Part shown: positions 1-64,000 of the stretch, in pieces
How positions within the stretch are numbered: position 1 is the stretch's first letter
Layout of the letters: each line of letters starts with the position of its first letter
Source: Lachnospiraceae bacterium
Lineage (GTDB): Bacteria > Bacillota > Clostridia > Lachnospirales > Lachnospiraceae
DNA length: 64,000 nucleotides
Reading direction: 5' to 3'
Assembly: GCA_022483465.1 (NCBI GenBank)
Contig: JAKVNF010000001.1
Coordinates: forward strand, 558,001 to 622,000
Program-made: the position numbers and the translations under genes
The notes under the pieces: model-generated
What the model saw: only the letters and a program-made list of their open reading frames with translations
Databases searched by the model: none
Told to the model about the DNA's origin: nothing

Positions 1-544
1 CCACGTACGTCCCGAAGGTGATGGGATTTTTCTGCGCCGGCACCGTCCCCCGGTAGACGTCGATCGTGTAGGACATGGTCTGGAAGGTATAGAAGGAGAT
101 GCCGATGGGGAGGGTCACCGCGGGGAGCGGGATACAGACCCCCGGGGCGATGTGCCCGAGAAGGAGATTGAAGTTGGTCACCGCAAAGTCCGCGTACTTG
201 AAGTACCCGAGGCACCCGATCCCGAGGATCAGGGAGAGCACCAGGGACGCCTTTGCGGCGCCCCGCTTCCCCACCCGCTGAAAGCGCGCGATGGCAAGAC
301 CCGCCGCGTAGTTCTGGGCGATGGAAAAGAGCATCAAAAGAACGTAGACCGGCTCCCCCCAGGCGTAGAAAACCAGGCTTGTGAGGAACAGGACCACGTT
401 CCGGTAGGGCAGATCGTCATCGCACTCCGGCGAGGTGCCCCTTCCCCTCCTGCCAAAGACCCGCAGGATGGCGGGCGGCACAAAGTAGAGGAGAAGAACC
501 GCCGGGAAGAAGCGAAAGAGAAAGAGAAGACTTGAGAATACCAT
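1..544 (-). CDS. MBOAT-family membrane O-acyltransferase, C-terminus off the left edge
   Basis: The N-terminal 181 codons of an AlgI/DltB-type membrane-bound O-acyltransferase are seen; the rest lies outside the window. Several hydrophobic helices are visible, and the family signature LPIGISFYTFQTMSYTIDVY lies near residues 145-164. Members move acyl groups, usually acetyl, across the membrane onto extracellular polysaccharide or wall polymers. The catalytic histidine would be beyond the edge. The ATG at 542-544 is 10 bp after the DUF4358 gene, so both probably share a transcript with the SGNH gene upstream. MBOAT next to an SGNH esterase/transferase suggests surface polymer O-acetylation; this is inferred from context. 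Confidence 0.88.
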   Translation of the reverse strand, partial: MVFSSLLFLFRFFPAVLLLYFVPPAILRVFGRRGRGTSPECDDDLPYRNVVLFLTSLVFYAWGEPVYVLLMLFSIAQNYAAGLAIARFQRVGKRGAAKASLVLSLILGIGCLGYFKYADFAVTNFNLLLGHIAPGVCIPLPAVTLPIGISFYTFQTMSYTIDVYRGTVPAQKNPITFGTYV

Positions 545-554
545 CTTCGGCCAC

Positions 555-1082
555 TCAGCGGAACTCGCTGTCGATGACGCTGGCTGCAGCATCCGCATCG
601 CTCGGGACGCAGCAGAGGACGTACACGCCGCTTGCCTTCACCGTGGCGGCCTGAAGCTTTGTCACCTCGTCCGGATCGTAGTCCTGGTAGGTCTCGATCT
701 GGTCGCTGACCCAGGACGTGAGCTCGTCCGCGAGGCTCTTTGCCGCGTCCGCATCCGCTGTCGTGAACACCGCGGCAGTCTCGGTGGTGGTGCCGTCCCC
801 GACATACACCACCGCGTCAGTGTAGCTGTCCTCGGAGATGCCGTAGATCGAGGGGATCAGCGAGTTGTCGAGCTGTGTCATCGTTCCGGAATAGGCCCCG
901 CTTGCCACCAGGTCTGCAGCGACCCCCGCAGGGTCGATGGCGGCCGAAGCCGCTTCTGTTGCCGTCCCAGCTGTCCCAGCATCTGCCGCCGCGCCGGCGC
1001 TGCCGCACCCCGCAAGGAGGGTGCTGGCAAGAAGAGCTGTGGCAGCAAGTGCTGCTGCCCTCTTATGTTTCTGTGCTTTCAT
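555..1082 (-). CDS. DUF4358-type lipoprotein
   Basis: This is a 175-residue protein with a lipoprotein signal: a basic start (MKAQKHKR), a hydrophobic core and a lipobox LAGC near residues 23-26, so the mature protein starts at Cys26 and is tethered outside the membrane. An Ala/Thr-rich linker to about residue 50 precedes a compact domain resembling DUF4358, whose function is unknown. It lies between an SGNH gene upstream (23 bp) and the MBOAT gene downstream (10 bp). In Lachnospiraceae this family is often found beside MBOAT genes, so it may be an accessory to polymer acylation. The family call rests on overall pattern and context, not on a catalytic motif. Confidence 0.78.
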   Translation of the reverse strand: MKAQKHKRAAALAATALLASTLLAGCGSAGAAADAGTAGTATEAASAAIDPAGVAADLVASGAYSGTMTQLDNSLIPSIYGISEDSYTDAVVYVGDGTTTETAAVFTTADADAAKSLADELTSWVSDQIETYQDYDPDEVTKLQAATVKASGVYVLCCVPSDADAAASVIDSEFR

Positions 1083-1104
1083 CGTATTACCCCCAAATCC
1101 ATCT

Positions 1105-1839
1105 TCAGTTGGATGACACCGCGTGGGTCAGCCAGAAGTCGCGCCACAGGTACATGGACGCCTCGTTGACATGAACGCCGTCCGAGGTCAGGCCGTCTGC
1201 CATGTGGCCGCTGTCGTCCATGAACACGCTGGCGGTGTCCAGGTAGACACAGCCCTCGTCGACGGCGAGCTGGCGAAGATCCGCATTGTAGGTGTCAATG
1301 CGGGGCTGGGTCACCTTGGGGTACTTCCTCTTGGCGCTGGGATTCACGGGGAGGATCGAGTTGATGTAGATGATGACGTTGGGGTTGACCGCCTTCAGGT
1401 CCTCGATGATCGCCTTGTAGTTGGCGACAAAGGAGCTCTCCTTGTCGGTCAGGTCATTCAGGCCAAAGTTGAGGTAGGCCTTTCGGAAGGAAAAGAGCCG
1501 GACCGCCTCCGGGCCGGTGTACTTCTTGCCGTTGATGGAGATCTTTTTCTTGGTGGCATAGTCCGCGACGCGCCAGCCGACCGTCACCACGGCCTGCAGG
1601 TTCGGGATGCCGGAGTAGAGAACAAACCCCTTCATCCGCGAGTTGCCGACGAGGATCGCGTCCTGTAGATAGGATGCGTCCACGGTGGTCCAGGTCGAGT
1701 TGTTGTAGGCGTTGACGCTGTTGTCCGGCGCCGCGGCCTGCACCTTGAGAGTGCCTGCCCCCGAGAAGACCGTGCCAAGAACGAGCACGAGAAGGAGCGT
1801 CCAGGAAAGGACAGATTTTTTGACAGAGATGTTTTTCAT
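1105..1839 (-). CDS. Exported SGNH/GDSL-like hydrolase
   Basis: A 244-residue exported protein with a signal peptide (residues 1-39, ending near VQAAA). SGNH landmarks are present: block I VGNSRM near residue 64 carries the nucleophile Ser, block III appears as NFGLND, and block V as DGVHVNEAS with the catalytic Asp/His pair. Such proteins add or remove acetyl groups on cell-surface polymers. The start at 1837-1839 was chosen because GGGGGTA lies just upstream and a signal peptide follows directly; a longer frame reaches 1926 without a better site. It is first in the set SGNH-DUF4358-MBOAT. The polymer substrate cannot be told from the sequence. Confidence 0.85.
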   Translation of the reverse strand: MKNISVKKSVLSWTLLLVLVLGTVFSGAGTLKVQAAAPDNSVNAYNNSTWTTVDASYLQDAILVGNSRMKGFVLYSGIPNLQAVVTVGWRVADYATKKKISINGKKYTGPEAVRLFSFRKAYLNFGLNDLTDKESSFVANYKAIIEDLKAVNPNVIIYINSILPVNPSAKRKYPKVTQPRIDTYNADLRQLAVDEGCVYLDTASVFMDDSGHMADGLTSDGVHVNEASMYLWRDFWLTHAVSSN

Positions 1840-2184
1840 CACGATACCCCCTACATTCGGTGCGGGGTGGCTGTTGCCCGCCGCGCCCAGGTTGTCTGTT
1901 GTCAGGACTGGATGAACAAAAAGCATGCCCTCTGTTCAGTCCGCCTGCGGACTCTACCATACACCCCGAGGGGCCCGCCTTCAACCCGCCTGCCCCGGAA
2001 AATCTGTTCGGATTCTCTCTTTTCGGCCGTGCGCGGCAAAATCTGTCGATAAAAAGCCGGAGCCCCACGGCTGTGAGGTTCCGGTTTCATACATACTCAT
2101 TTCAGTTCGATGACGTGTGCTGAAGCTGGCGCAGGTGCGCGCCGCAGCATTTTCATGTGGGGATACTTCCCGCTGCACCTGCGG

Positions 2185-3558
2185 TTAATAGTACCCGCTC
2201 ACCTGGCTCACGTGGGCGGAGATGTCCTGCACGGTCTGAGAGGGGGTGTAGTCCGTGTCGCCGAAGAGCTCCCCGTGGAGCCAGGTCACGTTCTTGGCCA
2301 GGGTGATCGGGATGACGCAGGACTGGTCCCCGATGTAGCCCACGGTGCGCAGATCCTCGTTGGGGAAGCCCGTCGACTCCTGGATGCTGAACCGGAAGGC
2401 CTGGACCGCCAGGGTGGAGAGCTCGCCCATGTTCATGGAGGTCTTCACATAGCTCATCAGGGCATTGGCGCTGGCCAGGGCCTTGATCGGGTTCTTCTTG
2501 ATCTTCTCGAAGACCTTGGTCAGGACCTCCCGCTGGCGCTCGGTGCGCTTGAAGTCGTTTCCCGCCGTGTACCGGATGCGGCAGTAGGCGGTGGCCTGCA
2601 GGCCGTTCAGGGTCTGGAGCCCGGGCTGGGTCACCGGGATGTCCTCCATGCCGGTCTCCTGGGACATGGTCAGCTGGTAGTTGTTCAGGTGCTCGATCTC
2701 GTCCTGCTGGACATCGATCTCCACGCCGCCGACGGCGTCGACGATCCGGGCAATGCCCTCAAAGCCCACCACCGCATAGTCCGTGATGTTCAGGTCCAGG
2801 TTTTTGTTGAGCATCTCCACGGTCTGGGTCGGTCCGCCGTAGGCGTAGGCCGCGTTTGCCTTGGCATAGGTGCCGTCTCCCACGTCCAGGTAGGTGTCCC
2901 GGTAGACGCTCATCAGCTTGATGTCGCCGGTCTTCTCGTTGATGGAGGCGATGATCATGACGTCGGAGCGGTTGTTCCCCTCATCCAGGGAGCCGGTGAT
3001 GGAGTCCACGCCGAGGATCGCGATGTTGCGGTAGCCCGCCATGGGTCCGCTGGACATGCTGTTCTTCACCTCCTCGCTGATGGAGTCCGCGACGTCCGTG
3101 AAGGAGAGGCCGTCCGCCTGCATGCCCCGGATCCTGGCCAGGAGCCAGACAAGCGGCAGCCCGATCACAAGGATCAGGATGAGCAGCACGATGGGAAGGG
3201 CCCGGTGCTTCTTTTTGACCCTCCGGCTGTTGGAACGAGGCGCTTCCCGCCGGCTCCTGGAAGGGCCCCGGTCCGAGCCGCCCCGGCTCTTTTCCTTCAC
3301 CCAGCCCTTTTTCTGGTCGTAGTAGTAGCGGGGCTTTTCCCGGCCGCCGCGGTAGTCTCTTTCGTCGTCTTCTTCCTCGTCCTGGTAGCGGCCGTAGTCC
3401 TCCTCCGGGTCCTCATAGCGGTCGTACCGGTCGTAGGCATCGTACCGGGCCGGTCCCGGCCCGGGATTCTGGTCATAGGAATCCGTGTCATAGGAGCTGC
3501 CCTGGTACTCGTCGTCCCAGAGCTTTGCATCCTCTTCGTCTGGTACTCGTTTCTTCAT
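2185..3558 (-). CDS. LytR-CpsA-Psr (LCP) family wall-polymer ligase
   Basis: A 457-residue membrane protein. Residues 1-118 form a very charged cytoplasmic tail rich in Tyr, Asp and Arg, residues 120-141 are one membrane helix, and the rest is the extracellular LCP domain (about 170-340). Visible landmarks are NIAILGVDS, RSDVMIIASI with its Asp, SVYRDTYL with its Arg, and the later RYTAGNDFKRTERQREVL segment. LCP enzymes transfer undecaprenyl-linked glycopolymers such as teichoic acid or capsule onto peptidoglycan. AGGAG lies 8 nt before the ATG. The long acidic/tyrosine-rich cytoplasmic tail is larger than usual. It is divergent from the wall amidase at 3768. Confidence 0.93.
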   Translation of the reverse strand: MKKRVPDEEDAKLWDDEYQGSSYDTDSYDQNPGPGPARYDAYDRYDRYEDPEEDYGRYQDEEEDDERDYRGGREKPRYYYDQKKGWVKEKSRGGSDRGPSRSRREAPRSNSRRVKKKHRALPIVLLILILVIGLPLVWLLARIRGMQADGLSFTDVADSISEEVKNSMSSGPMAGYRNIAILGVDSITGSLDEGNNRSDVMIIASINEKTGDIKLMSVYRDTYLDVGDGTYAKANAAYAYGGPTQTVEMLNKNLDLNITDYAVVGFEGIARIVDAVGGVEIDVQQDEIEHLNNYQLTMSQETGMEDIPVTQPGLQTLNGLQATAYCRIRYTAGNDFKRTERQREVLTKVFEKIKKNPIKALASANALMSYVKTSMNMGELSTLAVQAFRFSIQESTGFPNEDLRTVGYIGDQSCVIPITLAKNVTWLHGELFGDTDYTPSQTVQDISAHVSQVSGYY

Positions 3559-3703
3559 CCGTTTACTCCTAATCCTCCCTGCGCGCGGCAGGGAATGTCC
3601 AAGCCATTGTAACCGGCCTGCGGATGGGTTTCCAGCAAAGGATTATTAAGATTCCGGAAACTCTGTCCGGCGGGGCAGGGTTTCTCCACCTGTCCATTTG
3701 CCT

Positions 3704-3732
3704 GTCACATTTTTCCCCTGCCGTAGTATAAT
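3704..3732 (+). promoter_or_regulatory. Probable sigma-A promoter for the wall amidase
   Basis: A perfect -10 TATAAT lies at 3727-3732, 36 bp before the amidase ATG. A -35 match GTCACA (4 of 6) lies at 3704-3709 with a 17-bp spacer. This is prediction from sequence only. Confidence 0.55.
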
Positions 3733-3767
3733 GCACTTCTGTGACGAAAGGAAATCGGAGGAGTGCC

Positions 3768-4556
3768 ATGAAAAAACAACATACCAAGCTTTTGTCCGCC
3801 GCACTGGCGGCGGGCGTCTGCCTTGCCCTGATCCTGTCTTCCTGCTTTGCCCTGCCGGCCAGCGCGAAGACCGCAGACGGAAAGACCGTCATTGTGCTGG
3901 ATCCGGGGCACGGCGGGGAGGAGACCGGCGCCGTCAAGCCGCCCTTTGTGGAGAAGTTCCTCTCCCTGTATCTCGCCCAGTGGGTGCAGGTCTTTTTGAG
4001 CAGCTATGACAACGTGGAGGTCGATCTGACCCACCCCGGGGACACAGACATGTCCCTGAAGGAGCGGGTCGACTACGCCAAGAGCGTGAACGCAGACTTC
4101 TTTGCCTGCCTCCACTTCAACGCAAGCTCCGGGGAGCCCTCCCGCTCCGGCGCGGAGGTGTACATCACCATCGATCCCTCCCTGTTCCCGCAGGAGGCCT
4201 TCTTCGCCCAGACCGAGCTCGATGAGCTGAGCGCATTGGGTCTGGACGTTAGGGGGATCAAGTTCCGGATCGGCACCAACGGCGACTACTACGGCATCAC
4301 CAGGCGGTGCACCGCCTACGGCATCGAGTCCGCCCTCATCGAGCACTGCTTCCTGGATGCGGCAAAGGACCGGGCCTTCCTCGGAAACGGGGACAGCAGC
4401 GCGCTCCAGCTCTCCCTGCAGACCCTCGCCTATGCGGATGCGGACGCCATCGCCAAGCACCTTCGGCTGAAGTCCTCCAACACCGGCGTCGACTACACGA
4501 ACTACACGGATCCCGCGATCACCTGGCCGGTGCTGCCCTACTCGGCCAGCAACTGA
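3768..4556 (+). CDS. N-acetylmuramoyl-L-alanine amidase (Amidase_3)
   Basis: A 262-residue exported zinc amidase that cleaves the bond between MurNAc and the stem peptide in peptidoglycan. A signal peptide covers about residues 1-36. The catalytic domain begins VIVLDPGHGG, whose His is the first zinc ligand. A Glu follows in FVEKFLSL, the second His is in ACLHFNASS, and a Glu in ALIEHCFLD fits the catalytic position. The start at 3768 follows GGAGG by 5 nt, and the longer frame beginning at 3741 has no such site. No separate wall-binding domain is present. It ends just before a strong terminator and is divergent from the LCP gene. Confidence 0.93.
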   Translation: MKKQHTKLLSAALAAGVCLALILSSCFALPASAKTADGKTVIVLDPGHGGEETGAVKPPFVEKFLSLYLAQWVQVFLSSYDNVEVDLTHPGDTDMSLKERVDYAKSVNADFFACLHFNASSGEPSRSGAEVYITIDPSLFPQEAFFAQTELDELSALGLDVRGIKFRIGTNGDYYGITRRCTAYGIESALIEHCFLDAAKDRAFLGNGDSSALQLSLQTLAYADADAIAKHLRLKSSNTGVDYTNYTDPAITWPVLPYSASN

Positions 4557-4577
4557 GCTTCTGCTCTCTCATTTGGG

Positions 4578-4618
4578 CAACAAAAAGCGCTGCGGCCTGA
4601 TCGCAGCGCTTTTTGTTG
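4578..4618. terminator. Bidirectional intrinsic terminator between amidase and PfkB kinase genes
   Basis: A perfect 17-bp stem (4578-4594 with 4602-4618) with a 7-nt loop has T runs on one side and A runs on the other, so it can end transcription from both convergent genes. Confidence 0.92.
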
Positions 4619-4654
4619 TCCGGATCCGTCAGGATTCCGGGTCTATTCTGGTTT

Positions 4655-5572
4655 TTATGCCTCCCGTACCTCGATGCCTGGGAGCAGCGCCTCCACCTGC
4701 TCCCGCGAGGCAAAGCGCTCGCAGAAGGCGCTGGCGCTGCCGCAGGCAAGGGAGAGCCGCAGGGCCTGCCTGGCATCCTTTGTCTTTTGCCAGCCCGCAG
4801 CAAACCCCGCCACCATGGCATCGCCGGAGCCCACCGCGTTGACAAGCTTCCCCCGAGGGGCGCCTGCAAGGTAGGTCCTTCCGTCTGCCGCGGCAAGGAC
4901 GGCTCCGTCCCCGCCAAGGGACACCAGGGCGTTTGCAGCGCCAAGGTCCCGGAGCTTCTTCGCATAGGGGATGGCAGAAGCCCGGTCCGGGATCGAAACC
5001 CCGAAAAAGGCCCCCAGCTCATCCCGGTTGGGCTTTACCAAAAACGGATGGAGGGGAAGGACCTTTCGAAGGACTTCCCCCGTGGCATCCGCGACAAGGA
5101 GAATGCCGCGGCCAGAGAGCCGCTCTGCGATCCTCGCGTAGGTGTCCCGCGGAAGGGACGCCGGGATGCTCCCGCAGAGAAAGAGGACGTCCCCCGAAAG
5201 GAGGCCGTCCAGCTTGTGTAAGAGTTCCTCAAACGAGCGCTCCGGAATCTCCGGGCCGCTCCCGTTGATCTCGGTGCTCTCCAGGTTTCGAAACTTGCAG
5301 TTGATCCGGGAGAAGCCTTCCGGGAGCTCCAGAAAGTCCGTGGTCAGCCCCAGATCCTGAAGCCTTGCCGTGATCTCCTGTCCTGTAAAGCCCGCCACAA
5401 AGCCGAGGGCTGTGGAGTGCACCCCCAGATGCTGCAGCATCAGGGAGACGTTGATCCCCTTGCCGCCGGGGTAGAGGGCCTCCTCCCGGGACCGGTTGGT
5501 CTTGCCCGTCGCAAAGTCCGGGACGGTAAAGACGTAGTCCAGGGAGGGATTGAGCGTTACCGTGTAGATCAT
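4655..5572 (-). CDS. fruK: PfkB-family sugar-phosphate kinase, probably 1-phosphofructokinase
   Basis: A 305-residue ribokinase-fold kinase of the 1-phosphofructokinase/tagatose-6-phosphate kinase type, making fructose-1,6-bisphosphate from fructose-1-phosphate. It shows the N-terminal TLNPSLDYVF, the substrate motif YPGGKGINVS, KPNRDELG, and the C-terminal NAVGSGDAMVAGF whose Asp is the catalytic base. Length fits the family. No PTS fructose transporter or DeoR regulator is next to it, unlike many fru operons, so tagatose-6-phosphate or another hexose phosphate stays possible. The GNAT remnant upstream is only 11 bp away. Confidence 0.85.
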   Translation of the reverse strand: MIYTVTLNPSLDYVFTVPDFATGKTNRSREEALYPGGKGINVSLMLQHLGVHSTALGFVAGFTGQEITARLQDLGLTTDFLELPEGFSRINCKFRNLESTEINGSGPEIPERSFEELLHKLDGLLSGDVLFLCGSIPASLPRDTYARIAERLSGRGILLVADATGEVLRKVLPLHPFLVKPNRDELGAFFGVSIPDRASAIPYAKKLRDLGAANALVSLGGDGAVLAAADGRTYLAGAPRGKLVNAVGSGDAMVAGFAAGWQKTKDARQALRLSLACGSASAFCERFASREQVEALLPGIEVREA

Positions 5573-5583
5573 GGATTCCTTCC

Positions 5584-6001
5584 TCAGTCCTCGCCGCGAA
5601 AATCCGGATTCACGATCTGGATCGCGGCGCCATGTGCCATCCGGGAAAAGCCGTGCCGCTCGCAGAAGGGGACATTTTTCGCATGCTCCGGCATGCCCCC
5701 GATGCAGAAGTAGTCCTTGTAGTGGGCCCGGATCCTCTCGATGAGGGCCCCCGCAATGCCCTGTCCCTGATAGGAGGGCCGCACCAGCACGCAGTGGACC
5801 TGGGCGAGGATCGCCCCATCATCGATTGCCCGCGCAGGGCCGACGAGCTTGTCCCCGTCCCAGGCCGTCAGCACCGTCTCGGAATTCATCAACGCCCGGT
5901 ACAGCTTGTTCGGGTACTGGGCCGACACCAACAAAATCCTGCACCTGTTCCCTCGTAAAACATTTTCTTCCGTGCAGCGGATATCACTCTTCCCGTTTCA
6001 T
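5584..6001 (-). pseudogene. GNAT acetyltransferase with a broken N-terminus
   Basis: The intact part (5584-5934, 116 codons) is a GCN5-type N-acetyltransferase with the acetyl-CoA loop VRPSYQGQGIAGALI and a C-terminal CERHGFSRM segment. It would have to start at a TTG in the middle of the fold. Just upstream, in another frame, the sequence reads FTREQVQDF, which fits the start of this family, but it is separated by a frameshift near 5935. A well-placed ATG at 5999-6001 reads only five codons before a stop. The original gene therefore probably began at 6001, directly after the upstream gene's stop at 6007, and has since taken a frameshift and a stop. Substrate unknown. Confidence 0.65.
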
Positions 6002-6006
6002 TCTTC

Positions 6007-6738
6007 TCAAAACTCGATAAAAGGGCCGCCGCTTGGCCGGTCAATGGTGAGGGTGCTGGTAGAACCGTCGGCCTCCAGCGAGACCTCCACGCCGTCCTCC
6101 GCGCTCGAGCGGGAGACGAGGGAGAGATCCGAACTGCTCCCATCCCGGAGCGTTACGAGAAGCCCCTCGCAGCGCCCGTAGATCTCCCCGGTCAGCACAA
6201 ACATGCAGTAGTCCTCATACCAGTCGTACTGCTCCTTTGCTGTGCCAGAGGCGGTCCCCGTAAGGCGCACGCAGTTGCCGGCATCGTTCATGGTGACGAC
6301 CAGCTTGTGGCCCGCATCCTGATAGGTCACCGCATTGCCCTTCTCGGTCACCGTCATGCCCTGGTCCTTGGCCCAGGCATCGAGGTCCGAGCGCTCCATG
6401 GCGACATAGTCCTCGCCGGTCTCGAGAAGGCCCGGATCCGCGCTCTCTGCGGGCGTCTGGTCCGCCTCGGCGGCAGCTGCCACCACTTCTTCCGCTGCGG
6501 CAGTCTCTGCTTTGCTGGCGTCATCCGTCTTCGGCAGGGGCGCCTCCGCCGCTGCCTCTTCCTGCGCCTGCCGTGTCCGGGAGACACCCAGGACCGACTG
6601 GCTTCCCGCTTCCTTTGACTGATTCCAAAGGCGCGCCGTCGTGCTGCCCAGCACAAGACAGACCAAGCCGAGGGCCGCCAGGTACATCGACCTCGCCACC
6701 CGATGACGGTTTTTGTCATTCTGATCCGTTCCGCTCAT
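6007..6738 (-). CDS. Membrane-anchored protein of unknown function
   Basis: A 243-residue protein not recognised as a named family. A short basic cytoplasmic start (MSGTDQNDKNRHRVAR) is followed by one hydrophobic helix at about 17-35. Then comes an Ala/Glu/Thr-rich linker (about 40-100) and a C-terminal domain of alternating beta-type strands (from DYVAMERSDLDAWAKDQG). The likely topology is an N-anchored extracytoplasmic domain. The start at 6736-6738 was preferred over 6768 because GGGGACG lies 6 nt before it. The GNAT remnant follows with 5 bp between, so they likely formed one transcript. Confidence 0.7.
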   Translation of the reverse strand: MSGTDQNDKNRHRVARSMYLAALGLVCLVLGSTTARLWNQSKEAGSQSVLGVSRTRQAQEEAAAEAPLPKTDDASKAETAAAEEVVAAAAEADQTPAESADPGLLETGEDYVAMERSDLDAWAKDQGMTVTEKGNAVTYQDAGHKLVVTMNDAGNCVRLTGTASGTAKEQYDWYEDYCMFVLTGEIYGRCEGLLVTLRDGSSSDLSLVSRSSAEDGVEVSLEADGSTSTLTIDRPSGGPFIEF

Positions 6739-6830
6739 ATATCTCGTCCCCACCAAGTGTGTAAACACACTCTACTTAATTTTAGGATTTTGACCCGGCC
6801 GCGTCAACGGACTTCCCGCCAAATAGTCAA

Positions 6831-6866
6831 AAGAGGGCCCGCCGGCCGAAGCCAGCGGGTCCTCTT
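6831..6866 (-). terminator. Terminator downstream of tpiA
   Basis: A 16-bp stem (6831-6846 with 6851-6866) with two G-U-type mismatches and a 4-nt loop, followed on the minus strand by TTTT. It lies 45 bp after the tpiA stop and ends the gap-pgk-tpiA transcript. Confidence 0.65.
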
Positions 6867-6910
6867 CTGATTGATGGATCTTACGTAGTACCGGTCACCC
6901 GGCCCACATC

Positions 6911-7663
6911 TCAATCCTTGTAGTTGACGATCTTGCCGAAGTCGGGCTTTAATGCAGCGCCGCCGATCAGGCCGCCATCGATGTCGGGCTTTGCAAGGAG
7001 CTCCTTGCAGTTGCCGGCATTCATGGATCCGCCGTACTGAATGCGGATCTTCTCAGCGGTCTCCTCATCGTAGATCTCGCCGATGGTCTTGCGGATTGCG
7101 CCGCAGACTTCCTCCGCCTGATCTGCGGTAGCGGTCTTGCCGGTGCCGATGGCCCAGATGGGCTCATAGGCGATGACCATGGAAGCAGCCTGCTCCTTGG
7201 TCACACCCTGCAGATCGGACTTGATCTGAAGGCGGATCCAGTCGAGGGTCACACCAGCCTCTCTCTGCTCCAGGGACTCGCCGCAGCAGAGAATGGGGGT
7301 CAGACCAGCCTCGAAGGCCTTGAGAACCTTGCGGTTCAGGAAGGCATCGTCCTCGTGATAGTAGCCTCTTCTCTCGGAGTGGCCGATGATGACGAACTTG
7401 ACGCCGGCATCCACCAGCATTGCTGCGGAGATCTCACCGGTGTACGCGCCCTTGTCCTGGTCAGAGATGTTCTCTGCGCCGAGCATGACGTTGGTTCCCT
7501 TGATGGCCTCACCGACAGTGGTGATGTCAATGGCGGGAACGCAGTACACCACGTCCACGTCCGGGTTGTTGACGAGGGGCTTTAAGGTCTCAACCAGTTC
7601 CTTTGCCTCGCTGGGAGTCTTGTTCATCTTCCAGTTGCCGGCAATAATCTTCTTCCGTGCCAT
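6911..7663 (-). CDS. tpiA: Triosephosphate isomerase
   Basis: A 250-residue TIM-barrel enzyme interconverting dihydroxyacetone phosphate and glyceraldehyde-3-phosphate. All landmarks are present: the N-terminal AGNWKMNK with the catalytic Lys, HSERRGYY with the catalytic His, the signature [16 protein letters not shown] with the catalytic Glu and lid loop, and the phosphate-binding GGSMNAGN and GLIGGAAL. The ATG at 7661-7663 follows GGAGGAG by 6 nt; an upstream in-frame ATG lies inside that binding site and is unlikely. It is last in the gap-pgk-tpiA unit, 24 bp after pgk. Confidence 0.98.
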
Positions 7664-7687
7664 GATATTCTCCTCCAAAGAAATGAT

Positions 7688-8929
7688 TCAGTCCTTGTCG
7701 TCCGCTGCGTACACACCGGGAAGCTGCTTGCCCTCAAGGAACTCCAGGGAAGCGCCGCCGCCGGTGGAGATGTGGCTCATCTTGGACGCGAAGCCCAGCT
7801 GGTTCACAGCTGCTGCGGAATCGCCGCCGCCGATGATGGTGGTTGCGTCTGCGTCAGCCATAGCCTGTGCCACGGACTTGGTGCCCTCAGCAAGGATCGG
7901 GTTCTCGAACACACCCATCGGTCCGTTCCAGACAACGGTCTTTGCGGACTTGATGGCATCTGCATAGAGCTTTCTGGTCTTGGGTCCGATGTCCATGCCC
8001 ATCTTGTCAGCCGGGATCTTGTCGATGTCGACAACCTCGGTTGCGATGGTAGCATCATCGATGGGATCCGGGAAGTGGTCGGTGATGACCGCATCCACAG
8101 GAAGGAGCAGGTTCTTGCCAAGGCTCTTTGCCTTGTCGATCATCTCCTTGCAGTAGTCGATCTTGGTGTCATCCACCAGGGACTTGCCGATCTCATATCC
8201 CTGTGCCTTGGCGAAGGTGTAAGCCATGCCGCCGCCGATGATCAGGGTATCGCACTTCTCCAGCAGGTTGGAGATGACGTTGAGCTTGTCGGCAACCTTT
8301 GCACCGCCGAGGATGGCAACGAAGGGACGAACCGGGTTCTCCACGGCATTGCCCAGGAACTTGATCTCCTTCTGCATCAGATAGCCGACAGCGCAGGTGC
8401 CGCCCTTCTCACGGATGTACTTCGTGACGACAGAGACGGAAGCGTGTGCTCTGTGTGCGGAACCGAAAGCATCGCAGACATAATCGTCAGCGAGATCTGC
8501 GAGCTCCTTTGCAAAGCCCTCGCCTGCCTCGGTGGGCTTGGTCTCCTCTTTTCCTCTGAACCGGGTGTTCTGGAGGAGAATGACGTCGCCGTCCTTCATC
8601 TCAGCGACAGCCTTGGTAGCGGCTTCGCCGGTGACATGGTAGTCGGAGATGAACTTCACTTCCTTGCCGAGCTTCTCGGAAAGGCGCTTGGCAACGGGAG
8701 CGAGGGACTCACCCTCGTTGGGTCCGTTCTTGACCTTGCCGAGGTGGGAGCAGAGGATGACCTTTGCGCCCTCACCGATCAGCTTCTGGATGGTGGGGAG
8801 TGCGGCCACGATTCTGGTCTCATCGGTGATCTCGCCGTTCTTGAGCGGAACGTTGAAGTCGCATCTGACCAGGACTCTTCTGCCGGCTGCGTTGAAATCG
8901 TCAACAGTCTTCTTGTTTAATGCTGCCAT
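7688..8929 (-). CDS. pgk: Phosphoglycerate kinase
   Basis: A 413-residue two-domain enzyme that transfers phosphate from 1,3-bisphosphoglycerate to ADP. It has the N-terminal substrate motif [15 protein letters not shown], the HLGKVKNG loop, the [10 protein letters not shown] segment, and the C-terminal nucleotide-binding GGAKVADK and [10 protein letters not shown] motifs. The ATG at 8927-8929 follows AAGGAGG by 6 nt. It lies between gap (95 bp upstream) and tpiA, the order common in Firmicutes. Codon use and GC match the surrounding core genes and nothing unusual is seen. Confidence 0.98.
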
Positions 8930-9024
8930 GATGGCCTCCTTACACAATGACTCAAAAAACGAGGTCCGGGCCCACGAAAGGCACCGGACCTCGTCTCAGA
9001 TCATTATCTGATTTTTGTTCTGAA

Positions 9025-10038
9025 TTACTTGTTCAGCAGAGAACCGAAGTGCTTGATGGTGCGGACCATCTGGCTGGTGTAGGAGTTCTCGTTGTCATAC
9101 CAGGAGACAACCTGAACAAGAGTCTTGCCGCCGGCCATAGGAAGAACCTTGGTCTGGGTTGCATCGAAGATGGAACCTGCGGTGCTGTTGATGATATCGG
9201 AGGAAACGATCTCATCCTCGTTGTATGCGAAGGACTCGGTCTCCTCAGCCTTCATCTGCGCGTTGACCTGGTCGACAGTGACTTCCTTGTCGACAACAGC
9301 ATCAAGGATGGTGGTGGAGCCGGTTGCAACCGGAACACGCTGTGCAGCGCCGTTCAGCTTGCCATCGAGCTCAGGGAGAACCAGGCCGATTGCCTTAGCA
9401 GCTCCAGAGGAAGCTGGAACGATGTTCTGAGCAGCTGCTCTGGATCTTCTCTTGTTGCCCTTTCTCTGAGGTCCGTCGAGAACCATCTGATCGCCAGTGT
9501 AAGCGTGAACAGTGGTCATGAAGCCGGACTCGATGGGAGCGAGGTCGTTCAGAGCCTTTGCCATCGGAGCGAGGCAGTTGGTGGTGCAGGATGCAGCGGA
9601 GATGATCTGATCATCAGCGGTAAGGGTGTTGTGGTTCACGTTGTAGACGATGGTCTTCAGATCCTTGCCTGCAGGAGCGGAAATGACGACGTGCTTTGCG
9701 CCGGCATTGATGTGAGCCATAGCCTTATCCTTGGAGGTATAGAAGCCAGTGCACTCGAGAACGACATCGATGTCGAGCTTGCCCCAAGGAAGATCATTTG
9801 CATCCTTCTCCTTGTAGATCTCGATCTCCTTGCCGTCAACGATAATGGAGTGGTCAGTTGCCTCAACCTTTCCCTGGTATGCGCCATGGGTGGTGTCGTA
9901 CTTCAGAAGATATGCAAGCATATCGGGGGAGGTCAGATCGTTGATCGCGACAACCTCATATCCCTCAGCCTTGAACATCTGTCTGAAAGCCAGACGGCCG
10001 ATACGACCAAAACCATTGATAGCTACTCTTACTGCCAT
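9025..10038 (-). CDS. gap: Glyceraldehyde-3-phosphate dehydrogenase
   Basis: A 337-residue NAD-linked enzyme. The N-terminal Rossmann motif is [13 protein letters not shown], the catalytic cysteine is in [12 protein letters not shown], the active-site His is in [10 protein letters not shown], and the C-terminal segment is [14 protein letters not shown] GapA-type glycolytic role is favoured by its place as first gene of gap-pgk-tpiA. The start at 10036-10038 has AGGAGG 8 nt before it, and a well-matched promoter lies about 70 bp upstream. The gap to pgk (95 bp) contains an inverted repeat that might stabilise or punctuate the message. Confidence 0.98.
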
Positions 10039-10107
10039 TTTAGTATCCTCCTAAAATTTTTGATTGATTTATCAGGATAACATTGATAAATTTTTGTCAG
10101 CGCCTAT

Positions 10108-10137
10108 ATATTAACGCAAGGCACCGTCCTTTTTCAA
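10108..10137 (-). promoter_or_regulatory. Sigma-A type promoter of gap-pgk-tpiA
   Basis: On the minus strand TTGAAA (10132-10137) and TAATAT (10108-10113) are separated by 18 bp, 70 bp before the gap ATG. No CggR-like operator or cggR gene is seen next to it. Confidence 0.65.
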
Positions 10138-10225
10138 GTGCTCTTTGTGAACTTTTGCGAAAGTTTGGGGGTTGCAACGCGTCATCGTGATTTCACGCCC
10201 GCCCTGCCTTTCCAAAGGGGGTATT

Positions 10226-11134
10226 ATGGTACTTTCCTGTGATTTTCACCTCCACTCCGCCTTCTCCGCAGACTCCGAGGCGCCCATGGAGAAGCAGGTG
10301 CAGGCTGCCCTGAAGGCAGGTCTATCCGCCATCTGCTTTACGGAGCACATCGATCTCGACTGGCCCTATGAGAACACGCCAAAGGAGGAGCTCTCCTCCC
10401 CCTTTACCGTGGACATGGCTTCCTATGAGAAGGAGCTCCTGCGCCTTCGGGATCGTTACGGGGACCGGATCCGGATCGGCATGGGGATTGAGCTGGGACT
10501 TGCCAAAGGGTATGAGGAGGCGGCGGAGGACTTTGTCCGCGCCCATGACGAGCTCGACTTTGTGATCGGCTCCGTCCATTCCCTGGACCACAAGGACCCC
10601 TACTTTGCAGACTTCTTTTCCGGCTTCTCCCCCAGGGAGCGGATTGCCGCCTACCTCTCCCACACCTGGGAGCTTGTGGAGCGCTGCAGCTTCTTCCAGT
10701 CCCTGGGGCACCTCGACTACATCCTCCGGTATGCGATCAAACAGGAGGATCCGGAGTTTCTCTCCTACCTTGCCTCCCACGGGACCAGCTACGGGAGCTT
10801 TTGCTTTTCCCAGAACCAGCACGCCATCGAGAAGATCCTCTCGATTCTGATCAAGAGAGGTCAGGCCCTGGAGGTCAACACCCAGGCGATCGCAAAGGCA
10901 ACTGCGGCAGATCCTGCTGACCCCGCGGTCTTTCGGGAGACCAACCCGGGGCGGGACACCCTCCTTCTCTATCATGCCCTTGGCGGGAAGCTCGTGACGA
11001 CGGGGTCCGACGCCCACGTCCCAGAGGGGGTCGGAAAGGGGTTCCCGGAAGCGGCCAAGCTCCTTGCCTCCTGCGGCTTTCCCACCACCTTCCGGTACGA
11101 GCACCGGGAGCCGGTTGCGGTCCCGCTTCGCTGA
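10226..11134 (+). CDS. PHP-domain phosphatase, histidinol-phosphatase (HisJ/HisK) type
   Basis: A 302-residue PHP-fold metal-dependent phosphoesterase. Metal-ligand motifs are visible in order: the N-terminal DFHLHSAFSAD, CFTEHIDLDW, an Asp/Glu set around GMGIELGL, IGSVHSLD, SLGHLDYILRY and the C-terminal TGSDAHVPEGVG. Length and spacing fit bacterial histidinol-phosphate phosphatases, which make histidinol in histidine biosynthesis, but the family includes enzymes with other substrates and no his gene is adjacent. The start at 10226 follows AAAGGGGG; the frame is open further upstream but without a better site. A strong terminator follows. Confidence 0.85.
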   Translation: MVLSCDFHLHSAFSADSEAPMEKQVQAALKAGLSAICFTEHIDLDWPYENTPKEELSSPFTVDMASYEKELLRLRDRYGDRIRIGMGIELGLAKGYEEAAEDFVRAHDELDFVIGSVHSLDHKDPYFADFFSGFSPRERIAAYLSHTWELVERCSFFQSLGHLDYILRYAIKQEDPEFLSYLASHGTSYGSFCFSQNQHAIEKILSILIKRGQALEVNTQAIAKATAADPADPAVFRETNPGRDTLLLYHALGGKLVTTGSDAHVPEGVGKGFPEAAKLLASCGFPTTFRYEHREPVAVPLR

Positions 11135-11160
11135 ACCTTTTTCCATTTTCCCGACAAGTC

Positions 11161-11191
11161 AGAACGCCGCAGGCTGTGCCTGCGGCGTTCT
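11161..11191 (+). terminator. Terminator after the PHP phosphatase gene
   Basis: A perfect 14-bp GC-rich stem (11161-11174 with 11178-11191), a 3-nt loop and a following TTTTT, 26 bp after the stop. Confidence 0.9.
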
Positions 11192-11276
11192 TTTTACGCT
11201 TGCGTTCCCTCCTGCTCTTGTTTTCCCGCCAGCTTTTGCTTTCTATCTCTTGTTCCGGTGTCCTTCCCGTCCTGCC

Positions 11277-12368
11277 TCAGAGTTTTCGCTCGATGGTGCC
11301 CCCGGCAAAGACGTGGTCCCCCTCGTAGAAGACCGCGGACTGGCCCGAGGTGATGGCCCGCACCGGCTTGTCAAAGACCGCGGTCAGCTCATCCTCCCCG
11401 GTCTTTTCCACGGTGCAGGGGAAGGCGGCAGACCCGTACCGGATCTTTCCAAGAAGGCGCTTTTTCTCCCCCGGCGCAAGGTCCTCCACCGCCATGAAGT
11501 TGAGATCCCGGCAGACGAGGGTCGTCCCAAAGACGTCCTCTTCTTCTCCGACCGTGACGTTTCCCGTCGCGGCATCGATCCCCGTCACAAACACCGGGTG
11601 CCCCAGGGCAAGGCCCAGGTGCTTTCGCTGTCCGATCGTGTAGTGGGTGATGCCCCGGTTGGGGCCAAGGTCTTTTCCGTCCTTTGTGACAAAGCGGCCT
11701 GGCCCGGGGACCCGGTCCCCGGCGTTCCGGTCCAGGTACCCCGCGTAGTCGTCATCCGTCACAAAGCAGATCTCCTGGGAGTCCGGCTTTTTCGCGACCG
11801 GGATCCCCGCCGCTTCCGCGATCTTTCGGATCTCGTCCTTGTGGTAGTCCCCCACCGGCATCAGCGTCATGGACAGGGCCTTCTGCCCGAGCCGGTAGAG
11901 GGCGTAGGTCTGGTCCTTCTTTGCGGTCACGGAGTTTTTGATGGTATAGCGCCCGTTGGGAAGCCGCTCGATCCTTGCGTAGTGGCCGGTCGCCACGTGC
12001 TCTGCCCCGATCTCGGCGGCCGCCTGCATCATCGCCGCCCACTTCACGTCCCGGTTGCAGACGATGCAGGGGTTCGGGGTCCTGCCTTTTAAATACTCCT
12101 CGATAAAGGGCTGGATCACCTTTGCCGTGAAGATGTCCCGGAACCCCAGCACGTAGTAGGGGATGCCCAGCACCGCGCAGACGCGCCTTGCGTCGTCCAC
12201 GGCGCCCTGGCCGCAGCAGCCACCCTCCCGCTCCATGTCGAGGGAGCAGGCCGCGTCCCAGACCTGCATCGTGACCCCGATCACCTCATATCCCTGTGAC
12301 TGTAAAAGGTATGCCGCGACGGAGCTGTCGACTCCGCCGGACATACCCACAATTACCCGTTCTGCCAT
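11277..12368 (-). CDS. mnmA: tRNA-specific 2-thiouridylase MnmA
   Basis: A 363-residue enzyme that puts sulfur on U34 of tRNAs for Lys, Glu and Gln, using ATP and a persulfide donor. The PP-loop SGGVDSSVAAYLL lies near residue 10. The first catalytic Cys region is TPNPCIVCNRDVKW, the second is DSQEICFVTDDDY, and GHYARI and NRGITHYTIGQRKHLG follow. The C-terminal beta-barrel is complete. The insert AACSLDMEREGGCCGQGA near residue 40 is a cysteine-rich variant that could alter metal or sulfur handling. It starts 9 bp after the oxidoreductase stop, so both are probably co-transcribed. Confidence 0.96.
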   Translation of the reverse strand: MAERVIVGMSGGVDSSVAAYLLQSQGYEVIGVTMQVWDAACSLDMEREGGCCGQGAVDDARRVCAVLGIPYYVLGFRDIFTAKVIQPFIEEYLKGRTPNPCIVCNRDVKWAAMMQAAAEIGAEHVATGHYARIERLPNGRYTIKNSVTAKKDQTYALYRLGQKALSMTLMPVGDYHKDEIRKIAEAAGIPVAKKPDSQEICFVTDDDYAGYLDRNAGDRVPGPGRFVTKDGKDLGPNRGITHYTIGQRKHLGLALGHPVFVTGIDAATGNVTVGEEEDVFGTTLVCRDLNFMAVEDLAPGEKKRLLGKIRYGSAAFPCTVEKTGEDELTAVFDKPVRAITSGQSAVFYEGDHVFAGGTIERKL

Positions 12369-12377
12369 GTTTTGTCC

Positions 12378-13772
12378 TTACTTCTTCTCCCCGTCGTCTG
12401 CCGCGGGATGATCCTGCGGAAGGGACAGGTTGATGTAGGAGGTCACATCCCCGGGATCCGGGGCCGGCGCCTTAGCCGCCTCCTGCTTGAGGCGCGCGTC
12501 CTCCTTCAGGGCCTCGCCCGCCGCGTGGACCAGCGTGTCCTCGGAGGGCAGGTGCACCTCCTCGCCGGCGATATCCGCCGCGGCCTCCGCGGTGCCGAAG
12601 GTGTAGTCGGTCTCGTCGCCGATGCTGACATGTCCCTCGATGGCCTCCTGGGCCTGGATATCGGATGCGATCTGCCCCCGCTCCTCTTCCTCTTCCTTGG
12701 CGGCCAAGGCCTCCTTGGCCTTCTGCTCCAGGGCAAGGGCCGCCTGCCGGTCCTCTTCCTCCTGGCGCCGCTGCTCCTCCTGGCGCTCCCGCACCTCTGC
12801 CGGATAGACAACGCCCATCTGGCCGCGGATAAAGTCCATCATGTGCATCTCGGAGAGACTCTGCCGGTGCGGCATCAGGTCGAACTCGGTGCGGCCCTCC
12901 CGGATCGCCCGGACCGCGGCGGCAAGCTCGTACTCGTAGCCGTTCTTCTGCCGGGGCCTGCGGTAGATCGCAAGGCGCTTTCCGTTTGCGTCATAGACCG
13001 CCAGGGACTTGAAGTTCACGATGTCGTCCACCACAGCGTATCCCTTGGTACCGGTGAAGACGCCCTGTCTCGGTCCACACCCCACCATGGAGGCGCTCAG
13101 GGTTGCCACCCTGCCGTCCCGGTAGATCAGGGTGATGCTGTCCTGCTCGTCCAGCCGCCGGTCCGTGTAGGAGCAGACGGAATTGATCTTGTAGATGTCC
13201 TCGCCGAAAAACATCGAGGCGAAGTTCAGCGCGTAGATGCCGGTGTCGAGAAGCGTCCCGCCGGCAAGCTCCGGATCGGTCATCCGCGGCACGGCGCGGA
13301 TGTTCCAGCCGACATCTGCCGTCAGGGACACCGGGTCCCCGATGACGCCGGAGGAGAGCACCTCCCGGATGCGGTTTGCAAAGGGGAGGAACCTGGTCCA
13401 CATGGCCTCCCCGAGAAACAGGTGCTTGGCATCCGCAGTTGCGATGAGCTTTTTGGCCTGCTTCTCATTGATGCAGATCGGCTTCTCCACGAGGACGTTC
13501 TTTCCCGCCTCCAGCGCCGCCATCGCGTTGGCGAAGTGCTCGCTGTGGGGCGTTGCCACGTACACGAGATCCACCTTCCGGTCTGCCAAAAGGTCCTCAT
13601 AGGAGCCATAGGCCCGCTTGAAGCCGTTCTTCTTGGCAAACTCCACCGCCCGGTCGAGGTTTCTCGACCCCACGGCATAGCACTTCACCTTCCGCGCGGA
13701 CTTCATGGTCTCCGCCATCTTCTCCGCGATCTTTCCGGTCCCCAGAATTGCGCAGTTGACTGTCCCAAACAT
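12378..13772 (-). CDS. Gfo/Idh/MocA-family oxidoreductase with an acidic C-terminal extension
   Basis: Residues 1-125 form a Rossmann domain with GTGKIAEKMAETMK for NAD(P) and the family's VEKPICIN (Lys97). Residues 125-325 form the second alpha/beta domain with the conserved GGTLLDTGIYALN. This core is the normal family length and acts on sugars or related diols; the substrate is not readable. From about 327 to 464 there is an unrelated tail. It has a charged coiled stretch (327-372, rich in Glu, Gln, Arg and Ala), then an Ala/Glu/Asp-rich region to a Lys-Lys end. The ATG at 13770-13772 has GGAGG 9 nt upstream. A longer frame to 13817 lacks a site. Confidence 0.9.
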   Translation of the reverse strand: MFGTVNCAILGTGKIAEKMAETMKSARKVKCYAVGSRNLDRAVEFAKKNGFKRAYGSYEDLLADRKVDLVYVATPHSEHFANAMAALEAGKNVLVEKPICINEKQAKKLIATADAKHLFLGEAMWTRFLPFANRIREVLSSGVIGDPVSLTADVGWNIRAVPRMTDPELAGGTLLDTGIYALNFASMFFGEDIYKINSVCSYTDRRLDEQDSITLIYRDGRVATLSASMVGCGPRQGVFTGTKGYAVVDDIVNFKSLAVYDANGKRLAIYRRPRQKNGYEYELAAAVRAIREGRTEFDLMPHRQSLSEMHMMDFIRGQMGVVYPAEVRERQEEQRRQEEEDRQAALALEQKAKEALAAKEEEEERGQIASDIQAQEAIEGHVSIGDETDYTFGTAEAAADIAGEEVHLPSEDTLVHAAGEALKEDARLKQEAAKAPAPDPGDVTSYINLSLPQDHPAADDGEKK

Positions 13773-13813
13773 GTGTCCCGCCTCCTTTCCCGGCGTTCCT
13801 GATCCGCTTCCCC

Positions 13814-14740
13814 TCACGAATCCAGCGTCACGTATTCCGATTTCACATAGGCATTCTGCCCGTCGACGACGATCTCCGTCCAGCCGTCTCCCGCATCTCC
13901 CACGTACTCGAACTGCTCGCCCACGGAGGTGACCCGGATGACGTCTGCGTCCTCACTGGGCTCCTTGCGGATGTTGACGGTGTCGGTGGCGGTCACGGTC
14001 TTGCCGGTGGCGCCGGACTCCGCCGAGCTCTCCGTGCTGCTCTCCAGGGAGGCCAGGGCCTGTCCCACCGATAGATCAATGTCGGAGGAGAGGGCATCCA
14101 GGTAGTCCGAGAGCTCCTGGTCGGAGGAGACAAGCTCATTGTACTCCGCGGTGACACTGTTTGTCAGGTCCACCACGTCGTCCTCCAGGGCGGCCTTCTG
14201 GATGTAGTCCGTGACGGTCTTGTCCTGGTTCTCGTCGTTGTTGATGTAGAGGCTCCCGTCGGAGCGGGTGCAGACGTACATGGTCTGCATGCCCGGCACC
14301 TCCCAGTCGTGGTCCGTGAACTTCATCTTGGAGTACACGTAGCAGATGTAGGAGCCGGAGACCGGCCCCTCCTGGGTGTAGACCGTGATGTCGGTGTAGC
14401 TGTCCACGTACTTGGACAGCTCCTCAATGCGGATCTTCTCCTGGTCGGAGAGGGTCGAGGAAATGCTCTCGATCGTGTCGGTGTCCCCGTCGGCCATGGC
14501 CTGGTAGTAGGTGGTAAAGAGCTCGTTCACGGCGGGGTAGGCGTCGGTCTGCAGGGCAAGCGGGGAGGCTGCCTCCTCTGTCGCCTCTGTGTCCGCGGCC
14601 TGGGCCTTCGCGTGCGGGTTGGTGCGGTGGGCGGCAAGGCCGATCACCGCGGTGAGGATGCAGCAGACGACCAGCACGAGGGGCATCAGGAGCTGCCCGT
14701 GCTGCCCGATCCATTCCTGAAAGCGGTTTTGGTTGTTCAA
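13814..14740 (-). CDS. Membrane-anchored protein with a C-terminal SH3-like domain
   Basis: A 308-residue protein with a TTG start at 14738-14740, supported by AGGAG 8 nt upstream. One membrane helix lies at about 17-37. An external alpha/beta domain follows (about 60-190, containing FTTYYQAMADGDTDTI, a pattern seen in NTF2-like folds). Then comes a helical acidic segment and a bacterial SH3 domain (about 248-304, VNIRKEPSEDADVI). SH3b domains usually bind cell-wall peptide. It is probably a wall-associated protein; its role is unknown. It lies 41 bp upstream of the oxidoreductase gene and may share its transcript. Confidence 0.78.
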   Translation of the reverse strand: MNNQNRFQEWIGQHGQLLMPLVLVVCCILTAVIGLAAHRTNPHAKAQAADTEATEEAASPLALQTDAYPAVNELFTTYYQAMADGDTDTIESISSTLSDQEKIRIEELSKYVDSYTDITVYTQEGPVSGSYICYVYSKMKFTDHDWEVPGMQTMYVCTRSDGSLYINNDENQDKTVTDYIQKAALEDDVVDLTNSVTAEYNELVSSDQELSDYLDALSSDIDLSVGQALASLESSTESSAESGATGKTVTATDTVNIRKEPSEDADVIRVTSVGEQFEYVGDAGDGWTEIVVDGQNAYVKSEYVTLDS

Positions 14741-14843
14741 AGCGGTTTCTCCTGCGGGCCGGGAAGGACTCCCGCCCGATTTTTGATAAAAAAATAAGCC
14801 ATGCTCGAAGATGGTTGTCCTGCTTCGTGCACAGCTTGTATCA

Positions 14844-14915
14844 TGCGCCCGACAGGAATCGAACCTGCATCAAAGGCGTCGGAGGCCTACGTTCTATCCG
14901 TTAGACTACGAGCGC
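14844..14915 (-). tRNA. tRNA-Arg (anticodon CCG)
   Basis: The minus strand folds as a cloverleaf. The 7-bp acceptor stem (GCGCTCG with CGGGCGC) contains wobble pairs, the T-arm is GCAGG-TTCGATT-CCTGT, and the anticodon loop CTCCGAC gives CCG. The CCA end is not encoded. The D stem has one A-C mismatch. It reads CGG codons, in keeping with the GC-rich codon use. Confidence 0.9.
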
Positions 14916-15028
14916 ATTTTTGCTGCCGCCGGTCTTTCTTGGCGACAAAGGATATTGTAATGGTTTTCGGGCTTCGTTTCAACCACTTTTTTGTTTTTCT
15001 GCAATTGGCATGCCGTTCGGCATACAAA

Positions 15029-15057
15029 CCGCCCTGCACCGAATCGGTGCAGGGCGG
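15029..15057 (-). terminator. Terminator of the DUF5688-type gene
   Basis: A perfect 13-bp stem (15029-15041 with 15045-15057) and a 3-nt loop, 20 bp after the stop codon at 15078. The T-tract on the minus strand is short (TTTGT). Confidence 0.7.
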
Positions 15058-15077
15058 GGACAGCTGGCGCGAATGCT

Positions 15078-15767
15078 TTATGCGATCACGATCTCATCCC
15101 GCTCCGGGTCATACCGGTAGAGGGTCTCAGAGAGGACATCCTTCGGGGCAACATCCGCCCGGTTGATGTCCCGGATCATCTCGTTCACCTCCGCGACGGG
15201 GACGAGAAGGCTCTCCCCGGGAAGGAGAATCATCTCGTGGACCGAGGAGGGGATGAGGTAGAAGGACCCGCCCACGGCGTCCGCAAGGCTCTTTAAAAGC
15301 CCCGGGTAGAATACCACCGCGGCGCCGTAGAGGTTCACCCGGTTTGTGAGGACGAGGAGCCCCTGATCCTGCTCCCGCTCTCCCACAAGGCCCGCCAGGT
15401 TCTCGCCCCTTGGCGGCAGAAGGCGGATCATGTTTTTGAGGCTCTGGCGAAAGAGCTCCGGGATCGAGAGCCCCGCCCGGCCGATGTGGTCCATGGTGAG
15501 GGACACAAAGTCCTCCTCGGAGGCGTCCGCGGGAAGGCAGGCGGGGATGGGGTCCCACTGGTAGAGTAAAAAGAGGGCGGTGAGGTTTAAGGTCTCAAGG
15601 CGGGGAAAGGCGATGCCGGGGGCCTCCTTTCCCGTCCCCGCAAGGCGAAAGACAACGCGGGCTAAGATCTCCTCCCGGGCGCGGGATGGCTCGAGCGTTT
15701 CCAGGTGCTGCAGCGCCTTGGAGGGGATCCTTGGGACTTTGTCACTGGTGTTTTGTTGTTCCGACAT
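15078..15767 (-). CDS. DUF5688-like cytoplasmic protein
   Basis: A 229-residue protein without signal or membrane segments. It resembles the DUF5688 group of Lachnospiraceae proteins, with the recognisable LLVLTNRVNLYGAAVVFYPG followed by FYLIPSSVHEMILLP and an acidic end; the function of that group is not known. The start at 15765-15767 follows AAAGGAAC by 4 nt. A much longer frame continues upstream to 16115 but runs over the efp terminator and part of efp, so it was not used. It is a single-gene unit between two terminators. Confidence 0.7.
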   Translation of the reverse strand: MSEQQNTSDKVPRIPSKALQHLETLEPSRAREEILARVVFRLAGTGKEAPGIAFPRLETLNLTALFLLYQWDPIPACLPADASEEDFVSLTMDHIGRAGLSIPELFRQSLKNMIRLLPPRGENLAGLVGEREQDQGLLVLTNRVNLYGAAVVFYPGLLKSLADAVGGSFYLIPSSVHEMILLPGESLLVPVAEVNEMIRDINRADVAPKDVLSETLYRYDPERDEIVIA

Positions 15768-15934
15768 GTGGTTCCTTTCTGCAAATGACATGCGTAAGAA
15801 AGAGGTGGCCCGTGCCAGCTGGCACAGGCGAAATGAAGAATGGAAAGTTGGACCGACCGGTCCGAAAGAAGACAGAAAGGAGAGCGCTGCCCCGGAAATA
15901 CCTAAAATTGAAAATTCATTTTTTGCAACGCAAA

Positions 15935-15961
15935 AAGAGAGACAGAAACTCTGTCTCTCTT
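15935..15961 (-). terminator. Terminator of efp
   Basis: A 12-bp stem (15935-15946 with 15950-15961) with a 3-nt loop, followed on the minus strand by TTTTTGCG, 36 bp after the efp stop. Confidence 0.85.
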
Positions 15962-15996
15962 CACTGCGCAGCGGATTTCGGCGGTTCTCGGGAAGC

Positions 15997-16554
15997 TTAT
16001 GCTCTGGAGAGGTACTCGCCGCTTCTGGTATCGATCTTGACCTTGTCGCCGATGTTGCAGAACAGCGGAACGGCAATCTCGGCACCGGTCTCAACAGTTG
16101 CGGGCTTGGTGGCACCGGTAGCGGTGTTGCCCTTGAAGCCGGGCTCGGTCTCGGTGATCTCCAGCTCGACGAACATCGGGGGCTCGATGGCGAAGATGTT
16201 CCCGTTGTAGGAATCCACCTTGATCATCTCGTTCTCCTTGACGAACTTCATGTTGTCGCCGACGACATCGGGTCCGAGAGAGATCTGCTCATAGCTCTCC
16301 GTGTCCATGAAGGTGTAGAGATCGCCATCCTTGTAGAGATACTGGAACTCCTTGCGGTCCACGCGGGCCTGCGGGAACTTCTCGGTGGGACGGAAGGTGG
16401 TCTCGGTGACACCGCCGTTGATGATGTCCTTGAGCTTGGTTCTGACGAATGCAGCGCCCTTGCCGGGTTTGACATGCTGGAACTCAACTATCTCATAGAC
16501 CGTGTTGTCCTTCTCGATCGTAACACCATTTCTGAAATCACTGGCAGAGATCAT
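15997..16554 (-). CDS. efp: Elongation factor P
   Basis: A 185-residue three-domain beta-barrel factor that rescues ribosomes stalled at proline stretches. The modified-loop tip reads KPGKGAAF, with the lysine that is modified in many bacteria at about position 32. The C-terminal domain carries the signature [22 protein letters not shown]. Length is standard. The ATG at 16552-16554 has AGGAGG 7 nt upstream. No gene for the lysine-modifying enzymes (EpmA/EpmB) or YmfI is seen nearby. It has its own promoter and terminator, with the aro genes directly upstream. Confidence 0.97.
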
Positions 16555-16597
16555 ATTTCAATTTCCTCCTGAATACACAAGTCACAATTACTGACTA

Positions 16598-16626
16598 ATT
16601 CTATACTTGAAGATTCGGTTTCGCAA
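16598..16626 (-). promoter_or_regulatory. Probable promoter of efp
   Basis: On the minus strand TTGCGA (16621-16626) and TAGAAT (16598-16603) are 17 bp apart, 44 bp before the efp ATG. An 11-bp inverted repeat lies just upstream (16638-16648 with 16665-16675), overlapping the aroQ stop; it may act as the aroQ terminator, though its T-tract is poor. Confidence 0.5.
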
Positions 16627-16674
16627 GATATTTTTGAATTACAGACATTTCTAACCATTGTTTTATGTCTGTAA

Positions 16675-17130
16675 TCAGTGCTCACCCTTTTCTTTCCAGG
16701 CCTCCATGACGAAATCCATGGCCTCCAGGTACCCGTTCAGGCCGTGGCCGTAGATCTGCTTGTCGCAGGCGGGGGCGGTCACCGAGGTCTTGCGGAAGTC
16801 CTCCCGCTCCTGGATGTTGGAGATGTGGATCTCCACCTTGGTGACAAAGACGCTCTTTAGGGCGTCGTAGATCGCGTAGCTGTAGTGGGTGAAGGCGCCC
16901 GGGTTGATCACGACCCCGATGATGCTCTTGTCGTAGTAGCTCGCCTGGAGCTTGTCGATGATGGCGCCCTCGTGGTTGGACTGGTAAACTTCTGTCTCCA
17001 CGCCCAGGGCATTTCCCTTCTTGGTGATCATCTCCACCAGGTGGTTGTAGTTGTCCTCCCCGTAGATTGACTTCTCCCGGATGCCGAGGAAGTTTAAGTT
17101 GGGTCCGTTGACGACCAGAATCTTGTTCAT
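16675..17130 (-). CDS. aroQ: 3-dehydroquinate dehydratase, type II
   Basis: A 151-residue enzyme of the shikimate pathway that dehydrates 3-dehydroquinate to 3-dehydroshikimate. Type II signatures are present: VNGPNLNFLGIREKSIYG with the active-site Arg and Tyr, QSNHEGAIIDKL, VVINPGAFTHYSYAI with the conserved Asn, EIHISNIQEREDFR, and the final IYGHGLNGYLEAM with the catalytic His. Its start overlaps the aroE-aroK stop by 4 bp, typical of translational coupling, so the two consecutive pathway steps are made together. Confidence 0.97.
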   Translation of the reverse strand: MNKILVVNGPNLNFLGIREKSIYGEDNYNHLVEMITKKGNALGVETEVYQSNHEGAIIDKLQASYYDKSIIGVVINPGAFTHYSYAIYDALKSVFVTKVEIHISNIQEREDFRKTSVTAPACDKQIYGHGLNGYLEAMDFVMEAWKEKGEH

Positions 17131-18545
17131 CCTCTCCTGTCCTTTCTGCCGGCGCCGGCAAATCCGGTGCGGGCCAGGATGTTCTTTGCGATCTCCTCCG
17201 GGGTGCCGTGCCCCGCGTCCACCTCAAGGTCCGCTGCCTGCTGGTAGGCGTCCTTTCGGCGGACGAGGAGGGTCCGCACCTTTTTCGTGCGGTCCGGCCC
17301 CTGTAAAAGGGGCCGCGTCCTGTCCTTCCCGAGCCGTGCGATCACGGTCTCCGCGGAGATATCCAAAAGGACCACCGTGCCGAGCTCTTTGAGGAGCGGG
17401 CGGTTCTCCTCCCGGATCACAACGCCGCCTCCTGTCGAGTAGATAACGCCCTCTTTTCCGGAGGCGACAAGGCTCTTTAACAGTGCGGTCTCCCGGTTTC
17501 GAAAGCCGTTCTCCCCCTCCTCCTGGAAGATCTCCGTGACCTTCTTTCCAGCTGCCCTAACGATCTCCTCGTCGCAGTCGACCAGGGGACACCCGGTGAG
17601 CCTTGCCAGGGTCTTTCCCACCGTGGTCTTTCCGGAGCCCATAAAGCCCACAAGGACCAGGTTCTTCCGCTTCCCGGCGCGCAGGAAGGACAAGAGCTCC
17701 TCCCTCGCAAGGTCCACCGCCCTCTGGGGGACGTGGCTGTCCATCCAGAGCTCATAGGCCGCGATCCCCTGATAGAGGAGCATCCCGATGCCGCACCAGC
17801 CGGTGCCGCCGTGCTCCTTGACCTTCTTGAGAAACAGGGTCTCCTCCGGGTTGTAGATGCAGTCGTAGGCAAGCTCGCACTTTTGAAAGAACAGGGGACT
17901 TGCCACCGGGGTCTCGTTCGTGTTCGGCGCAAGGCCTGCCTTCGTGCACTGGATGGCAAGGAACTTTTGGAACGGGATCTTCGCGGACTGGGTAAGGGGG
18001 AGAGCCGTGATCTCCATCTTGGGAAACAGAGCCTTGATGTCCGCGGCGAGGTGCTCTGCCTTCTCCACAGTGCGGTTTAAAATGCAGAGGCGCTTGACCC
18101 CCGCCTCGCCGCACATAAAGCCAGCAGCCCGGGCGGCCCCGCCGGCGCCCACAATCACCACGTCATGCTTCCAGATGACGACGCCCTCCGCCTCCAGGGC
18201 CCTCCGAAGGCCCTTGTAGTCGGTGTTGTACCCCCGGTACCCGCCGTCCACCCGAACCAGGGTGTTCACGGCGCCGATTGCCTTCGCGACGGGGTCGATC
18301 TCCTTGAGGTACGGGATCACCGCCTGCTTGTAGGGGACAGTGACGTTGAGACCAAGGAGGTTCAGCGCGTAGGCGCCTCGCACCGCATCCCCGAGCTGTT
18401 CCTCGCTCTCCACGTGAAAGGGCACGTAGACCACGTTGTCACCGGTCTCTTCGGCCACCGTGTTGTGGATCGCCGGGGAAAAGGTGTGGGCCACCGGATT
18501 TCCCAAAAGGCCCAGCACCCGGGTCTTCCCGTCAATTTCGGCCAT
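17127..18545 (-). CDS. aroE-aroK: Fused shikimate dehydrogenase-shikimate kinase
   Basis: A 472-residue bifunctional enzyme. Residues 1-285 are AroE: GNPVAHTFSPAIHN binds shikimate, NVTVPYKQ has the catalytic Lys, AVNTLV follows, and the NADP motif is VGAGGAARAAGF. Residues about 292-460 are AroK, with the P-loop GFMGSGKTTVGK, DCDEEI for magnesium, the shikimate-binding Arg in GENGFRNRE, the STGGGVV loop and the lid Arg in DRTRPLL. It reduces 3-dehydroshikimate and phosphorylates the product. Both halves look catalytically complete. It overlaps aroQ by 4 bp and the yqeG gene by 14 bp. A second kinase-like gene occurs at 23781. Confidence 0.96.
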   Translation of the reverse strand: MAEIDGKTRVLGLLGNPVAHTFSPAIHNTVAEETGDNVVYVPFHVESEEQLGDAVRGAYALNLLGLNVTVPYKQAVIPYLKEIDPVAKAIGAVNTLVRVDGGYRGYNTDYKGLRRALEAEGVVIWKHDVVIVGAGGAARAAGFMCGEAGVKRLCILNRTVEKAEHLAADIKALFPKMEITALPLTQSAKIPFQKFLAIQCTKAGLAPNTNETPVASPLFFQKCELAYDCIYNPEETLFLKKVKEHGGTGWCGIGMLLYQGIAAYELWMDSHVPQRAVDLAREELLSFLRAGKRKNLVLVGFMGSGKTTVGKTLARLTGCPLVDCDEEIVRAAGKKVTEIFQEEGENGFRNRETALLKSLVASGKEGVIYSTGGGVVIREENRPLLKELGTVVLLDISAETVIARLGKDRTRPLLQGPDRTKKVRTLLVRRKDAYQQAADLEVDAGHGTPEEIAKNILARTGFAGAGRKDRRG

Positions 18546-19047
18546 GCTCTTCTCCTTTCTCCGGGGTCAGCCCGCCGATGACGGGTTTTTCCAAAAGGCG
18601 CTTTGCCTTAATCCAGAACTCCTCGGACAGGGTCAGGGGCCTCGTGAGGACCGAGGTCAGCCCTGCGTTGTTGGCGCCCCAGATGTCCGTGTAGATCTGA
18701 TCCCCGATGGCGAGGGTGTTCTCCTTCGCCGTGTGCATGAGGTCCAGCGCCTCCGGGTACCGCCCCGGGAAGGGCTTCCAAGCGCCCGTGACGACGGGGC
18801 TCCCCACGGCCTTGGCAAAGTCCCTGGCCCGCTGCCCGGTGTTGTTGGACATGATGACCGTCGCAAAGCCCAGGTCCTTCAGATCCGCAAAGAGCTTTTT
18901 GCTCCGCGCATCCGCCGGCGCGTTGGGGGGCACCAGCGTGTTGTCGATGTCAAAGATAATGCCCCGGTAGCCGGCAGCATAGAGTGCCCGGTAGTCGATC
19001 CCGTAGGCGCTCTCCACGTACCGGTCCGGCCGCAGTCCTCTACCCAT
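18532..19047 (-). CDS. yqeG: YqeG-family HAD-IIIA phosphatase
   Basis: A 171-residue haloacid-dehalogenase phosphatase. Motif I is FDIDNTLVPPN with the nucleophile Asp, motif II VIMSNNTG, and motif IV IGDQIYTDIWGANNAG. This matches the YqeG/YqeG-like group (related to phosphatidylglycerolphosphate phosphatases such as GEP4), often found beside aroE and yqeH in Firmicutes. A role in phosphatidylglycerol synthesis is possible but not shown. It overlaps the start of aroE-aroK by 14 bp, and nrdR ends 11 bp upstream of it, so all lie in one transcript. Confidence 0.9.
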   Translation of the reverse strand: MGRGLRPDRYVESAYGIDYRALYAAGYRGIIFDIDNTLVPPNAPADARSKKLFADLKDLGFATVIMSNNTGQRARDFAKAVGSPVVTGAWKPFPGRYPEALDLMHTAKENTLAIGDQIYTDIWGANNAGLTSVLTRPLTLSEEFWIKAKRLLEKPVIGGLTPEKGEEHGRN

Positions 19048-19058
19048 ATGGTTGCTCC

Positions 19059-19538
19059 TTAGGTGCCGGCGTTCTTCTTCGAGGACTCGTTCTTCAGGAC
19101 GTTTTCCAGCTCGTCCATGAAGGTCTCCACGTCCTTGAACTCCTTGTACACGGAGGCGAAGCGCACGTAGGCCACCGGGTCCAGGTCGTGGACCTTCTTC
19201 ATCACCAGCTCGCCGATCTCGCGGCTGGTGATCTCCTTCTCCTCCCGGTCGAAGATCTCGGTCTCCACCTCATCCACCGCCTTCTTGATCTGGTTGATGG
19301 ACACCGGGCGCTTGTGGCAGGCTCGGAGAATCCCGGACTCGATCTTGGAGCGGTCGTAGGGCTCCCGGCCGTTGTCCTTCTTGATGACGACGAGCGGGAT
19401 CGTCTCCACCTTCTCGTAGGTGGTAAAGCGCCGCCCGCAGGCGTCGCAGATCCGGCGCCGCCGGATCGAGTTGTTCTCCTCCACCGGTCTCGAATCGATG
19501 ACCCGGTTGTCTTCCTTGTTGCAGTAAGGGCACCTCAT
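19059..19538 (-). CDS. nrdR: Transcriptional repressor NrdR
   Basis: A 159-residue zinc-ribbon/ATP-cone repressor of ribonucleotide reductase genes. The zinc ribbon at the N-terminus is CPYCNKEDNRVIDSR followed by RRRRICDACGRRFTTYE. The ATP-cone covers about residues 49-139, including VVIKKDNGREPYDRSKI and the downstream helices. The start at 19536-19538 has GGGAGG about 10 nt upstream. Its targets (NrdR boxes) are not in this window. It is first in the nrdR-yqeG-aroEK-aroQ unit. The C-terminus is Lys/Glu-rich. Confidence 0.96.
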   Translation of the reverse strand: MRCPYCNKEDNRVIDSRPVEENNSIRRRRICDACGRRFTTYEKVETIPLVVIKKDNGREPYDRSKIESGILRACHKRPVSINQIKKAVDEVETEIFDREEKEITSREIGELVMKKVHDLDPVAYVRFASVYKEFKDVETFMDELENVLKNESSKKNAGT

Positions 19539-19653
19539 TGCCGCATGCCTCCCTTTTCCCCCACCGGGGAAAGACGTTTCTTTTCTTGCCATCCTAGAAT
19601 ACCATAATCCGGCCGAAGGTGGGGGAAAAAACAGCCTTTCGGGCATCAAAAAA

Positions 19654-19685
19654 GGCAGGGCGCCGGGGATTCTCGGCGTCCTGCC
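19654..19685 (-). terminator. Terminator of the DUF3048-type gene
   Basis: A 12-bp stem with one G-U-type mismatch (19654-19665 with 19674-19685), followed on the minus strand by TTTTTT, 33 bp after the stop. Confidence 0.9.
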
Positions 19686-19718
19686 CTGCAGGTTTTATGA
19701 AATTTTCTTGTTACTCGA

Positions 19719-20726
19719 TCACTGGATCGCGATCTGGGTCCAGGAGTCAGACGGGCAGTAGGTGACGTAGGTCTTGCCGCAGTTCACCTGGATCTCCTTG
19801 CCGGCTGCATCGTAGTAGCGGGTCTTGTCGGTGTAGGAGGTCTTCACCCAGGTCACCGGGACCATCAGGCCGTCGGTGATGTAGTAGGCGATGCCGGAAC
19901 CCACGCAGTTCATGACCAGGTATCCGTTCTTATCCAGCTGGGACAGATCCACATCCTGGATGATGACGTTCTTGAAGGAGACCGCGGTGTTGGTCAGGCC
20001 ATCGACGCAGGGTGCACCGAACTCCCAATAGTCATAGGTGTTCGTGGTCCCGTTGTAGACCAGCTGGCTGTTGGTGTGCGCATAGGGCAGGGTCACCTTG
20101 GCGACCGGAACGGCAGTGCCGTAGGTCTGAAGCAGATTCACCTCCGTGCCGTAAGGCGCGAAGTTGAAGTGGTTGCCAACACTCTGGGTGTAGCTCGAGG
20201 AGATGCCGGCGGAAGCCAGTCTCGAGGCAACCTGGCCGGTGGTCACGTACTCGGTGAACTCTCTCGCCTTGCCGTTGTTGATGCGGGCGAAGTTCCCGGA
20301 CAGGTGATCGATGCCGGTGGAGGCGAAGTAGGCGTTGTTGTGGTAAGGGCCGCCGTCATGGACCAGCACGGCGTTGAACTCCGCTGCGGTCATGATGTTG
20401 GTGGGTCTCGTGGAGCGGATGTTTCCGATCCGGGACTCATTGCGCCAGTCCTTGTAGACTGCCATGAGCCTCGTGACCCGATTGTTCAGCGTGGAGTTGA
20501 CGAACTCATAGACGATGTCCGCATCGGCCAGACCATAGTGGGGATAGGCCCGCTTGTCGTTGTCGATCATGACGGCGATCGGCCGCTGGTTCTGAATCGA
20601 CGTGGAGATCGGCGCTCCGGTCAGTTCAGAGGTGTAGGTATCGGCAGCCTGAACCGGCATACTGGAAAAGGCCGCCGCAAGGGAAAGTCCCGCGGCAACA
20701 AGTACAGATGCAGCTTTTTTGAACAT
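19719..20726 (-). CDS. Exported DUF3048-domain protein (YerB-like)
   Basis: A 335-residue exported protein with a signal peptide ending near MPVQAADT (about residue 28); unlike YerB of Bacillus it has no lipobox cysteine. The N-terminal DUF3048 part shows NQRPIAVMIDNDKRAYPHYG, ADADIVYEFV, TRLMAVYKDW and IGNIRSTRP, followed by VLVHDGGP. The C-terminal half matches the paired DUF3048 C-terminal domain (FAPYGTEV through WTQIAIQ). The function is not established. The ATG at 20724-20726 has AGGAG 7 nt upstream. It is probably secreted or wall-associated. Confidence 0.88.
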   Translation of the reverse strand: MFKKAASVLVAAGLSLAAAFSSMPVQAADTYTSELTGAPISTSIQNQRPIAVMIDNDKRAYPHYGLADADIVYEFVNSTLNNRVTRLMAVYKDWRNESRIGNIRSTRPTNIMTAAEFNAVLVHDGGPYHNNAYFASTGIDHLSGNFARINNGKAREFTEYVTTGQVASRLASAGISSSYTQSVGNHFNFAPYGTEVNLLQTYGTAVPVAKVTLPYAHTNSQLVYNGTTNTYDYWEFGAPCVDGLTNTAVSFKNVIIQDVDLSQLDKNGYLVMNCVGSGIAYYITDGLMVPVTWVKTSYTDKTRYYDAAGKEIQVNCGKTYVTYCPSDSWTQIAIQ

Positions 20727-20786
20727 GTTTCACTCCTTTGGTTTGATCCAATCACATCCCGCGCCGCAGGGCCCTTCCCGCGCGCG

Positions 20787-22016
20787 CTACTGTATTCTAC
20801 CCCCATTTGGGTCCCTTAGCCACAGAATTTTCGCCTCCGGGAGATAGACTTTTTCGACCTTTTCCAGGTCGTTTTTGTTCATTTCTGATTTCGGGACAAA
20901 TAGGCAGAGCTTCTTTTCGGCGTGCTCCCCGGGGCGAAAGACAAGGCGCCATCCGGTGCGCTCCTCGAGGATCTCCCCCTCCCGGACGGGAAGGGAGATG
21001 GTGGCCGCATCCTCCTCTTTGGGAGGTTCCAGGAGAAAATCCTCCGCCCGGATCCCCACCGCCGCAAGGTCCGGGGGCAGGGTGGGAGCAGGCTTTTGGG
21101 GCAGGGCCTTCTCGCTCTTTTCTTCCCGCTGCTTTGGCGCCTTCTTGTTATTTTCTTCGCTCTTTTCTTCCTCCTCCGGGACGGAAACAGCGCGAAGGAC
21201 AAGGCCCCAGTCGGGGACCCGCACGTGGCGGGGATCGAGGCGTGTGACCAAGGCGATGTTCTCACACCCGGATAGAATCGCCCCGGCAAGCGTCTCCGGG
21301 CGCCGGAAGAAGGCCTCCCGCCCCCGAACGCCTGTGCCCTGTCTTTTGTGGAGAACCAGGATCTCCTCTCCCATCGCGTAGACCTCATCCCGGTCTGCCC
21401 CGGCAAAGAGCCAGGGGATCTTCGCGCCCTGGAGGGCATTTCGGACCTTCTGCAGGACCGCCGCCTTCTCGTACCCACCAAGGTCCCGGAAGGGGTCATC
21501 GAGCAGAACGAGATTTGGCTCTGCCGCCATCATCCTGGCGAACAGTGCAAGGACCTTCTGGCTCCGGGAGAGGTGCTCGGGGAGCGCCCCGCCGAGGCCG
21601 TCAAGGCCGACTTTCAAGAGGATCGAGTCCGCCTGGGCCGCCAGGGCGTGCTTTCCCGCAGGGACCGTACCCCTTCCCCGTCCCGCCTCCAGGGCGAGGG
21701 TTACATTTTCCTGGACGGTGAGCCCCGCAAAGAGGGCCGCGTCCTCGGCGAGGTACCCGACTCTTCGCATCGCGGGCGGCAGGCAGATCCCCGCCATGGA
21801 GTCAAAGAGGACGGTCCCGTTTAGGCGGATCTCCCCCTCCTCCGGGGTATCGAGCCCCGCGATGCAGCGAAGAAGGAGTCCCCTCCCGCTGTCGGCGTCC
21901 CCCAGGATGCTCCCGCTCTCCTTCGTAAAGGAAGCGGTGACGTCAAGGTCCGGCGCGCCGCCGGCTCCCTTCTTTCGGATGCGGATGGAAAGTTCCTTTG
22001 CCGCTTCAGGTGCCAT
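20787..22016 (-). CDS. ModC-like ABC ATPase subunit lacking the nucleotide-binding motifs
   Basis: A 409-residue protein aligning with molybdate-type ABC ATPases: an ABC fold (1-260), an acidic Lys/Glu-rich insert (272-300) and a TOBE-like C-terminal region. Its nucleotide motifs are all altered. The Walker A position reads GDADSGRG (39-46, no Lys or Ser/Thr). The Q-loop is YLAEDAALF with Glu for Gln. The signature is LSRSQ (149-153) for LSGGQ. Walker B ends LLDDP with Asp for Glu, and the switch region AGADRDEV has no His. The frame is nonetheless intact, so this looks like a conserved pseudo-ATPase rather than decay. It overlaps the permease gene by 11 bp. Confidence 0.8.
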   Translation of the reverse strand: MAPEAAKELSIRIRKKGAGGAPDLDVTASFTKESGSILGDADSGRGLLLRCIAGLDTPEEGEIRLNGTVLFDSMAGICLPPAMRRVGYLAEDAALFAGLTVQENVTLALEAGRGRGTVPAGKHALAAQADSILLKVGLDGLGGALPEHLSRSQKVLALFARMMAAEPNLVLLDDPFRDLGGYEKAAVLQKVRNALQGAKIPWLFAGADRDEVYAMGEEILVLHKRQGTGVRGREAFFRRPETLAGAILSGCENIALVTRLDPRHVRVPDWGLVLRAVSVPEEEEKSEENNKKAPKQREEKSEKALPQKPAPTLPPDLAAVGIRAEDFLLEPPKEEDAATISLPVREGEILEERTGWRLVFRPGEHAEKKLCLFVPKSEMNKNDLEKVEKVYLPEAKILWLRDPNGGRIQ

Positions 22017-22668
22017 GGCGTCCCCTCCTTCCCCGGCGGGTCAGGAAAAACAAAAGCTCCGCCGCAAGGAGCACCGCAAGGCTCCCGCCAAGAACCGCCC
22101 AGAAGGCGATACTTAAGGCCAGGGCGAGCAGCGCCTGCAAGACGCTGGCTGGTCCACTGGACAAGAGCACCGCGGCTGCCGTCTCCCCGATGCAAAGCTC
22201 TGTCAGGGTCCGCAGGAAGGTCCGGATGAGGGCCCGGATGGTCTCCCCGCGGGATCTTCCGGCAAGAAGCCGCTTTTTGATCTTTTTCTCAGAGAGTCCC
22301 AAGGTCCTTGCCGTCTCGATCTCCCCGGCGGTGGTCCGCTGGTAGCCGAGACGGATTCCCTTCTCAAGGATCGGATACCCGACCAGGGCCGCGGCCAAGA
22401 GCGGGAGCAGCGAAAGGACGAGCTGCGCAGATAATTCTCCCGCGGGTGATACCTGCAGGAGTGCCTGCCCAGCAAGAAGGAGCACCACGCAGGCGGCGCC
22501 GGGAAAGACGGTCACAGGGAAGGGCCCTCTTGCTGGGGCGGCAAGGCGAAGCGTCCTTGCCGCCGCCCGGTTTGCCGCCAGCGGGAACAAAAGGAGGGTC
22601 AGGACAAGCGCTGTGAGTACAACAAGAAGAAGGCACATCGGGCCCTCTGCGACCTTGATCATCGGCAT
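22006..22668 (-). CDS. ModB-like ABC transporter permease
   Basis: A 220-residue membrane protein with about five hydrophobic helices (near 10-30, 48-68, 75-98, 160-180 and 185-210). Between helices three and four lies an EAA-like coupling loop (GEIETARTLGLSEKKIKKRLL) as in molybdate/sulfate permeases. The ATG at 22666-22668 has AGGGAG 5 nt upstream. Its stop overlaps the ATPase start by 11 bp. No substrate-binding protein (ModA) is encoded in the window, so the substrate is not known. Given the partner's missing ATPase motifs, this pair may not be an ordinary importer. Confidence 0.75.
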   Translation of the reverse strand: MPMIKVAEGPMCLLLVVLTALVLTLLLFPLAANRAAARTLRLAAPARGPFPVTVFPGAACVVLLLAGQALLQVSPAGELSAQLVLSLLPLLAAALVGYPILEKGIRLGYQRTTAGEIETARTLGLSEKKIKKRLLAGRSRGETIRALIRTFLRTLTELCIGETAAAVLLSSGPASVLQALLALALSIAFWAVLGGSLAVLLAAELLFFLTRRGRRGRHGT

Positions 22669-22712
22669 GTTACTCCCTTCTTTCCGCTTCCCGTGCTCCG
22701 GCACAGGGAAGT

Positions 22713-22740
22713 ATTTTACACGATAGGCGGACAAAAACAA
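22713..22740 (-). promoter_or_regulatory. Possible promoter of the ModB/ModC-like pair
   Basis: On the minus strand TTGTTT (22735-22740) and TAAAAT (22713-22718) are 16 bp apart, 45 bp before the permease ATG. Confidence 0.4.
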
Positions 22741-22753
22741 AGGGCCCGCGTTC

Positions 22754-22782
22754 TTGCATTGCCCCCGCCCATGCCCTAAGAT
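22754..22782 (+). promoter_or_regulatory. Probable promoter of xpt
   Basis: TTGCAT (22754-22759) and TAAGAT (22777-22782) are 17 bp apart, giving a leader of about 40 nt before the xpt ATG. That is too short for a purine riboswitch. Confidence 0.5.
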
Positions 22783-22827
22783 GCAAACATAAGACAACAT
22801 GCAGCACACGAACCGGGAGGAAAAAAC

Positions 22828-23406
22828 ATGGAATTCATGGAGCAGCGCATTCTGCGGGACGGCCAGGTCCGCCCCGGAAACATCCTCAAGGTGGACAGCT
22901 TTCTCAACCACCAGCTGGACGTGGACCTTCTGGACCAGGTCGGAAAGGCCTTCTACGACCGGTTTCAGGGCCGCGGCATCAACAAGATTCTGACGGTGGA
23001 GGCCTCCGGCATCGCCATCGCCTGTTTGACCGCCCGGTACTTCCACGTGCCGGTGGTCTTTGCCAAGAAGGCGAGGTCCAAGAATATCGACGGGGACACC
23101 TACACCTCCCTGGTCCACTCCTTCACCTACGGCCGGGACTACACGGTCACCATGGCAAAGAAGTTCCTGGGCCCGAACGACACGGTGCTCCTCGTGGACG
23201 ACTTTCTCGCGGTCGGCAAGGCCATGCGGGGCCTCATCGACATCTGCTCCCAGGCGGGGGCAAATGTTGCCGGCATCGGCATCGCCATCGAGAAGGGCTT
23301 CCAGGAGGGCGGCAAGGAGCTCCGCAACCAAGGGTACGACGTCTTCTCCCTGGCCATCGTGGACCACATGGAGGACAGCGGGGAGATTTTCTTCCGGGAG
23401 GCGTAA
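22828..23406 (+). CDS. xpt: Xanthine phosphoribosyltransferase
   Basis: A 192-residue purine salvage enzyme that makes XMP from xanthine and PRPP. It is recognised by the N-terminal [36 protein letters not shown], the PRPP-binding [14 protein letters not shown] and the C-terminal [12 protein letters not shown]. Length is normal for the family. The ATG follows GGGAGG by 9 nt. It is usually paired with a xanthine permease (pbuX), which is absent here. It is a single-gene unit with promoter and terminator, divergent from the ModB/ModC-like pair. Confidence 0.96.
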
Positions 23407-23449
23407 AGTCCCCTCTCCCTCTTAAGTCGGGCAGGATTTCAGCTCTTTT

Positions 23450-23482
23450 GCGCGCTGCGGCAGGGTTTCTGCCGCGGCGCGC
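23450..23482 (+). terminator. Terminator of xpt
   Basis: A 14-bp stem with one G-U-type mismatch (23450-23463 with 23469-23482), 5-nt loop, then TTTTT. Confidence 0.9.
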
Positions 23483-23561
23483 TTTTTGCTGGTCGGTTGT
23501 CTCCTTACTCCTCTGTTTTTCTTTCAATTTGGAGTACAAAAACTTTTCGGAACCGAAAGGA

Positions 23562-23593
23562 AAAAGCCCTTCAGATGACTCTGAAGGGCTTTT
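23562..23593 (-). terminator. Terminator after tRNA-Gly
   Basis: A perfect 13-bp stem (23562-23574 with 23581-23593) whose ends are A4/T4 runs, immediately 3' of the tRNA on the minus strand. Confidence 0.85.
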
Positions 23594-23596
23594 CAC

Positions 23597-23667
23597 AGCG
23601 GCTGACGGGAATCGAACCCGCCTCCCAACCTTGGGAAGGTCGTATTCTACCAATGAACTACAACCGC
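23597..23667 (-). tRNA. tRNA-Gly (anticodon CCC)
   Basis: The acceptor stem pairs GCGGTTG with CAGCCGC, the T-arm is CGGG-TTCGATT-CCCG, and the anticodon loop TTCCCAA gives CCC. The discriminator base is U, as in Gram-positive tRNA-Gly. CCA is not encoded. Confidence 0.93.
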
Positions 23668-23780
23668 ATGTTTCAACGAGGAGAAGTATACCATCTCTCC
23701 CCGGGCCGGGCAACTCTTTTTTCCCGGCACTTTTCCCGCCGCTGTCTGATTTTTCCTCTGTTTTGGCTGTCTCCTAGGGG

Positions 23781-24308
23781 TCAGATTCTGCCCTGCTCCC
23801 GGAGCATTGCAGTGATCGCCTCCACCATGTCGCCGATGGAGCGGTCCTCCTCGGAGACGGTGAGATCCGCATACCGCTCATAGAGAGGTGTGCGCTCCCG
23901 GTAGAGGTCCTCCAGGGTCATCCCATCCCGCAGGGCAACGCCCCGGGCCTTCATGTTGGAAAGGCGCCCCGTGAGGTCCTCGAGGGACACCTTGAGGTAG
24001 AGGATCGTGCCGATTTCTTTGAAGTGTTCCATCGCCTTGGGGCCGTAGATCACGGACCCGCCGGGGGCGATCACCGTGTGATGGCAGGCAACCCCTGCGT
24101 TGATCTTCTCCTCGAGCTCTAGAAACCCGTCAATCCCGTGCTCGTCCATCAGCGCCTCCAGGCGCTTTCCGGTGGTGTTCTGGATGAGGAGATCCGTGTC
24201 GAGAAAGTCATACCCCAGGGCTTTGGCGAGGACCACCCCCAGGGTGGACTTGCCGGAGGCCGGCATGCCGATGAGGATCAGGTTGGATTTCTTCTCAGGT
24301 GTCTGCAT
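23781..24308 (-). CDS. Shikimate-kinase-like small-molecule kinase, atypical
   Basis: A 175-residue P-loop kinase of the shikimate kinase fold. It has the P-loop GMPASGKSTLG, the magnesium motif DTDLLI and a lid/C-terminal RERTPLYERYADLTV. At the place where shikimate kinases carry the substrate-binding Arg (GFR in the fused AroK at 17127) it reads DGFLELEE, and the GGG loop reads APGGSVIY. So the kinase core is intact while the shikimate site is not standard. It overlaps ribF by 14 bp and is the last gene of the rimP-infB-ribF operon. With a complete AroK elsewhere, another substrate is likely. Confidence 0.82.
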   Translation of the reverse strand: MQTPEKKSNLILIGMPASGKSTLGVVLAKALGYDFLDTDLLIQNTTGKRLEALMDEHGIDGFLELEEKINAGVACHHTVIAPGGSVIYGPKAMEHFKEIGTILYLKVSLEDLTGRLSNMKARGVALRDGMTLEDLYRERTPLYERYADLTVSEEDRSIGDMVEAITAMLREQGRI

Positions 24309-25281
24309 TTGGTTCTCCAGGTTCTAACTCACTGCTGTTGTCTTGCTTTTGAAAGTACACCCTGCCCGCCTCCACATCCTGTAGGATCCGCTGTTTCAGG
24401 GCATCGAAGCTTGCAAACTTCTGCTCCGGGCGCTCGAAGGTGAGAAGCTCCACCCGGATCGTCTTCCCGTAGAGGTCCCCGTCAAAGTCGTAGACGAAGG
24501 TCTCCACGGAGACGCGCTTGCTGTCTGGCTGGACCGTGGGCTTTCTCCCGACGTCCGTCATGCCCCGGTAGGAGTGCTTTGTGCCGTCCGGCTCAAAGAC
24601 CGTCACATCGGAGTAGTAGACCCCAAAGGGCGGCAGGATCTTCTCCTTGTCGGGATAGAGGTTCAGGGTGGGAAAGCCGATGGTCCGGCCCTTGGCGTTT
24701 CCGTGGGCGACGGTGCCGTAGAAGAAGTAGGGGCTTCCGAGGCACGCCGCGGCGTCCTCCATCCGCCCCGCCTCCACATAGCTGCGGATCAGCGTGGACG
24801 AGATGTCGTGATCCCCGTAGCGATCCTTCCGGATGAGCCTTGTCTCAAAGCCGCACTCCCTGGAGAGCGCATGGAGCAGGGCAAAGTTCCCAGCGCCCCG
24901 GTCCCCAAAGGAGAGGTCCGGCCCCGCCGCGATCACCCTTGCCTGCATCCTCTCAGAGAGGATCTCCCGGACAAAGACCTCAGGCGGCATCGCAGCGCTG
25001 TCGTGGTCAAAGGGGTACTCGATCAGGACGTCGACGCCGAGGTCCGCCAGGATCTTCCGCTTTTCCTGCCTGGTGGTGAGCTGCGGGACCGGCTCTCCGC
25101 GAAAGAAGGCCTCCGGCGCGGGGTCAAAGGTAAAGACCGCGGCAAGAAGCCCGTTCTCCTTCTCCTTTAAGATCTCCCGAAGGAGGCTCCGGTGTCCCCG
25201 GTGCACGCCGTCAAACTTTCCGATCACGGCGGCGCTGGGTCTTGCTAGCTGAAATTGTCTGGTGTTCGCAATGATCTGCAC
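24295..25281 (-). CDS. ribF: Riboflavin kinase / FAD synthetase
   Basis: A 328-residue bifunctional enzyme making FMN and then FAD. The N-terminal FMN adenylyltransferase domain (1-180) has IGKFDGVHRGHRSLL, a nucleotidyltransferase HxGH-type motif, and DISSTLIR. The C-terminal kinase domain (about 185-305) has HGNAKGRTIGFPTLNL and GKTIRVELLTFERPEQKF. Its place directly after truB is typical of Firmicutes. It overlaps the kinase-like gene by 14 bp and lies 30 bp after truB. A short hydrophilic tail follows the kinase domain. Confidence 0.97.
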   Translation of the reverse strand: MQIIANTRQFQLARPSAAVIGKFDGVHRGHRSLLREILKEKENGLLAAVFTFDPAPEAFFRGEPVPQLTTRQEKRKILADLGVDVLIEYPFDHDSAAMPPEVFVREILSERMQARVIAAGPDLSFGDRGAGNFALLHALSRECGFETRLIRKDRYGDHDISSTLIRSYVEAGRMEDAAACLGSPYFFYGTVAHGNAKGRTIGFPTLNLYPDKEKILPPFGVYYSDVTVFEPDGTKHSYRGMTDVGRKPTVQPDSKRVSVETFVYDFDGDLYGKTIRVELLTFERPEQKFASFDALKQRILQDVEAGRVYFQKQDNSSELEPGEPNADT

Positions 25282-25311
25282 GGCGGTGCATGTCCTTCTT
25301 TCTCTTGTTGG

Positions 25312-26277
25312 TCAGGGGAGCGGCCGGTGATCCCCCGCAACCCGGTGGAACATCCGAACGCAGACCATGCGGTCCCGCTCCCCCGAAAAGGTGTAAATCC
25401 CGTAGAAGTTCCCCTGGTGGTCATAGACCCGGATCGGATCCCCCGCCTGCTTCATGATCTTTCTGGGATCGTCGCTTTTCTCCTGCAGGATGTTCGAAAA
25501 CGAGAGGGGATTGCCGTTGTTGAGGTAGGGGAAGGCTGCCTCGGACACCGTGACCTTCGGCGCGTCCGCAAAAAACGCATCGATCGGGGTCACGTGGGCG
25601 AGGATCTCCTCCGGTTTGTGGTCTTTCATCTCCTGGAGCTGCCCCAGCGTCAGGGCCTCCTCCAGGGTAAACCTTCCGACCCTGGTCCGCAGAAGGTGCT
25701 CCATGGCGCCGCCCACCTTGAGGGCGTTCCCCAGGTCCTCACAGAGGGTCCGGATGTAGGTTCCCTTGGAGCAGACGACCCGCATGGTCACCAGGGGAAG
25801 GTCGATCTTCTGAATCTCCAGCTCGTAGATCGTGATCTTTCTTGGCTTTCGCTCCACGACCTTTCCCGCCCGGGCGAGCTCATAGAGCCTCGTCCCGTTC
25901 TGGGAGATCGCGCTGTACATCGGCGGGATCTGGGAGATCTCCCCGACAAAGCCCGCGGCTGTTCTGCGGATCTCCTCTTCGGAAAGGGCAAGGACCGTTT
26001 TGGGATCACAGGTTCCCGTCACGGTCCCGGTCATGTCCTGGGTGTCGGTCGTGACCCCAAGGCGCAGAACCGCCACGTACTCCTTGTCCCGGTCCCCGAT
26101 CATGTCCGCGAGCTTGGTCGCGCTCCCGAGGCAGACGGGGAGAACCCCCTCCGCCGCGGGGTCCAGGGTCCCCGTGTGGCCGATCTTTTTCTGGTGCAGG
26201 ATCCCCCGGAGTTTTGCCACCACGTCGCTGGAGGTAAAGCCCGGCTCCTTGCGGACGGTGAGCATTCCGTCAATCAT
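25312..26277 (-). CDS. truB: tRNA pseudouridine-55 synthase
   Basis: A 321-residue enzyme that makes pseudouridine 55 in the T-loop of tRNAs. It has the N-terminal VRKEPGFTSSDVVAKLR, the catalytic-loop GHTGTLDPAAEGVLPVCLG with the active-site Asp, DKEYVAVLRLG, and CSKGTYIRTLCEDLG. The C-terminal third (about 235-321) carries a PUA-like region. The start overlaps the nrnA stop by 8 bp, so the genes are probably translationally coupled. Nothing unusual is seen. Confidence 0.97.
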   Translation of the reverse strand: MIDGMLTVRKEPGFTSSDVVAKLRGILHQKKIGHTGTLDPAAEGVLPVCLGSATKLADMIGDRDKEYVAVLRLGVTTDTQDMTGTVTGTCDPKTVLALSEEEIRRTAAGFVGEISQIPPMYSAISQNGTRLYELARAGKVVERKPRKITIYELEIQKIDLPLVTMRVVCSKGTYIRTLCEDLGNALKVGGAMEHLLRTRVGRFTLEEALTLGQLQEMKDHKPEEILAHVTPIDAFFADAPKVTVSEAAFPYLNNGNPLSFSNILQEKSDDPRKIMKQAGDPIRVYDHQGNFYGIYTFSGERDRMVCVRMFHRVAGDHRPLP

Positions 26278-27274
26278 CGGCGCCCTCTTTCGCTGCCGCG
26301 TCGGCGGCGTCCTTGGCTTGGAGCTGCTCCTCGATCAGGGCAGACATGTTGTTGATGATGTCGTGGTAGGAGGCATTGACCGTACAGCCGGCCGCCCTTG
26401 CGTGGCCGCCGCCGCCAAAGCGCTCCGCCACCTTTGCGACGTCCACGTCGCCGTTGGAGCGAAGGGACACCTTGTAGGTCAACGGCTCCATCTCGTACAT
26501 GAAGATCGCGCAGGAGACGCCGGTGGTGCTGTTGAGCTGGCTGACGATCCCGTCCATGTCCTTGCTGAGGGCCCGGTAGAACTGCATGGTCTTGCGGTCG
26601 ATCATGGAGACGATGCAGCGCCCGTCCATGAACAGGATGCTCTCGAGGAGTGCCCTGCCCAGGATCTGCTGCTGGATGTAGTTCTTCTCAAAGAACACCT
26701 GTCGCGCGATGTCCGAGTGGTCAAAGCCGTAGGACATGAGCTTCCCCGCGATCTCCATGGTGAGCGGCGCGGTGTTGGAGTACTGGAAGAGCCCGGTGTC
26801 CGTCACGATCCCGATGTAGAGATCCAGGGCGACATTTTTGTCGATGTACTGCTCGTCCATCACCCGGTAGCAGAGCTCACAGGTGCTGGAGGCCTCCGGG
26901 ATCACCCAGTTGACCTGGCCGCTCCCCTTGGCGTTGGACTGGTGGTGATCAATGTTGATCCGCTTTGCCGCCTTGTAGAAGTAGTCCATGGAGTCGCCGA
27001 GCCTGGTCCCCTCGCAGTCGAGGCAGAGGAAGGCGTCGTAGGAGGCGACGTCGGTCGCGTAGTCCCAGCGGACGAAGTCCTGGCCGGTGAGGCACCGGCA
27101 CAGGCTGTCGGAGATGTCCCCGAGGAAGACGTCGATGCGGACCTTGTCCCCCAGGGCATTTCGCAGGTACTGGGCCATGGCAAGGCAGGACCCCGCGCAG
27201 TCCCCGTCGGGGCGCACGTGGCCGCTGATGCCGATGGTCTTGCAGTCTTGCACTTCTTCTAAGATGTTGATCAA
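26270..27274 (-). CDS. nrnA: DHH/DHHA1 phosphoesterase, NrnA type
   Basis: A 334-residue enzyme of the NrnA group, which degrades nanoRNAs and can dephosphorylate pAp; some members hydrolyse linear c-di-nucleotides. DHH-domain motifs are present in order: GHVRPDGDCAGS, CLDCEGTRLG, the DHH triad in NIDHHQSN, and the final metal Asp in IVTDTGLFQYSN. The C-terminal DHHA1 has FGGGGHARAAG. Since cyclic-di-GMP proteins are abundant in this genome, a role in clearing pGpG is possible. It lies between rbfA and truB, the usual Firmicutes order. Confidence 0.95.
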   Translation of the reverse strand: MINILEEVQDCKTIGISGHVRPDGDCAGSCLAMAQYLRNALGDKVRIDVFLGDISDSLCRCLTGQDFVRWDYATDVASYDAFLCLDCEGTRLGDSMDYFYKAAKRINIDHHQSNAKGSGQVNWVIPEASSTCELCYRVMDEQYIDKNVALDLYIGIVTDTGLFQYSNTAPLTMEIAGKLMSYGFDHSDIARQVFFEKNYIQQQILGRALLESILFMDGRCIVSMIDRKTMQFYRALSKDMDGIVSQLNSTTGVSCAIFMYEMEPLTYKVSLRSNGDVDVAKVAERFGGGGHARAAGCTVNASYHDIINNMSALIEEQLQAKDAADAAAKEGADD

Positions 27275-27307
27275 GCGTTTCCCTCCTGTGCTGCCGGACC
27301 GACGTTA

Positions 27308-27754
27308 TTACTGCTCGTCCAGCCCGTCATCCTCTCCCAGATCATAGCCGGAGAGGTCGTCGATGTCGATTCCCTTCGCGCGCCGCTCCCGGTCCGCTTC
27401 CTCGTCAGCCGCCGTGACCTCGTCGATCTTGTGGCCCATGCTGACGCCGTAGGCGATGGAGTCGTCCAGGATGAAGTGGAGCTCCGGGGTATTGCGCAGG
27501 TTCACCCTGTGGGCGAGCTCCGTGCGGATGAAGCCGCTGGCAGAGCGGATGCCCTCCATGGTGCGCTTCCCGTCCTCAGCAGAGCCCAGGACCGAGAGCC
27601 ACACCTTGCAGTTCTTCAGATCCGGGGCGACCTCCACCTCCAGCACACTGGTCATCGGGGAGACCCTGGGGTCCTTGATCTCGCGCAGAATCTGCGCCAG
27701 CTCCCGCATGACCACGTCGTTGACCTTGCGGTTTTTCACACTGTTTTTTCTCAT
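27308..27754 (-). CDS. rbfA: Ribosome-binding factor A
   Basis: A 148-residue cold-shock/ribosome assembly factor that helps mature the 30S subunit and the 16S rRNA 5' end. The KH-type core runs from residue 5 to about 110 (NRKVNDVVMRELAQILREIKDP followed by ELHFILDDS). The C-terminal 35 residues are acidic and look unstructured. It lies 61 bp downstream of infB in the same direction, with a hairpin in between. The length with its acidic tail is slightly more than the 115-120 residues of Bacillus RbfA. Confidence 0.93.
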   Translation of the reverse strand: MRKNSVKNRKVNDVVMRELAQILREIKDPRVSPMTSVLEVEVAPDLKNCKVWLSVLGSAEDGKRTMEGIRSASGFIRTELAHRVNLRNTPELHFILDDSIAYGVSMGHKIDEVTAADEEADRERRAKGIDIDDLSGYDLGEDDGLDEQ

Positions 27755-27777
27755 AATTTTGCTTTGTTCCTATCGCA

Positions 27778-27808
27778 AGGCACCCGAACGCAGTGCATCC
27801 GGGTGCCT
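27778..27808. other. Hairpin between infB and rbfA
   Basis: A 9-bp inverted repeat (27778-27786 with 27800-27808) lies just after the infB stop. On the coding (minus) strand it lacks a T-tract, so it is more likely to affect message processing or stability than to stop transcription. Read on the plus strand it is followed by T6. Confidence 0.5.
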
Positions 27809-27815
27809 AACTTTT

Positions 27816-30752
27816 TTATGCCTGCTGCGCGGCAGCTGCTGCCTTGGCAGCCTTCTCCGCAGCCTTCTTTTCTGCTTCCTTGCGGGCAATGACCTGCTCT
27901 CTGGGGACCTCGACCATCTTGTAGCACTCGATCTGGTCGCCCTCCTGGATGGCGTCGAAATCCTGGAACACAAGGCCGCAGTCGTAACCGGCCTTGACCT
28001 CCTTGACGTCGTCCTTGAAGCGCTTTAAGGATGCGAGAGCACCCTCGAAGATCTGATCCTTGCCACGTGTAATGCGCACCTGGCAGTCCCGCTCGACCAC
28101 ACCGTCCAGGACCATGGAGCCCGCGATGTTGCCGATCTTGCCGGACTTGAAAATCTGCCGGACCTCAGCATGGCCGATGACCTTCTCCTCGTAGACCGGT
28201 GCCAGCATGCCCTTGAGGGCGGCATCCACGTCGTCGATGCACTCGTAGATGACCTTGTACAGGTGGATGGAGACCCCGCCGTGCTCGGCGATCGACTTGG
28301 CCGTCGCATCCGGATGGACGTTGAAGCCGATGATCGCGGCGTTGGAGGCCTCGGCCAGGTTCACATCGCTCTCGGTGATGTTGCCGACCGCGGAGTGGAT
28401 GATCTTGACCATGACCTCGTCGTTGGAGAGCTTGAGCAGGGACTGGCAGAGCGCCTCTACAGAGCCCTGCACATCGGCCTTGACGATGAGCTCGAGCTCC
28501 TTCATCTTGCCCTCTCTCATCTGGTCGAACAGATCCTCCACGTTCATGGACATTCTATTCTCCTCGACCAGCTCCTCCTTGTGCTGTGCCTTGTAGGTCT
28601 CGGCGTACTGCTTTGCCTCGTCGTTGGTCGCGTGGGCAACCAGCACCTCACCGGCAGAGGGCACATCGGAGAGACCCAGCACCATGACCGGGAAGGAAGG
28701 ACCTGCCTGCTTGACGTTCTTGCCCTTGTCGTTGATCAGGGCTCTGACCTTGCCGGAGGCAGCGCCCGCGGAGATGAAGTCTCCCACATGGAGCGTGCCC
28801 TTCTGCACGAGGACGTTGGCGACAGGGCCTCTGCCCTTGTCGAGCTTTGCCTCCAGGACGACGCCTCTTGCCAGGCGGTCCGGGTTGGCCTTGAGCTCCA
28901 TGACATCTGCCTGCAGAAGGATCGTCTCCAGCAGGTCATCGATGCCCTGGCCGATCTTGGCGGAGACCTCCACGAACTCGGTGGATCCGCCCCAGTCCGT
29001 CGGGATCAGCTCATACTTGGAGAGCTGCTCCTTGACCCGGTCCGGATTCGCGCCGGGCTTATCGATCTTGTTGATGGCGACGATGATCTCGACGCCGGCA
29101 GCCCTGGCGTGGTTGATGGCCTCCACGGTCTGGGGCATCACGCCGTCATCCGCAGCGACCACCAGCACGGCGATATCCGTCGCCTGGGCGCCGCGAAGAC
29201 GCATGGCGGTGAAGGACTCGTGTCCGGGGGTGTCGAGGAAGGTGATGGTTCTGCCCTTGACGTCGACGGTGTAGGCGCCGATCGCCTGGGTGATGCCGCC
29301 GGCCTCCTTGTCGGTGACCTTCGTGTGCCGGATGTAATCCAAAAGGGAGGTCTTGCCGTGATCGACGTGGCCCATGACCACGATGATCGGCGGGCGCTCC
29401 TTGAGGGTGGCGGGATCGTCCTCATCCTCAGCCAGGAGCTGCTGGATCTCGTCGACCTTCTCCTCCTTCTCGCAGAGGATGTCGTAGTCCGCCGCGATGT
29501 CCTCGGCCTCTTCGTAGGTGATCTCCGTGTTGACGGTGGTCATCTTTCCGGCGAGGAAGAGCTTCTTGATGATCTCAGCCGGCTGCATGTGCATGGCCTC
29601 GGCCAGGTCACGGATCGTGAGCTTCTCGGGGATGCGGATGACCTTGATCTGCTCCTCGGGGGCCTTCTTTTCCTCGACGACGGGCTTGATAAAGCGGCCG
29701 CTCCGGTTGCGCTTCTCTCTCTGCTCATCCTCGGCAAAGGCGACGTCCTTCTTGCTGCGCTTGTCTCTGGACTGGCTGCTGTAGCCTCTTCTGCGGTTCT
29801 CGGCGTTGAAGCTCTCGCCGCTCCCGCCCCCTTCTCCGGGGCGTCCCTGTCCGGGACGGGCATTCCGGCCGGACCCCTGGGCGGGGCCTCTGCCCCTTCC
29901 CTGGTAGCTGTTTCCGGAGCTCTGGCCGGGACGGGATCCCGCATAGGATCTTCCCTGGCCCGGGCGCGCCGTGCCGCTCCCGGTCCGGCTTCCGGTCCGG
30001 GAGGAAGAGGACGACGACGAGCGGGTCGAGGTCTTGAAGTAGGACTTGGACAGGTCGTAGTGGGTCGGCCTCGGCTTTGCCTGGGAGGCCTGCACGGCCG
30101 CCACGGTGCTGTCGATCTTTCTCTCGGGCGCCGGGCGCTCCGCCTTTTCCTCGCGGGCAGGTGCCGCGGGCGCTGCCTTGGGCTTTTCCTGCACCGGTGC
30201 CGGTGCGGGCGCCTTCTCGCGCACCTCGGCCGCCTTCGGCGCCTCCTGGGCCTTTACGGGCTCAGCAGCTGCCGGTGCCGGCGCGGGTGCGGGCTTTGCC
30301 GCCTCGCGCTTTTTGGTCTCCTCGGGCGCATGGTAGTCCATCTGCACCTGGGTCGGCTGGGTCTTGGGCTTGATCGGACGGTAGACGCCGCCCATGCCGG
30401 CGCTTCTCGCGGAGGACTGCTGCCTTTGTCCGCCGCTTCTTGCCTGGCGGGATGCCTGGCCCTGCGGGGCCTTTCTCGTCTGGCCGGAGCTGTAGCTCGC
30501 GCCTCTTGCGCTGCCGCTCCCGTTGGTCACGATGATGATCTTTTTCTTCTTCACCGGGTGGACGCCTGCCACCGGGGCCTTCTTGGCATCGGAAGAGGCC
30601 GCGCGCTTTCCGAACCGGTCGGCAACCAGCTTCTCTGCACTGTCATCGACGAGACCCTTGTCCGCTGCAATTCCCTTGGATTGAAGGAAGGTCTCGATCT
30701 CCTTCCGGTCTGCTGCGTATGCTTTTTCCAGTTCACTGATTTTCTTCGACAT
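27816..30752 (-). CDS. infB: Translation initiation factor IF-2
   Basis: A 978-residue GTPase that brings initiator tRNA to the 30S subunit. A short N-terminal IF2 domain (1-55) is followed by a long low-complexity region (about 60-380) of Ala/Pro/Lys and Ser/Gly/Arg repeats, then an IF2_N2 domain (about 390-450). The G domain has [25 protein letters not shown] and [11 protein letters not shown]. Domains II-IV with the fMet-tRNA-binding C2 end complete it. The linker makes it longer than Bacillus IF-2 (about 716). Its start overlaps the ylxQ-like gene by 20 bp. An extensive antisense open frame on the plus strand is a shadow of GC-rich codon use. Confidence 0.98.
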
Positions 30753-31074
30753 TCTGACCTCTTTCTCCCTGCTTTGAATTGATTTCCCTCACAAGGCTCC
30801 GTGCCAGTCCCTCGTCGGTGACCGCCGCACAGGAGCGCAGTTCTTTTCCCATCGCATGGCCCAGGCTCTCCTTGTCCCCGTAGGTCACAAGTGGCACGCC
30901 CCGGGCGCGGCACCCCTCTTCCAGCTCGTGCCGGGTGTTGCCCTTTGCGTCCGCGGCGAGAAGGACTAGGTACACCTGACCCGCCTTCAGCGCCTGCGTG
31001 CAGAGAAAGGTTCCGCTTCTGACTTTTCCGGCCCGCTGGCAGATGCCCAAAAGCTGCAGTACTTTATCCTGCAT
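30733..31074 (-). CDS. ylxQ: L7Ae-family RNA-binding protein, YlxQ type
   Basis: A 113-residue protein of the L7Ae/L30e/S12e/Gadd45 fold: LLGICQRAGKVRSGTF near the N-terminus, then YLVLLAADAKGNTRHELEEGC and VPLVTYGDKESLGHAMGKE. In Bacillus the homologue (YlxQ/RplGA) binds kink-turn-like RNA. It sits in the standard nusA-ylxR-ylxQ-infB order, overlapping ylxR by 11 bp upstream and infB by 20 bp downstream. The ATG at 31072-31074 was chosen for family length; a longer frame reaches 31269 inside ylxR. Confidence 0.9.
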   Translation of the reverse strand: MQDKVLQLLGICQRAGKVRSGTFLCTQALKAGQVYLVLLAADAKGNTRHELEEGCRARGVPLVTYGDKESLGHAMGKELRSCAAVTDEGLARSLVREINSKQGERGQNVEENQ

Positions 31075-31366
31075 GGTCACCTCCCAAAGAGCCGCCGCTC
31101 CTTTGTTCCCGGGCAAGTCCCTCGGACAGGCGTTCATACACCTCCTCCGGAATCTGTGCCCCGAGGCTCTTCTCCAGTGCCCGCTTCTTCCTCGCCTTCT
31201 CCAGGCACTCGGGATTGCGGCACAGATAGGCGCCCCGGCCGTTGGCACGGCCGCTTCCGTCGAGGACAATGCTGCCCTCCGGCGTTCGGATCACGCGGAT
31301 CAGTTCCCTTTTCTCCTTTTTCGCACCGCAGCCTGTGCAGCTGCGCATCGGAATCTTCTTTGCCAA
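31064..31366 (-). CDS. rnpM: YlxR/RnpM family protein
   Basis: A 100-residue basic protein with the family hallmarks PMRSCTGCGAKKEKRELIRV, then DGSGRANGRGAYLCRNPECLEKA. In Bacillus the homologue binds RNase P RNA and modulates its activity. Two CxxC-like pairs and many Arg/Lys residues are visible. The C-terminal tail EQRSGGSLGGDHAG lies in the overlap with ylxQ. It follows nusA by 59 bp and is part of the rimP-to-ribF transcript. Confidence 0.94.
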   Translation of the reverse strand: MAKKIPMRSCTGCGAKKEKRELIRVIRTPEGSIVLDGSGRANGRGAYLCRNPECLEKARKKRALEKSLGAQIPEEVYERLSEGLAREQRSGGSLGGDHAG

Positions 31367-31425
31367 ACTTTTCCTTCCTCTTTTACTTCAAGGCAGTGAG
31401 TGTTGCTTTTGGGTCAGGAGGCAGT

Positions 31426-32733
31426 TCAAGCCTCAGGGGTGTTCTCCCCCTCCGGGGCATCCTCCTCGGCGGGAGTCTCCTCGGCGGGCGCATCCTCAGC
31501 AGGTGCAGCACCCTCTTCCGGTGCCTCGTCCTCGTAGCCTTCCTCCTCCATGTCGGCAGGGATCGGCTCGCCGTTCTCGTCGAGCAGAAGCTCTCCGTTC
31601 TCGTCCACGAGGTAGCCGTCGCTGTTGACGTACTCGACCTCCTCGTCGTCGCTGTCCATGTAGTCCTCGTAGCGGAAGCCCGGGGTGACCTTTGCCTGGT
31701 CCTCATCCTTGATGTCAATCTTGTAGCCGGTCAGGCGGGCTGCCAGCCTTGCGTTCTGGCCCTCACGGCCGATGGCAAGGGAGAGCTGGTAGTTGGGCAC
31801 CACGACCTTGGCGGTCTTCTCCATGGGATCCGCAAAGACGGCAATGATCCTGGCCGGTGAGAGGGCGTTCTGGATGAAGTTGCCCGGGTTCTCATCCCAG
31901 CTGACGATATCGATCTTCTCGCCGCCGAGCTGGTCCACGATGCTGTTGACACGGGAGCCGTTGAGACCGACGCAGGCGCCGACGGGATCCACGTTGGGAT
32001 CGTTGGAGGACACGGCGATCTTCGTGCGGCTTCCCGCCTCTCTGGCGATGCTGCGGATCTCGACGATGCCGTCGTGGATCTCCTGCACCTCCTCCTCGAA
32101 GAGGCACTTGACAAGGTCCGGATGGGTCCTGGAGACCAGGATCCTGGTGGAGCCGTGGTTGGAGAGGCGAACGTCTAACACGTAGACCTTGACCCGGTCG
32201 TTGACGTGCAGGGTCTCGTTCGGGACCATCTCCTTGTCGTTTAAGATGCCCTCGGCGCGGCCGAGGTTGATGGCGAAGCCGTGGCCCATCTCGTGGGCGA
32301 CGGTGCCGTTCATCACGGTGTGGATCTTCTCCTTGTAGTAGTTGTAGACGGAGTTGCGCTCCTCCTCGCGGATCTTCTGGAGGATGACGTTCTTTGCGAT
32401 CTGGGTGGCAATTCTGCCGAAGGACTGGGAGTTGATGTCGACCTGAACCACGTCGCCGACCTCACCGAGAAGGTGAAGCTTTGCCGCCTCTTCCTGGCTG
32501 ATCTGCGTCTGGGAATCCTCCACGTCTTCCTCCGTGGGGACAATGGTCTTCTCCGCGTACACGCGGTAGTCGCAGGTGTCCCGGTCGATGGAGACCTTGA
32601 TGTTCTCCGTGCGGCCGAAGCTGTTCTTGCACGCGGTCACAAGTGCCTGCCCGATGGCGTCAAACAGCGTATCCTGGGAGATGTTCTTCTCCTTCTCGAC
32701 CATTTCCATGGCGGTTTTCAGTTCAGTGTTCAT
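31426..32733 (-). CDS. nusA: Transcription termination/antitermination factor NusA
   Basis: A 435-residue RNA-polymerase-binding factor. An N-terminal domain (1-125), an S1 domain (about 130-200, beginning VMNGTVAHEMGHGFAINLG) and two KH domains (about 230-345, with DPVGACVGLNGSRVNSI and NYQLSLAIGREGQNARLAARL) are seen. From about 355 the tail is acidic and Pro/Ala/Glu-rich. That is longer than in Bacillus NusA (371 residues) but without the helical AR repeats of E. coli NusA. The ATG at 32731-32733 has GAAAGGA upstream; a longer frame exists without a site. It lies 58 bp after rimP. Confidence 0.96.
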   Translation of the reverse strand: MNTELKTAMEMVEKEKNISQDTLFDAIGQALVTACKNSFGRTENIKVSIDRDTCDYRVYAEKTIVPTEEDVEDSQTQISQEEAAKLHLLGEVGDVVQVDINSQSFGRIATQIAKNVILQKIREEERNSVYNYYKEKIHTVMNGTVAHEMGHGFAINLGRAEGILNDKEMVPNETLHVNDRVKVYVLDVRLSNHGSTRILVSRTHPDLVKCLFEEEVQEIHDGIVEIRSIAREAGSRTKIAVSSNDPNVDPVGACVGLNGSRVNSIVDQLGGEKIDIVSWDENPGNFIQNALSPARIIAVFADPMEKTAKVVVPNYQLSLAIGREGQNARLAARLTGYKIDIKDEDQAKVTPGFRYEDYMDSDDEEVEYVNSDGYLVDENGELLLDENGEPIPADMEEEGYEDEAPEEGAAPAEDAPAEETPAEEDAPEGENTPEA

Positions 32734-32791
32734 TTTTTCGTTGTCCTTTCTGCGGCAGTGCCGCATACCCTGCCCCTTCGGTGCCGGGCGC

Positions 32792-33265
32792 TCAGAAATC
32801 GATCGCAAGGCGGATCTTTGCCAGGTTCTTCCGCTCGAGAACGAGCTCACTTCCGTCCTCCTCTTCGAGCGTCACCGTGTCGGCGTCAAAGGCCCGCAGA
32901 ATTCCCGAGAACTGCTTCGTCCCCGCATCGCCGACGGGCCGGAAGGTTGTCCCCTCCACCTCTTCCCCAATGGACTGGGCGAAGTGCCGGTCCTTGGTCA
33001 GTGCCCGCCCGAGCCCGGGGCTCGAGACCTCCAGCGTGTAGGCATCGGCGATGAAATCCGATGCATCCAGCGCATCCGAGAGGAGCCGGGAGACGGCCTC
33101 ACAGTCGTCGATCGTCACGCCTCCATCCTTGTCGATGTAGCAGCGCAGGTAGTTCTCCGATCCCTCCCGGACGTACTCCACGTCGTACACCCGCACCCCG
33201 CAGGATGCGGCGATCGGGGCGAGGAGCGCCTCGGCCTGCTCCGTGATCTTTCCCGTCTTTGCCAT
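32792..33265 (-). CDS. rimP: Ribosome maturation factor RimP
   Basis: A 157-residue factor needed for 30S maturation. The N-terminal domain has VRVYDVEYVREGSENYLRCYID followed by DDCEAVSRLLSDALD, then YTLEVSSPGLGRALTKDRHF, the family signature. The C-terminal domain is an SH3-like barrel (TFRPVGDAG to IRLAIDF). The ATG at 33263-33265 has GGAGGG 3-5 nt upstream. It is first in the operon rimP-nusA-rnpM-ylxQ-infB-rbfA-nrnA-truB-ribF-kinase, led by a promoter and a hairpin in the leader. Confidence 0.96.
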   Translation of the reverse strand: MAKTGKITEQAEALLAPIAASCGVRVYDVEYVREGSENYLRCYIDKDGGVTIDDCEAVSRLLSDALDASDFIADAYTLEVSSPGLGRALTKDRHFAQSIGEEVEGTTFRPVGDAGTKQFSGILRAFDADTVTLEEEDGSELVLERKNLAKIRLAIDF

Positions 33266-33317
33266 AGTCCCTCCAAAACCTCCGCACCGGGTGAGATTCC
33301 CGCGCAGACTGACAGAA

Positions 33318-33347
33318 AGCAGGGAGTGAACCTTGCGGTTCACTCCC
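33318..33347 (-). promoter_or_regulatory. Leader hairpin of the rimP operon
   Basis: A perfect 13-bp stem (33318-33330 with 33335-33347) with the tetraloop GCAA (minus strand) lies between the promoter and rimP, about 53 bp before the ATG. It is followed by CTTTCTG, a weak T-tract, so it may be a leader attenuator (NusA feedback is possible), a stability hairpin, or the terminator of the upstream gene. Confidence 0.6.
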
Positions 33348-33375
33348 TGTTCCAGACTTCATTCAAGCTTTCCTT

Positions 33376-33404
33376 AGCATACCACACTCTTTGGTATCCT
33401 GCAA
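33376..33404 (-). promoter_or_regulatory. Promoter of the rimP-nusA-infB operon
   Basis: On the minus strand TTGCAG (33399-33404) and TATGCT (33376-33381) are exactly 17 bp apart, about 110 bp upstream of rimP. Confidence 0.65.
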
Positions 33405-33452
33405 GTGAAATTTCGAAGTTTTACGACGATTTCGCACGAATTTTTGCGGTTT

Positions 33453-33896
33453 TTACAGGTCACCGCCTGCCTCCTCGTCGTGCTCTGCGGCCTCGACGGC
33501 CTCGGCCGCCTCCTCGGACTCCGCGGCAGCGGCGGCAACCTCCTCGGCCCGCTTCTCCTCGCGGCTCTCTTCTTTAGTTTTAGTCGGTGCCGGCTGCGGC
33601 GTGTGGCGGTCGCCGATCTCCTTCTCGAGGCGCTCCACCTCCATCTTCGCCCGGCGGATGCGGATGATCCCGTCCTCGAACTCGGTGCCGTTCTCCTCGC
33701 CGTGGGCAGCGAAGTAGGCCTTGCCGAGGGCGGAGTAGGCCGCCTCGATCTCCTTCTTCGCGTCGTCGAGCTGCCAGTTCAGCTTTGCAATCTCCGCCGC
33801 CGTCTGCACGCCGGCCGCGGCCTTCTTTCCGGAGCGGCCCAGTGCCTGCCCCGCCTGATTCAGTCCGTCTGTCAGATTCTGCATAAAGGAACTCAT
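33453..33896 (-). CDS. Small coiled-coil protein of unknown function
   Basis: A 147-residue hydrophilic protein. Residues 1-90 are helical with a coiled-coil pattern (KLNWQLDDAKKEIEAAYSALGKAYF), and the C-terminal 50 residues are Ala/Glu-rich and probably disordered. It resembles short Lachnospiraceae proteins that sometimes carry a zinc ribbon at the C-terminus, but no CxxC pairs are present here. Of two in-frame ATGs (33902, 33896) the inner one is placed 8 nt after GGAGGG and was chosen. It lies upstream of the rimP promoter as a separate unit. Function unknown. Confidence 0.65.
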   Translation of the reverse strand: MSSFMQNLTDGLNQAGQALGRSGKKAAAGVQTAAEIAKLNWQLDDAKKEIEAAYSALGKAYFAAHGEENGTEFEDGIIRIRRAKMEVERLEKEIGDRHTPQPAPTKTKEESREEKRAEEVAAAAAESEEAAEAVEAAEHDEEAGGDL

Positions 33897-33999
33897 TGTC
33901 ATTACCCTCCTGTCTGCGGGTGATCCCCGTTGTGCTCAGTACCAGTATGCTACGAATTTGCAAAATTGTCCTGTGATAAATCTTATGTTTTGGTCAACT

Positions 34000-34200
34000 G
34001 CTCACGACCCTAAAGGGTCGGAGCTTGCAGCTGGTCCCGGAAGTGCAAACGTAACGCCGAAGCGTTCTCCTTCCTTCGATTGCCGGGAATGCACCCTTTT
34101 ACCGCCGCATCGTCGGGTGGCTGACAACACCCGTGGATTTGCACCCTGCATGCAGGGCCTTACGCTTTTATTGCCTGATCACGCATTGCGAGTTTGACTG
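34000..34200 (-). ncRNA. Probable omega RNA (guide scaffold) of TnpB element 1
   Basis: The segment from the tnpB 3' end to the right-end hairpin is where IS605 elements encode the TnpB guide RNA. Here it contains several self-complementary stretches (for example around 34005-34020 and 34100-34140). The guide would continue into the flank to about 33980. Placed by family knowledge; the ends were not determined. Confidence 0.5.
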
Positions 34201-35402
34201 TTACGCAAGGATGGATTGTCGATTCCGGACACCCACAATGTTCCAAGAAGCCATATGTTCATAGCTCCGACGCGATCATCGTTGGTACGAAAACCGCATC
34301 TGTCACAATGATATGCGTGCATCTTGTGATCGCGGTTTTCCTTGTGGATACGTCCGCAGCGAGGGCATCTTTGCGATGTATAGCTGGCATCGACTTTTAT
34401 TACTTCGCTTCCAGCTTCATGAGCTTTATACGTGAGTTTTGTCTCTAAATCGTAGAATGCCCAGTTGCGCAGATCGTGCGTCTGCTGTTTTGAATGGAAA
34501 TTGCCAGCATCCGTAGACACATCTTTCAGATCTTCGAGGGTGAACAGTGTACCGGGCCCATATTTCGTAACGAGTGCCTTACTGAGCTGATGGTTAACAT
34601 CAGCCATCCAACGGTTCTCTCGTCCGGAAATGCGCTTTAAGGCCCGCTTTGCTGACTTCGTTCCTCTTGATTGAAGCTGTGCCCTGACTGAATCAAACTT
34701 CCTGCGTTTTGAAAGGATCTGTTTACCTGATACGAAACGCGTTTGCTGAGCGGTATCAAACGTGGTGTCGATAAATCTGAGGCCACGATCAATACCGACG
34801 ACGCATTTCGTGTCGTCTCTCTGAAAATCAGGTGCGTCCTTTGTGGCCGAAATATGCAGATACCAGTTTCTCTTGACATTGACCAGCTTTGCCGTGCCGA
34901 ATTTCCACGTACCATCAAAGAATTTGTTCATGGCTTTCGGAACCGTAAAGGAACACACAACCCGTTTTCCAAGCGTGTTGATAGAGATTTTGGAACCATT
35001 ATCAACAAAACTGTAATCCCGGTTGCGCACCAAATCGGCCTGCGGTCTGTGAAAATGCAGAGGCTTGGCAAGCCATGTCATATCTCGTTCGGCAGAGTAC
35101 CATTTCCCATCAGCCGAGAATTTGACAGGCTTACCCTTCATCTGCGTGTCAACGGTTTGATATCTGGCAGTTACCGTGCGGATAGCAGACTGTGCCATTT
35201 GGGATTTCAACCGGAAAGATTCTCGCAGATGGGAATACAATTCTTTTGACAGCACTACAGAATTGACAACAAAATCGTGGTCAAAAATATACTGGGAGAT
35301 ATCGTCACAAGCCAGCATGTATTGATACGCAGTGTCTGCGAAAGCCTGACCGCTTGCATCGTCCGTATTCAGTTTGAGCTTTAGTACCACGGCAAGCTGC
35401 AT
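34179..35402 (-). CDS. tnpB: TnpB RNA-guided nuclease, element 1
   Basis: A 407-residue TnpB with all RuvC residues in place: D205 in VVGIDRGL, E290 in LFTLEDLKDV and D376 in TNDDRVGAMN. A zinc-binding set sits between the last two (C346, C349, C366, C369). Length is typical. TnpB proteins cut DNA using an omega RNA made from the 3' end of the element, which favours retention of the element. The start is at 35400-35402. Its partner tnpA is frameshifted, so this nuclease may persist without mobility. The GC content is lower than the host's, showing foreign origin. Confidence 0.93.
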   Translation of the reverse strand: MQLAVVLKLKLNTDDASGQAFADTAYQYMLACDDISQYIFDHDFVVNSVVLSKELYSHLRESFRLKSQMAQSAIRTVTARYQTVDTQMKGKPVKFSADGKWYSAERDMTWLAKPLHFHRPQADLVRNRDYSFVDNGSKISINTLGKRVVCSFTVPKAMNKFFDGTWKFGTAKLVNVKRNWYLHISATKDAPDFQRDDTKCVVGIDRGLRFIDTTFDTAQQTRFVSGKQILSKRRKFDSVRAQLQSRGTKSAKRALKRISGRENRWMADVNHQLSKALVTKYGPGTLFTLEDLKDVSTDAGNFHSKQQTHDLRNWAFYDLETKLTYKAHEAGSEVIKVDASYTSQRCPRCGRIHKENRDHKMHAYHCDRCGFRTNDDRVGAMNIWLLGTLWVSGIDNPSLRNSQTRNA

Positions 35403-35481
35403 ACCATTTGTCCTTTCAATACAATGACATTATATCTCATATTATATTGAAATACAACTGTTTGTTCAGTATCATTACTGC

Positions 35482-35912
35482 ATGAAAAGGAATTTTGTGC
35501 AGCGCAACAAACAAGACGGTTATCATCATCGTAGCCATAACAAAACAAAACTGCTGGTACATATTGTATTGGTCACCAAATACCGCAAACCAATATTAGT
35601 TGGAAATTGTCGTATCACTGTTAAACAGCTGTTGTACGAAAGTGCAGAACGTCATCACTGGTATATTCAAGCAATGAAGACCGACAGAGACCACATACAT
35701 ATTCTTCTTCAATATCCGCCGAACGACAGCATCAAACGTATCGTCAGTATTTTGAAACAGGAAAGTACCTATCATGTCAGCAAACGTATGCTGCTTTCTT
35801 GGGAAACTATTATTGGACTGAACATACATTGTGGTCAGATGGTTATTTTGCGGCAAGTGTCGGAGATGCCTCATCGGAGACCATTCAGGAATATATCGCC
35901 AATCAGGGTTAA
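35482..35912 (+). pseudogene. tnpA: IS200-type transposase TnpA, frameshifted
   Basis: The first 105 or so codons match an IS200/IS605 Y1 transposase, with the HUH motif in DRDHIHILLQY and the helix SIKRIVSILKQESTYHV. At about 35793-35803 the frame changes. The correct continuation (NYYWTEHTLWSDGYF, ending SSETIQEYIANQG with the catalytic Tyr) lies in another frame and stops at 35912. As written, the reading frame with the HUH lacks the catalytic tyrosine, so it is inactive unless ribosomes slip there. It is divergent from tnpB. Confidence 0.82.
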
Positions 35913-35965
35913 TAAAAACGCCCCTAAAGGGGCGACGTTTCCTCATAAAATTGATGAATTTTTGG

Positions 35966-36511
35966 TCAAACGGTCATTTCTACGGCCTGTTCGCGCCTGG
36001 CAGGGGTTCCGACCTGTGCCAGGTACCAGATGAGAAACTTCGTGTCCCGTTCCGTGCAGTGGCGCTCGGAGAGGGAATGGAGGTTTGCCGCGGCGGCTTC
36101 CTCCGGGTCTGCCCAGACCGCGGAAAACCCGAGGGCCTTCTCGCTGTCGGTCAGATGGAGCGGCGCGGGGGCCACCTCGTCCCCGGCTTCTACTTCATAA
36201 AAGTAGGTATGCCGCTCAAAGCGCTTTTGGGGGTCGCAGACATCCCGCCGCTTTTCGACGGTCTCGCCGATCTCCCTTGCGGTCTTTGTCAGGATCGAGA
36301 GCCCTGTCTCCTCCCAGACCTCCCTGGCGAGGGCGGTCATACGATCCTCCCCCGGGGCCATTCCGCCGCCCGGGATCTTGTAGTCCCCGGAGGCAGCCCG
36401 CTGCATCGCCAGCTTCCCGTCCCGCCAGATCAGGGCGCGCACCGTGGTGCGCAGCTCCAACGGCATGTCCTCGGTGTAGTTCTTCTCATCCAGCACAAAG
36501 ATCGTCTTCAT
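35966..36511 (-). CDS. NUDIX hydrolase
   Basis: A 181-residue pyrophosphohydrolase. The Nudix box is complete (GGGMAPGEDRMTALAREVWE followed by ETG, about residues 48-70), with the metal-binding Glu residues present. The N-terminal strands (TTVRALIWRDGKLAMQRA) fit the fold. The substrate could be an oxidised nucleotide or another nucleoside diphosphate derivative; it cannot be told. The ATG is at 36509-36511. The C-terminus ends about 25 bp from the IS605 element 1 hairpin, so the insertion lies immediately downstream. Confidence 0.88.
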   Translation of the reverse strand: MKTIFVLDEKNYTEDMPLELRTTVRALIWRDGKLAMQRAASGDYKIPGGGMAPGEDRMTALAREVWEETGLSILTKTAREIGETVEKRRDVCDPQKRFERHTYFYEVEAGDEVAPAPLHLTDSEKALGFSAVWADPEEAAAANLHSLSERHCTERDTKFLIWYLAQVGTPARREQAVEMTV

Positions 36512-36733
36512 AGCCGTCCCCCCGGGCCTTCCCGCCCTGCGAATCCGGAGTATCGATGGAAGTTAACAGACATTTTACGGAGAAGGCCGCAAGATTGCAA
36601 GGTTTTACCACATTTTTTCACATATTTTTCATCTGCTTTATTTTCCATTCCCGGCCCGCAAAGTTTCCCCGCTTCGTGCTATCATGTGCAGTGCGGCGCA
36701 TGAGGCGCCGCGGGAAAGAAAGGCTGACAGCAT

Positions 36734-38047
36734 ATGCATCGATTTTGGAACCACTCGGACAAGCGCCCCGCCCCGGCGGGGCTCCTCCTCCTTTTTCTCC
36801 TTTTGTTTCTCCTTCCGGGGCGCGGCGCCTGGGCCGGAACGGTGACCTTTTCCGCAAACGGTGGAACCGGCACCATGGAGGACGTGACAACCAGCGCATC
36901 CTCCGACACTCTCCCCGCCTGCCGCTACACCCGCTACGGCTACATCTTCCGCGGCTGGGTGACGGACCTCTCCCATGAGACACCCGACTACGACGACCAG
37001 GCAGAGGTTCCGACCGATGAAAACCTGACCCTCTACGCCCTCTGGGAGCCCCAGCTCTACATCGTCCACTTTGACGCCAATGGGGGACTCGGCAGTATGT
37101 CCGACATCTACGGAATCTACAACGAGCCCCTGACACTCCCGAAGAGCACCTTCACCACAACGAAGTTTCTCTTTAACGGCTGGATCGACACCTCCACCGG
37201 GGCGCGCTATGCGGACGGGGGGACCGTCGAAAACTTAAAGTCCGGCAGCACCTACTCCCGCAAGATCCTCACCGTCGACGCGGGAAAGCCAAAGAACACC
37301 AAGTACTCCTTCCAGTCGACGCAGGGGTCCTGCGTCTATGACGAGGACGGGACGAGGTACCTCGTCACCGCGGCCTCCATCAACGACAGAGCCTACTACA
37401 AGGGGAATCTCTCCCACTACGAGACCGTGCTGACCAAGTACGACCTCTCCACCGGCGAGGTGGTGGCAAGGGCAAGGAACCTCGACTTTGACCACGGGAA
37501 CGGGATCTGCTACTCCCCGGAGAGCGGCCACCTCTACATCGCAGAGGGCGGGACCCTGGACGGGTATCCCAGCGGCGTCATGGAGGTGGATCAGAACTTA
37601 AAGGAGGTGAAGCACTACACGTTTCCCCTCCTCAACAACATCTGGGCCATCGCCTATGCGGATCACCACTTCTACCTGATCGGCAAGAATGAGAACTCCC
37701 GCAACTCCCTGTGCGTCCTAAACGACGACATGCAGACCCTCTCCATCACGGAGCTGGACAACTACTACACGAACTTCTCCTCCCAGGGGATCGCGGCGGA
37801 CGCAAACTTCATCTATGCCCTGAGCGCCGGCTTCAAGACCTACGAGTGGAAGTCCAAGCAGCGGATCAACGTCTTCACCCACGACGGCACCTACGTGGGG
37901 GTGTGGACCTTCGACATCCCGGAGGAGGCGGAGGACATCACCGTGGTGGACCAGTACGCCTACATCACCACCAACGAGAAGAACGAGTCCACCCTCTACC
38001 GGACGCGCCTTCCCGAGACGACGCTGACGGCGATCTGGAAAAAGTAG
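36734..38047 (+). CDS. Exported InlB-repeat / beta-propeller-like protein
   Basis: A 437-residue secreted protein. A signal peptide covers about 1-34 (hydrophobic LLLLFLLLFLLPG, cut near GAWAG). Two Listeria-Bacteroides (InlB B-type) repeats follow: about 36-103 (VTFSANGGTGTMEDV to LTLYALWEP) and about 107-170 (YIVHFDANGGLGSM). The remaining 250 residues show repeated strands such as SHYETVLTKYDLSTGEVV and SGHLYIAEGG, suggesting a propeller. There is no LPXTG or choline-binding end. It is probably an extracellular binding protein, with unknown ligand. It lies 15 bp upstream of the CLC gene. Confidence 0.75.
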   Translation: MHRFWNHSDKRPAPAGLLLLFLLLFLLPGRGAWAGTVTFSANGGTGTMEDVTTSASSDTLPACRYTRYGYIFRGWVTDLSHETPDYDDQAEVPTDENLTLYALWEPQLYIVHFDANGGLGSMSDIYGIYNEPLTLPKSTFTTTKFLFNGWIDTSTGARYADGGTVENLKSGSTYSRKILTVDAGKPKNTKYSFQSTQGSCVYDEDGTRYLVTAASINDRAYYKGNLSHYETVLTKYDLSTGEVVARARNLDFDHGNGICYSPESGHLYIAEGGTLDGYPSGVMEVDQNLKEVKHYTFPLLNNIWAIAYADHHFYLIGKNENSRNSLCVLNDDMQTLSITELDNYYTNFSSQGIAADANFIYALSAGFKTYEWKSKQRINVFTHDGTYVGVWTFDIPEEAEDITVVDQYAYITTNEKNESTLYRTRLPETTLTAIWKK

Positions 38048-38062
38048 AAAGGAACATTCCCT

Positions 38063-39337
38063 ATGATCTCAAAAGGACAGCTGAAGCAGCGCCTTGCCAC
38101 CACGGGCTCGAGATGGTGGTTCGTCCTCCGGTGGGTGGCCTTTGCCCTGGTCTGCGGCGTGGTGCTGGGCCTCGTGGGCGGCGCCTTCGCAAAGCTCATC
38201 GACCTCGCGGGGGACGTTCGGACGGCGCACCCTGCCTTTCTCCTCCTTCTTCCCGTGGGGGCGCTTTTGATCCACGGGTTCTATAAGGCGATCCGGGCGG
38301 ATGACACCGGCACAAACCTCATCCTCTCCTCGGTGCAGTCCGGGCAGGCGGTGCCGCTTCGGCTCGCCCCGGCGATCTTCTTCTCCACGGTGTTCTCGCA
38401 CCTGTGCGGCGCCTCCGTGGGCAGAGAGGGGGCGGCGCTCCAGCTCGGCGGCTCTGTCTCCAGCGCCCTGGGAAAGATCTTTCACCTGCACCGGGACGAT
38501 CACCACGTGATGGTGATGTGCGGCATGTCGGCGGCCTTCTCCGCGATCTTTGCGACCCCCATGTCCGCCGCGGTCTTCTCCATGGAGGTCGTGAACGTGG
38601 GCATCATGCACTACGCGGCGCTCCTGCCGTGCATCGTCTCCTCCCTGACGGCAAGGGCCGTCGCCCGGGCGGTTTTTGACCTTCCGGATGCCAGGTACGC
38701 GGTCACCTCGATCCCCACCCTCTCCTTTGGAACCGCGGTGGAGGCGGGGGTCTTCGGCCTCGCCTGCGGCTTTGTCTGCATCCTCTACTGCTCCTGCCTG
38801 CACCACGCAGAGACCGGGTTCCAAAAGAGGATCAAGTCCCCAGCCCTGCGGGCCGTGATCCTGGGAGCGCTCCTTCTTGGCATGACGTACCTCTCCGGCG
38901 GACAGACCTTCAACGGCACCGGGTCGTCTGTCATCGGGGATGCGATCTTCGGGGTGTCCCTTCCCTGGTACTACCTCCTTGTGAAGATCCTCTTCACCTC
39001 CCTCTCCCTGGCGGCCGGCTACAAGGGCGGCGAGATCGTCCCCGCCCTGTTTGTGGGCTCCTGCCTTGGGAACCTGACCGGGGCCTTCTTCCCCGCCTGC
39101 GGCAGGAGCCTTCTGGCGGCCTGCGGCATCGGCGCCGCCTTCTGCGGCGTGACGAACAGCCCGATCACGGCGCTTCTCATCTGCCTGGACCTCTTCGGCA
39201 TGGACGGAGCCCCCTACTACCTGCTGGCTGTCGCGGTCTCGTACCTCGCCTCCGGCTACTACGGCCTCTACAACACCCAGAAGATCGCCTGGCCCAAGTA
39301 CCGGGCGGGGTTCCCGGAGAGCGGGGAGAAGAACTGA
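38063..39337 (+). CDS. CLC-family anion transporter, possibly fluoride type
   Basis: A 424-residue membrane protein with about ten hydrophobic helices. CLC landmarks are GREGAALQLGGSVSS (about 117-131, with the gating Glu), YKGGEIVPALFVG and GAAFCGVTNSPITALL. At the usual GSGIP selectivity motif it reads DDTGTNLILSSV, without the Ser and Pro of chloride-type CLCs; this resembles the CLC-F fluoride/proton antiporters. RBS AAAGGA precedes the ATG by 9 nt. No fluoride riboswitch is seen upstream; the gene follows the InlB-repeat gene by 15 bp and is likely read with it. Confidence 0.85.
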   Translation: MISKGQLKQRLATTGSRWWFVLRWVAFALVCGVVLGLVGGAFAKLIDLAGDVRTAHPAFLLLLPVGALLIHGFYKAIRADDTGTNLILSSVQSGQAVPLRLAPAIFFSTVFSHLCGASVGREGAALQLGGSVSSALGKIFHLHRDDHHVMVMCGMSAAFSAIFATPMSAAVFSMEVVNVGIMHYAALLPCIVSSLTARAVARAVFDLPDARYAVTSIPTLSFGTAVEAGVFGLACGFVCILYCSCLHHAETGFQKRIKSPALRAVILGALLLGMTYLSGGQTFNGTGSSVIGDAIFGVSLPWYYLLVKILFTSLSLAAGYKGGEIVPALFVGSCLGNLTGAFFPACGRSLLAACGIGAAFCGVTNSPITALLICLDLFGMDGAPYYLLAVAVSYLASGYYGLYNTQKIAWPKYRAGFPESGEKN

Positions 39338-39377
39338 ACCGGGGTCTTCCCAGATCGTTTCGCTCGACAATTCTTCC

Positions 39378-39401
39378 ATCCGGCAGGACACCCTGCCGGA
39401 T
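39378..39401 (+). terminator. Possible terminator after the CLC gene
   Basis: A 10-bp perfect stem (39378-39387 with 39392-39401) with a 4-nt loop, followed by a pyrimidine-rich but interrupted T-tract. Confidence 0.55.
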
Positions 39402-39412
39402 TTCTGCTTCTG

Positions 39413-39455
39413 TCCTGCCGTTGCAGGGCCTGATAAGATAGCTCTATACACGCTG
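39413..39455 (+). promoter_or_regulatory. Possible promoter of the TetR-type gene
   Basis: TTGCAG and TATACA are about 18 bp apart within this stretch, shortly before the regulator start at 39472. Sequence match only. Confidence 0.35.
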
Positions 39456-39471
39456 GGAAGGAGGGATCGGC

Positions 39472-40050
39472 ATGGAAGAAGCGCACAGCGACCTCAGGGT
39501 TGCGAGAACCCGAAAGGCCATCCGGGACGCATTCTGCGAGATGGTGATGGAGAAGGAGGCATCCCGGATCACGGTGAAGGAGCTGGCCGAGCGGGCCGGC
39601 ATCCACCGAAAGACCTTCTACCTCCACTACACGACGATCGAGGCGCTCTACGAGGATGTCCTCGGGGACATCAGCAGCGCCTACTGCAGAAAGATCGACA
39701 AGATCCCGAAGGATGCGCCCTTCCACGAGGTGAACGAGGTCTTCTTCCGGTTCTTTGCTGCCCAGCCGCCCTATGTCGAAAAGCTGATCTGCGATCCCAG
39801 CTACCGGGACTTCGCGGAAAAACTATTTCTCGCCACGAAAGTCCACAACCGAAGCCGCTACAACCCCTATGCCGCCTACTCGGAAAAGGCCCAGAACATC
39901 ATCAACACGTTCCTGTGCCTCGGCTCGGTGAACGTCTACCGCCAGTGGGTGCGGGATGGGAAGGCCCTCCCCCTGGAGGAGCTGATCGCCCTGACCGATG
40001 ACCTCTTTGAGCACGGCGTCGCCCGCATCCGGGAGCAGGCGGGCACATGA
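39472..40050 (+). CDS. TetR/AcrR-family transcriptional regulator
   Basis: A 192-residue regulator. The N-terminal DNA-binding domain (about 8-58) is typical: TRKAIRDAFCEMVMEKEASRIT followed by VKELAERAGIHRKTFYLHYTTIEALYEDV. The C-terminal ligand domain is helical and not assignable. A GGAGG-like site lies before the ATG. The target genes are not clear; the CLC gene upstream and the broken LysR gene 22 bp downstream are candidates by proximity only. Confidence 0.88.
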   Translation: MEEAHSDLRVARTRKAIRDAFCEMVMEKEASRITVKELAERAGIHRKTFYLHYTTIEALYEDVLGDISSAYCRKIDKIPKDAPFHEVNEVFFRFFAAQPPYVEKLICDPSYRDFAEKLFLATKVHNRSRYNPYAAYSEKAQNIINTFLCLGSVNVYRQWVRDGKALPLEELIALTDDLFEHGVARIREQAGT

Positions 40051-40071
40051 GCGCGGCGGAAAGGAGCCAAC

Positions 40072-40933
40072 ATGCTGATTGAGACCGCTCTCCCGGAACA
40101 GCTCGATGCCTTTGGCCGCTGCGGGACCCTCTCCGCCGCGGCCAAGGAGCTCCACCTCTCCCAGCCCGCCCTGACCAGGGCCATAAAGCGGCTGGAGGAG
40201 CTGGTCGTCCCCTGTTTGACCGGAGCGCCAACCGCCTCACCCTAAACGAGACGGGGCAGCTGCCGGCAAGGCGGGGGAGGTGCTTGCGAGCGGCCGGGCC
40301 CTCGTGGAGGAAGTGCGCGCCTTTGACCTTCGGCAGCGCACGATCCGCCTCGCCGCCTGCGCCCCGGCGCCGCTTCGCCTCCTTCGGGATCTTCTTGCAG
40401 AGCTATCCCCGAGCCGCCACCTCACCTGCGGCATTCGGGAGGAGGACGCGGCGGCAAAAGACCTCCCTGCCGGGCACCTGGACCTTGCGGTCTTTCGTGC
40501 GCCGGCGGAGGATCCGCTCCTTGTCTCCGCGGTCTGCTGCCGGGAGCAGCTCTGCGTCCTCGTGCCGCCGGGGCATCCGCTCGCCGAGAAGTCCGCGCTC
40601 TTGTTCCGGGATCTTGCCGGGGTGCTCATGCTGCAGTACAAGGACGCCGGCTTCTGAGTGGACCTCTGCCGCAGGAAGATCCCGGACGCCCGCCTCATCC
40701 TGCAGGAGGACCGGAAGGCCTTTTTGGAGCTCGCCTCCACCTCGGCCCTGCCCAGGTTCTACACAGCGCTCTTCAACCGGTTTAAAGCCCAGGACGTCTC
40801 CGGGCAGCGGATCCTCCCCATCGAGGACCCGGAGGCCAGCGTCACCTACCACCTCGCCACAAGGCGGGAGGACATAGCAAGGTATCGGGCGCTCTTTGAT
40901 AGGCTTCCCGGGGCAGTACAGGCCCGCTCCTGA
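40072..40933 (+). pseudogene. LysR-family regulator, broken
   Basis: The N-terminal helix-turn-helix is intact for about 45 residues (MLIETALPEQLDAFGRCGTL, SAAAKELHLSQPALTRAIKR). A one-base loss near 40205 moves the expected RPLFDRSANRLTLNETGQL into another frame. A second shift near 40265 restores a frame (KAGEVLASGRALV onward), and a TGA at 40655-40657 interrupts the effector domain, which then continues to 40933. Three lesions make it a clear pseudogene. The terminator after it has been entered by a MITE copy. Confidence 0.9.
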
Positions 40934-40956
40934 ACAGGCACAACACAAGACAAAAT

Positions 40957-41002
40957 AAGACAACACGGCATTGGATCCTGTGATCCTTCGCCGTGTTGTC
41001 TT
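40957..41002 (+). terminator. Terminator interrupted by a MITE
   Basis: A 13-bp stem (40957-40969 with 40990-41002) whose T-tract is cut by the repeat at 41004. The rest of the T-tract (TTGTCTTTTT) reappears after the element at 41312. It originally served the LysR gene and the convergent DUF488 gene. Confidence 0.85.
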
Positions 41003-41003
41003 T

Positions 41004-41311
41004 GGCGTTAGTAAAGAACCGGGTTGACGGGTTCCATACCACAACCTCCATGGTGAACTCTCGACGCGATAATGTCTGATGAAGATATAGAATCCCCATT
41101 TGGAGCTCTTTTCTTCTCTGCATAATGCCTATCTTGTTATTTATAGTCACATGCTCGGCAAGTGGGTGTATGCTTTTAGGCAATCTAGGTGATGCTTTGT
41201 TACATGATGCAACACAGCACGGATAGGAGTGTACCCAGCTCGAGCTCAAAGTGAGGGATTAGTGGTCTCATGCTAGGCGATCGCTTATCAACCCGTTTCT
41301 TAACTAACGCC
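41004..41311. mobile_element. MITE-like 308-bp repeat, copy 1
   Basis: Ends GGCGTTAGTAAAGAACCGGG and its near-reverse-complement (about 24-bp imperfect inverted repeats with two mismatches). It is flanked by the 8-bp direct repeat TTGTCTTT (40996-41003 and 41312-41319). It differs from copy 2 at about four positions and from copy 3 at about eight. No transposase is encoded; an open but unconvincing 81-codon frame spans it on the minus strand. Confidence 0.92.
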
Positions 41312-41319
41312 TTGTCTTT

Positions 41320-41760
41320 TTATGTCTCGTCTTTGGTGTTTTGGCCCTGCAGAAGGTCGAGCAGCGCCTCGCTGTGGCTTCTTCTCTTCTTCGTGGCAGT
41401 GCCAAGAAGGCACACGTGCCGGTACTGGCCGTAGCGGCTCTCCACATAAGACTTGACGTTCCCCGCCTGCATCTCCTTCTCGTATCCCGCCCGGTACCCG
41501 TCCCAGTCGGTGACGTGGTCCTGGTAGCCCTTTAGAAGGTCCGGGGAGGGGGCAAGCCGCACGTCGTGGACGTAGGCCGCCCCCGTCAGGGCGGGGACCA
41601 GGTAGGCGAGGTCCCGCTCCTTCGTAAACCCGCAGAGCTGATTCGAATTGTGCAGCCGAATATCCAGCACCAGGTCCGTGTGGTGGTCCTTCAGTGCTGT
41701 AAAGAACGCCTCCGCGCTGGTCTCATAGGCGCTCAGAGTAAAAAATTCCGTGTCCTTCAT
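41320..41760 (-). CDS. DUF488-family protein
   Basis: A 146-residue cytoplasmic protein with the DUF488 pattern: an N-terminal FFTLSAYETSAEAFFTALKD, LVLDIRLHNSNQLCGFTKERDL, AYVHDVRLAPSPDLLKGYQ, and a late CLLGTATKKRRSHSEAL. The function of the family is not established. The start at 41758-41760 has GGGAGG 5 nt upstream. Its stop lies 9 bp from MITE copy 1, which has separated the gene from most of its terminator. Confidence 0.85.
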   Translation of the reverse strand: MKDTEFFTLSAYETSAEAFFTALKDHHTDLVLDIRLHNSNQLCGFTKERDLAYLVPALTGAAYVHDVRLAPSPDLLKGYQDHVTDWDGYRAGYEKEMQAGNVKSYVESRYGQYRHVCLLGTATKKRRSHSEALLDLLQGQNTKDET

Positions 41761-41847
41761 CGCTGCCTCCCGGGCCCGGCATCCTCCGGGCCTCATGATG
41801 ACAGCGTAACACCAGACGCACTTTGATTTCGTTGCAACGGCAACGCA

Positions 41848-42165
41848 TCACCCCGCGTGCGCCCGCTTCTCTTCCATCTCAAAGGGCGCCGGCTTTCCGC
41901 AGCAATACCCCTGCAGGAGCTCACACCCAGCCTCGGAGAGGAAGGCCGCCTACTCTCTCGTCTCCACGCCCTCTGCCAGGGTGTGGATGCCAAGGTCCGC
42001 GGCGCAGTCCAAAATTCCCTTGACGATGCGCCTTGCCGCGCTGCTTGCGCCGTCCAACTGCCCGCCCTCGTAGGTATAGACCGCCATCGGCACGGGCAGA
42101 ATCTCCAGTGCCCGCCTCACGTCGTCCGAAATCGCTTCGCTTGTCTGCTTCGTGTTGTCTTCCAT
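41848..42165 (-). pseudogene. Remnant of a cyclic-di-GMP (EAL) protein with internal deletion
   Basis: The first 40 codons resemble the beginning of a GGDEF/EAL protein (DVRRALEILPVPMAVYTYEGG). They pass directly into the end of an EAL domain (ILDCAADLGIHTLAEGVETRE), so the middle of the gene has been deleted. A TAG follows VETRE, after which the frame continues with the usual EAL ending (EAGCELLQGYCCGKPAPFE) to a TGA at 41848. It has no catalytic centre. It adjoins IS605 element 2, which may have mediated the loss. Confidence 0.8.
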
Positions 42166-42239
42166 ACTGCGCTCCTGCTGTCTGTCAATCCAGGCAGCGC
42201 CCTCTCTTTCTGCAGCCTGTGCCTGCTTCCCAGTGTGAA

Positions 42240-42437
42240 CTACCCGCAGTTAAAACTGCGGGCTTCGGTGGTTTTTCCACCTCATTTGAGTTGCCTTCAA
42301 CGGTGTCTTATACACAGATGGCTGTGATGCGCCGGAAATCTGAGGCCTAGCCCCATCCGAACCGGATGGTTGGTGCGCCGTTGCTTCTCTATTCACCGCT
42401 TTCGCGGGCAGTCACGGCGATTGATGTTTCTATATGG
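42240..42437 (-). ncRNA. Probable omega RNA region of TnpB element 2
   Basis: The segment between the tnpB stop and the right-end hairpin corresponds to the guide-RNA scaffold of IS605 elements. It has several inverted repeats (for example 42243-42262 and around 42350-42390). Inferred from position. Confidence 0.45.
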
Positions 42438-43956
42438 TTATGCGGCTTGCTCTTGATGATAAAGCCGCAGACCTTCCTCTTTGATGTTGATTGCTGCCTG
42501 CCAGTCGCGATCGATGATATTGCCGCAGACAGGGCAGACATACAATCGATCACTTAGCGTCAGATCATCTTTCCTGGAACCGCAATGGCAGCATGTTTTG
42601 GATGATGCATACCATTGATCGATTTTGACAAGTGTATGTCCGAAACGCTTGCATTTGTATTCCAGCATGCGTGTAAACATGCCCCAGCCTACATCCATAA
42701 CAGATTTGCCAAGATGAAGGCTTTGCGCCATGGCATGCATGTTCAGGTCTTCAATGCAGATCACGTCATAATGATATGCGAGGTTATAGGACAGTTTGTC
42801 CAGAAAATCCCGCCTTTGTGCCGCTATTTTTTCATGCAGCTTTGCGATTCTGCGCTTCTGACGCTCGTAGCGCTTTGATCCACGTTTCATACCCGACAGC
42901 ACATGCTGAAGTTTTGCAAGTTTCTCTTCCTGCTGACGATAAAACCGTGGAAACTCTGCAGTGTCACCATTGCTGTCCACATACAAGTGCTCCAATGACA
43001 TGTCCAATCCGATGGCACGGATACCTTGGTTATCAGTATGCGTGTTTGCAGATGGAGCAGCTTTTGGTTCCTTGTATTCGTACTTGAGTGATACGAAAAA
43101 TCTCCCGTTGCGGTCCATGGAGATGGTGGCTGATTTGAGAACGCCGCCTTTTTTGATTGGCGTTAGTAAAGAACCGGGTTGATGGGTTCCATACCACAAC
43201 CTCCATGGTGAACTCTCGACGCGATAATGTCTGATGAAGATATAGAATCCCCATTTGGAGCTCTTTTCTTCTCTGCATAATGCCTATCTTGTTATTTATA
43301 GTCACATGCTCGGCAAGTAGGTGTATGCTTTTAGGCAATCTAGGTGATACTTTGTTACATGATGCAACACAGCACGGATAGAAGTGTACCCAGCTCGAGC
43401 TCAAAGTGAGGGATTAGTGGTCTCATGCTAGGCGATCGCTTATCAACCCGTTTCTTAACTAACGCCTTTTGATTTTGCGGTGCAACTTCAGCTTGATGAG
43501 CGTTTTCAGCTTTGGAAGTTTCAACAACCCGGAGCTTTCATCATAGGTAAGATTGGAGTGTCCTCCATTGCTGACAACGTTTGTTGTGTAGGATTGCGCT
43601 TCGTGCTTGCTATGAAAGCGAGGCATTTTGGCTCTTCCTTCGTAGAAATTGGCCCACGACTGTTCGTATTCGAGCTGAGCATTTGCGAGTGCAAGCGAGT
43701 CAGCCTGCTTAAGCCACGGGCACTCTTCCTGGTCTTTATAATCCGCAGGAGTGTTGTGAAGGTGTATCCCCATTTCGTTGTACATGAACAGGTCATCTTC
43801 CAGCATGCGGTTTTTGAGCCACCGTTTGGCGCCAAAATTGAAACGAATAAAGCTGCGCTGATCGGCGGTAGGAACAATTTCGTCTTTATAGCAGATGTAG
43901 TAAACGTCTGTATTTGATGATTTTGGTTTGTTCTTCTTTTTGACAGCCATAATCAA
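42438..43956 (-). pseudogene. tnpB: TnpB of element 2, interrupted by MITE copy 2
   Basis: The N-terminal part (43467-43956, about 160 codons from MAVKKKNKPKSSNTDVYYIC) and the C-terminal part (42438-43158) are separated by the 308-bp repeat plus an 8-bp duplication. Joined, they give a full TnpB with RuvC residues in AIGLDMSLEHLYV, ICIEDLNMH and DRDWQAAINI, and a CxxC-CxxC zinc site (CCHCGS, CPVCG). The N-terminal fragment ends in the repeat. A frame opening at a TTG in the repeat reads in phase into the C-terminal fragment, so a truncated nuclease domain could in principle be made. Confidence 0.9.
43159..43466. mobile_element. MITE-like 308-bp repeat, copy 2 (inside tnpB)
   Basis: Same length and ends as copy 1. 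It is flanked by the 8-bp direct repeat TTTTGATT (43151-43158 and 43467-43474). Removing the element and one repeat restores the tnpB reading frame. Confidence 0.95.
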
Positions 43957-44363
43957 TACGCCTTGCTCTGACGCTCAATGTATCTGCGGATGGTTTCTTC
44001 GGAAACATCGCCTACGGTTTCAACGTAGTACGAATGATTCCAAAGCTGCCCTCTCCACAAATGGTTTCTTAACTCCGGATGCCTTTCAAATAGCATGCGG
44101 CCCGAAATGCCCTTCATGTATTTGACCAGATTTGTGATCGACAGCTTCGGAGGTGCAGACACGAAGCAATGTACATGGTCAGCAGTGCCGACTTCGCATT
44201 CGTGGATGGTGAACCCCTTATCCTTGGCGACGGAAAGCAGAATGGCTTTCAGATCCTTCTCGATTTCCGGGGTTAATACCTTCTGTCGGTACTTGACGCA
44301 CCATACCACATGGTAATTGATATTGCACACGCATGTTCGGTAATGCACGAGGTTTGTTTTCAT
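43953..44363 (-). CDS. tnpA: IS200/IS605 transposase TnpA, element 2
   Basis: A 136-residue Y1 single-strand transposase that looks intact. The HUH pair is in ADHVHCFVSAPP, the helix SITNLVKYMKGISGRM follows, and the catalytic Tyr is in EETIRRYIERQ. It cuts and joins single-stranded ends at hairpins, with no target duplication. The ATG is at 44361-44363 and its stop overlaps the tnpB start by 4 bp. As the only undamaged tnpA in the window, it could in principle mobilise element 2 or act on related ends. Confidence 0.93.
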   Translation of the reverse strand: MKTNLVHYRTCVCNINYHVVWCVKYRQKVLTPEIEKDLKAILLSVAKDKGFTIHECEVGTADHVHCFVSAPPKLSITNLVKYMKGISGRMLFERHPELRNHLWRGQLWNHSYYVETVGDVSEETIRRYIERQSKAY

Positions 44364-44621
44364 ACCTATAGTATAGCAGATATATAGTGGTATGTGTATA
44401 ATCTATTTATAAAATCTTGTTGTAAGCTAAGCAATGCGTTGCAGCCGAGGAAGCGGGCTCGCTTTCATCTCGGCAATTGAATTGCCGAGAATTCCCGCTC
44501 GCAATCTTAAACAGCGGCATGGTATATTCCAAGTCGACGATATTTTATATTTTCCGGCATTGTTTATGATTATTTTGCACACATCTGCATTTTTCTGTGC
44601 ACTCTGTGGACAAAAAAAGGC

Positions 44622-44646
44622 CGGAAGATGAAATTTTCATCTTCCG
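44622..44646 (-). terminator. Terminator after tRNA-Ala
   Basis: A stem of about 11-12 bp (44622-44633 with 44635-44646) followed on the minus strand by T7, 12 bp after the tRNA 3' end. Confidence 0.85.
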
Positions 44647-44657
44647 ACCGGTCCTCG

Positions 44658-44730
44658 TGGAGCATACGGGATTCGAACCCGTGACCTCCTCCATGCCATG
44701 GAGACGCGCTCCCAACTGCGCTAATGCCCC
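44658..44730 (-). tRNA. tRNA-Ala (anticodon GGC)
   Basis: The acceptor stem pairs GGGGCAT with ATGCTCC, the T-arm is ACGGG-TTCGAAT-CCCGT, and the anticodon loop ATGGCAT gives GGC. CCA is not encoded. Confidence 0.94.
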
Positions 44731-44818
44731 GTGCAGCTCACCGTGATATCATACCGGATCCGGGGCTGTCCCGCAACTGTTTTTTGGTTGGTTTCGTATT
44801 TTCTTCTCCCCTGCTGCC

Positions 44819-45103
44819 CTAGCCCGCAAGAAACCAAAGGAGCGCGCACCAGAGAATCAAAGCGAGGGGCACGAGGATCCGAAACTTCCACTTCCGGGTC
44901 TTGTGGTGAAACGTAAACATCCCAAGCAGCGCCCCCAGGGCGCCGCCAAGAAAAGCAAAAAGGATCAATACCCGCTCCGGGATCCGCCACCTATGGTGCT
45001 TTGCCTTTTGCTTGTCCGCGCCGTAGAGGCAAAAGGCGATGAGGTTCACCGCCAGCAGATAGATCCATAAAAGTGCCGGCATCCCGGCAAAGGCAGCTGT
45101 CAT
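44819..45103 (-). CDS. DUF1294 small membrane protein
   Basis: A 94-residue protein with three hydrophobic helices (about 8-27, 45-62, 75-93). The family pattern NLIAFCLYGADKQKAKHHRWRI is followed by PERVLILFAFLGGALGALLGM, then FHHKTRKWKF. The function of DUF1294 is unknown. Its start overlaps the end of the frameshifted TetR gene by 4 bp, suggesting co-expression and perhaps a regulator-target relation. It is downstream of no clear promoter of its own. Confidence 0.9.
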   Translation of the reverse strand: MTAAFAGMPALLWIYLLAVNLIAFCLYGADKQKAKHHRWRIPERVLILFAFLGGALGALLGMFTFHHKTRKWKFRILVPLALILWCALLWFLAG

Positions 45104-45619
45104 ACCATTTTCTCCTTTGTATTGTCCTCGAGGGCGGGCACCCCGCCCCGCAGGTACCAGTGCAAAAAGTGTACCACCTGCTCGTCCGGCATCTCGGGGT
45201 GCGCCGCGGGGAACGCAAGGGCCGTCACAAGGTCCGCGCAGACGAGCTCACTGCAGAGAACGTCCACCCCCCATCCCATCCGCATCCTTCGGCCCCGCCA
45301 TCCTGGCAAGGGGAAGGAGGATTGCCCGGAGTTTTGCCGCAAAGGACGCCGCATCCTGCCGCAGGAACCTCGCGCGAAGGGCCGTGCCGCAGCAGGAAAA
45401 GAGGGTGGAGAGGGCCTCATCCAGAAGGTCCTCCTCTGCGGCGTCCGCAAGGTCCGCCGCGCTGTCAAAGTAGGCGTAGAAAGTGGAGCGGTGGTACCCC
45501 GCCGTCAGGGCCGCCTCCTTGGCGGTCATCGCGCCGCCTTTGTTCCTGGCAAGGCACCGCCAGTAGGCGGCGATCCAGTTCTTTCTGGTTGTGTCCGTGA
45601 AATCCAGGCGCTTGTGCAT
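45100..45619 (-). pseudogene. TetR-type regulator, frameshifted at a C6/G6 tract
   Basis: The first 115 codons give a TetR-like protein with the helix-turn-helix MTAKEAALTAGYHRSTFYAY. At the six-base tract 45267-45272 the frame ends in a stop 8 codons later. The continuation (VDVLCSELVCADLVTALAFP to the end at 45100) is open in the next frame. One base change in the tract would restore a protein of about 170 residues. It could be a decayed gene, a phase-variable switch or a sequencing error. It overlaps the DUF1294 start by 4 bp. Confidence 0.75.
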
Positions 45620-45756
45620 GGCTTCCTTCCAAAATCCGACACGCGGGCCGCGCCGTGTCGCACGGACTCCCCCCGGCCTGCGGTACCGTTCATTCTACAG
45701 AGATCGAAATGCCGGCGCAAGATCGCCGGCGGAGAGGGGACATAGGAATCCATATC

Positions 45757-46485
45757 ATGGCGCACTGTTTGCGCCTGGAAAAATCGGAAACCTGGAGACG
45801 AGAAACCGCATCTACAAGCCGGCGGCGGAGGACCGGCGGGCCTTGAGGCGGCAAGGGTTCTGGCCCTTCGGGGACACGAGGTCACCCTCTTTGAGAGGAA
45901 AAGGCTCGGCGAGCGGATGAACGAGGCCTCCACCCCGGACTTCAAGGCGGACATCCGGCGGCTCATCGCCTACTGCGAAAACCAGATGAAAAAGCTTTCC
46001 GTCCGCGTGGTGATGGGGGAGGCGACGGAAGATGCCCTCTCCTCCTTCGACGCGGTGGTCGCCGCCACCGGGTCCCATCCCATCACGATGAAAATTCCCG
46101 GGTATGACCGGAAGAACGTCCGCACCGCGGCGGATGTGCTCAATGGGGCGCCCTGTCCCGGAAAGCGCGTCGTCATCATCGGCGGCGGGTCCGTCGGCGC
46201 CGAGACCGGGATCTGGCTTGCCGAGCAGGGGAAGGAGGTCACCATCGTCGAGATGCGGGAGGGGATCCTCCTCGATGAGATGGCGGCGACGAAGATCGTG
46301 GACCTCGGGATGATCCAGAAGCTCGGGATCACCCTCCTTCCCTGCCTGCCCTGGAGCGGATTGACGAGGCCGGCGTCACCGTGCGGGATCTTCCGATCCC
46401 CGTCTACCCCGCCGGCGACACGAAGCGCCCCCGCAAGATTTACGATGCGATCCACGAGGGCTACACCGCGGCCCTGCAGATCTGA
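45757..46485 (+). pseudogene. Remnant of an old-yellow-enzyme / 2,4-dienoyl-CoA reductase-like flavoprotein
   Basis: Three pieces in different frames are seen. A start resembling the flavin barrel (LFAPGKIGNLETRNRIYK) passes directly into the FAD-binding GGGPAGLEAARVLALRGHEV. The next part is the NAD(P) domain (VVIIGGGSVGAETGIWLAEQ). A frame change near 46350 leads to an end like DTKRPRKIYDAIHEGYTAAL, stop at 46485. The barrel with the catalytic residues is deleted. It was probably an NADH:flavin oxidoreductase of the enoate reductase type; it is not functional. Confidence 0.8.
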
Positions 46486-46495
46486 GGCGCCGGCG

Positions 46496-47145
46496 ATGTC
46501 AGGCAAAATTCTTCTGCACTGGCCCGAGATCTCGGTCTGGATCGCGGGGGTCCTGCTCCTGGTATCGTACTTTATCCAAGGGGTCCTCGAGACAAGGACC
46601 CTCCTCCTGCTTGCGGCCTTCCTCTTTCTCCACTTTTTCGAAAAGTTCGGCTTTCCCGGGGGCTTTCCCCTGGTGGGGCTCTGCGCGGAGTTCGGCGTGC
46701 GGAGTGAGGACCCGCGGACCTGGTTCCTCAATCGGTGCAATGCGATGTTTCGCAGCTGGTGGTTTGCAGCCTGGGTGTACGGGGGCGCGCTCCTCTTCCC
46801 GGGGTGAAGTTTCTCGTCCTTGCCGCGATTCTCTTCTCCTTCCTCGCGTGCGGGATGCACCTTGTATTCTTCCCCCTCCGGCTCCACCGGCTGTACAACC
46901 TGGGGCTCTTCTCGGCGGTCTTTCTCCTGACCCCGGTCTCGATCCGGCACCTGGTCCTTGCGGGAAGCGCCTTTGGCCTTCTGGACTTGATCCTTGCCAT
47001 CTGCTGGATTCTCCTCCACTACTGGATCGGCTTCCGCTCCCCCTGGTACCAGAGACTCGGGCGGAACGATCCGAAGTGCACCTTCTCCGGGGAGGATGTG
47101 AAAAAAGGCCTTATTCCCAAATCCGAATGCGTTCTTGCTGGGAAC
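46496..47145 (+). pseudogene. HXXEE-like membrane protein, frameshifted
   Basis: The first frame encodes helices and the pattern HFFEKFGFPGGFPLVGL, similar to HXXEE-domain membrane proteins. It stops after FPG at 46807. At the GGGG of 46801-46804 the next frame continues with further membrane helices (FLVLAAILFSFLACGMH, LGLFSAVFLLTPVSI, LDLILAICWILLHYWIG). No natural stop is found before the terminator at 47149, so the 3' end is also altered. The family has no known function. The ends given are approximate. Confidence 0.65.
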
Positions 47146-47148
47146 GCA

Positions 47149-47179
47149 AAACGGACGGCAGCCGGGCTGCCGTCCGTTT
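47149..47179. terminator. Terminator between convergent HXXEE-like and dehydrogenase genes
   Basis: A perfect 14-bp stem (47149-47162 with 47166-47179), 3-nt loop, with short T runs on both strands. Confidence 0.8.
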
Positions 47180-47224
47180 GTGATCATATCAATTTCCGGC
47201 GATGGTCGAATGACTGGATTGGAA

Positions 47225-48215
47225 TCACGCCTTCTCCGCGTAGCCGGCGGCGCGGCTCACCACGCTCCGAAAGTGCCCCGCCCCGTGGAAGGCGAGGTAG
47301 TTTGCCGCCGCGATCTCCCCGATCTTCTCCAGGGTGATGGGAAGGTGAAAGCCCCCGGCGATGTGGGGTGTCAGATACAGGTTGGGCACCTGGTAGAGGG
47401 GGCTCTCCTTCGGCAGGGGCTCCTCCTCGAAGACGTCCAGCCAGATCCCGGCAAAGCGGGAGGAGATGGCAAGGTCTTGAAGGGCTGCGGTCTCCAGGGC
47501 GCTCCCCCGGCCGGCGTTCATGAGATAGCTTCCCTCCTTGCAGGAGGCAAGAACCTCCCGGCTGACGAGGTGGTATGTCTCGCCTGTCCCCGGAAGGGAG
47601 AGGACGATGACGTCCGCGCGGGATGCTTCACTTCGCAGCTCCTCCACCGGGTGGATCTCGTCGAGCTCCTTGGGGCAGCTGTCCACATGGCGCCGGATCC
47701 CGGAGAGGGTGATCGGGTGCTCCGGCTCCGCAAAGGCACGGATCCTCCTTGCGAAGGAAAGCCCAATGTCGCCGGTTCCCACCAGGAGCATCCGCTTTCC
47801 CGCAGGGGAGTCCACCGGCCCCGCATCCTGCCAGAGACAAGCCTGTTGACTTTCCAGGTAGTTCGAGATCTTCTTCATCATGACGAGCAGCATGCAGACC
47901 AGGTACTCCGAGAGGGCGGTGCCGTAGGCCCCGGTGGCACAGGTCAGCACCGTGTCATCCGGGAGCACCCCGGGCGCGGTGTAGGCCTCTGCCCCGGCGC
48001 TGTTTAGCTGTACCCAGGATAGATGGGACGCGCCGGAAAGAAGTGCCGGCGGGACGTTCCCGATGAGGGCGTCCGCCTGCGCGAGCATCTTTTCGGTCAC
48101 GTCGCTCTTGTTGCAAAAGCGAAGTTCATCGCCGTAGGTGCGTGCGACCTCCTCCAGTTTTTCCCGCTGCGGCCCGGCAAAGGGCACGGTTACCAGGACT
48201 TTTGCGCTTCTCATG
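47225..48215 (-). CDS. D-isomer-specific 2-hydroxyacid dehydrogenase
   Basis: A 330-residue NAD-dependent dehydrogenase. The coenzyme motif is LLVGTGDIGLSFARRI, the catalytic Arg is in MNAGRGSALE, the Glu in WLDVFEEEPLP, and the His in YLTPHIAGGFHLP. The fold and length match the phosphoglycerate dehydrogenase/glyoxylate reductase superfamily; the exact 2-keto acid is unknown. The start at 48213-48215 follows GGGGGAAAAAGC and overlaps the end of the GGDEF-EAL gene by 5 bp, an unusual coupling of a metabolic enzyme to a signalling gene. Confidence 0.92.
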
Positions 48216-50806
48216 CTTTTTCCCCCTCCTCTTTCGGAAACAGGTCCTCCTGCGCCATCGCGGCAGCGGCCTCGCTGGCGCTCCCCGGGCGGCCAAAGTA
48301 GTAGCCCTGGATGCGGTCGCAGGAGAGCGCCTCCAGGAGCTCGTACTGGTCTTTCGTCTCCACGCCCTCGCATAGGGCGGTCTTTCCCACGTCGTGGATG
48401 AGGCCGATGATGTCCCTGAGAAACGACTCGCCCTGCGCGGTCCCGTAGGTGGTAAGAAGCGAGCGGTCGATCTTGACGACGTCCACCGGGATCCTCGCAA
48501 GATAGCTCAGCGACGAGTAGCCCGTGCCGAAGTCGTCCATCAAAAGGCTGATGTGCAGGCCCCGTATCCGCGCAAAGAAGGCGCTCGCCTCCTCCCAGTT
48601 CTGGATGAAGAGGCTCTCGGTGATCTCCAGGTGGACCGCGGAGGCCGGCACCGCATACCTGGCGAGGAGCTCCTGCAGGCAGGTCTCGTACTCGGTGTCC
48701 CCGAGCTGCCCCGCCGAGTAGTTGATGGAGACGGGCGGCGGGGTAAGGCCCGCATCCCGCCACGCGCGGATCTGGCGGATTGTCATCTCCGTGGTCATGC
48801 GGCCGATCGTGCGGATCCAGCCATTCTTCTCGGCAATCGGGATGAAGACATCGGGGCCCATGGCCCCGTCCTGCATCCGGACCAGGGCCTCAAACCCGAC
48901 GAGCTTCCCGGTCTTCGTGTCCACCTGGGGCTGGTAGACCATGTAGAAGCCATCGTGCTGGATCGCGGAGAGGACCCGGGCCCTTGCGTGTTCCGCCTCC
49001 AGCTCCTCCTGCCGCATCTTCTTTGTAAAGAGCAGGCACCCGTTCTTGCCGCCGCCCTTGACCCTTGCCACCGCGGCCTCGGCGCAGAGGATGACATCCT
49101 CCGCCGCCTCGCCCCGCTCGGCGTTGGCGGCGCCGACGCTGGCAAAGAGCCGCCCCCGGTTCATGCCGCTCTTTCGGACGGTCTGGAACACCTCGTTGAC
49201 GTCGGCAAGAAGCGGATCCTCCTCCCGGATCTGGTATCCCGCGATCCAGATCAGGAACTCATCCCCGCCGTAGCGCGCGAGCTCCCCGCCGTAGCGGGCC
49301 GCGATCGGGGCAAGCTCTCCCGCGATCTCCCGAAGGAGCCGGTCTCCCTCCCCGTGGCCGTAGGTCTCGTTGATCTCCTTGAAGCCGTCCATGTCCGAGA
49401 GGACCAGGGCGTAGGACTGCTTTGCGGCGGCCTCTTTCCGAAGCCGGGAGAGCGCTTCCTGGCGGGTCAGAGCCCCGGTCAGGCGGTCGTGTTCCCCGGC
49501 GATGCGAAGCTCCTCCGCGCTCTTTCGAAGCGCCTCCTCGGCTCTTCGCCTTCTTCTCACCTCCAGCTGAGAGCCCACGATGATGAGAAGGAGCCCGCCG
49601 AGGATCAGAATCGCCGGGGGGGAGAATCCCACCGTATCTGCTAAGCAGCGTCACCGGCGCCCCCACGAGGATCGTGCCGGCGGGAAGATCCCGGACCCGA
49701 AGGCCAAAGCGCTTGAGCCCTCCGTAGCTTGCGATCGTCTCCGGGGTCCCAGGCGTCTCCCGGAGTCCAACATTGGAGAGGTTCAGACTCCCGTCCAGGA
49801 CCTCGTGCATCGTGGTGACCGCCGCGGCGGCCACCACCCCAAAGGAGGACGCCTTGCCCGCAACAGCTCCGTTGTTGTACCCGCCCTTGCTGTTTCGAAA
49901 GACCGGCACGGAGGCCGCCTGGGAGACGAGCTTTGTCATCTCGGCGCTGGTGTAGTAGGTACCGGAGCGATCCGAGTGGCAGGTGAGGAGCAGGATCAGC
50001 GCATCCTCCGGGAGGGACGCCACCTTCTCCTTCAGCTGGGCAGCGCTGTAGTGGTTGCTGCGGCAGACCTCCAGGGAGAGATCCGCATAGCGGGGATCAT
50101 CGGAGAGGTTCAGAAAGGCCTCCCCCTCCGCCTGCCCGGTCTTGCTGCCGTCGCAGATTGCGAGCACCTCCTTCGTGTCCGGAAACAGGGAGAGGGCAAG
50201 GGCCAGGGTCTCGGGGACGTTGGTGCCCTCCAGGTACCCGGTGAAGTTGTCGCAGGCTGCCGCCTCCTTCCCCTCCTCCACGTCCTCCACGCCGTAAAAG
50301 ACGACCGGGAGGTCCGAAAAGAGATCCTCCCGGTGGTCCATCACAAAGCCAAGCGCCTCATCGTCCGCCACGAGGACGCCGCTGTAGCTCTCCTCCGCCA
50401 GGAGGTTTTTCACATGGCTTGCAAAGAACTGGTAGTCCCGCAGGGTGTGGTGCTTGAAAAAGTCCATGTTCACAATGTCGAACTCGAGGCCGCTGGCATC
50501 GCCGGAAGAGAGCATGCCATTGATCTGGTCCTCGTAGTTGACCGCGGTGGGGTCATAGGAGGAGAGAAAGAGCACCTTTTTCGTGCTGCTCTCTCCGCTC
50601 CTTCCGCTGGTGCTGGGGTCGTCGTAGGTCATGTCGGCCTCGGTGACCGCGGACGCGGTGACGATGCCGCCGCTCTCCTTCACCGTCTCGGTGAGCCCGA
50701 TCTGGCGGACTAAAGTCACAAGGAGGGCAAGTCCTCCCAGGGCCGCGGCTGCAATGCCCAGCACCATGAGACGACTCCCGGTTCTCGTTTTCCAGTTCCG
50801 CTTCAT
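48211..50806 (-). pseudogene. Membrane GGDEF-EAL protein with periplasmic-binding-like sensor, frameshifted at a C7 tract
   Basis: The 5' frame (from the ATG at 50804-50806) has a membrane helix (about 15-35) and an extracellular domain (70-390) like ABC-type substrate-binding proteins (KKVLFLSSYDPTAVNYEDQI, LPVVFYGVEDVEEG). Around 49616-49622, in a run of seven C on the coding strand, the frame changes. The rest follows in the next frame to 48211: a second helix, a GGDEF domain with intact ARYGGDEFLIW and a complete EAL domain (FEALVRM, EITES, DDFGTGYSSL, EGVETK). With one base changed it would be a normal full-length two-helix sensor. Lesion, phase switch or sequencing error are all possible. 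Confidence 0.82.
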
Positions 50807-50886
50807 CTTGGACCCTCCATCCTCACGTGTCACGACCCGAATCGCCCGTGAAGTATAGCAGGATTTTTAGCAGGTGACAACAGTTT

Positions 50887-53800
50887 TCACCGATCTTCCG
50901 GCACCGTGTAGTCCGTGACGATCTGGTCCGCGTCCCGGGCCTTCGCAAGATACATGTACCGGTCCGCCCGGGAGACGATGGACTTGACGTCGTCCCCCGG
51001 GTGCACCACGGTGATGCCGATGGCGGCCTGGCAGCTGATCCGCTGCCCCTCGTTCTCGATCTCGGTGCGGTTGGAGAGCGCAAGGAACCGCTCCGCCGCC
51101 TGCTCGATCTCCTCCGGGCGCTTGAGCTGCAAAAGGCCCACGAACTCATCCCCGCCCCAGCGGGCGAAGCGGTCCGCGTGCCGCCCGAACTTGCGAAGGC
51201 CAAGGCCCAGCTCTTTGAGCAGCTGGTCGCCCACGGTGTGGCCGTAGCGGTTGTTGATGTCGTGGAAGCGGTCCACGTCCGCAAAGAGCACCGCAAAGGG
51301 GTGGCCGGTGCGCTCGTAGCGCTCGAGCTCCTCCCCGATGCAGGCCTCCATGTAGCGGCGGCCGGGAAGGCAGGTCAGGGGGTCCCTGGTTGCCACCTCG
51401 TAGATGTCCCGCACGAGGCTGTCGTCGTAGGCGACATCCCCCAGGGTGACAAACAAAGAGACGAGCTCCGTGATCTTTCCGCTCTCGTCCCGGAGCGGCA
51501 CCAGGGTGTTGCGGATCAGCAGGTTGTCGCCATCCTTTTTGCGGATGAACATCTGCATCGTCTGCACCTGCCCGGAGGTGTAGGCGACAAGCGCCGGGCA
51601 GCTCGGCCCGAGGATCGTCTCCCCGCTGACAAAGCTGCAGCCAAAGGGCTGATCCACGCAGCGCTTGCCGATGACCTCCTCCTGGCTGTAGCCAAGAAGC
51701 CGCTCGGCCTCTCGGTTCCAGTACAGGATCTGCTGGTCCGGGCGCAGGATGTAGCAGCCAAAGGGAATCTCATCGAGGAAGCGCTCCAGGTTCAGGCGCG
51801 GCCCCTCGGTCTTGGGGATCACCGCGCCGTCCTTTCCCTGCTCCTCAAAGAAGGCAGAGAGCACCGTCCGCCGCACCTGCATGGCCTCGTCGCCATAGGC
51901 GACCCAGGTCCTGGCAAAGAGGGTGCAGGGGATGCCGTCCACCCGGTGGATCGCCTCGATCCCCCGGGAGAGCTTCTCCGAGAGGGCGATGATCTCGCCC
52001 TTGGCGGGCGCCGCCGCGAGAATTCCGAACTGGCCGGCGCCGAGCTGAGCCGCCGTGGCGCTGCTCCCCGCCTCTTTTGCGATCACGCTCTTGCAGGCAG
52101 AGAGGACGCGGCTTCGCACGGTCTTTCCGAAGTGGGCGCCGATCCGCGCGAGCTCCGGGATCTGCAGGACGATGAGGCCGAAGGGCCGCTCGCCCTCGAT
52201 GTTCTCGCTCTCATAGTCCGAGAGGTCCTGGACAAACTCCGCCGCGGTCAAGAGCCCGTCGGTGTCCCGGCCTGCCGGGTGGAGCTGGAGCGAGTGCTCC
52301 AGCGCCCGCTCATCGAGGAAGAACCCCATGAGGCCGCTGATCCTGCCGTTTCGGTAGGTGGGCCACTTGGTGGCGCGGATCGCGTGGGTCGTGCCCTTTG
52401 CAATGCACCGCCCGGGCACGAGAACCTGCATCTCGCCGGAGGAGATGACCTGCTCCTCGACGTTTCGATAGAGCTCGTTGCTCGGGTGCCAGTTCATGTC
52501 CTCGTCGGTCTTTCCGAGGATCGCAGACTCGTCGGCAAAGCCGTAGTAGTCGAGAAACGACTTGCTGGCGCCGAGAAACCGCCGGTTCTTGTCCTTCCAG
52601 AAAAGGGGCAGCGGGATGTGGAGGAGCAGATTGTTCCAGAGAACATCCGCCTCGTTCGCCTTGCCGCTGGTGAGGCTCTGGTAGGGGTCCTCCCCGCACT
52701 GGGCTTTCTCCCGCATGGCGGTGTCGATGTCCATGCGGCGGATGAGGTAGAGGATTTCGCTCCTTCCGGTGTCCGCCGCAAAGTGCATCCGGTGCGCCAT
52801 CCAGACGTACCTCCCGTCCTCCTCCATCGTGCGGAAGGCCCCGGACAGGGTTCCACGGGGCGCCGCAGGAAGGCGCTTTGCCAGGGTGTCGGGATCGAGA
52901 AAGGCCGCGTACCGCTCCCGGTCCGCCGGGAAGATCTTCGGCAGAAGATCGGAGAAGACGCCGTCTGTTGCGAGAATCTGGGCTTCCCCCGCCTCGCCCT
53001 CGAAATCGTCCGAGAAGGAGAGGCTCCGGAGGGTCTTTTTCTTCGTGTCGATCGCGTAGGCGTACTCATAGAACTTCAGCACGTTGAGGAGGGTTCTTGC
53101 CTTCCTGACAAGCTTCTCCCTGCTCCCCGCGTAGTTGTAGATGCGGACCGCAAAGAGGTTTCGTTCGGGGAGGGACCCGATGAAGCGATAGCGAAGGACC
53201 CGCTCACTCCCATGAATCGGAAGCAACAGTTCCCCCTCCATGCCGGTGGCTGCCGCGTAGCGGGCGGCGTCCGCATACCGCGCGGACTCCTCCTTGCGCC
53301 TTCCGTTGATGTCCTCCTCGATGGCAGTAAGGTCCGCGTAGCCGTCCTCCTCGGCCTTCTTGATGGCCGCATCGTTGAGGGCCAGGGCGCGCAGGGTCCC
53401 CGCATGCTCCTCCACGAGGACGAGCGGCGTATCGGTCAGGAAGTTGATCCGCTCCGCCGCGCCGTAGTAGGCCTTGTGTCCTGCGGACTCGATGGCAACC
53501 CCCCGCTCCCCTAGGCGCTCGAGGGTCTCCTCAAAGGGCAGGGGCTTTCCGAAGTAGTAGCCTTGCATCATGCCGCAGCCGCTGTGCATCAGAAAGTCCG
53601 CCTGCTCCTTTGTCTCCACGCCCTCGGCCAGGGTCCTGCCCCCGATCTTCTGGTTCATCGCGACGACGGAGGCGATGATGCTGCGGGAGCGGGGCGTGTC
53701 CTCCTTCAGGAAGGCCATGTCCATCTTTAAGACGTCAAAGCTGCAGTCCTTTAAGAGGTTCAGGGTGGAGTAGCCGCTCCCGAAGTCGTCCATCCAGACC

Positions 53801-55152
53801 TCGTACCCGGCGTCCCGGAACCGATCCAGGGCCTCGAAGATGACGTCCTCCCGCGAGATCAGGATGCTCTCCGTGACCTCGATGTGGAGCATGCGCCGGG
53901 GGATGTCGAAGGACTTGACGAGGTTCTCGATCTCCTGAAAGATGTCGCAGCAAAGAAAGTCCACCCGGGAGAGGTTGATGGACACCGGGATCTCGGGCTC
54001 GTTCTTTTCACTCCTTGCCGCGATCCGCTCCACCACCTGCCGGATGACGCAGATGTCAAGCCGCCAGACAAGCTGGGCCTTCTCCAAGGGCTCGATGAAG
54101 GCGGCCGGCGGGAGAAGTCCCCGCACCGGGTCGTCCCAGCGCGCCAGGGCCTCCATGCCGCAGAGCTCCCCGGAGAGGGTCCGGATGATGGGCTGGTAGT
54201 AGACCCGAATCCACCCCTTCCGGATCGCCTCGTCCAGAGAGGAGGTCACGTACTCGGCAAGCTCCAGGTCCTTGCCCATCTCATCGGTGTAGTCAAGGAA
54301 AAAGGTGTTCACGTGCTTTCTGCAGTCGTCACAGGCAATCTTCGCCCTGGTGCAGGCGGTCTCGGGGCCAAGGTCCCGGTCAATCCACTCAAAGATGCCG
54401 ATCGTGCAGTCGACGGTGCTGCCGGGCGCCATCTTCCGGATCATGTCCCGAAGGCGCTCCGCCTGGGCCCTTGCCTGGCGCGACGGCGTGTAGATCGCGA
54501 AGTGATCGCCCCCGAAGTGGGCCGCTGCTCCCTCGGGGAACCATCTGCGGATGCAGCGGGCGATGGCCTTCAAGAAGCCGTCGCCGTAGGAGATTCCATA
54601 CCGGAGGTTTAACATCCTAAAGTTGACAAGGTCCAAAAACAGGACCGTCGTCACGGCGTCCGGGTGGGACTTTTGGGAGGCGGCAAGCGCCGAGAAGAAG
54701 GCGTGCATCTCAAGAAGCCCCGTCATCGGGTCGATGCCGGGCTTTGTCTCCTGGTCCGGCGCCGCGACGAGGTCCATCGTGAAGTCGACGATGATGGGAT
54801 TTCCGCCGGAGTCCCGGCAGGACTGGGCCACCACGTGGACCAGGTGCCGGTGGTTCTTGCGGGTAATCAGCGCGGCGTCAAAGGACTCGCAGCTGCCCAG
54901 GTTCTGTGCGAGCCGCCGATAGGAGCGCTGCACCCGCTCCCGGTCCTCCGGCGCCACGTACTCCCAGAAGCTCCCCTCGCAGCCCGTAAAGGCGTCTTCC
55001 CGGGAGTCCGCCTCCAGCATGTCCAGGCAGCGCTGATTTAGATAGAAGGGGAAGCCGCTCCCCGGCCGGAAGGCATAGACCGCCCCCGGGAGCGCATTCA
55101 GCGTATCCTTCAGGTCCGTCGCCGAACTGTTCCCATCCCTCTTTGCTTCCAT
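50887..55152 (-). CDS. Giant multi-domain cyclic-di-GMP enzyme (PAS, three GGDEF, one EAL)
   Basis: A 1421-residue soluble protein. Order: PAS (about 15-130); GGDEF with altered GGDHF (214-218); EAL (about 305-547) with all catalytic residues (E334, N393, E425, D455/D456, K476, E511). Next come a PAS/GAF-like region (560-810), PAS (840-945) and a degenerate GGDEF with GAGQF (1038-1042). It ends with PAS (about 1122-1240) and a C-terminal GGDEF with intact RWGGDEF (about 1331-1337). It can probably both make and break cyclic-di-GMP, with input through several PAS domains. No membrane segment is present. It is not broken, unlike its neighbour. Confidence 0.92.
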   Translation of the reverse strand: MEAKRDGNSSATDLKDTLNALPGAVYAFRPGSGFPFYLNQRCLDMLEADSREDAFTGCEGSFWEYVAPEDRERVQRSYRRLAQNLGSCESFDAALITRKNHRHLVHVVAQSCRDSGGNPIIVDFTMDLVAAPDQETKPGIDPMTGLLEMHAFFSALAASQKSHPDAVTTVLFLDLVNFRMLNLRYGISYGDGFLKAIARCIRRWFPEGAAAHFGGDHFAIYTPSRQARAQAERLRDMIRKMAPGSTVDCTIGIFEWIDRDLGPETACTRAKIACDDCRKHVNTFFLDYTDEMGKDLELAEYVTSSLDEAIRKGWIRVYYQPIIRTLSGELCGMEALARWDDPVRGLLPPAAFIEPLEKAQLVWRLDICVIRQVVERIAARSEKNEPEIPVSINLSRVDFLCCDIFQEIENLVKSFDIPRRMLHIEVTESILISREDVIFEALDRFRDAGYEVWMDDFGSGYSTLNLLKDCSFDVLKMDMAFLKEDTPRSRSIIASVVAMNQKIGGRTLAEGVETKEQADFLMHSGCGMMQGYYFGKPLPFEETLERLGERGVAIESAGHKAYYGAAERINFLTDTPLVLVEEHAGTLRALALNDAAIKKAEEDGYADLTAIEEDINGRRKEESARYADAARYAAATGMEGELLLPIHGSERVLRYRFIGSLPERNLFAVRIYNYAGSREKLVRKARTLLNVLKFYEYAYAIDTKKKTLRSLSFSDDFEGEAGEAQILATDGVFSDLLPKIFPADRERYAAFLDPDTLAKRLPAAPRGTLSGAFRTMEEDGRYVWMAHRMHFAADTGRSEILYLIRRMDIDTAMREKAQCGEDPYQSLTSGKANEADVLWNNLLLHIPLPLFWKDKNRRFLGASKSFLDYYGFADESAILGKTDEDMNWHPSNELYRNVEEQVISSGEMQVLVPGRCIAKGTTHAIRATKWPTYRNGRISGLMGFFLDERALEHSLQLHPAGRDTDGLLTAAEFVQDLSDYESENIEGERPFGLIVLQIPELARIGAHFGKTVRSRVLSACKSVIAKEAGSSATAAQLGAGQFGILAAAPAKGEIIALSEKLSRGIEAIHRVDGIPCTLFARTWVAYGDEAMQVRRTVLSAFFEEQGKDGAVIPKTEGPRLNLERFLDEIPFGCYILRPDQQILYWNREAERLLGYSQEEVIGKRCVDQPFGCSFVSGETILGPSCPALVAYTSGQVQTMQMFIRKKDGDNLLIRNTLVPLRDESGKITELVSLFVTLGDVAYDDSLVRDIYEVATRDPLTCLPGRRYMEACIGEELERYERTGHPFAVLFADVDRFHDINNRYGHTVGDQLLKELGLGLRKFGRHADRFARWGGDEFVGLLQLKRPEEIEQAAERFLALSNRTEIENEGQRISCQAAIGITVVHPGDDVKSIVSRADRYMYLAKARDADQIVTDYTVPEDR

Positions 55153-55296
55153 GCCCGCTCCTTTCTCACCCTGTCGTCAGCCCTTTCAGGTCAAAATCCG
55201 ACTGGTAAACCAATTTTTTATTGTACACGCAAGGGGTCCCGGGATCAACGAACGGATTCCATAATGACGCCAAAACATACTTCCCAGGCCAAAGAA

Positions 55297-55332
55297 AGCC
55301 TGCCGGCACCCCCAGAGGGGAGCCGGCAGGCT
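55297..55332 (-). terminator. Terminator of the repeat lipoprotein gene
   Basis: An 11-bp stem (55297-55307 with 55322-55332), extended by a C/G inner part, with TTTCTTT following on the minus strand. Confidence 0.8.
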
Positions 55333-55355
55333 CTGCTTCTTTCTTGAATGTTGGA

Positions 55356-56199
55356 TTACTCTGTTTCCTCCAGGGCATTGTAGATGAGGTCAGCCTCCTT
55401 CTCGGAGAGGGCGGCTGCGGCGTAGATGTTGCCGTCCGCGTCGATGATGAAGTAGTTCTCGCCGTCGGTCGCATAGCCGAGCTGGGTGTTGCCGATCGAG
55501 ATCAGGTAGTAAGGTGTGCCATCATCGGTCTCGGCGTCGGAGACGCTGTACTCGGCGAAAACCTCGTCGGTGCCGTCGTTGACATAGGCGACATCGCCGG
55601 CGGAGCTGGTGTAGAAGGCGATGATGAAGTCATTTCCGCTGCCGTCGTTGGCGTAGTAGCCGTCCACGTAGGTGACATCCGTGGCAGATGCCGCCTCATT
55701 GTCGAGCTCTCCGGAATCTGCCATCTGCAGGGCGGAGTAGAGCGCGTCTGCCTCCTCCTCGGAGAGGGCGGCTGCGGCGTAGATGTTGCCGCTCGTGTCG
55801 ACCAGATAGTAGTTGGATCCTTCGGTGTAGTAGCCGAGGGCGGTGTCGCCCACGGTGATGAGGTAGTAGTCGGTGCCGGAATCGGTCTGCGCCTCCTCGA
55901 CTGTGTACTCCGCAAGGGCCTCATTGGTGCCGTCGCTCACATAGGCGACATCCCCGGCAGCACCCTCGAAGAAGGCGATGATCAAGTCGTTCCCATTCCC
56001 GTCGTTGGCGTAGTAGCCGTCCACGTAGGAGATCCCATCGGCGGAAGCGGTGTCCTCGGTGGCAGCCTCGGCGGCCTCCGTCGCTGCTGCGGTGGTGACG
56101 GCATCCGCTGACGCATCTTGCGATCCGCCGCAGCCCGTCATCAGGGCGGCGCCCAGTATCCCGGTCATCGGTACACAGACAAATCTCTACTTTATCGTT
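55356..56199 (-). pseudogene. Two-repeat lipoprotein with a lost start codon
   Basis: The frame from ATG 56168 encodes 270 residues. A lipobox (LMTGC) lies near residues 9-13, followed by a Thr/Ala/Glu linker and two tandem repeats of about 105 residues (each begins YVDGYYANDG and ends GNIYAAAALSE). The true start seems to be upstream: AAGGAG is followed after 9 nt by ATA AAG TAG AGA and then RFVCVPMTGILG, so the start codon is ATA and the third codon is a stop. Beginning at 56168 there is no binding site and no basic signal region. The function is unknown. Confidence 0.7.
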
Positions 56200-56267
56200 T
56201 TACACTCCTTGCTTGGTTATCTACTCGTTTTCTGACGTTTCTGTCTCTTCTTGCAGATAGCTGCCCC

Positions 56268-56654
56268 TTACAGATTCAGGGCCTTCAGCTCCTCGACGGT
56301 CAGGTCCACCAGCTTCTCGGCGGTCTTCTGCTTCTTTCCGACCATGCCTCTCAGGCCGCTGAGGCCGTCGGTCACGCTGTCGAGAGCCATGTTGACGGCG
56401 GCGTTTCCTGCGCCCGCCACCTCATTCTTGGACACCTGAAACTTGGTGGCCGTATTCTTGCCCAGGCCCGTCACCGGGAGAATCCAGACCTGGTTCCAGC
56501 GGTCCAGCGGCGGGAAGGTGATGATGGTGGCGAGACCGTGCTTGGTCAGGGACGGCTCTCCTGCGGAGAACTTCTTGTCCCGGATCGCCTCGTAGAACTC
56601 CTCGATGGTGTAGGGCTTGCTGACAGTTACGTTTTTAACCTTCACTCCAAACAT
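56268..56654 (-). CDS. Hypothetical cytoplasmic protein
   Basis: A 128-residue protein without signal or membrane segment, not recognised as a named family. The first half is mixed alpha/beta (FGVKVKNVTVSKPYTIEEFY, GLATIITFPPLDRWNQVWIL), the second half helical with a conserved-looking MVGKKQKTAEKLVDLTVEEL end. The start at 56652-56654 was chosen because AAGGAG lies 8 nt before it; the frame is open 9 nt further. It lies between the broken lipoprotein and the histidine kinase fragment. GC and codon use match the host. Confidence 0.7.
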   Translation of the reverse strand: MFGVKVKNVTVSKPYTIEEFYEAIRDKKFSAGEPSLTKHGLATIITFPPLDRWNQVWILPVTGLGKNTATKFQVSKNEVAGAGNAAVNMALDSVTDGLSGLRGMVGKKQKTAEKLVDLTVEELKALNL

Positions 56655-56788
56655 ATGGCACACTCCTTATTGTGGTTTTGATTGGTTTGTTTTCCTTGCT
56701 GCACCTTTATTCTGCCAGCTGAAAGGCCCCTCCAAAAGTGCTGAAATGTCAGGGTAAGTGTCGAAATCATCAATTGACAGATGGAAAT

Positions 56789-57375
56789 TTATGTATTTTT
56801 CGGTGCCGTCAGGTCCAGGTAGACGTCGGAGAAAAAGACCCCGTCCCGGTCGTCGAAGTGGGCGTCCACGCCGTGGAGCCTTGCTGCGCTGGTGATGCTG
56901 GCAAGGCCGATCCCCACCTCCTCCCGCTTGCTCGAGACATAGAACCTCCCGAAGCGCCGGGGCTTCCCGCTGCAGCTGTTCTCCATGTGAATCACCAGCT
57001 TGTTCAGGTGCCGGACCGCGGTGAGGCGCGCAAAGGGTTCCTGCATTTCTCCCCTTGCCACCGCCTCTGCCGCGTTCTCCAAAAGGTTCCCGAAGACGAC
57101 GCAGAGGCTCTGCTCCACCTCCGGGGCAAGGCTCCTTGGGAGGGATAGGGAGATCTGGGCCCTTGCCCCCGCCTGCCTTGCAAGCTCGGTGTAGTGGCCC
57201 ACCACCGCGTTCACCGCGGGGTTTTCGCAGTACCGCTCTCTCCTCCCCTCCGGGATGCTGGAGCACATGGTCACCAAGTGGGCGCGGATGCCGGCAAGGT
57301 CTCCGCTCCCCGCCATCTCCGAGAGGGCCGTCAGCTCATGGCGATAGTCGTGGCGAAGCCTTGCAAGCTCCCTCT
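56789..57375 (-). pseudogene. Histidine kinase, C-terminal fragment (GHKL ATPase)
   Basis: The fragment contains a phospho-acceptor-like helix (RELARLRHDYRHELTALSEM) and a GHKL ATP-binding domain with an N box (VFGNLLENAAEAV) and a glycine-rich VGIGLASI, as in AgrC-type sensor kinases. In the minus direction it starts abruptly. The matching N-terminal sensor part, ending in a coiled coil (QVQEEKKHQKTLLAHE), lies beyond the IS110 element at 59684. The kinase was therefore split by mobile DNA; the frame is open upstream to 57463 with unrelated sequence. No response regulator is adjacent. Confidence 0.75.
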
Positions 57376-57796
57376 CTAGATAAATTTGTACATAATCCAC
57401 AATGAGCCTTAATCTATAGGGGTTTGAGAGTAAGACCTCTGTGAAAAATGTATGCTTTAACATTACAACAGTGCATGACTACGGGTGAAATCGGTGTCTC
57501 TGGAGGTCCGGACACCTATGATTTCTGTGTTCAGGGTACAAAAAGAAAAGCATCCTCTTAATTGTCTGACAATAGCGACATTAGCTGTCAGTATAAGAAA
57601 CGCGTTTCAATCTCCCTGCTTCACCATGGCTGCCAACCTCTCATGTCTAGCGGAGTCTGCCTTCGGTCCCACCCGGAGGCATCCCAAATTCCTTCGTACA
57701 GCCGATCCCATAGTTCGGAGCGCCGCTTATGCTTTCGTTCGGGGTCATATGCCCCATGGAGTAAATCCTGCGGCTACGCTCATGCTCTGTTTGTTT
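57376..57796. other. Unexplained 420-bp segment between kinase fragment and IS110 element
   Basis: No convincing gene. The base composition is more AT-rich than the host, with short inverted repeats near 57510-57530 and 57565-57580. It is neither kinase sequence nor recognisably part of the IS110 element, whose inverted repeat begins at 57797. It may be a remnant of another insertion, or a non-coding flank of the element longer than its terminal repeats suggest. Confidence 0.5.
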
Positions 57797-57819
57797 GAGA
57801 GCACCCCTGTAATTCAGTA

Positions 57820-58127
57820 GGCGTTAGTAAAGAACCGGGTTGATGGGTTCCATACCACAACCTCCATGGTGAACTCTCGACGCGATAATGTCCGATGAAG
57901 ATATAGAATCCCCATTTGGAGCTCTTTTCTTCTCCGCATAATGCCTATCTTGTTATTTATAGTCACATACTCGGCAAGTGAGTGTATGTGTTTAGGCAAT
58001 CTAGGTGATGCTTTGTTACATGATGCAACACAGCACGGATAGGAGTGTACCCAGCTCGAGCTCAAAGTGAGGTATTAGTGGTCTCATGCTAGGCGATCGC
58101 TTATCAACCCGTTTCTTAACTAACGCC
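57820..58127. mobile_element. MITE-like 308-bp repeat, copy 3 (inside the IS110 end)
   Basis: Same ends and length as copies 1 and 2, with about eight substitutions relative to copy 1. It is flanked by the 8-bp direct repeat ATTCAGTA (57812-57819 and 58128-58135), which is itself part of the IS110 inverted repeat. Confidence 0.95.
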
Positions 58128-58289
58128 ATTCAGTAAATCTCGGAAATCCCGGGGGACGCATCCCTGGATCCACACTGAAGTACATGGTGCGGTTAATACG
58201 TTACAGTTGAGGGGGAGTCATCCTAACGGTGTTGCCTGGTAGATAACCGCCCTGTTGGTCCTTGAAACTGTCTGCTGTCCGGCTGCGCG

Positions 58290-59573
58290 TTATGCAGGCA
58301 TCATACCTGCCGCAGGATCGTGAATGACCTTAGACGGGTCAAAATCAACGCCTTTACGGAGGATTGCGTGGAAGATCCTCAAAGCCTTGCATGCCACTAC
58401 TACGCGCGCCTGACGCCGTTTTAGAGGGTTCGTTGTCCGTGTGGTGTATTTGACCTGTAAGGCCTTAAATGCACTGTTCCAGGCTATCAGAGACCCCGCA
58501 GCTTCATACATGACTCGTCTTAAGGCAGAACGCCCTCGCTTGCTGATGCGATGTTCACCGACCTTCTTGCAGGATTCGTTGTTAATCGCATTCAGTCCGG
58601 CAAGCTTCACCAGCTGCTTGGGATCGCTGAAGCGGTTGACATCGCCCACCTCTGCAATGAATCCCACAACTGTCTGCATTCCGACTCCGCGTATACTCAA
58701 CAGCTTGTCGACGTTAGGAAGCCGGCGAACCTGCTCTTCAAGTTTCCTGTCAAGCTCCTCCAGCCGTTCACTGTTCCTGCGGAAATCCTCAAGAATGTAC
58801 AGGAAGGCAACTTTTTCAGCGGCGCAATAGTCCAGCCACATGTTTGCTGCAGCGGCCTCCACAAGCTTTTCAGCCTTTTTCCTGCCGCCGGTGCCCCGCA
58901 TCTTTTTCGATTTCCACAAGAGCAGAATTCCGTCAACGCCAAGTTCATATACGTCTCGAGGCAGCGATGCTATTTCCAGGACAGCCAGGCCGCCCTTGGA
59001 ATCATACTTTGAATAGCAATTCAGGTATTCCGGGAAGTTTCTGCGCAGCCATGCCTGCATACGGTTCCGGGCCCTCGCCATGTTCTTCACAACGCTTTCC
59101 CTGACATTGAACAGGCTGCGGATCTCAGCGTAATCTCCCTGCGGATCATACGGTTCAAAGAAACGTCCTTCCCGCACCAGATCCGCAATGACTCGGGGAT
59201 CCTTCTTGTCGTCCTTGCTTGGGGAGTTATCATCCAGCTCCTTCGATCTATGGACATGGAGTGTGTTCACCGTAACAATCTTGAAGCCCTTTTTGGTCAG
59301 ATACTGTTTGAAGCATAGCCAGTACACACCCGTGGGCTCACAGCCGATAATAACCTCCGTAAGGCCGCTCCTGGCCTGTATCTCCTCAATCCACTTGATG
59401 AGGAGCAAAAAGCCTTTTTCGTTGTTGGGGAAGAAGAAAGCCTTTTTGGTGTACTCCTCGCCCCGCCAGTTCATGGCCCGTGCATAGTTTTTCTCGGAGC
59501 CAATGTCAACTCCGATGATCAGATGGTGTTCTGATACTTGATGCAGCTTCTTTGCTCGTGTAGAATTCTTCAT
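58290..59573 (-). CDS. IS110-family DEDD recombinase (transposase)
   Basis: A 427-residue recombinase. The N-terminal RuvC-like domain has D23 in IIGVDIGSEKNY, E79 in IIGCEPTGVYW and the later Asp pair in SKDDKKDPRVIADLV. The C-terminal Tnp domain has SIRGVGMQTVVGFIAEVGD, with the catalytic Ser region, and SKRGRSALRRVMYEAAG. IS110 recombinases use a bridge RNA to choose target and donor. The start at 59571-59573 has AAGGAG 7 nt upstream, better than the open frame to 59639. The gene appears intact, so the element could still move; the MITE in its end may prevent this. Confidence 0.93.
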   Translation of the reverse strand: MKNSTRAKKLHQVSEHHLIIGVDIGSEKNYARAMNWRGEEYTKKAFFFPNNEKGFLLLIKWIEEIQARSGLTEVIIGCEPTGVYWLCFKQYLTKKGFKIVTVNTLHVHRSKELDDNSPSKDDKKDPRVIADLVREGRFFEPYDPQGDYAEIRSLFNVRESVVKNMARARNRMQAWLRRNFPEYLNCYSKYDSKGGLAVLEIASLPRDVYELGVDGILLLWKSKKMRGTGGRKKAEKLVEAAAANMWLDYCAAEKVAFLYILEDFRRNSERLEELDRKLEEQVRRLPNVDKLLSIRGVGMQTVVGFIAEVGDVNRFSDPKQLVKLAGLNAINNESCKKVGEHRISKRGRSALRRVMYEAAGSLIAWNSAFKALQVKYTTRTTNPLKRRQARVVVACKALRIFHAILRKGVDFDPSKVIHDPAAGMMPA

Positions 59574-59683
59574 AGATGGTCTCCTTACCGTGTGTTGGAT
59601 TGCGTCTCGATGGACGTCCTCCATGGTAACAGAGGCCATTTTAATTTCCTATTGGCGATTTACTGAATTACAGGAATGCTTTC

Positions 59684-60855
59684 GTGGGCAAGGAGGGTCT
59701 TCTGGTGCTTTTTCTCCTCCTGGACCTGGATCCGAAGGAGGGAGAGCTCCTGCTCCTGCGCCTTCTGCCGCTCGGCGGCGGCCCAGCTGTTTCTAATCTC
59801 CAAAGCGCCCACGAGGCACATGTAGACGCAGAAGGCGCAGGTTCCCCCGAGAAAGAAAATGGAGCTGTCATAGCGGGTGCTCGTCACGTAGCGGGCAAGT
59901 TCCATCGCGGTGGCGGCAAGAAGAAGCCCCATGCCAAGGGACAGCATCCTCGCAAACCGGTTCCAGTAGCGGACCGCCTCCGTCACCACCCCTGCGGTGC
60001 AGGCAAGGACCGTCAGGGGAAGGAGGATCTGGTAGAGGCGGGCGCTTTTTGAAAACATGACAAGGCCTGCCGCCTGGAGAAGAATCGTCACAGGAAGCAG
60101 GACAAGGAGGGCCCAGCGAAGAGCAGCGAACAGGGCGCTTGCGCGAAAGGGGATGCTGTACTCGAGAAAGAGGACAAGGGGCAGAAGCAGGGCAAAGAAG
60201 GAGAGGTAGGAAGCCACGTACCAGAATCTCTCGTTGTGCCACAAAAGAGGCGCCAGGTCGCAGTTCGAGATCCCCCAGATGCCGGTGAGGGCGGTGAAGG
60301 CGCCAAGAAACAAAAGCGCCGTCCCCTGGCGCGCCAGGGTGCGCACCAGCGCCCCCATGCCCATGACCAGGATCCCGCCGATGACAAGGACAAGGCCCGC
60401 AAACATGACCGCGCCGTAGCGGGCAAAGACGTCCCGCAAGAGCCCTGCCTGGGTCGAGACCAAGACGGGCTGCACCGTCATGGCGCTTCGGGCGGTGGGA
60501 AAGGTGTAGGTGAAGGTGAGGTGGACCTCCCCCCGCTTTCCAGGGCGAAGGAGGTAGACCCCGGTGCCGGGGTCCTTCAAAAAGGCGGGGCAATCCACCG
60601 GTCCCCGTCGTCGTTGGAGAGGGCAAGCTCTGCTTTCGCCTCGGTGCCAGGCTCCAGGTCTGAGATCTGAAATGGAAGGGACACGTTCTGGCGCGCCCCA
60701 TTGATCTTGACCACGGCTTTCGTGATCTTCTCCACCGGGGCAGTATCCTTGCCAGGCACACAAAAGGGGCAGGCAGCCAATAAAAGCGCCGCGCCCCCCA
60801 CCGCAAACGCAGCCCCCAAGAGGGCCGCCAGAATCCGCAGGAGATTCTCTCTCAT
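59684..60855 (-). pseudogene. Sensor histidine kinase, N-terminal fragment (membrane sensor), frameshifted
   Basis: From ATG 60853-60855 the first frame reads a membrane helix and an external domain (VEKITKAVVKINGARQNVSL) up to a stop near 60577. From about 60590 the sequence continues in another frame with FLKDPGTGVYLLRPGKRGEV, then seven or so membrane helices (a 7TM-type sensor) and a coiled coil (EIRNSWAAAERQKAQEQELS) that ends at the IS110 element. The expected ATPase part is at 56789-57375. It is thus broken by a frameshift and by an insertion. The stimulus is unknown. Confidence 0.7.
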
Positions 60856-60876
60856 CTAACTTCTCCGTTTCTCCCC

Positions 60877-62903
60877 TCACGGTTTATAGGGGTAGATGGC
60901 ATCTCCCAAGACCTCCATCAGCACGGGGTCCGTGTCCGTCACGTTCCCGTACAGGTCCCCGATCTCGTACTGGTACCAGTAGAAGCCGTCCCCGAGGGCG
61001 GCGTCCTCCATGACCACAGTGTCGTCCCAGGTGATGGGATCCGTCTCGTACCAGCCCTCCTCGTCCGTGTCAAAGTCGTAGCTGTAAAACGTAAAGACGA
61101 TCTCCGAGCCCTCCTCCAGAGGCTGCACGCCGCGGCCCTGGAGGATCCCATCCTCTGCCCCGTCGTAGCGGCCAAGGACCCGGTAGGTGCCGTCCTTCCC
61201 GTCGTAGACGGCGCGAAGGCTCGTCTCCTCCCCGTCCACGGTGCAGGGGATCGCATAGAGGTTGTAGCGCTCGGTCTCCTCCAGGAGCTCCGCGCAGACG
61301 AGTTCCCCGCCGATCGTCATCCAGTTTCCCGCAAAGCGGTCCGAGAAGCGCCCGGCCTCCCAGTCCGCGTCCAGGTCGTTGTCCTCCCCGAGGTAGACCA
61401 CCTCCGTGCCGGGGTCATCCTCCTCGGCCCAGGGTGCATAGTACAGAAGAAAGTGGACCGAGACCACGCTGTCATAGCCCCCGGTGATCGCAAGGTTGAA
61501 ATACCCGTCCTCGTCCAGGGCCTGCTCATAGGAAAGCGCCTCGTCCTCCTCGGCGGGGCAAGGCCAATCAGCTCGTCCTGGAGCGAGGCGATCACCGCGG
61601 CGATGGAATCCGTCTCACTCCCGCCCGTCTCCACTTCTCCCTGATCCAGGTCCTCCCAGGCGAGGGTCCAGTCGATGGTGTCGTAGTTTCCCGTCACCGC
61701 GGCCAGGTACTGGAGGTACGGGACGTTCTCCGAGGAGGCTGCATAGGCCGAGAACTCCTCCTCCGTGACATCCAGGGGATAGAACACGGAGAGGCCCTCC
61801 GCCGCGTCCCGGCCGTCGCCGTGGACTTCATAGAGGATGGCGCCGTCCAACGAGGCAAGGAGGGGGTCCAGATCCGCCGGCACCGCATCCTTTGTCTTCT
61901 GCACGAGATCCGTCAGGTCCAGCATGTTGCTGTAGCCCTCCCAGGCGGTGCTGCCGCCGAAGGTCTCCGCATGCCTGGCCGCCGCTGCCGTCTCGGCAAG
62001 GGTTCCCATATTCTCCGAGACCTTTGCCATCCCGCCCGCGTAGGCAAAAAACGCCTCGTCCACCTGCGGGATCGCGGCAAGGTCGATGACAGAGAGCGTC
62101 GCCTGGTCCGCGACGTCCCACGATTCACACTTTGCAAGGAAGCTGTCGCAGATGACCTGCCCGAGGGAGGCTGCAGAGAGGTCCGAATTTTCTGCAAGGG
62201 CCGAGAGAAGTGCCGTGTAATCCCAGCCGTAGCCGGGCTCTGTCTCCTCCGAGGCGACGAGGACTTCCCCCGCATCCTGCAGGGCAACGGCAGTCTCAAG
62301 ACTCCCCATGAGGCAGGCGTCAAAGCCGATGAGGTCAAAGGTGACCGGCGCCTCAGAAAAGGCTTCCGTCAGCTCCTCCCTGGTCAGCGGGTCCCAGTCG
62401 TAGCGCTTGTCGTAGCAGACGCCCTCGGCGTTTGCGCCGCCGTGGTCCCAGAGGATAACGGCGGTCTGCTCTGCAGGGTAGGTTTCTGCGCCCCAGGTGA
62501 GAAAGTCCGCCAGCGTGTCCGCCTCCCCCATGGAGGCCGAGGGGAGCTCGTCCTGTAACACCAGCTCCCCGTCCTGAAGGGCAAAGCGCTGCAGCACGGA
62601 GGGGTCGATGTCATCCCGCTCCCAGGAATCGGCGCCGCCAGTCTCGATGACGACGTTGACCTTGTCCGAAGCCGGGGCATCGCACATCTCCTCGAGATTC
62701 CAGGAGGCCATCCCGTCCTCGGACTCGAGGTCCGAGCCGCAGAGGTAGACCAGGACAGTCCAAGTGCCGGTGCTCTCCTCTTCCGAAGCCGTCGCCTGCG
62801 CCCGCTCTGTCACCGCTTTGTTCCCCTCCTCATCGCCGCAGGCGCTCACAAGAAGCGAAAGGGCAAGGAGGGACAGCAGGATTTTTGCCGCGCGCCCTCT
62901 CAT
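60877..62903 (-). pseudogene. Clostripain-like (C11) cysteine peptidase lipoprotein, frameshifted
   Basis: The 5' frame from ATG 62901-62903 has a lipoprotein signal (LLSLLALSLLVSACGDEE, lipobox VSAC) and the C11 domain, with the catalytic His in AVILWDHGGANAEG and Cys in DLIGFDACLMGSLE. Near 61545-61560 the frame changes. The continuation (DEALSYEQALDEDGYFNLAI to the end DAIYPYKP, stop at 60877) is open in the next frame. The catalytic part is intact, so a truncated enzyme could still be made from the first frame, with about 10 wrong residues or more at its end. It overlaps the upstream small membrane gene by 4 bp. Confidence 0.82.
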
Positions 62904-63166
62904 ATCTTCTCCTCCCGGTTTTTGCGGATCTCCTCTTCGATCTCCCGGTCCTGCTTGGCCAGGGTCTTTTTGTCGTGCCGGACAAGCAGAAAGAGAAACA
63001 GCGCGTTCAGGGCAATGAGGAACATTCCCCCTTCCGGGGCCCCGGTAAAGAGCATCCAAGCGCCCAGCGCCGCCATGATGCCGAAAAAGACGTACAGGAT
63101 CATCCGCAGCCGGGTGACCCAGTTGCCCATCAGTATCTTCAGGCCTCTTCCCAAAAGTTTCATCAT
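62900..63166 (-). CDS. Small two-helix membrane protein
   Basis: An 88-residue protein with a basic start and two hydrophobic helices (about 21-41 and 47-66: LYVFFGIMAALGAWMLF, GMFLIALNALFLFLLVR). A charged, coiled-coil-like tail follows (KKTLAKQDREIEEEIRKNREE). It is not recognised as a named family. The second of two adjacent ATGs (63164-63166) was taken, 6 nt from GGAGGGG. Its stop overlaps the peptidase start by 4 bp, so the two are translationally coupled; it may accompany the peptidase at the membrane. Confidence 0.7.
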   Translation of the reverse strand: MMKLLGRGLKILMGNWVTRLRMILYVFFGIMAALGAWMLFTGAPEGGMFLIALNALFLFLLVRHDKKTLAKQDREIEEEIRKNREEKI

Positions 63167-63303
63167 GTGCCCCTCCATCCTTGATCATAAACGTTTCCAA
63201 TATGATTCTGCCAGCAGAGATTGACCCCCGGGTGCGGAAAAATGACCGTTTCGGACACAACCGGTACTTGACACGCCCCCTTTTTCATGTTTTCCCATGA
63301 AAA

Positions 63304-63332
63304 AGGGGCAGGACCCGTCGGATCCTGCCCCT
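63304..63332 (-). terminator. Terminator of the lemA gene
   Basis: A 10-bp stem (63304-63313 with 63323-63332) with a 9-nt loop, followed on the minus strand by TTTTTC, 39 bp after the lemA stop. Confidence 0.85.
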
Positions 63333-63370
63333 CTTGTATTCTTATGCTGTGCGTAGGGCGCCGCTCCGCT

Positions 63371-63922
63371 TCAGATCACGGCCCGCATGGGCTCCCGCAC
63401 TTCCCGCTCCGGCACCTCGTAGAGGGCGGCCTTGCGGAAGCCGAACAGCTTTGCCGCGAGGTTCGACGGGAAGGTCTGCACCGCGTCGTTGTAGAGGCGC
63501 ACGCACCCGTTGTAGTAGCGCCGCGCGTTGGCGATGTCCTCCTCCACCTGCACCAGCTCCTCCTCGAGACTTTGATAGTTCTGGCTTGCCTGCAGTTCGG
63601 GGTAATGCTCCGCCAGGGCAATGAGGTGGGAAAGGCTCTGCCCGAGGGAGGCGTTGCTGCGGATCACCTCGGCCGGATCCTTGGAGGTCAGGGCAAGATT
63701 CCGCTCGCGCACGATCTTCTCCAGGATCGCCCGCTCATGGAAGGCGCAGCCCCGCACCGCGTTCAAGAGGTTGGGGACGAGGTCGTAGCGCTTGTGCAGG
63801 CAGCGGTCCATCGTGGAGAACGCCTCGTCCACCTGGTTTTTGCGCCGCACCAGGCAGTTGAAGATGGCAGCCAGTGCCAGGAGCACCAGGGCAATAACGG
63901 CTGCCAGGATCCATAACATCAT
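63371..63922 (-). CDS. LemA-family membrane protein
   Basis: A 183-residue protein with one N-terminal membrane helix (about 3-22) and a helical domain typical of LemA: NCLVRRKNQVDEAFSTMDRC, KRYDLVPNLLNAVRGCAFHE, YPELQASQNYQSLEEELVQV, and NARRYYNGCVRLYNDAVQTF followed by PSNLAAKLFGF. The family's function is not well defined. Two ATGs lie at 63922 and 63919; GGAGG precedes both. It directly follows the partial gene at the right edge, probably in one unit. Confidence 0.93.
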   Translation of the reverse strand: MMLWILAAVIALVLLALAAIFNCLVRRKNQVDEAFSTMDRCLHKRYDLVPNLLNAVRGCAFHERAILEKIVRERNLALTSKDPAEVIRSNASLGQSLSHLIALAEHYPELQASQNYQSLEEELVQVEEDIANARRYYNGCVRLYNDAVQTFPSNLAAKLFGFRKAALYEVPEREVREPMRAVI

Positions 63923-63945
63923 AACTTCCTCCTTCTGCCGCGCCC

Positions 63946-64000
63946 TCAGGGCGCGGTACTGTGCTCTCCCTGGGCGATCCCGAAGAGGGCCTCCTCATAG
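63946..64000 (-). CDS. C-terminal end of a gene cut by the right edge
   Basis: Seventeen codons (YEEALFGIAQGEHSTAP) and a stop at 63946-63948 are open to the right edge in the minus direction, 23 bp upstream of lemA, whose binding site follows the stop. The family cannot be identified from this piece. Confidence 0.5.
   Translation of the reverse strand, partial: YEEALFGIAQGEHSTAP

Follow-up and report, generated by a model that had tools for sequence, protein, structure and literature searches.

What kind of element has left three nearly identical 308-bp repeats in one stretch of a Lachnospiraceae genome (the window, 64,000 nucleotides), and which enzyme moved them? An earlier note on the window had taken them for MITE-like insertions of a recently active family. 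We conclude that they very probably belong to a non-autonomous 308-bp MITE that has undergone a recent burst to approximately 114 copies in this one genome, and that a transposase of the IS1595 family moves it in trans, the likely source of this enzyme being one of two resident elements, here called IS A and IS B.

The three copies in the window

Each of the three copies is exactly 308 bp long and is flanked by a different perfect 8-bp direct repeat. Copy 1 (41004..41311, + strand) lies between duplications of TTGTCTTT at 40996..41003 and 41312..41319, copy 2 (43159..43466, + strand) between duplications of TTTTGATT at 43151..43158 and 43467..43474, and copy 3 (57820..58127, + strand) between duplications of ATTCAGTA at 57812..57819 and 58128..58135, all read on the + strand. 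The ends form an imperfect 24-bp inverted repeat, as the earlier note had described, with the sequences GGCGTTAGTAAAGAACCGGGTTGA and GGCGTTAGTTAAGAAACGGGTTGA; in copy 3 these repeats occupy 57820..57843 (+ strand) and 58104..58127 (- strand), and their sequence is common to all three copies. A degenerate pattern of the ends fits all six window ends with 0 mismatches, and found nothing at up to 3 mismatches in 100 shuffles of the window. Lengths and individual duplications were thus as first reported; the copies had been said to differ at four to eight positions, and while copies 1 and 2 differ at 4 and copies 1 and 3 at 8, copies 2 and 3 differ at 10, which raises the upper figure accordingly. 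The individual duplications also bear out separate insertions. The cut-and-paste mode proposed alongside is not established by these data, and a choice between conservative and replicative transposition would be a matter of inference.

The longest start-to-stop frame wholly within any of the three copies has 33 codons, in agreement with the earlier statement that no transposase lies inside, and this gives no support to a conserved internal gene; a transposase is encoded elsewhere in the genome, by IS A. The surroundings are less uniform than had been claimed, mobile or decaying DNA having been noted around all three copies. Copy 2 has an IS200-type tnpA frame on one side and an IS605 OrfB/TnpB frame on the other; the listed start of the latter falls within copy 2, which lies either between the two frames or within the 5' portion of the OrfB/TnpB frame. 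Copy 3 adjoins an IS110 transposase; an 83-aa frame extends a few bases beyond this copy. Among the frames scanned beside copy 1 there is no mobile gene; the neighbours are a DUF488 gene, a regulator of the TetR type and frames that matched no Pfam family.

Copies, targets and unoccupied sites

A genome-wide search (4.30 Mb in 4 contigs) recovered 114 exact MITE left ends (24+90), 58 of them forward and 56 reverse. When 105 copies were read with their flanks, perfect target duplications were present in 99, being 8 bp long in 89 and 9 bp in 10. The six copies without a simple matching duplication comprise two outer parts of nested elements, one interrupted copy, one that is off by a single base and two with unrelated flanks. 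Intact copies number 102 and represent only six sequences (58, 22, 16, 3, 2 and 1 copies), so that 96 of the 102 fall into three classes of identical copies, and the earlier suggestion of recent activity is borne out. The window holds one member of each large subfamily: copy 1 belongs to S2 (22 identical among the copies read), copy 2 to S3 (16 identical copies) and copy 3 to S1 (58 identical among the copies read). Hence the family displays what defines a MITE, namely short elements without a transposase gene, inverted repeats with a target duplication, and multiple copies.

Insertion follows a target rule. The duplications have the form WW-N4/5-WW, with WW at both edges in 87/89 of the 8-bp and 10/10 of the 9-bp cases, against a background rate for WWN4WW of 3.3% within the window. 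By codon score, 85 of 99 sites are intergenic. A hairpin followed by a T-run occurs within 60 bp of 14/93 sites, compared with 64/744 GC-matched and 67/800 unmatched controls (Fisher p 0.056 for the matched set), and targeting of terminators by the MITE is unproven.

Unoccupied versions of the insertion sites were found elsewhere for 21 of the 94 sites compared (the 99 less five queries from two tandem arrays), one of them from another organism (L167). They include uninterrupted versions of the copy 2 site (L020, 100% over 400 bp) and of the copy 3 site (the overlapping L051/L052, likewise 100% over 400 bp). The MITE had no match in 61 congeners, of which many assemblies are fragmented and whose collections may omit near relatives, and 396 other genomes of the family yielded one 24-bp match only. 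Fixed sites lacking empty alleles, which would have told against mobility, were therefore not seen, since no other searched genome has copies and 21/94 sites are unoccupied elsewhere. Plasmids and phages gave no match to the MITE. Viral contigs contained neither a match to a 28-base right-end pattern nor a relative of the transposase, and the plasmid records that match the IS A transposase (78) are all below 60% identity.

The preference for intergenic sites and the near-identity of the copies might also be expected of a unit kept by the host, such as a small RNA, a regulator or an attachment site, rather than of a parasite. This we regard as very improbable, given the individual duplications, the unoccupied sites, the insertions within IS A and within other MITEs, and the 61 congeners without a match. 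Nor does the interior appear clearly more structured than its shuffles. Whole elements fold with z-scores of -3.79 and -4.70, whereas the interior, trimmed of 30 bases per end, gives z 0.88 on the + strand (152/200 shuffles as good) and -1.62 on the - strand (15/200 as good); the whole-element scores thus derive mainly from the inverted repeats. An RNA function for the MITE was rejected on these grounds. Furthermore, no promoter or terminator was predicted in copy 3 or in the DNA flanking it, and Rfam returned three tRNAs and nothing else in the window.

Candidate suppliers of the transposase

IS A is a 1,214-bp element with 44 full-length intact transposase ORFs (342 aa) in the genome; IS B is a relative with two intact ORFs. 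The IS A transposase matches NF033547 with 116.6 bits (cut-off 75, E 1.4e-33) and PF12762 with 45.6 bits (cut-off 27, E 9.3e-12), and that of IS B scores 110.6 and 46.4 bits against the same models and cut-offs. The N-terminal zinc-binding domain NF050000 is present in both (42.5 bits in IS A, 38 bits in IS B, cut-off 28). A DDE_Tnp_IS1595 domain, the zinc-binding domain, a single ORF and 8-bp duplications, the last checked on IS A, place both elements in the IS1595 family, a bacterial relative of the eukaryotic Merlin transposons in which the target duplication is usually 8 bp; the MITE differs from such elements in carrying no transposase. Among 29 IS A copies read, 20 have 8-bp duplications (18/20 with WW...WW) and five have 9-bp duplications (5/5); of the four without a matching duplication, three have theirs swapped among each other and one is a base off. 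ISL3 elements also produce 8-bp duplications and have GG ends, and the earlier note had named an ISL3- or IS1595-like enzyme. We give practically no weight to the first of these, because the transposases of those full-length elements that were read with such ends are of the IS1595 family and no ISL3 model matches them; the IS1595 half of the proposal stands.

Each MITE end differs over 22 bases at three positions from the IS A end and at one from the IS B left end. The similar ends of IS A, its identical 8/9-bp WW...WW signature and the IS B left end together indicate that an IS1595-type transposase acting in trans most likely moved the MITE, although we infer the movement itself. The transposase, supplied by the resident high-copy IS A or by its relative IS B, would recognise the ~24-bp ends, GGCGTTAGT..AAGAA.CGGGTTGA, and cut AT-edged targets (WW-N4/5-WW) with a stagger of 8 bp, or less often 9 bp, which would create the target duplications. 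The MITE evidently did not arise from either partner by simple internal deletion, since its interior (~250 bp) lacks significant similarity to both; significant matches are confined to the ends, and the best interior match is 21 bp, to IS B2 (E 0.46).

The partner ends are similar and not identical to those of the MITE, and the right end of intact IS B copies differs from the MITE left end at 3/22 positions, so a third IS, now lost or unsampled, might be the supplier. Such an IS, with identical ends, would have expanded the MITE while IS A was a bystander sharing its target rules; the three mismatches to IS A per end, an interior related to neither candidate, and the mere two intact ORFs of IS B, whose left end is closer, all agree with this. 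It disputes the supplier alone and not the MITE reading, and its odds overlap with those of our preferred explanation. Nevertheless, we consider it unlikely. The end pattern matches 339 places (172+167) at up to three mismatches, of which 114 MITEs and 44 IS A copies would account by arithmetic for 316, the rest being plausibly IS B and fragments, and hence another abundant element with such ends need not be invoked. IS A shares the duplication signature, is itself nearly clonal (24/29 copies read form one group of 18 and one of 6, each without internal differences), and has its right end on some of the MITEs. In these, the S5 MITEs (n=2), the last 29 bases match the IS A right end, compared with 9 in S1, and a perfect 9-bp duplication flanks one of them. 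S5 thus corresponds to S1 with an IS A end, and such hybrids lend indirect support to movement in trans by the partner transposase.

The compositions of S5 and of S7, which is S2 with one S1 allele, suggest that some exchange between copies is possible, and with the 58 identical copies they might point to gene conversion or assembly collapse, and not a recent burst, as the origin of the near-identity. This seems quite improbable. Three subfamilies with 4-10 fixed differences persist side by side, the only possible mosaic among 102 intact copies is the single S7 copy, duplications are intact in 99/105, and the partner IS A is likewise near-clonal.

Some MITEs stand head to tail in arrays whose spacers all consist of the array's own 8-bp duplication: a four-copy array, S4-S3-S4-S3, at TAAGCAAT inside IS A, and a two-copy array, S1 and S1, at AAATTGTT. 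A MITE is nested in a MITE at two places. Once its inserts are removed, the IS A copy with four MITEs inside is identical to six intact copies of the element over its full 1,214 bases. Tentatively, and with considerable doubt, we suggest that the transposase could re-target its own duplication, giving arrays with the same spacer, and that nested composites could themselves transpose as longer, novel elements; the arrays may also stem from unequal exchange between the 8-bp repeats. Were re-targeting true and general, arrays and new MITEs would arise by a route inherent in IS1595-type transposition itself.

Comparison with known elements

The general view of MITEs is unchanged, and the family belongs to a known kind of element, of which it is an unusually clean case: the MITE has burst in a bacterium that still contains its likely helper, approximately 114 MITEs sharing one genome with 44 intact transposase genes of IS A. 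The system permits direct measurement of target choice (WW-N4/5-WW), of the 8/9-bp stagger, of array formation and of the end variants that the helper accepts. Such data would be useful for the Merlin transposons, eukaryotic relatives of IS1595 for which 8- or 9-bp duplications and GG ends are described (PMC8101967).

The IS1595-associated MITE of Haloquadratum walsbyi (partner ISHwa6) is tabulated with 165 bp, 7 copies, 25-bp inverted repeats and 8-bp direct repeats (PMC3852290, Table 4). It is likewise short and non-autonomous, with 8-bp direct repeats and an IS1595 partner, and the same source reports that its MITEs resemble their partner IS solely at the ends. That host is an archaeon, whereas the present family, of 308 bp and ~114 copies, resides in an unrelated organism. 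Among the bacterial MITEs reviewed in PMC10969869, Correia, and ERIC in some hosts, exceed 100 copies at mostly intergenic sites, as here, and pneumococcal repeats are reported to insert into one another. According to that source, both QMITE2 and Chunjie show much variation in size and in sequence, unlike the present family with 96/102 intact copies in three classes of identical copies; relative to Correia, ERIC, QMITE2 and Chunjie as that source presents them, the intact high-copy partner IS is a further difference.

Copy number and uniformity

The three window copies of the MITE (copy 1 at 41004-41311, copy 2 at 43159-43466 and copy 3 at 57820-58127) are each 308 bp long, as the earlier note had described, with imperfect inverted ends of a kind that window shuffles never yielded, and each is bounded by a different perfect 8-bp duplication. 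Their pairwise differences are indeed small, although the maximum is 10 and not the 8 originally given. Frames contained entirely in any of them reach 33 codons at most, which bears out the claim that they contain no transposase. The genome (4,300,133 bp in four contigs, C1 to C4, the window being C1 558001-622000) was searched with the MITE ends, as the same note had proposed, and holds 114 exact 25-base left ends, 24 with C and 90 with T at position 25, a count that copies with an altered left end escape. They are divided 52/24/17/21 among C1/C2/C3/C4 and 58/56 between strands. At least 40 full-length copies are 100% identical to copy 3, according to a DNA search in which 40 of 219 candidates were scored.

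Flanks were analysed for 105 copies, the other nine being partly inner members of tandem arrays with common flanks. Intact 308-bp elements account for 102 of these and comprise only six sequences (S1, 58 copies; S2, 22; S3, 16; S4, 3; S5, 2; S7, 1); the non-intact three are a single S6 copy, into which something else has inserted, and two copies that form the outside of nested elements. Window copies 1, 2 and 3 represent S2, S3 and S1 respectively. Copy 2 is adjoined by IS200-type tnpA and OrfB/TnpB frames (42441-44363) and copy 3 by an IS110 transposase (58293-59639); sequences 97-100% identical to the flanks of both are present at further loci, and so the genome has multiple copies of other IS families as well.

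Partner insertion sequences and target sites

A full-length insertion sequence with such ends and 8-bp duplications had been suggested as the partner to seek, and two IS1595-family elements, IS A and IS B, were located among the genomic places bearing the end pattern. Neither is present in the window, where the pattern, at up to three mismatches, matches the six MITE ends only. The transposase is 342 aa long in IS A (1,214 bp; locus L061 1517-2730) and 336 aa long in IS B (1,187-1,204 bp); both are assigned to the IS1595 family by NCBIfam and Pfam, and both have a zinc-binding N-terminal domain. Full-length, uninterrupted ORFs number 44 for IS A, of which 20 encode an identical protein; IS B has two intact ORFs, and fragments are also present. 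Over 22 bases, each MITE end has three differences from the IS A end and one from the IS B left end; the MITE interior matches neither element.

Perfect duplications flank most MITE copies (8-bp in 89/105, 9-bp in 10/105), with two A/T bases at both edges in 87/89 and 10/10 cases respectively, where WWN4WW (W, A or T) occurs at a background rate of 3.3% of window positions; A is favoured immediately 5' of the 8-bp duplication (49/89) and T immediately 3' (48/89). IS A has the same signature: among 29 copies read at both ends, 20 have 8-bp and five 9-bp duplications, four show no match, and the edges are WW...WW in 23 of 25. These 29 copies also fall into groups of identical sequence (18, six and five singletons, one of which carries a MITE array), and hence both partner and MITE look recently spread. 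The mismatched duplications of three IS A copies, in L095 (C1:634651), L085 (C3:423826) and L093 (C1:474794), pair in a circle (ATCCGGAA, TTCTGATT and TTTTGAAA, the last involving an IS B beside the IS A of L095), as expected from chromosomal rearrangement by recombination between copies, or from a mis-join in the assembly. Two broken IS B copies, in L063 (C2:28904) and L064 (C2:210043), have the same 9-bp duplication, TTTTGAAAA, which would point to duplication of a segment or to repeated use of one target.

A codon-usage score, trained on the window, places 14 of 99 MITE sites within genes. For control WWN4WW sites the numbers are 884 of 2,057 (flanks; Fisher p 2e-9) and 819 of 2,090 (window; p 1.2e-7). 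Only this contrast is usable, because the score is rough: of random positions it rates as genic just 1,686 of 3,000 (56%) in the window and 931 of 2,100 in the flanks. This intergenic bias may come from target choice, selection or both. Judged by eye, a terminator-like hairpin, AAGACAACACGGC...GCCGTGTTGTCTT (window 40957-41003 with 41312-41325), has copy 1 at its 3' end and T-run; its loop is too long for it to count in a genome-wide test for terminator hairpins at MITE sites, which was itself marginal only (p 0.056).

Empty sites, composites and arrays

Unoccupied sites, which the earlier note had also proposed to seek, were queried with the two flanks of each MITE fused. Compared with all loci read, 26 of 99 joined sites, array members included, had a match across the junction; under stricter limits, and with five queries from two tandem arrays removed, unoccupied versions were seen for 21 of 94, a lower bound since the comparison covered part of the genome. 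Window copies 2 and 3 are among the 21 and copy 1 is not; one unoccupied version belongs to another organism (L117 vs L167, 87%).

In L065, four head-to-tail MITEs in the order S4-S3-S4-S3 (the third classed by its single diagnostic base) interrupt an IS A copy within its right end, all separated by TAAGCAAT; without them, this IS A equals six uninterrupted copies at all 1,214 bases. S4 is also found singly, in L154 and L164, and L128 holds two S1 copies with AAATTGTT present three times. Insertion into an existing duplication, followed by duplication of the array, would explain L065, as would unequal exchange. A 624-bp MITE-in-MITE, S1 inside S3 with inner duplication AATAACAA, occurs in both L066 and L139. 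It is identical in the two at 624/624 bases, its flanks and duplications on the outside differ between them, and it therefore most likely moved as one unit. The last 29 bases of the two S5 elements match the IS A right end, compared with only nine in S1, and one of the two has a perfect 9-bp duplication. In L109 the interrupted S6 copy adjoins a 445-aa frame (12-1349, plus strand), a putative ISAzo13-type transposase by its look; L061 has a similar frame (1022-1540), without a Pfam match, which an IS A copy interrupts.

Distribution and known systems

The MITE has no match in 61 congeners, an absence that is not strict, since only 25 combine a completeness of at least 90% with a contamination of no more than 5%, and fragmented assemblies can lose repeats. 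Nor was it matched in plasmids or phages, and the sole match in a further 396 genomes from the family, which include at least one congener, is 24 bp long (E 7e-4). Of 391 further genomes in the order, one has the end pattern, twice, at up to two mismatches. When named genomes were scanned with the IS A transposase, three loci were confirmed, in a Eubacterium sp. MAG (98%) and Fusobacterium naviforme ATCC 25832 (74%), each with one end pair belonging to the IS, and in an Oscillospiraceae MAG (39%), where a search found no end pattern; relatives at E <= 1e-20 are present in only 2/61 congeners, at 46-48% identity. This distribution would fit horizontal acquisition of the IS and a subsequent burst.

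Open-licence papers, judged from titles and abstract openings, included none on the present MITE. MITEAba12 is a further published element (PMC6382973). One IS1595 MITE has been described, from Haloquadratum walsbyi, an element of 165 bp with 25-bp repeats and 8-bp duplications, in 7 copies (PMC3852290). Duplications are usually 8-bp for IS1595 and 8- or 9-bp for the related Merlin (PMC8101967), and a review covers repeats in high copy number, those between genes and nested ones (PMC10969869). The present MITE is an IS1595-type element, recently amplified, with a probable helper in the same genome, and its family stands out by its uniformity, arrays and hybrids.
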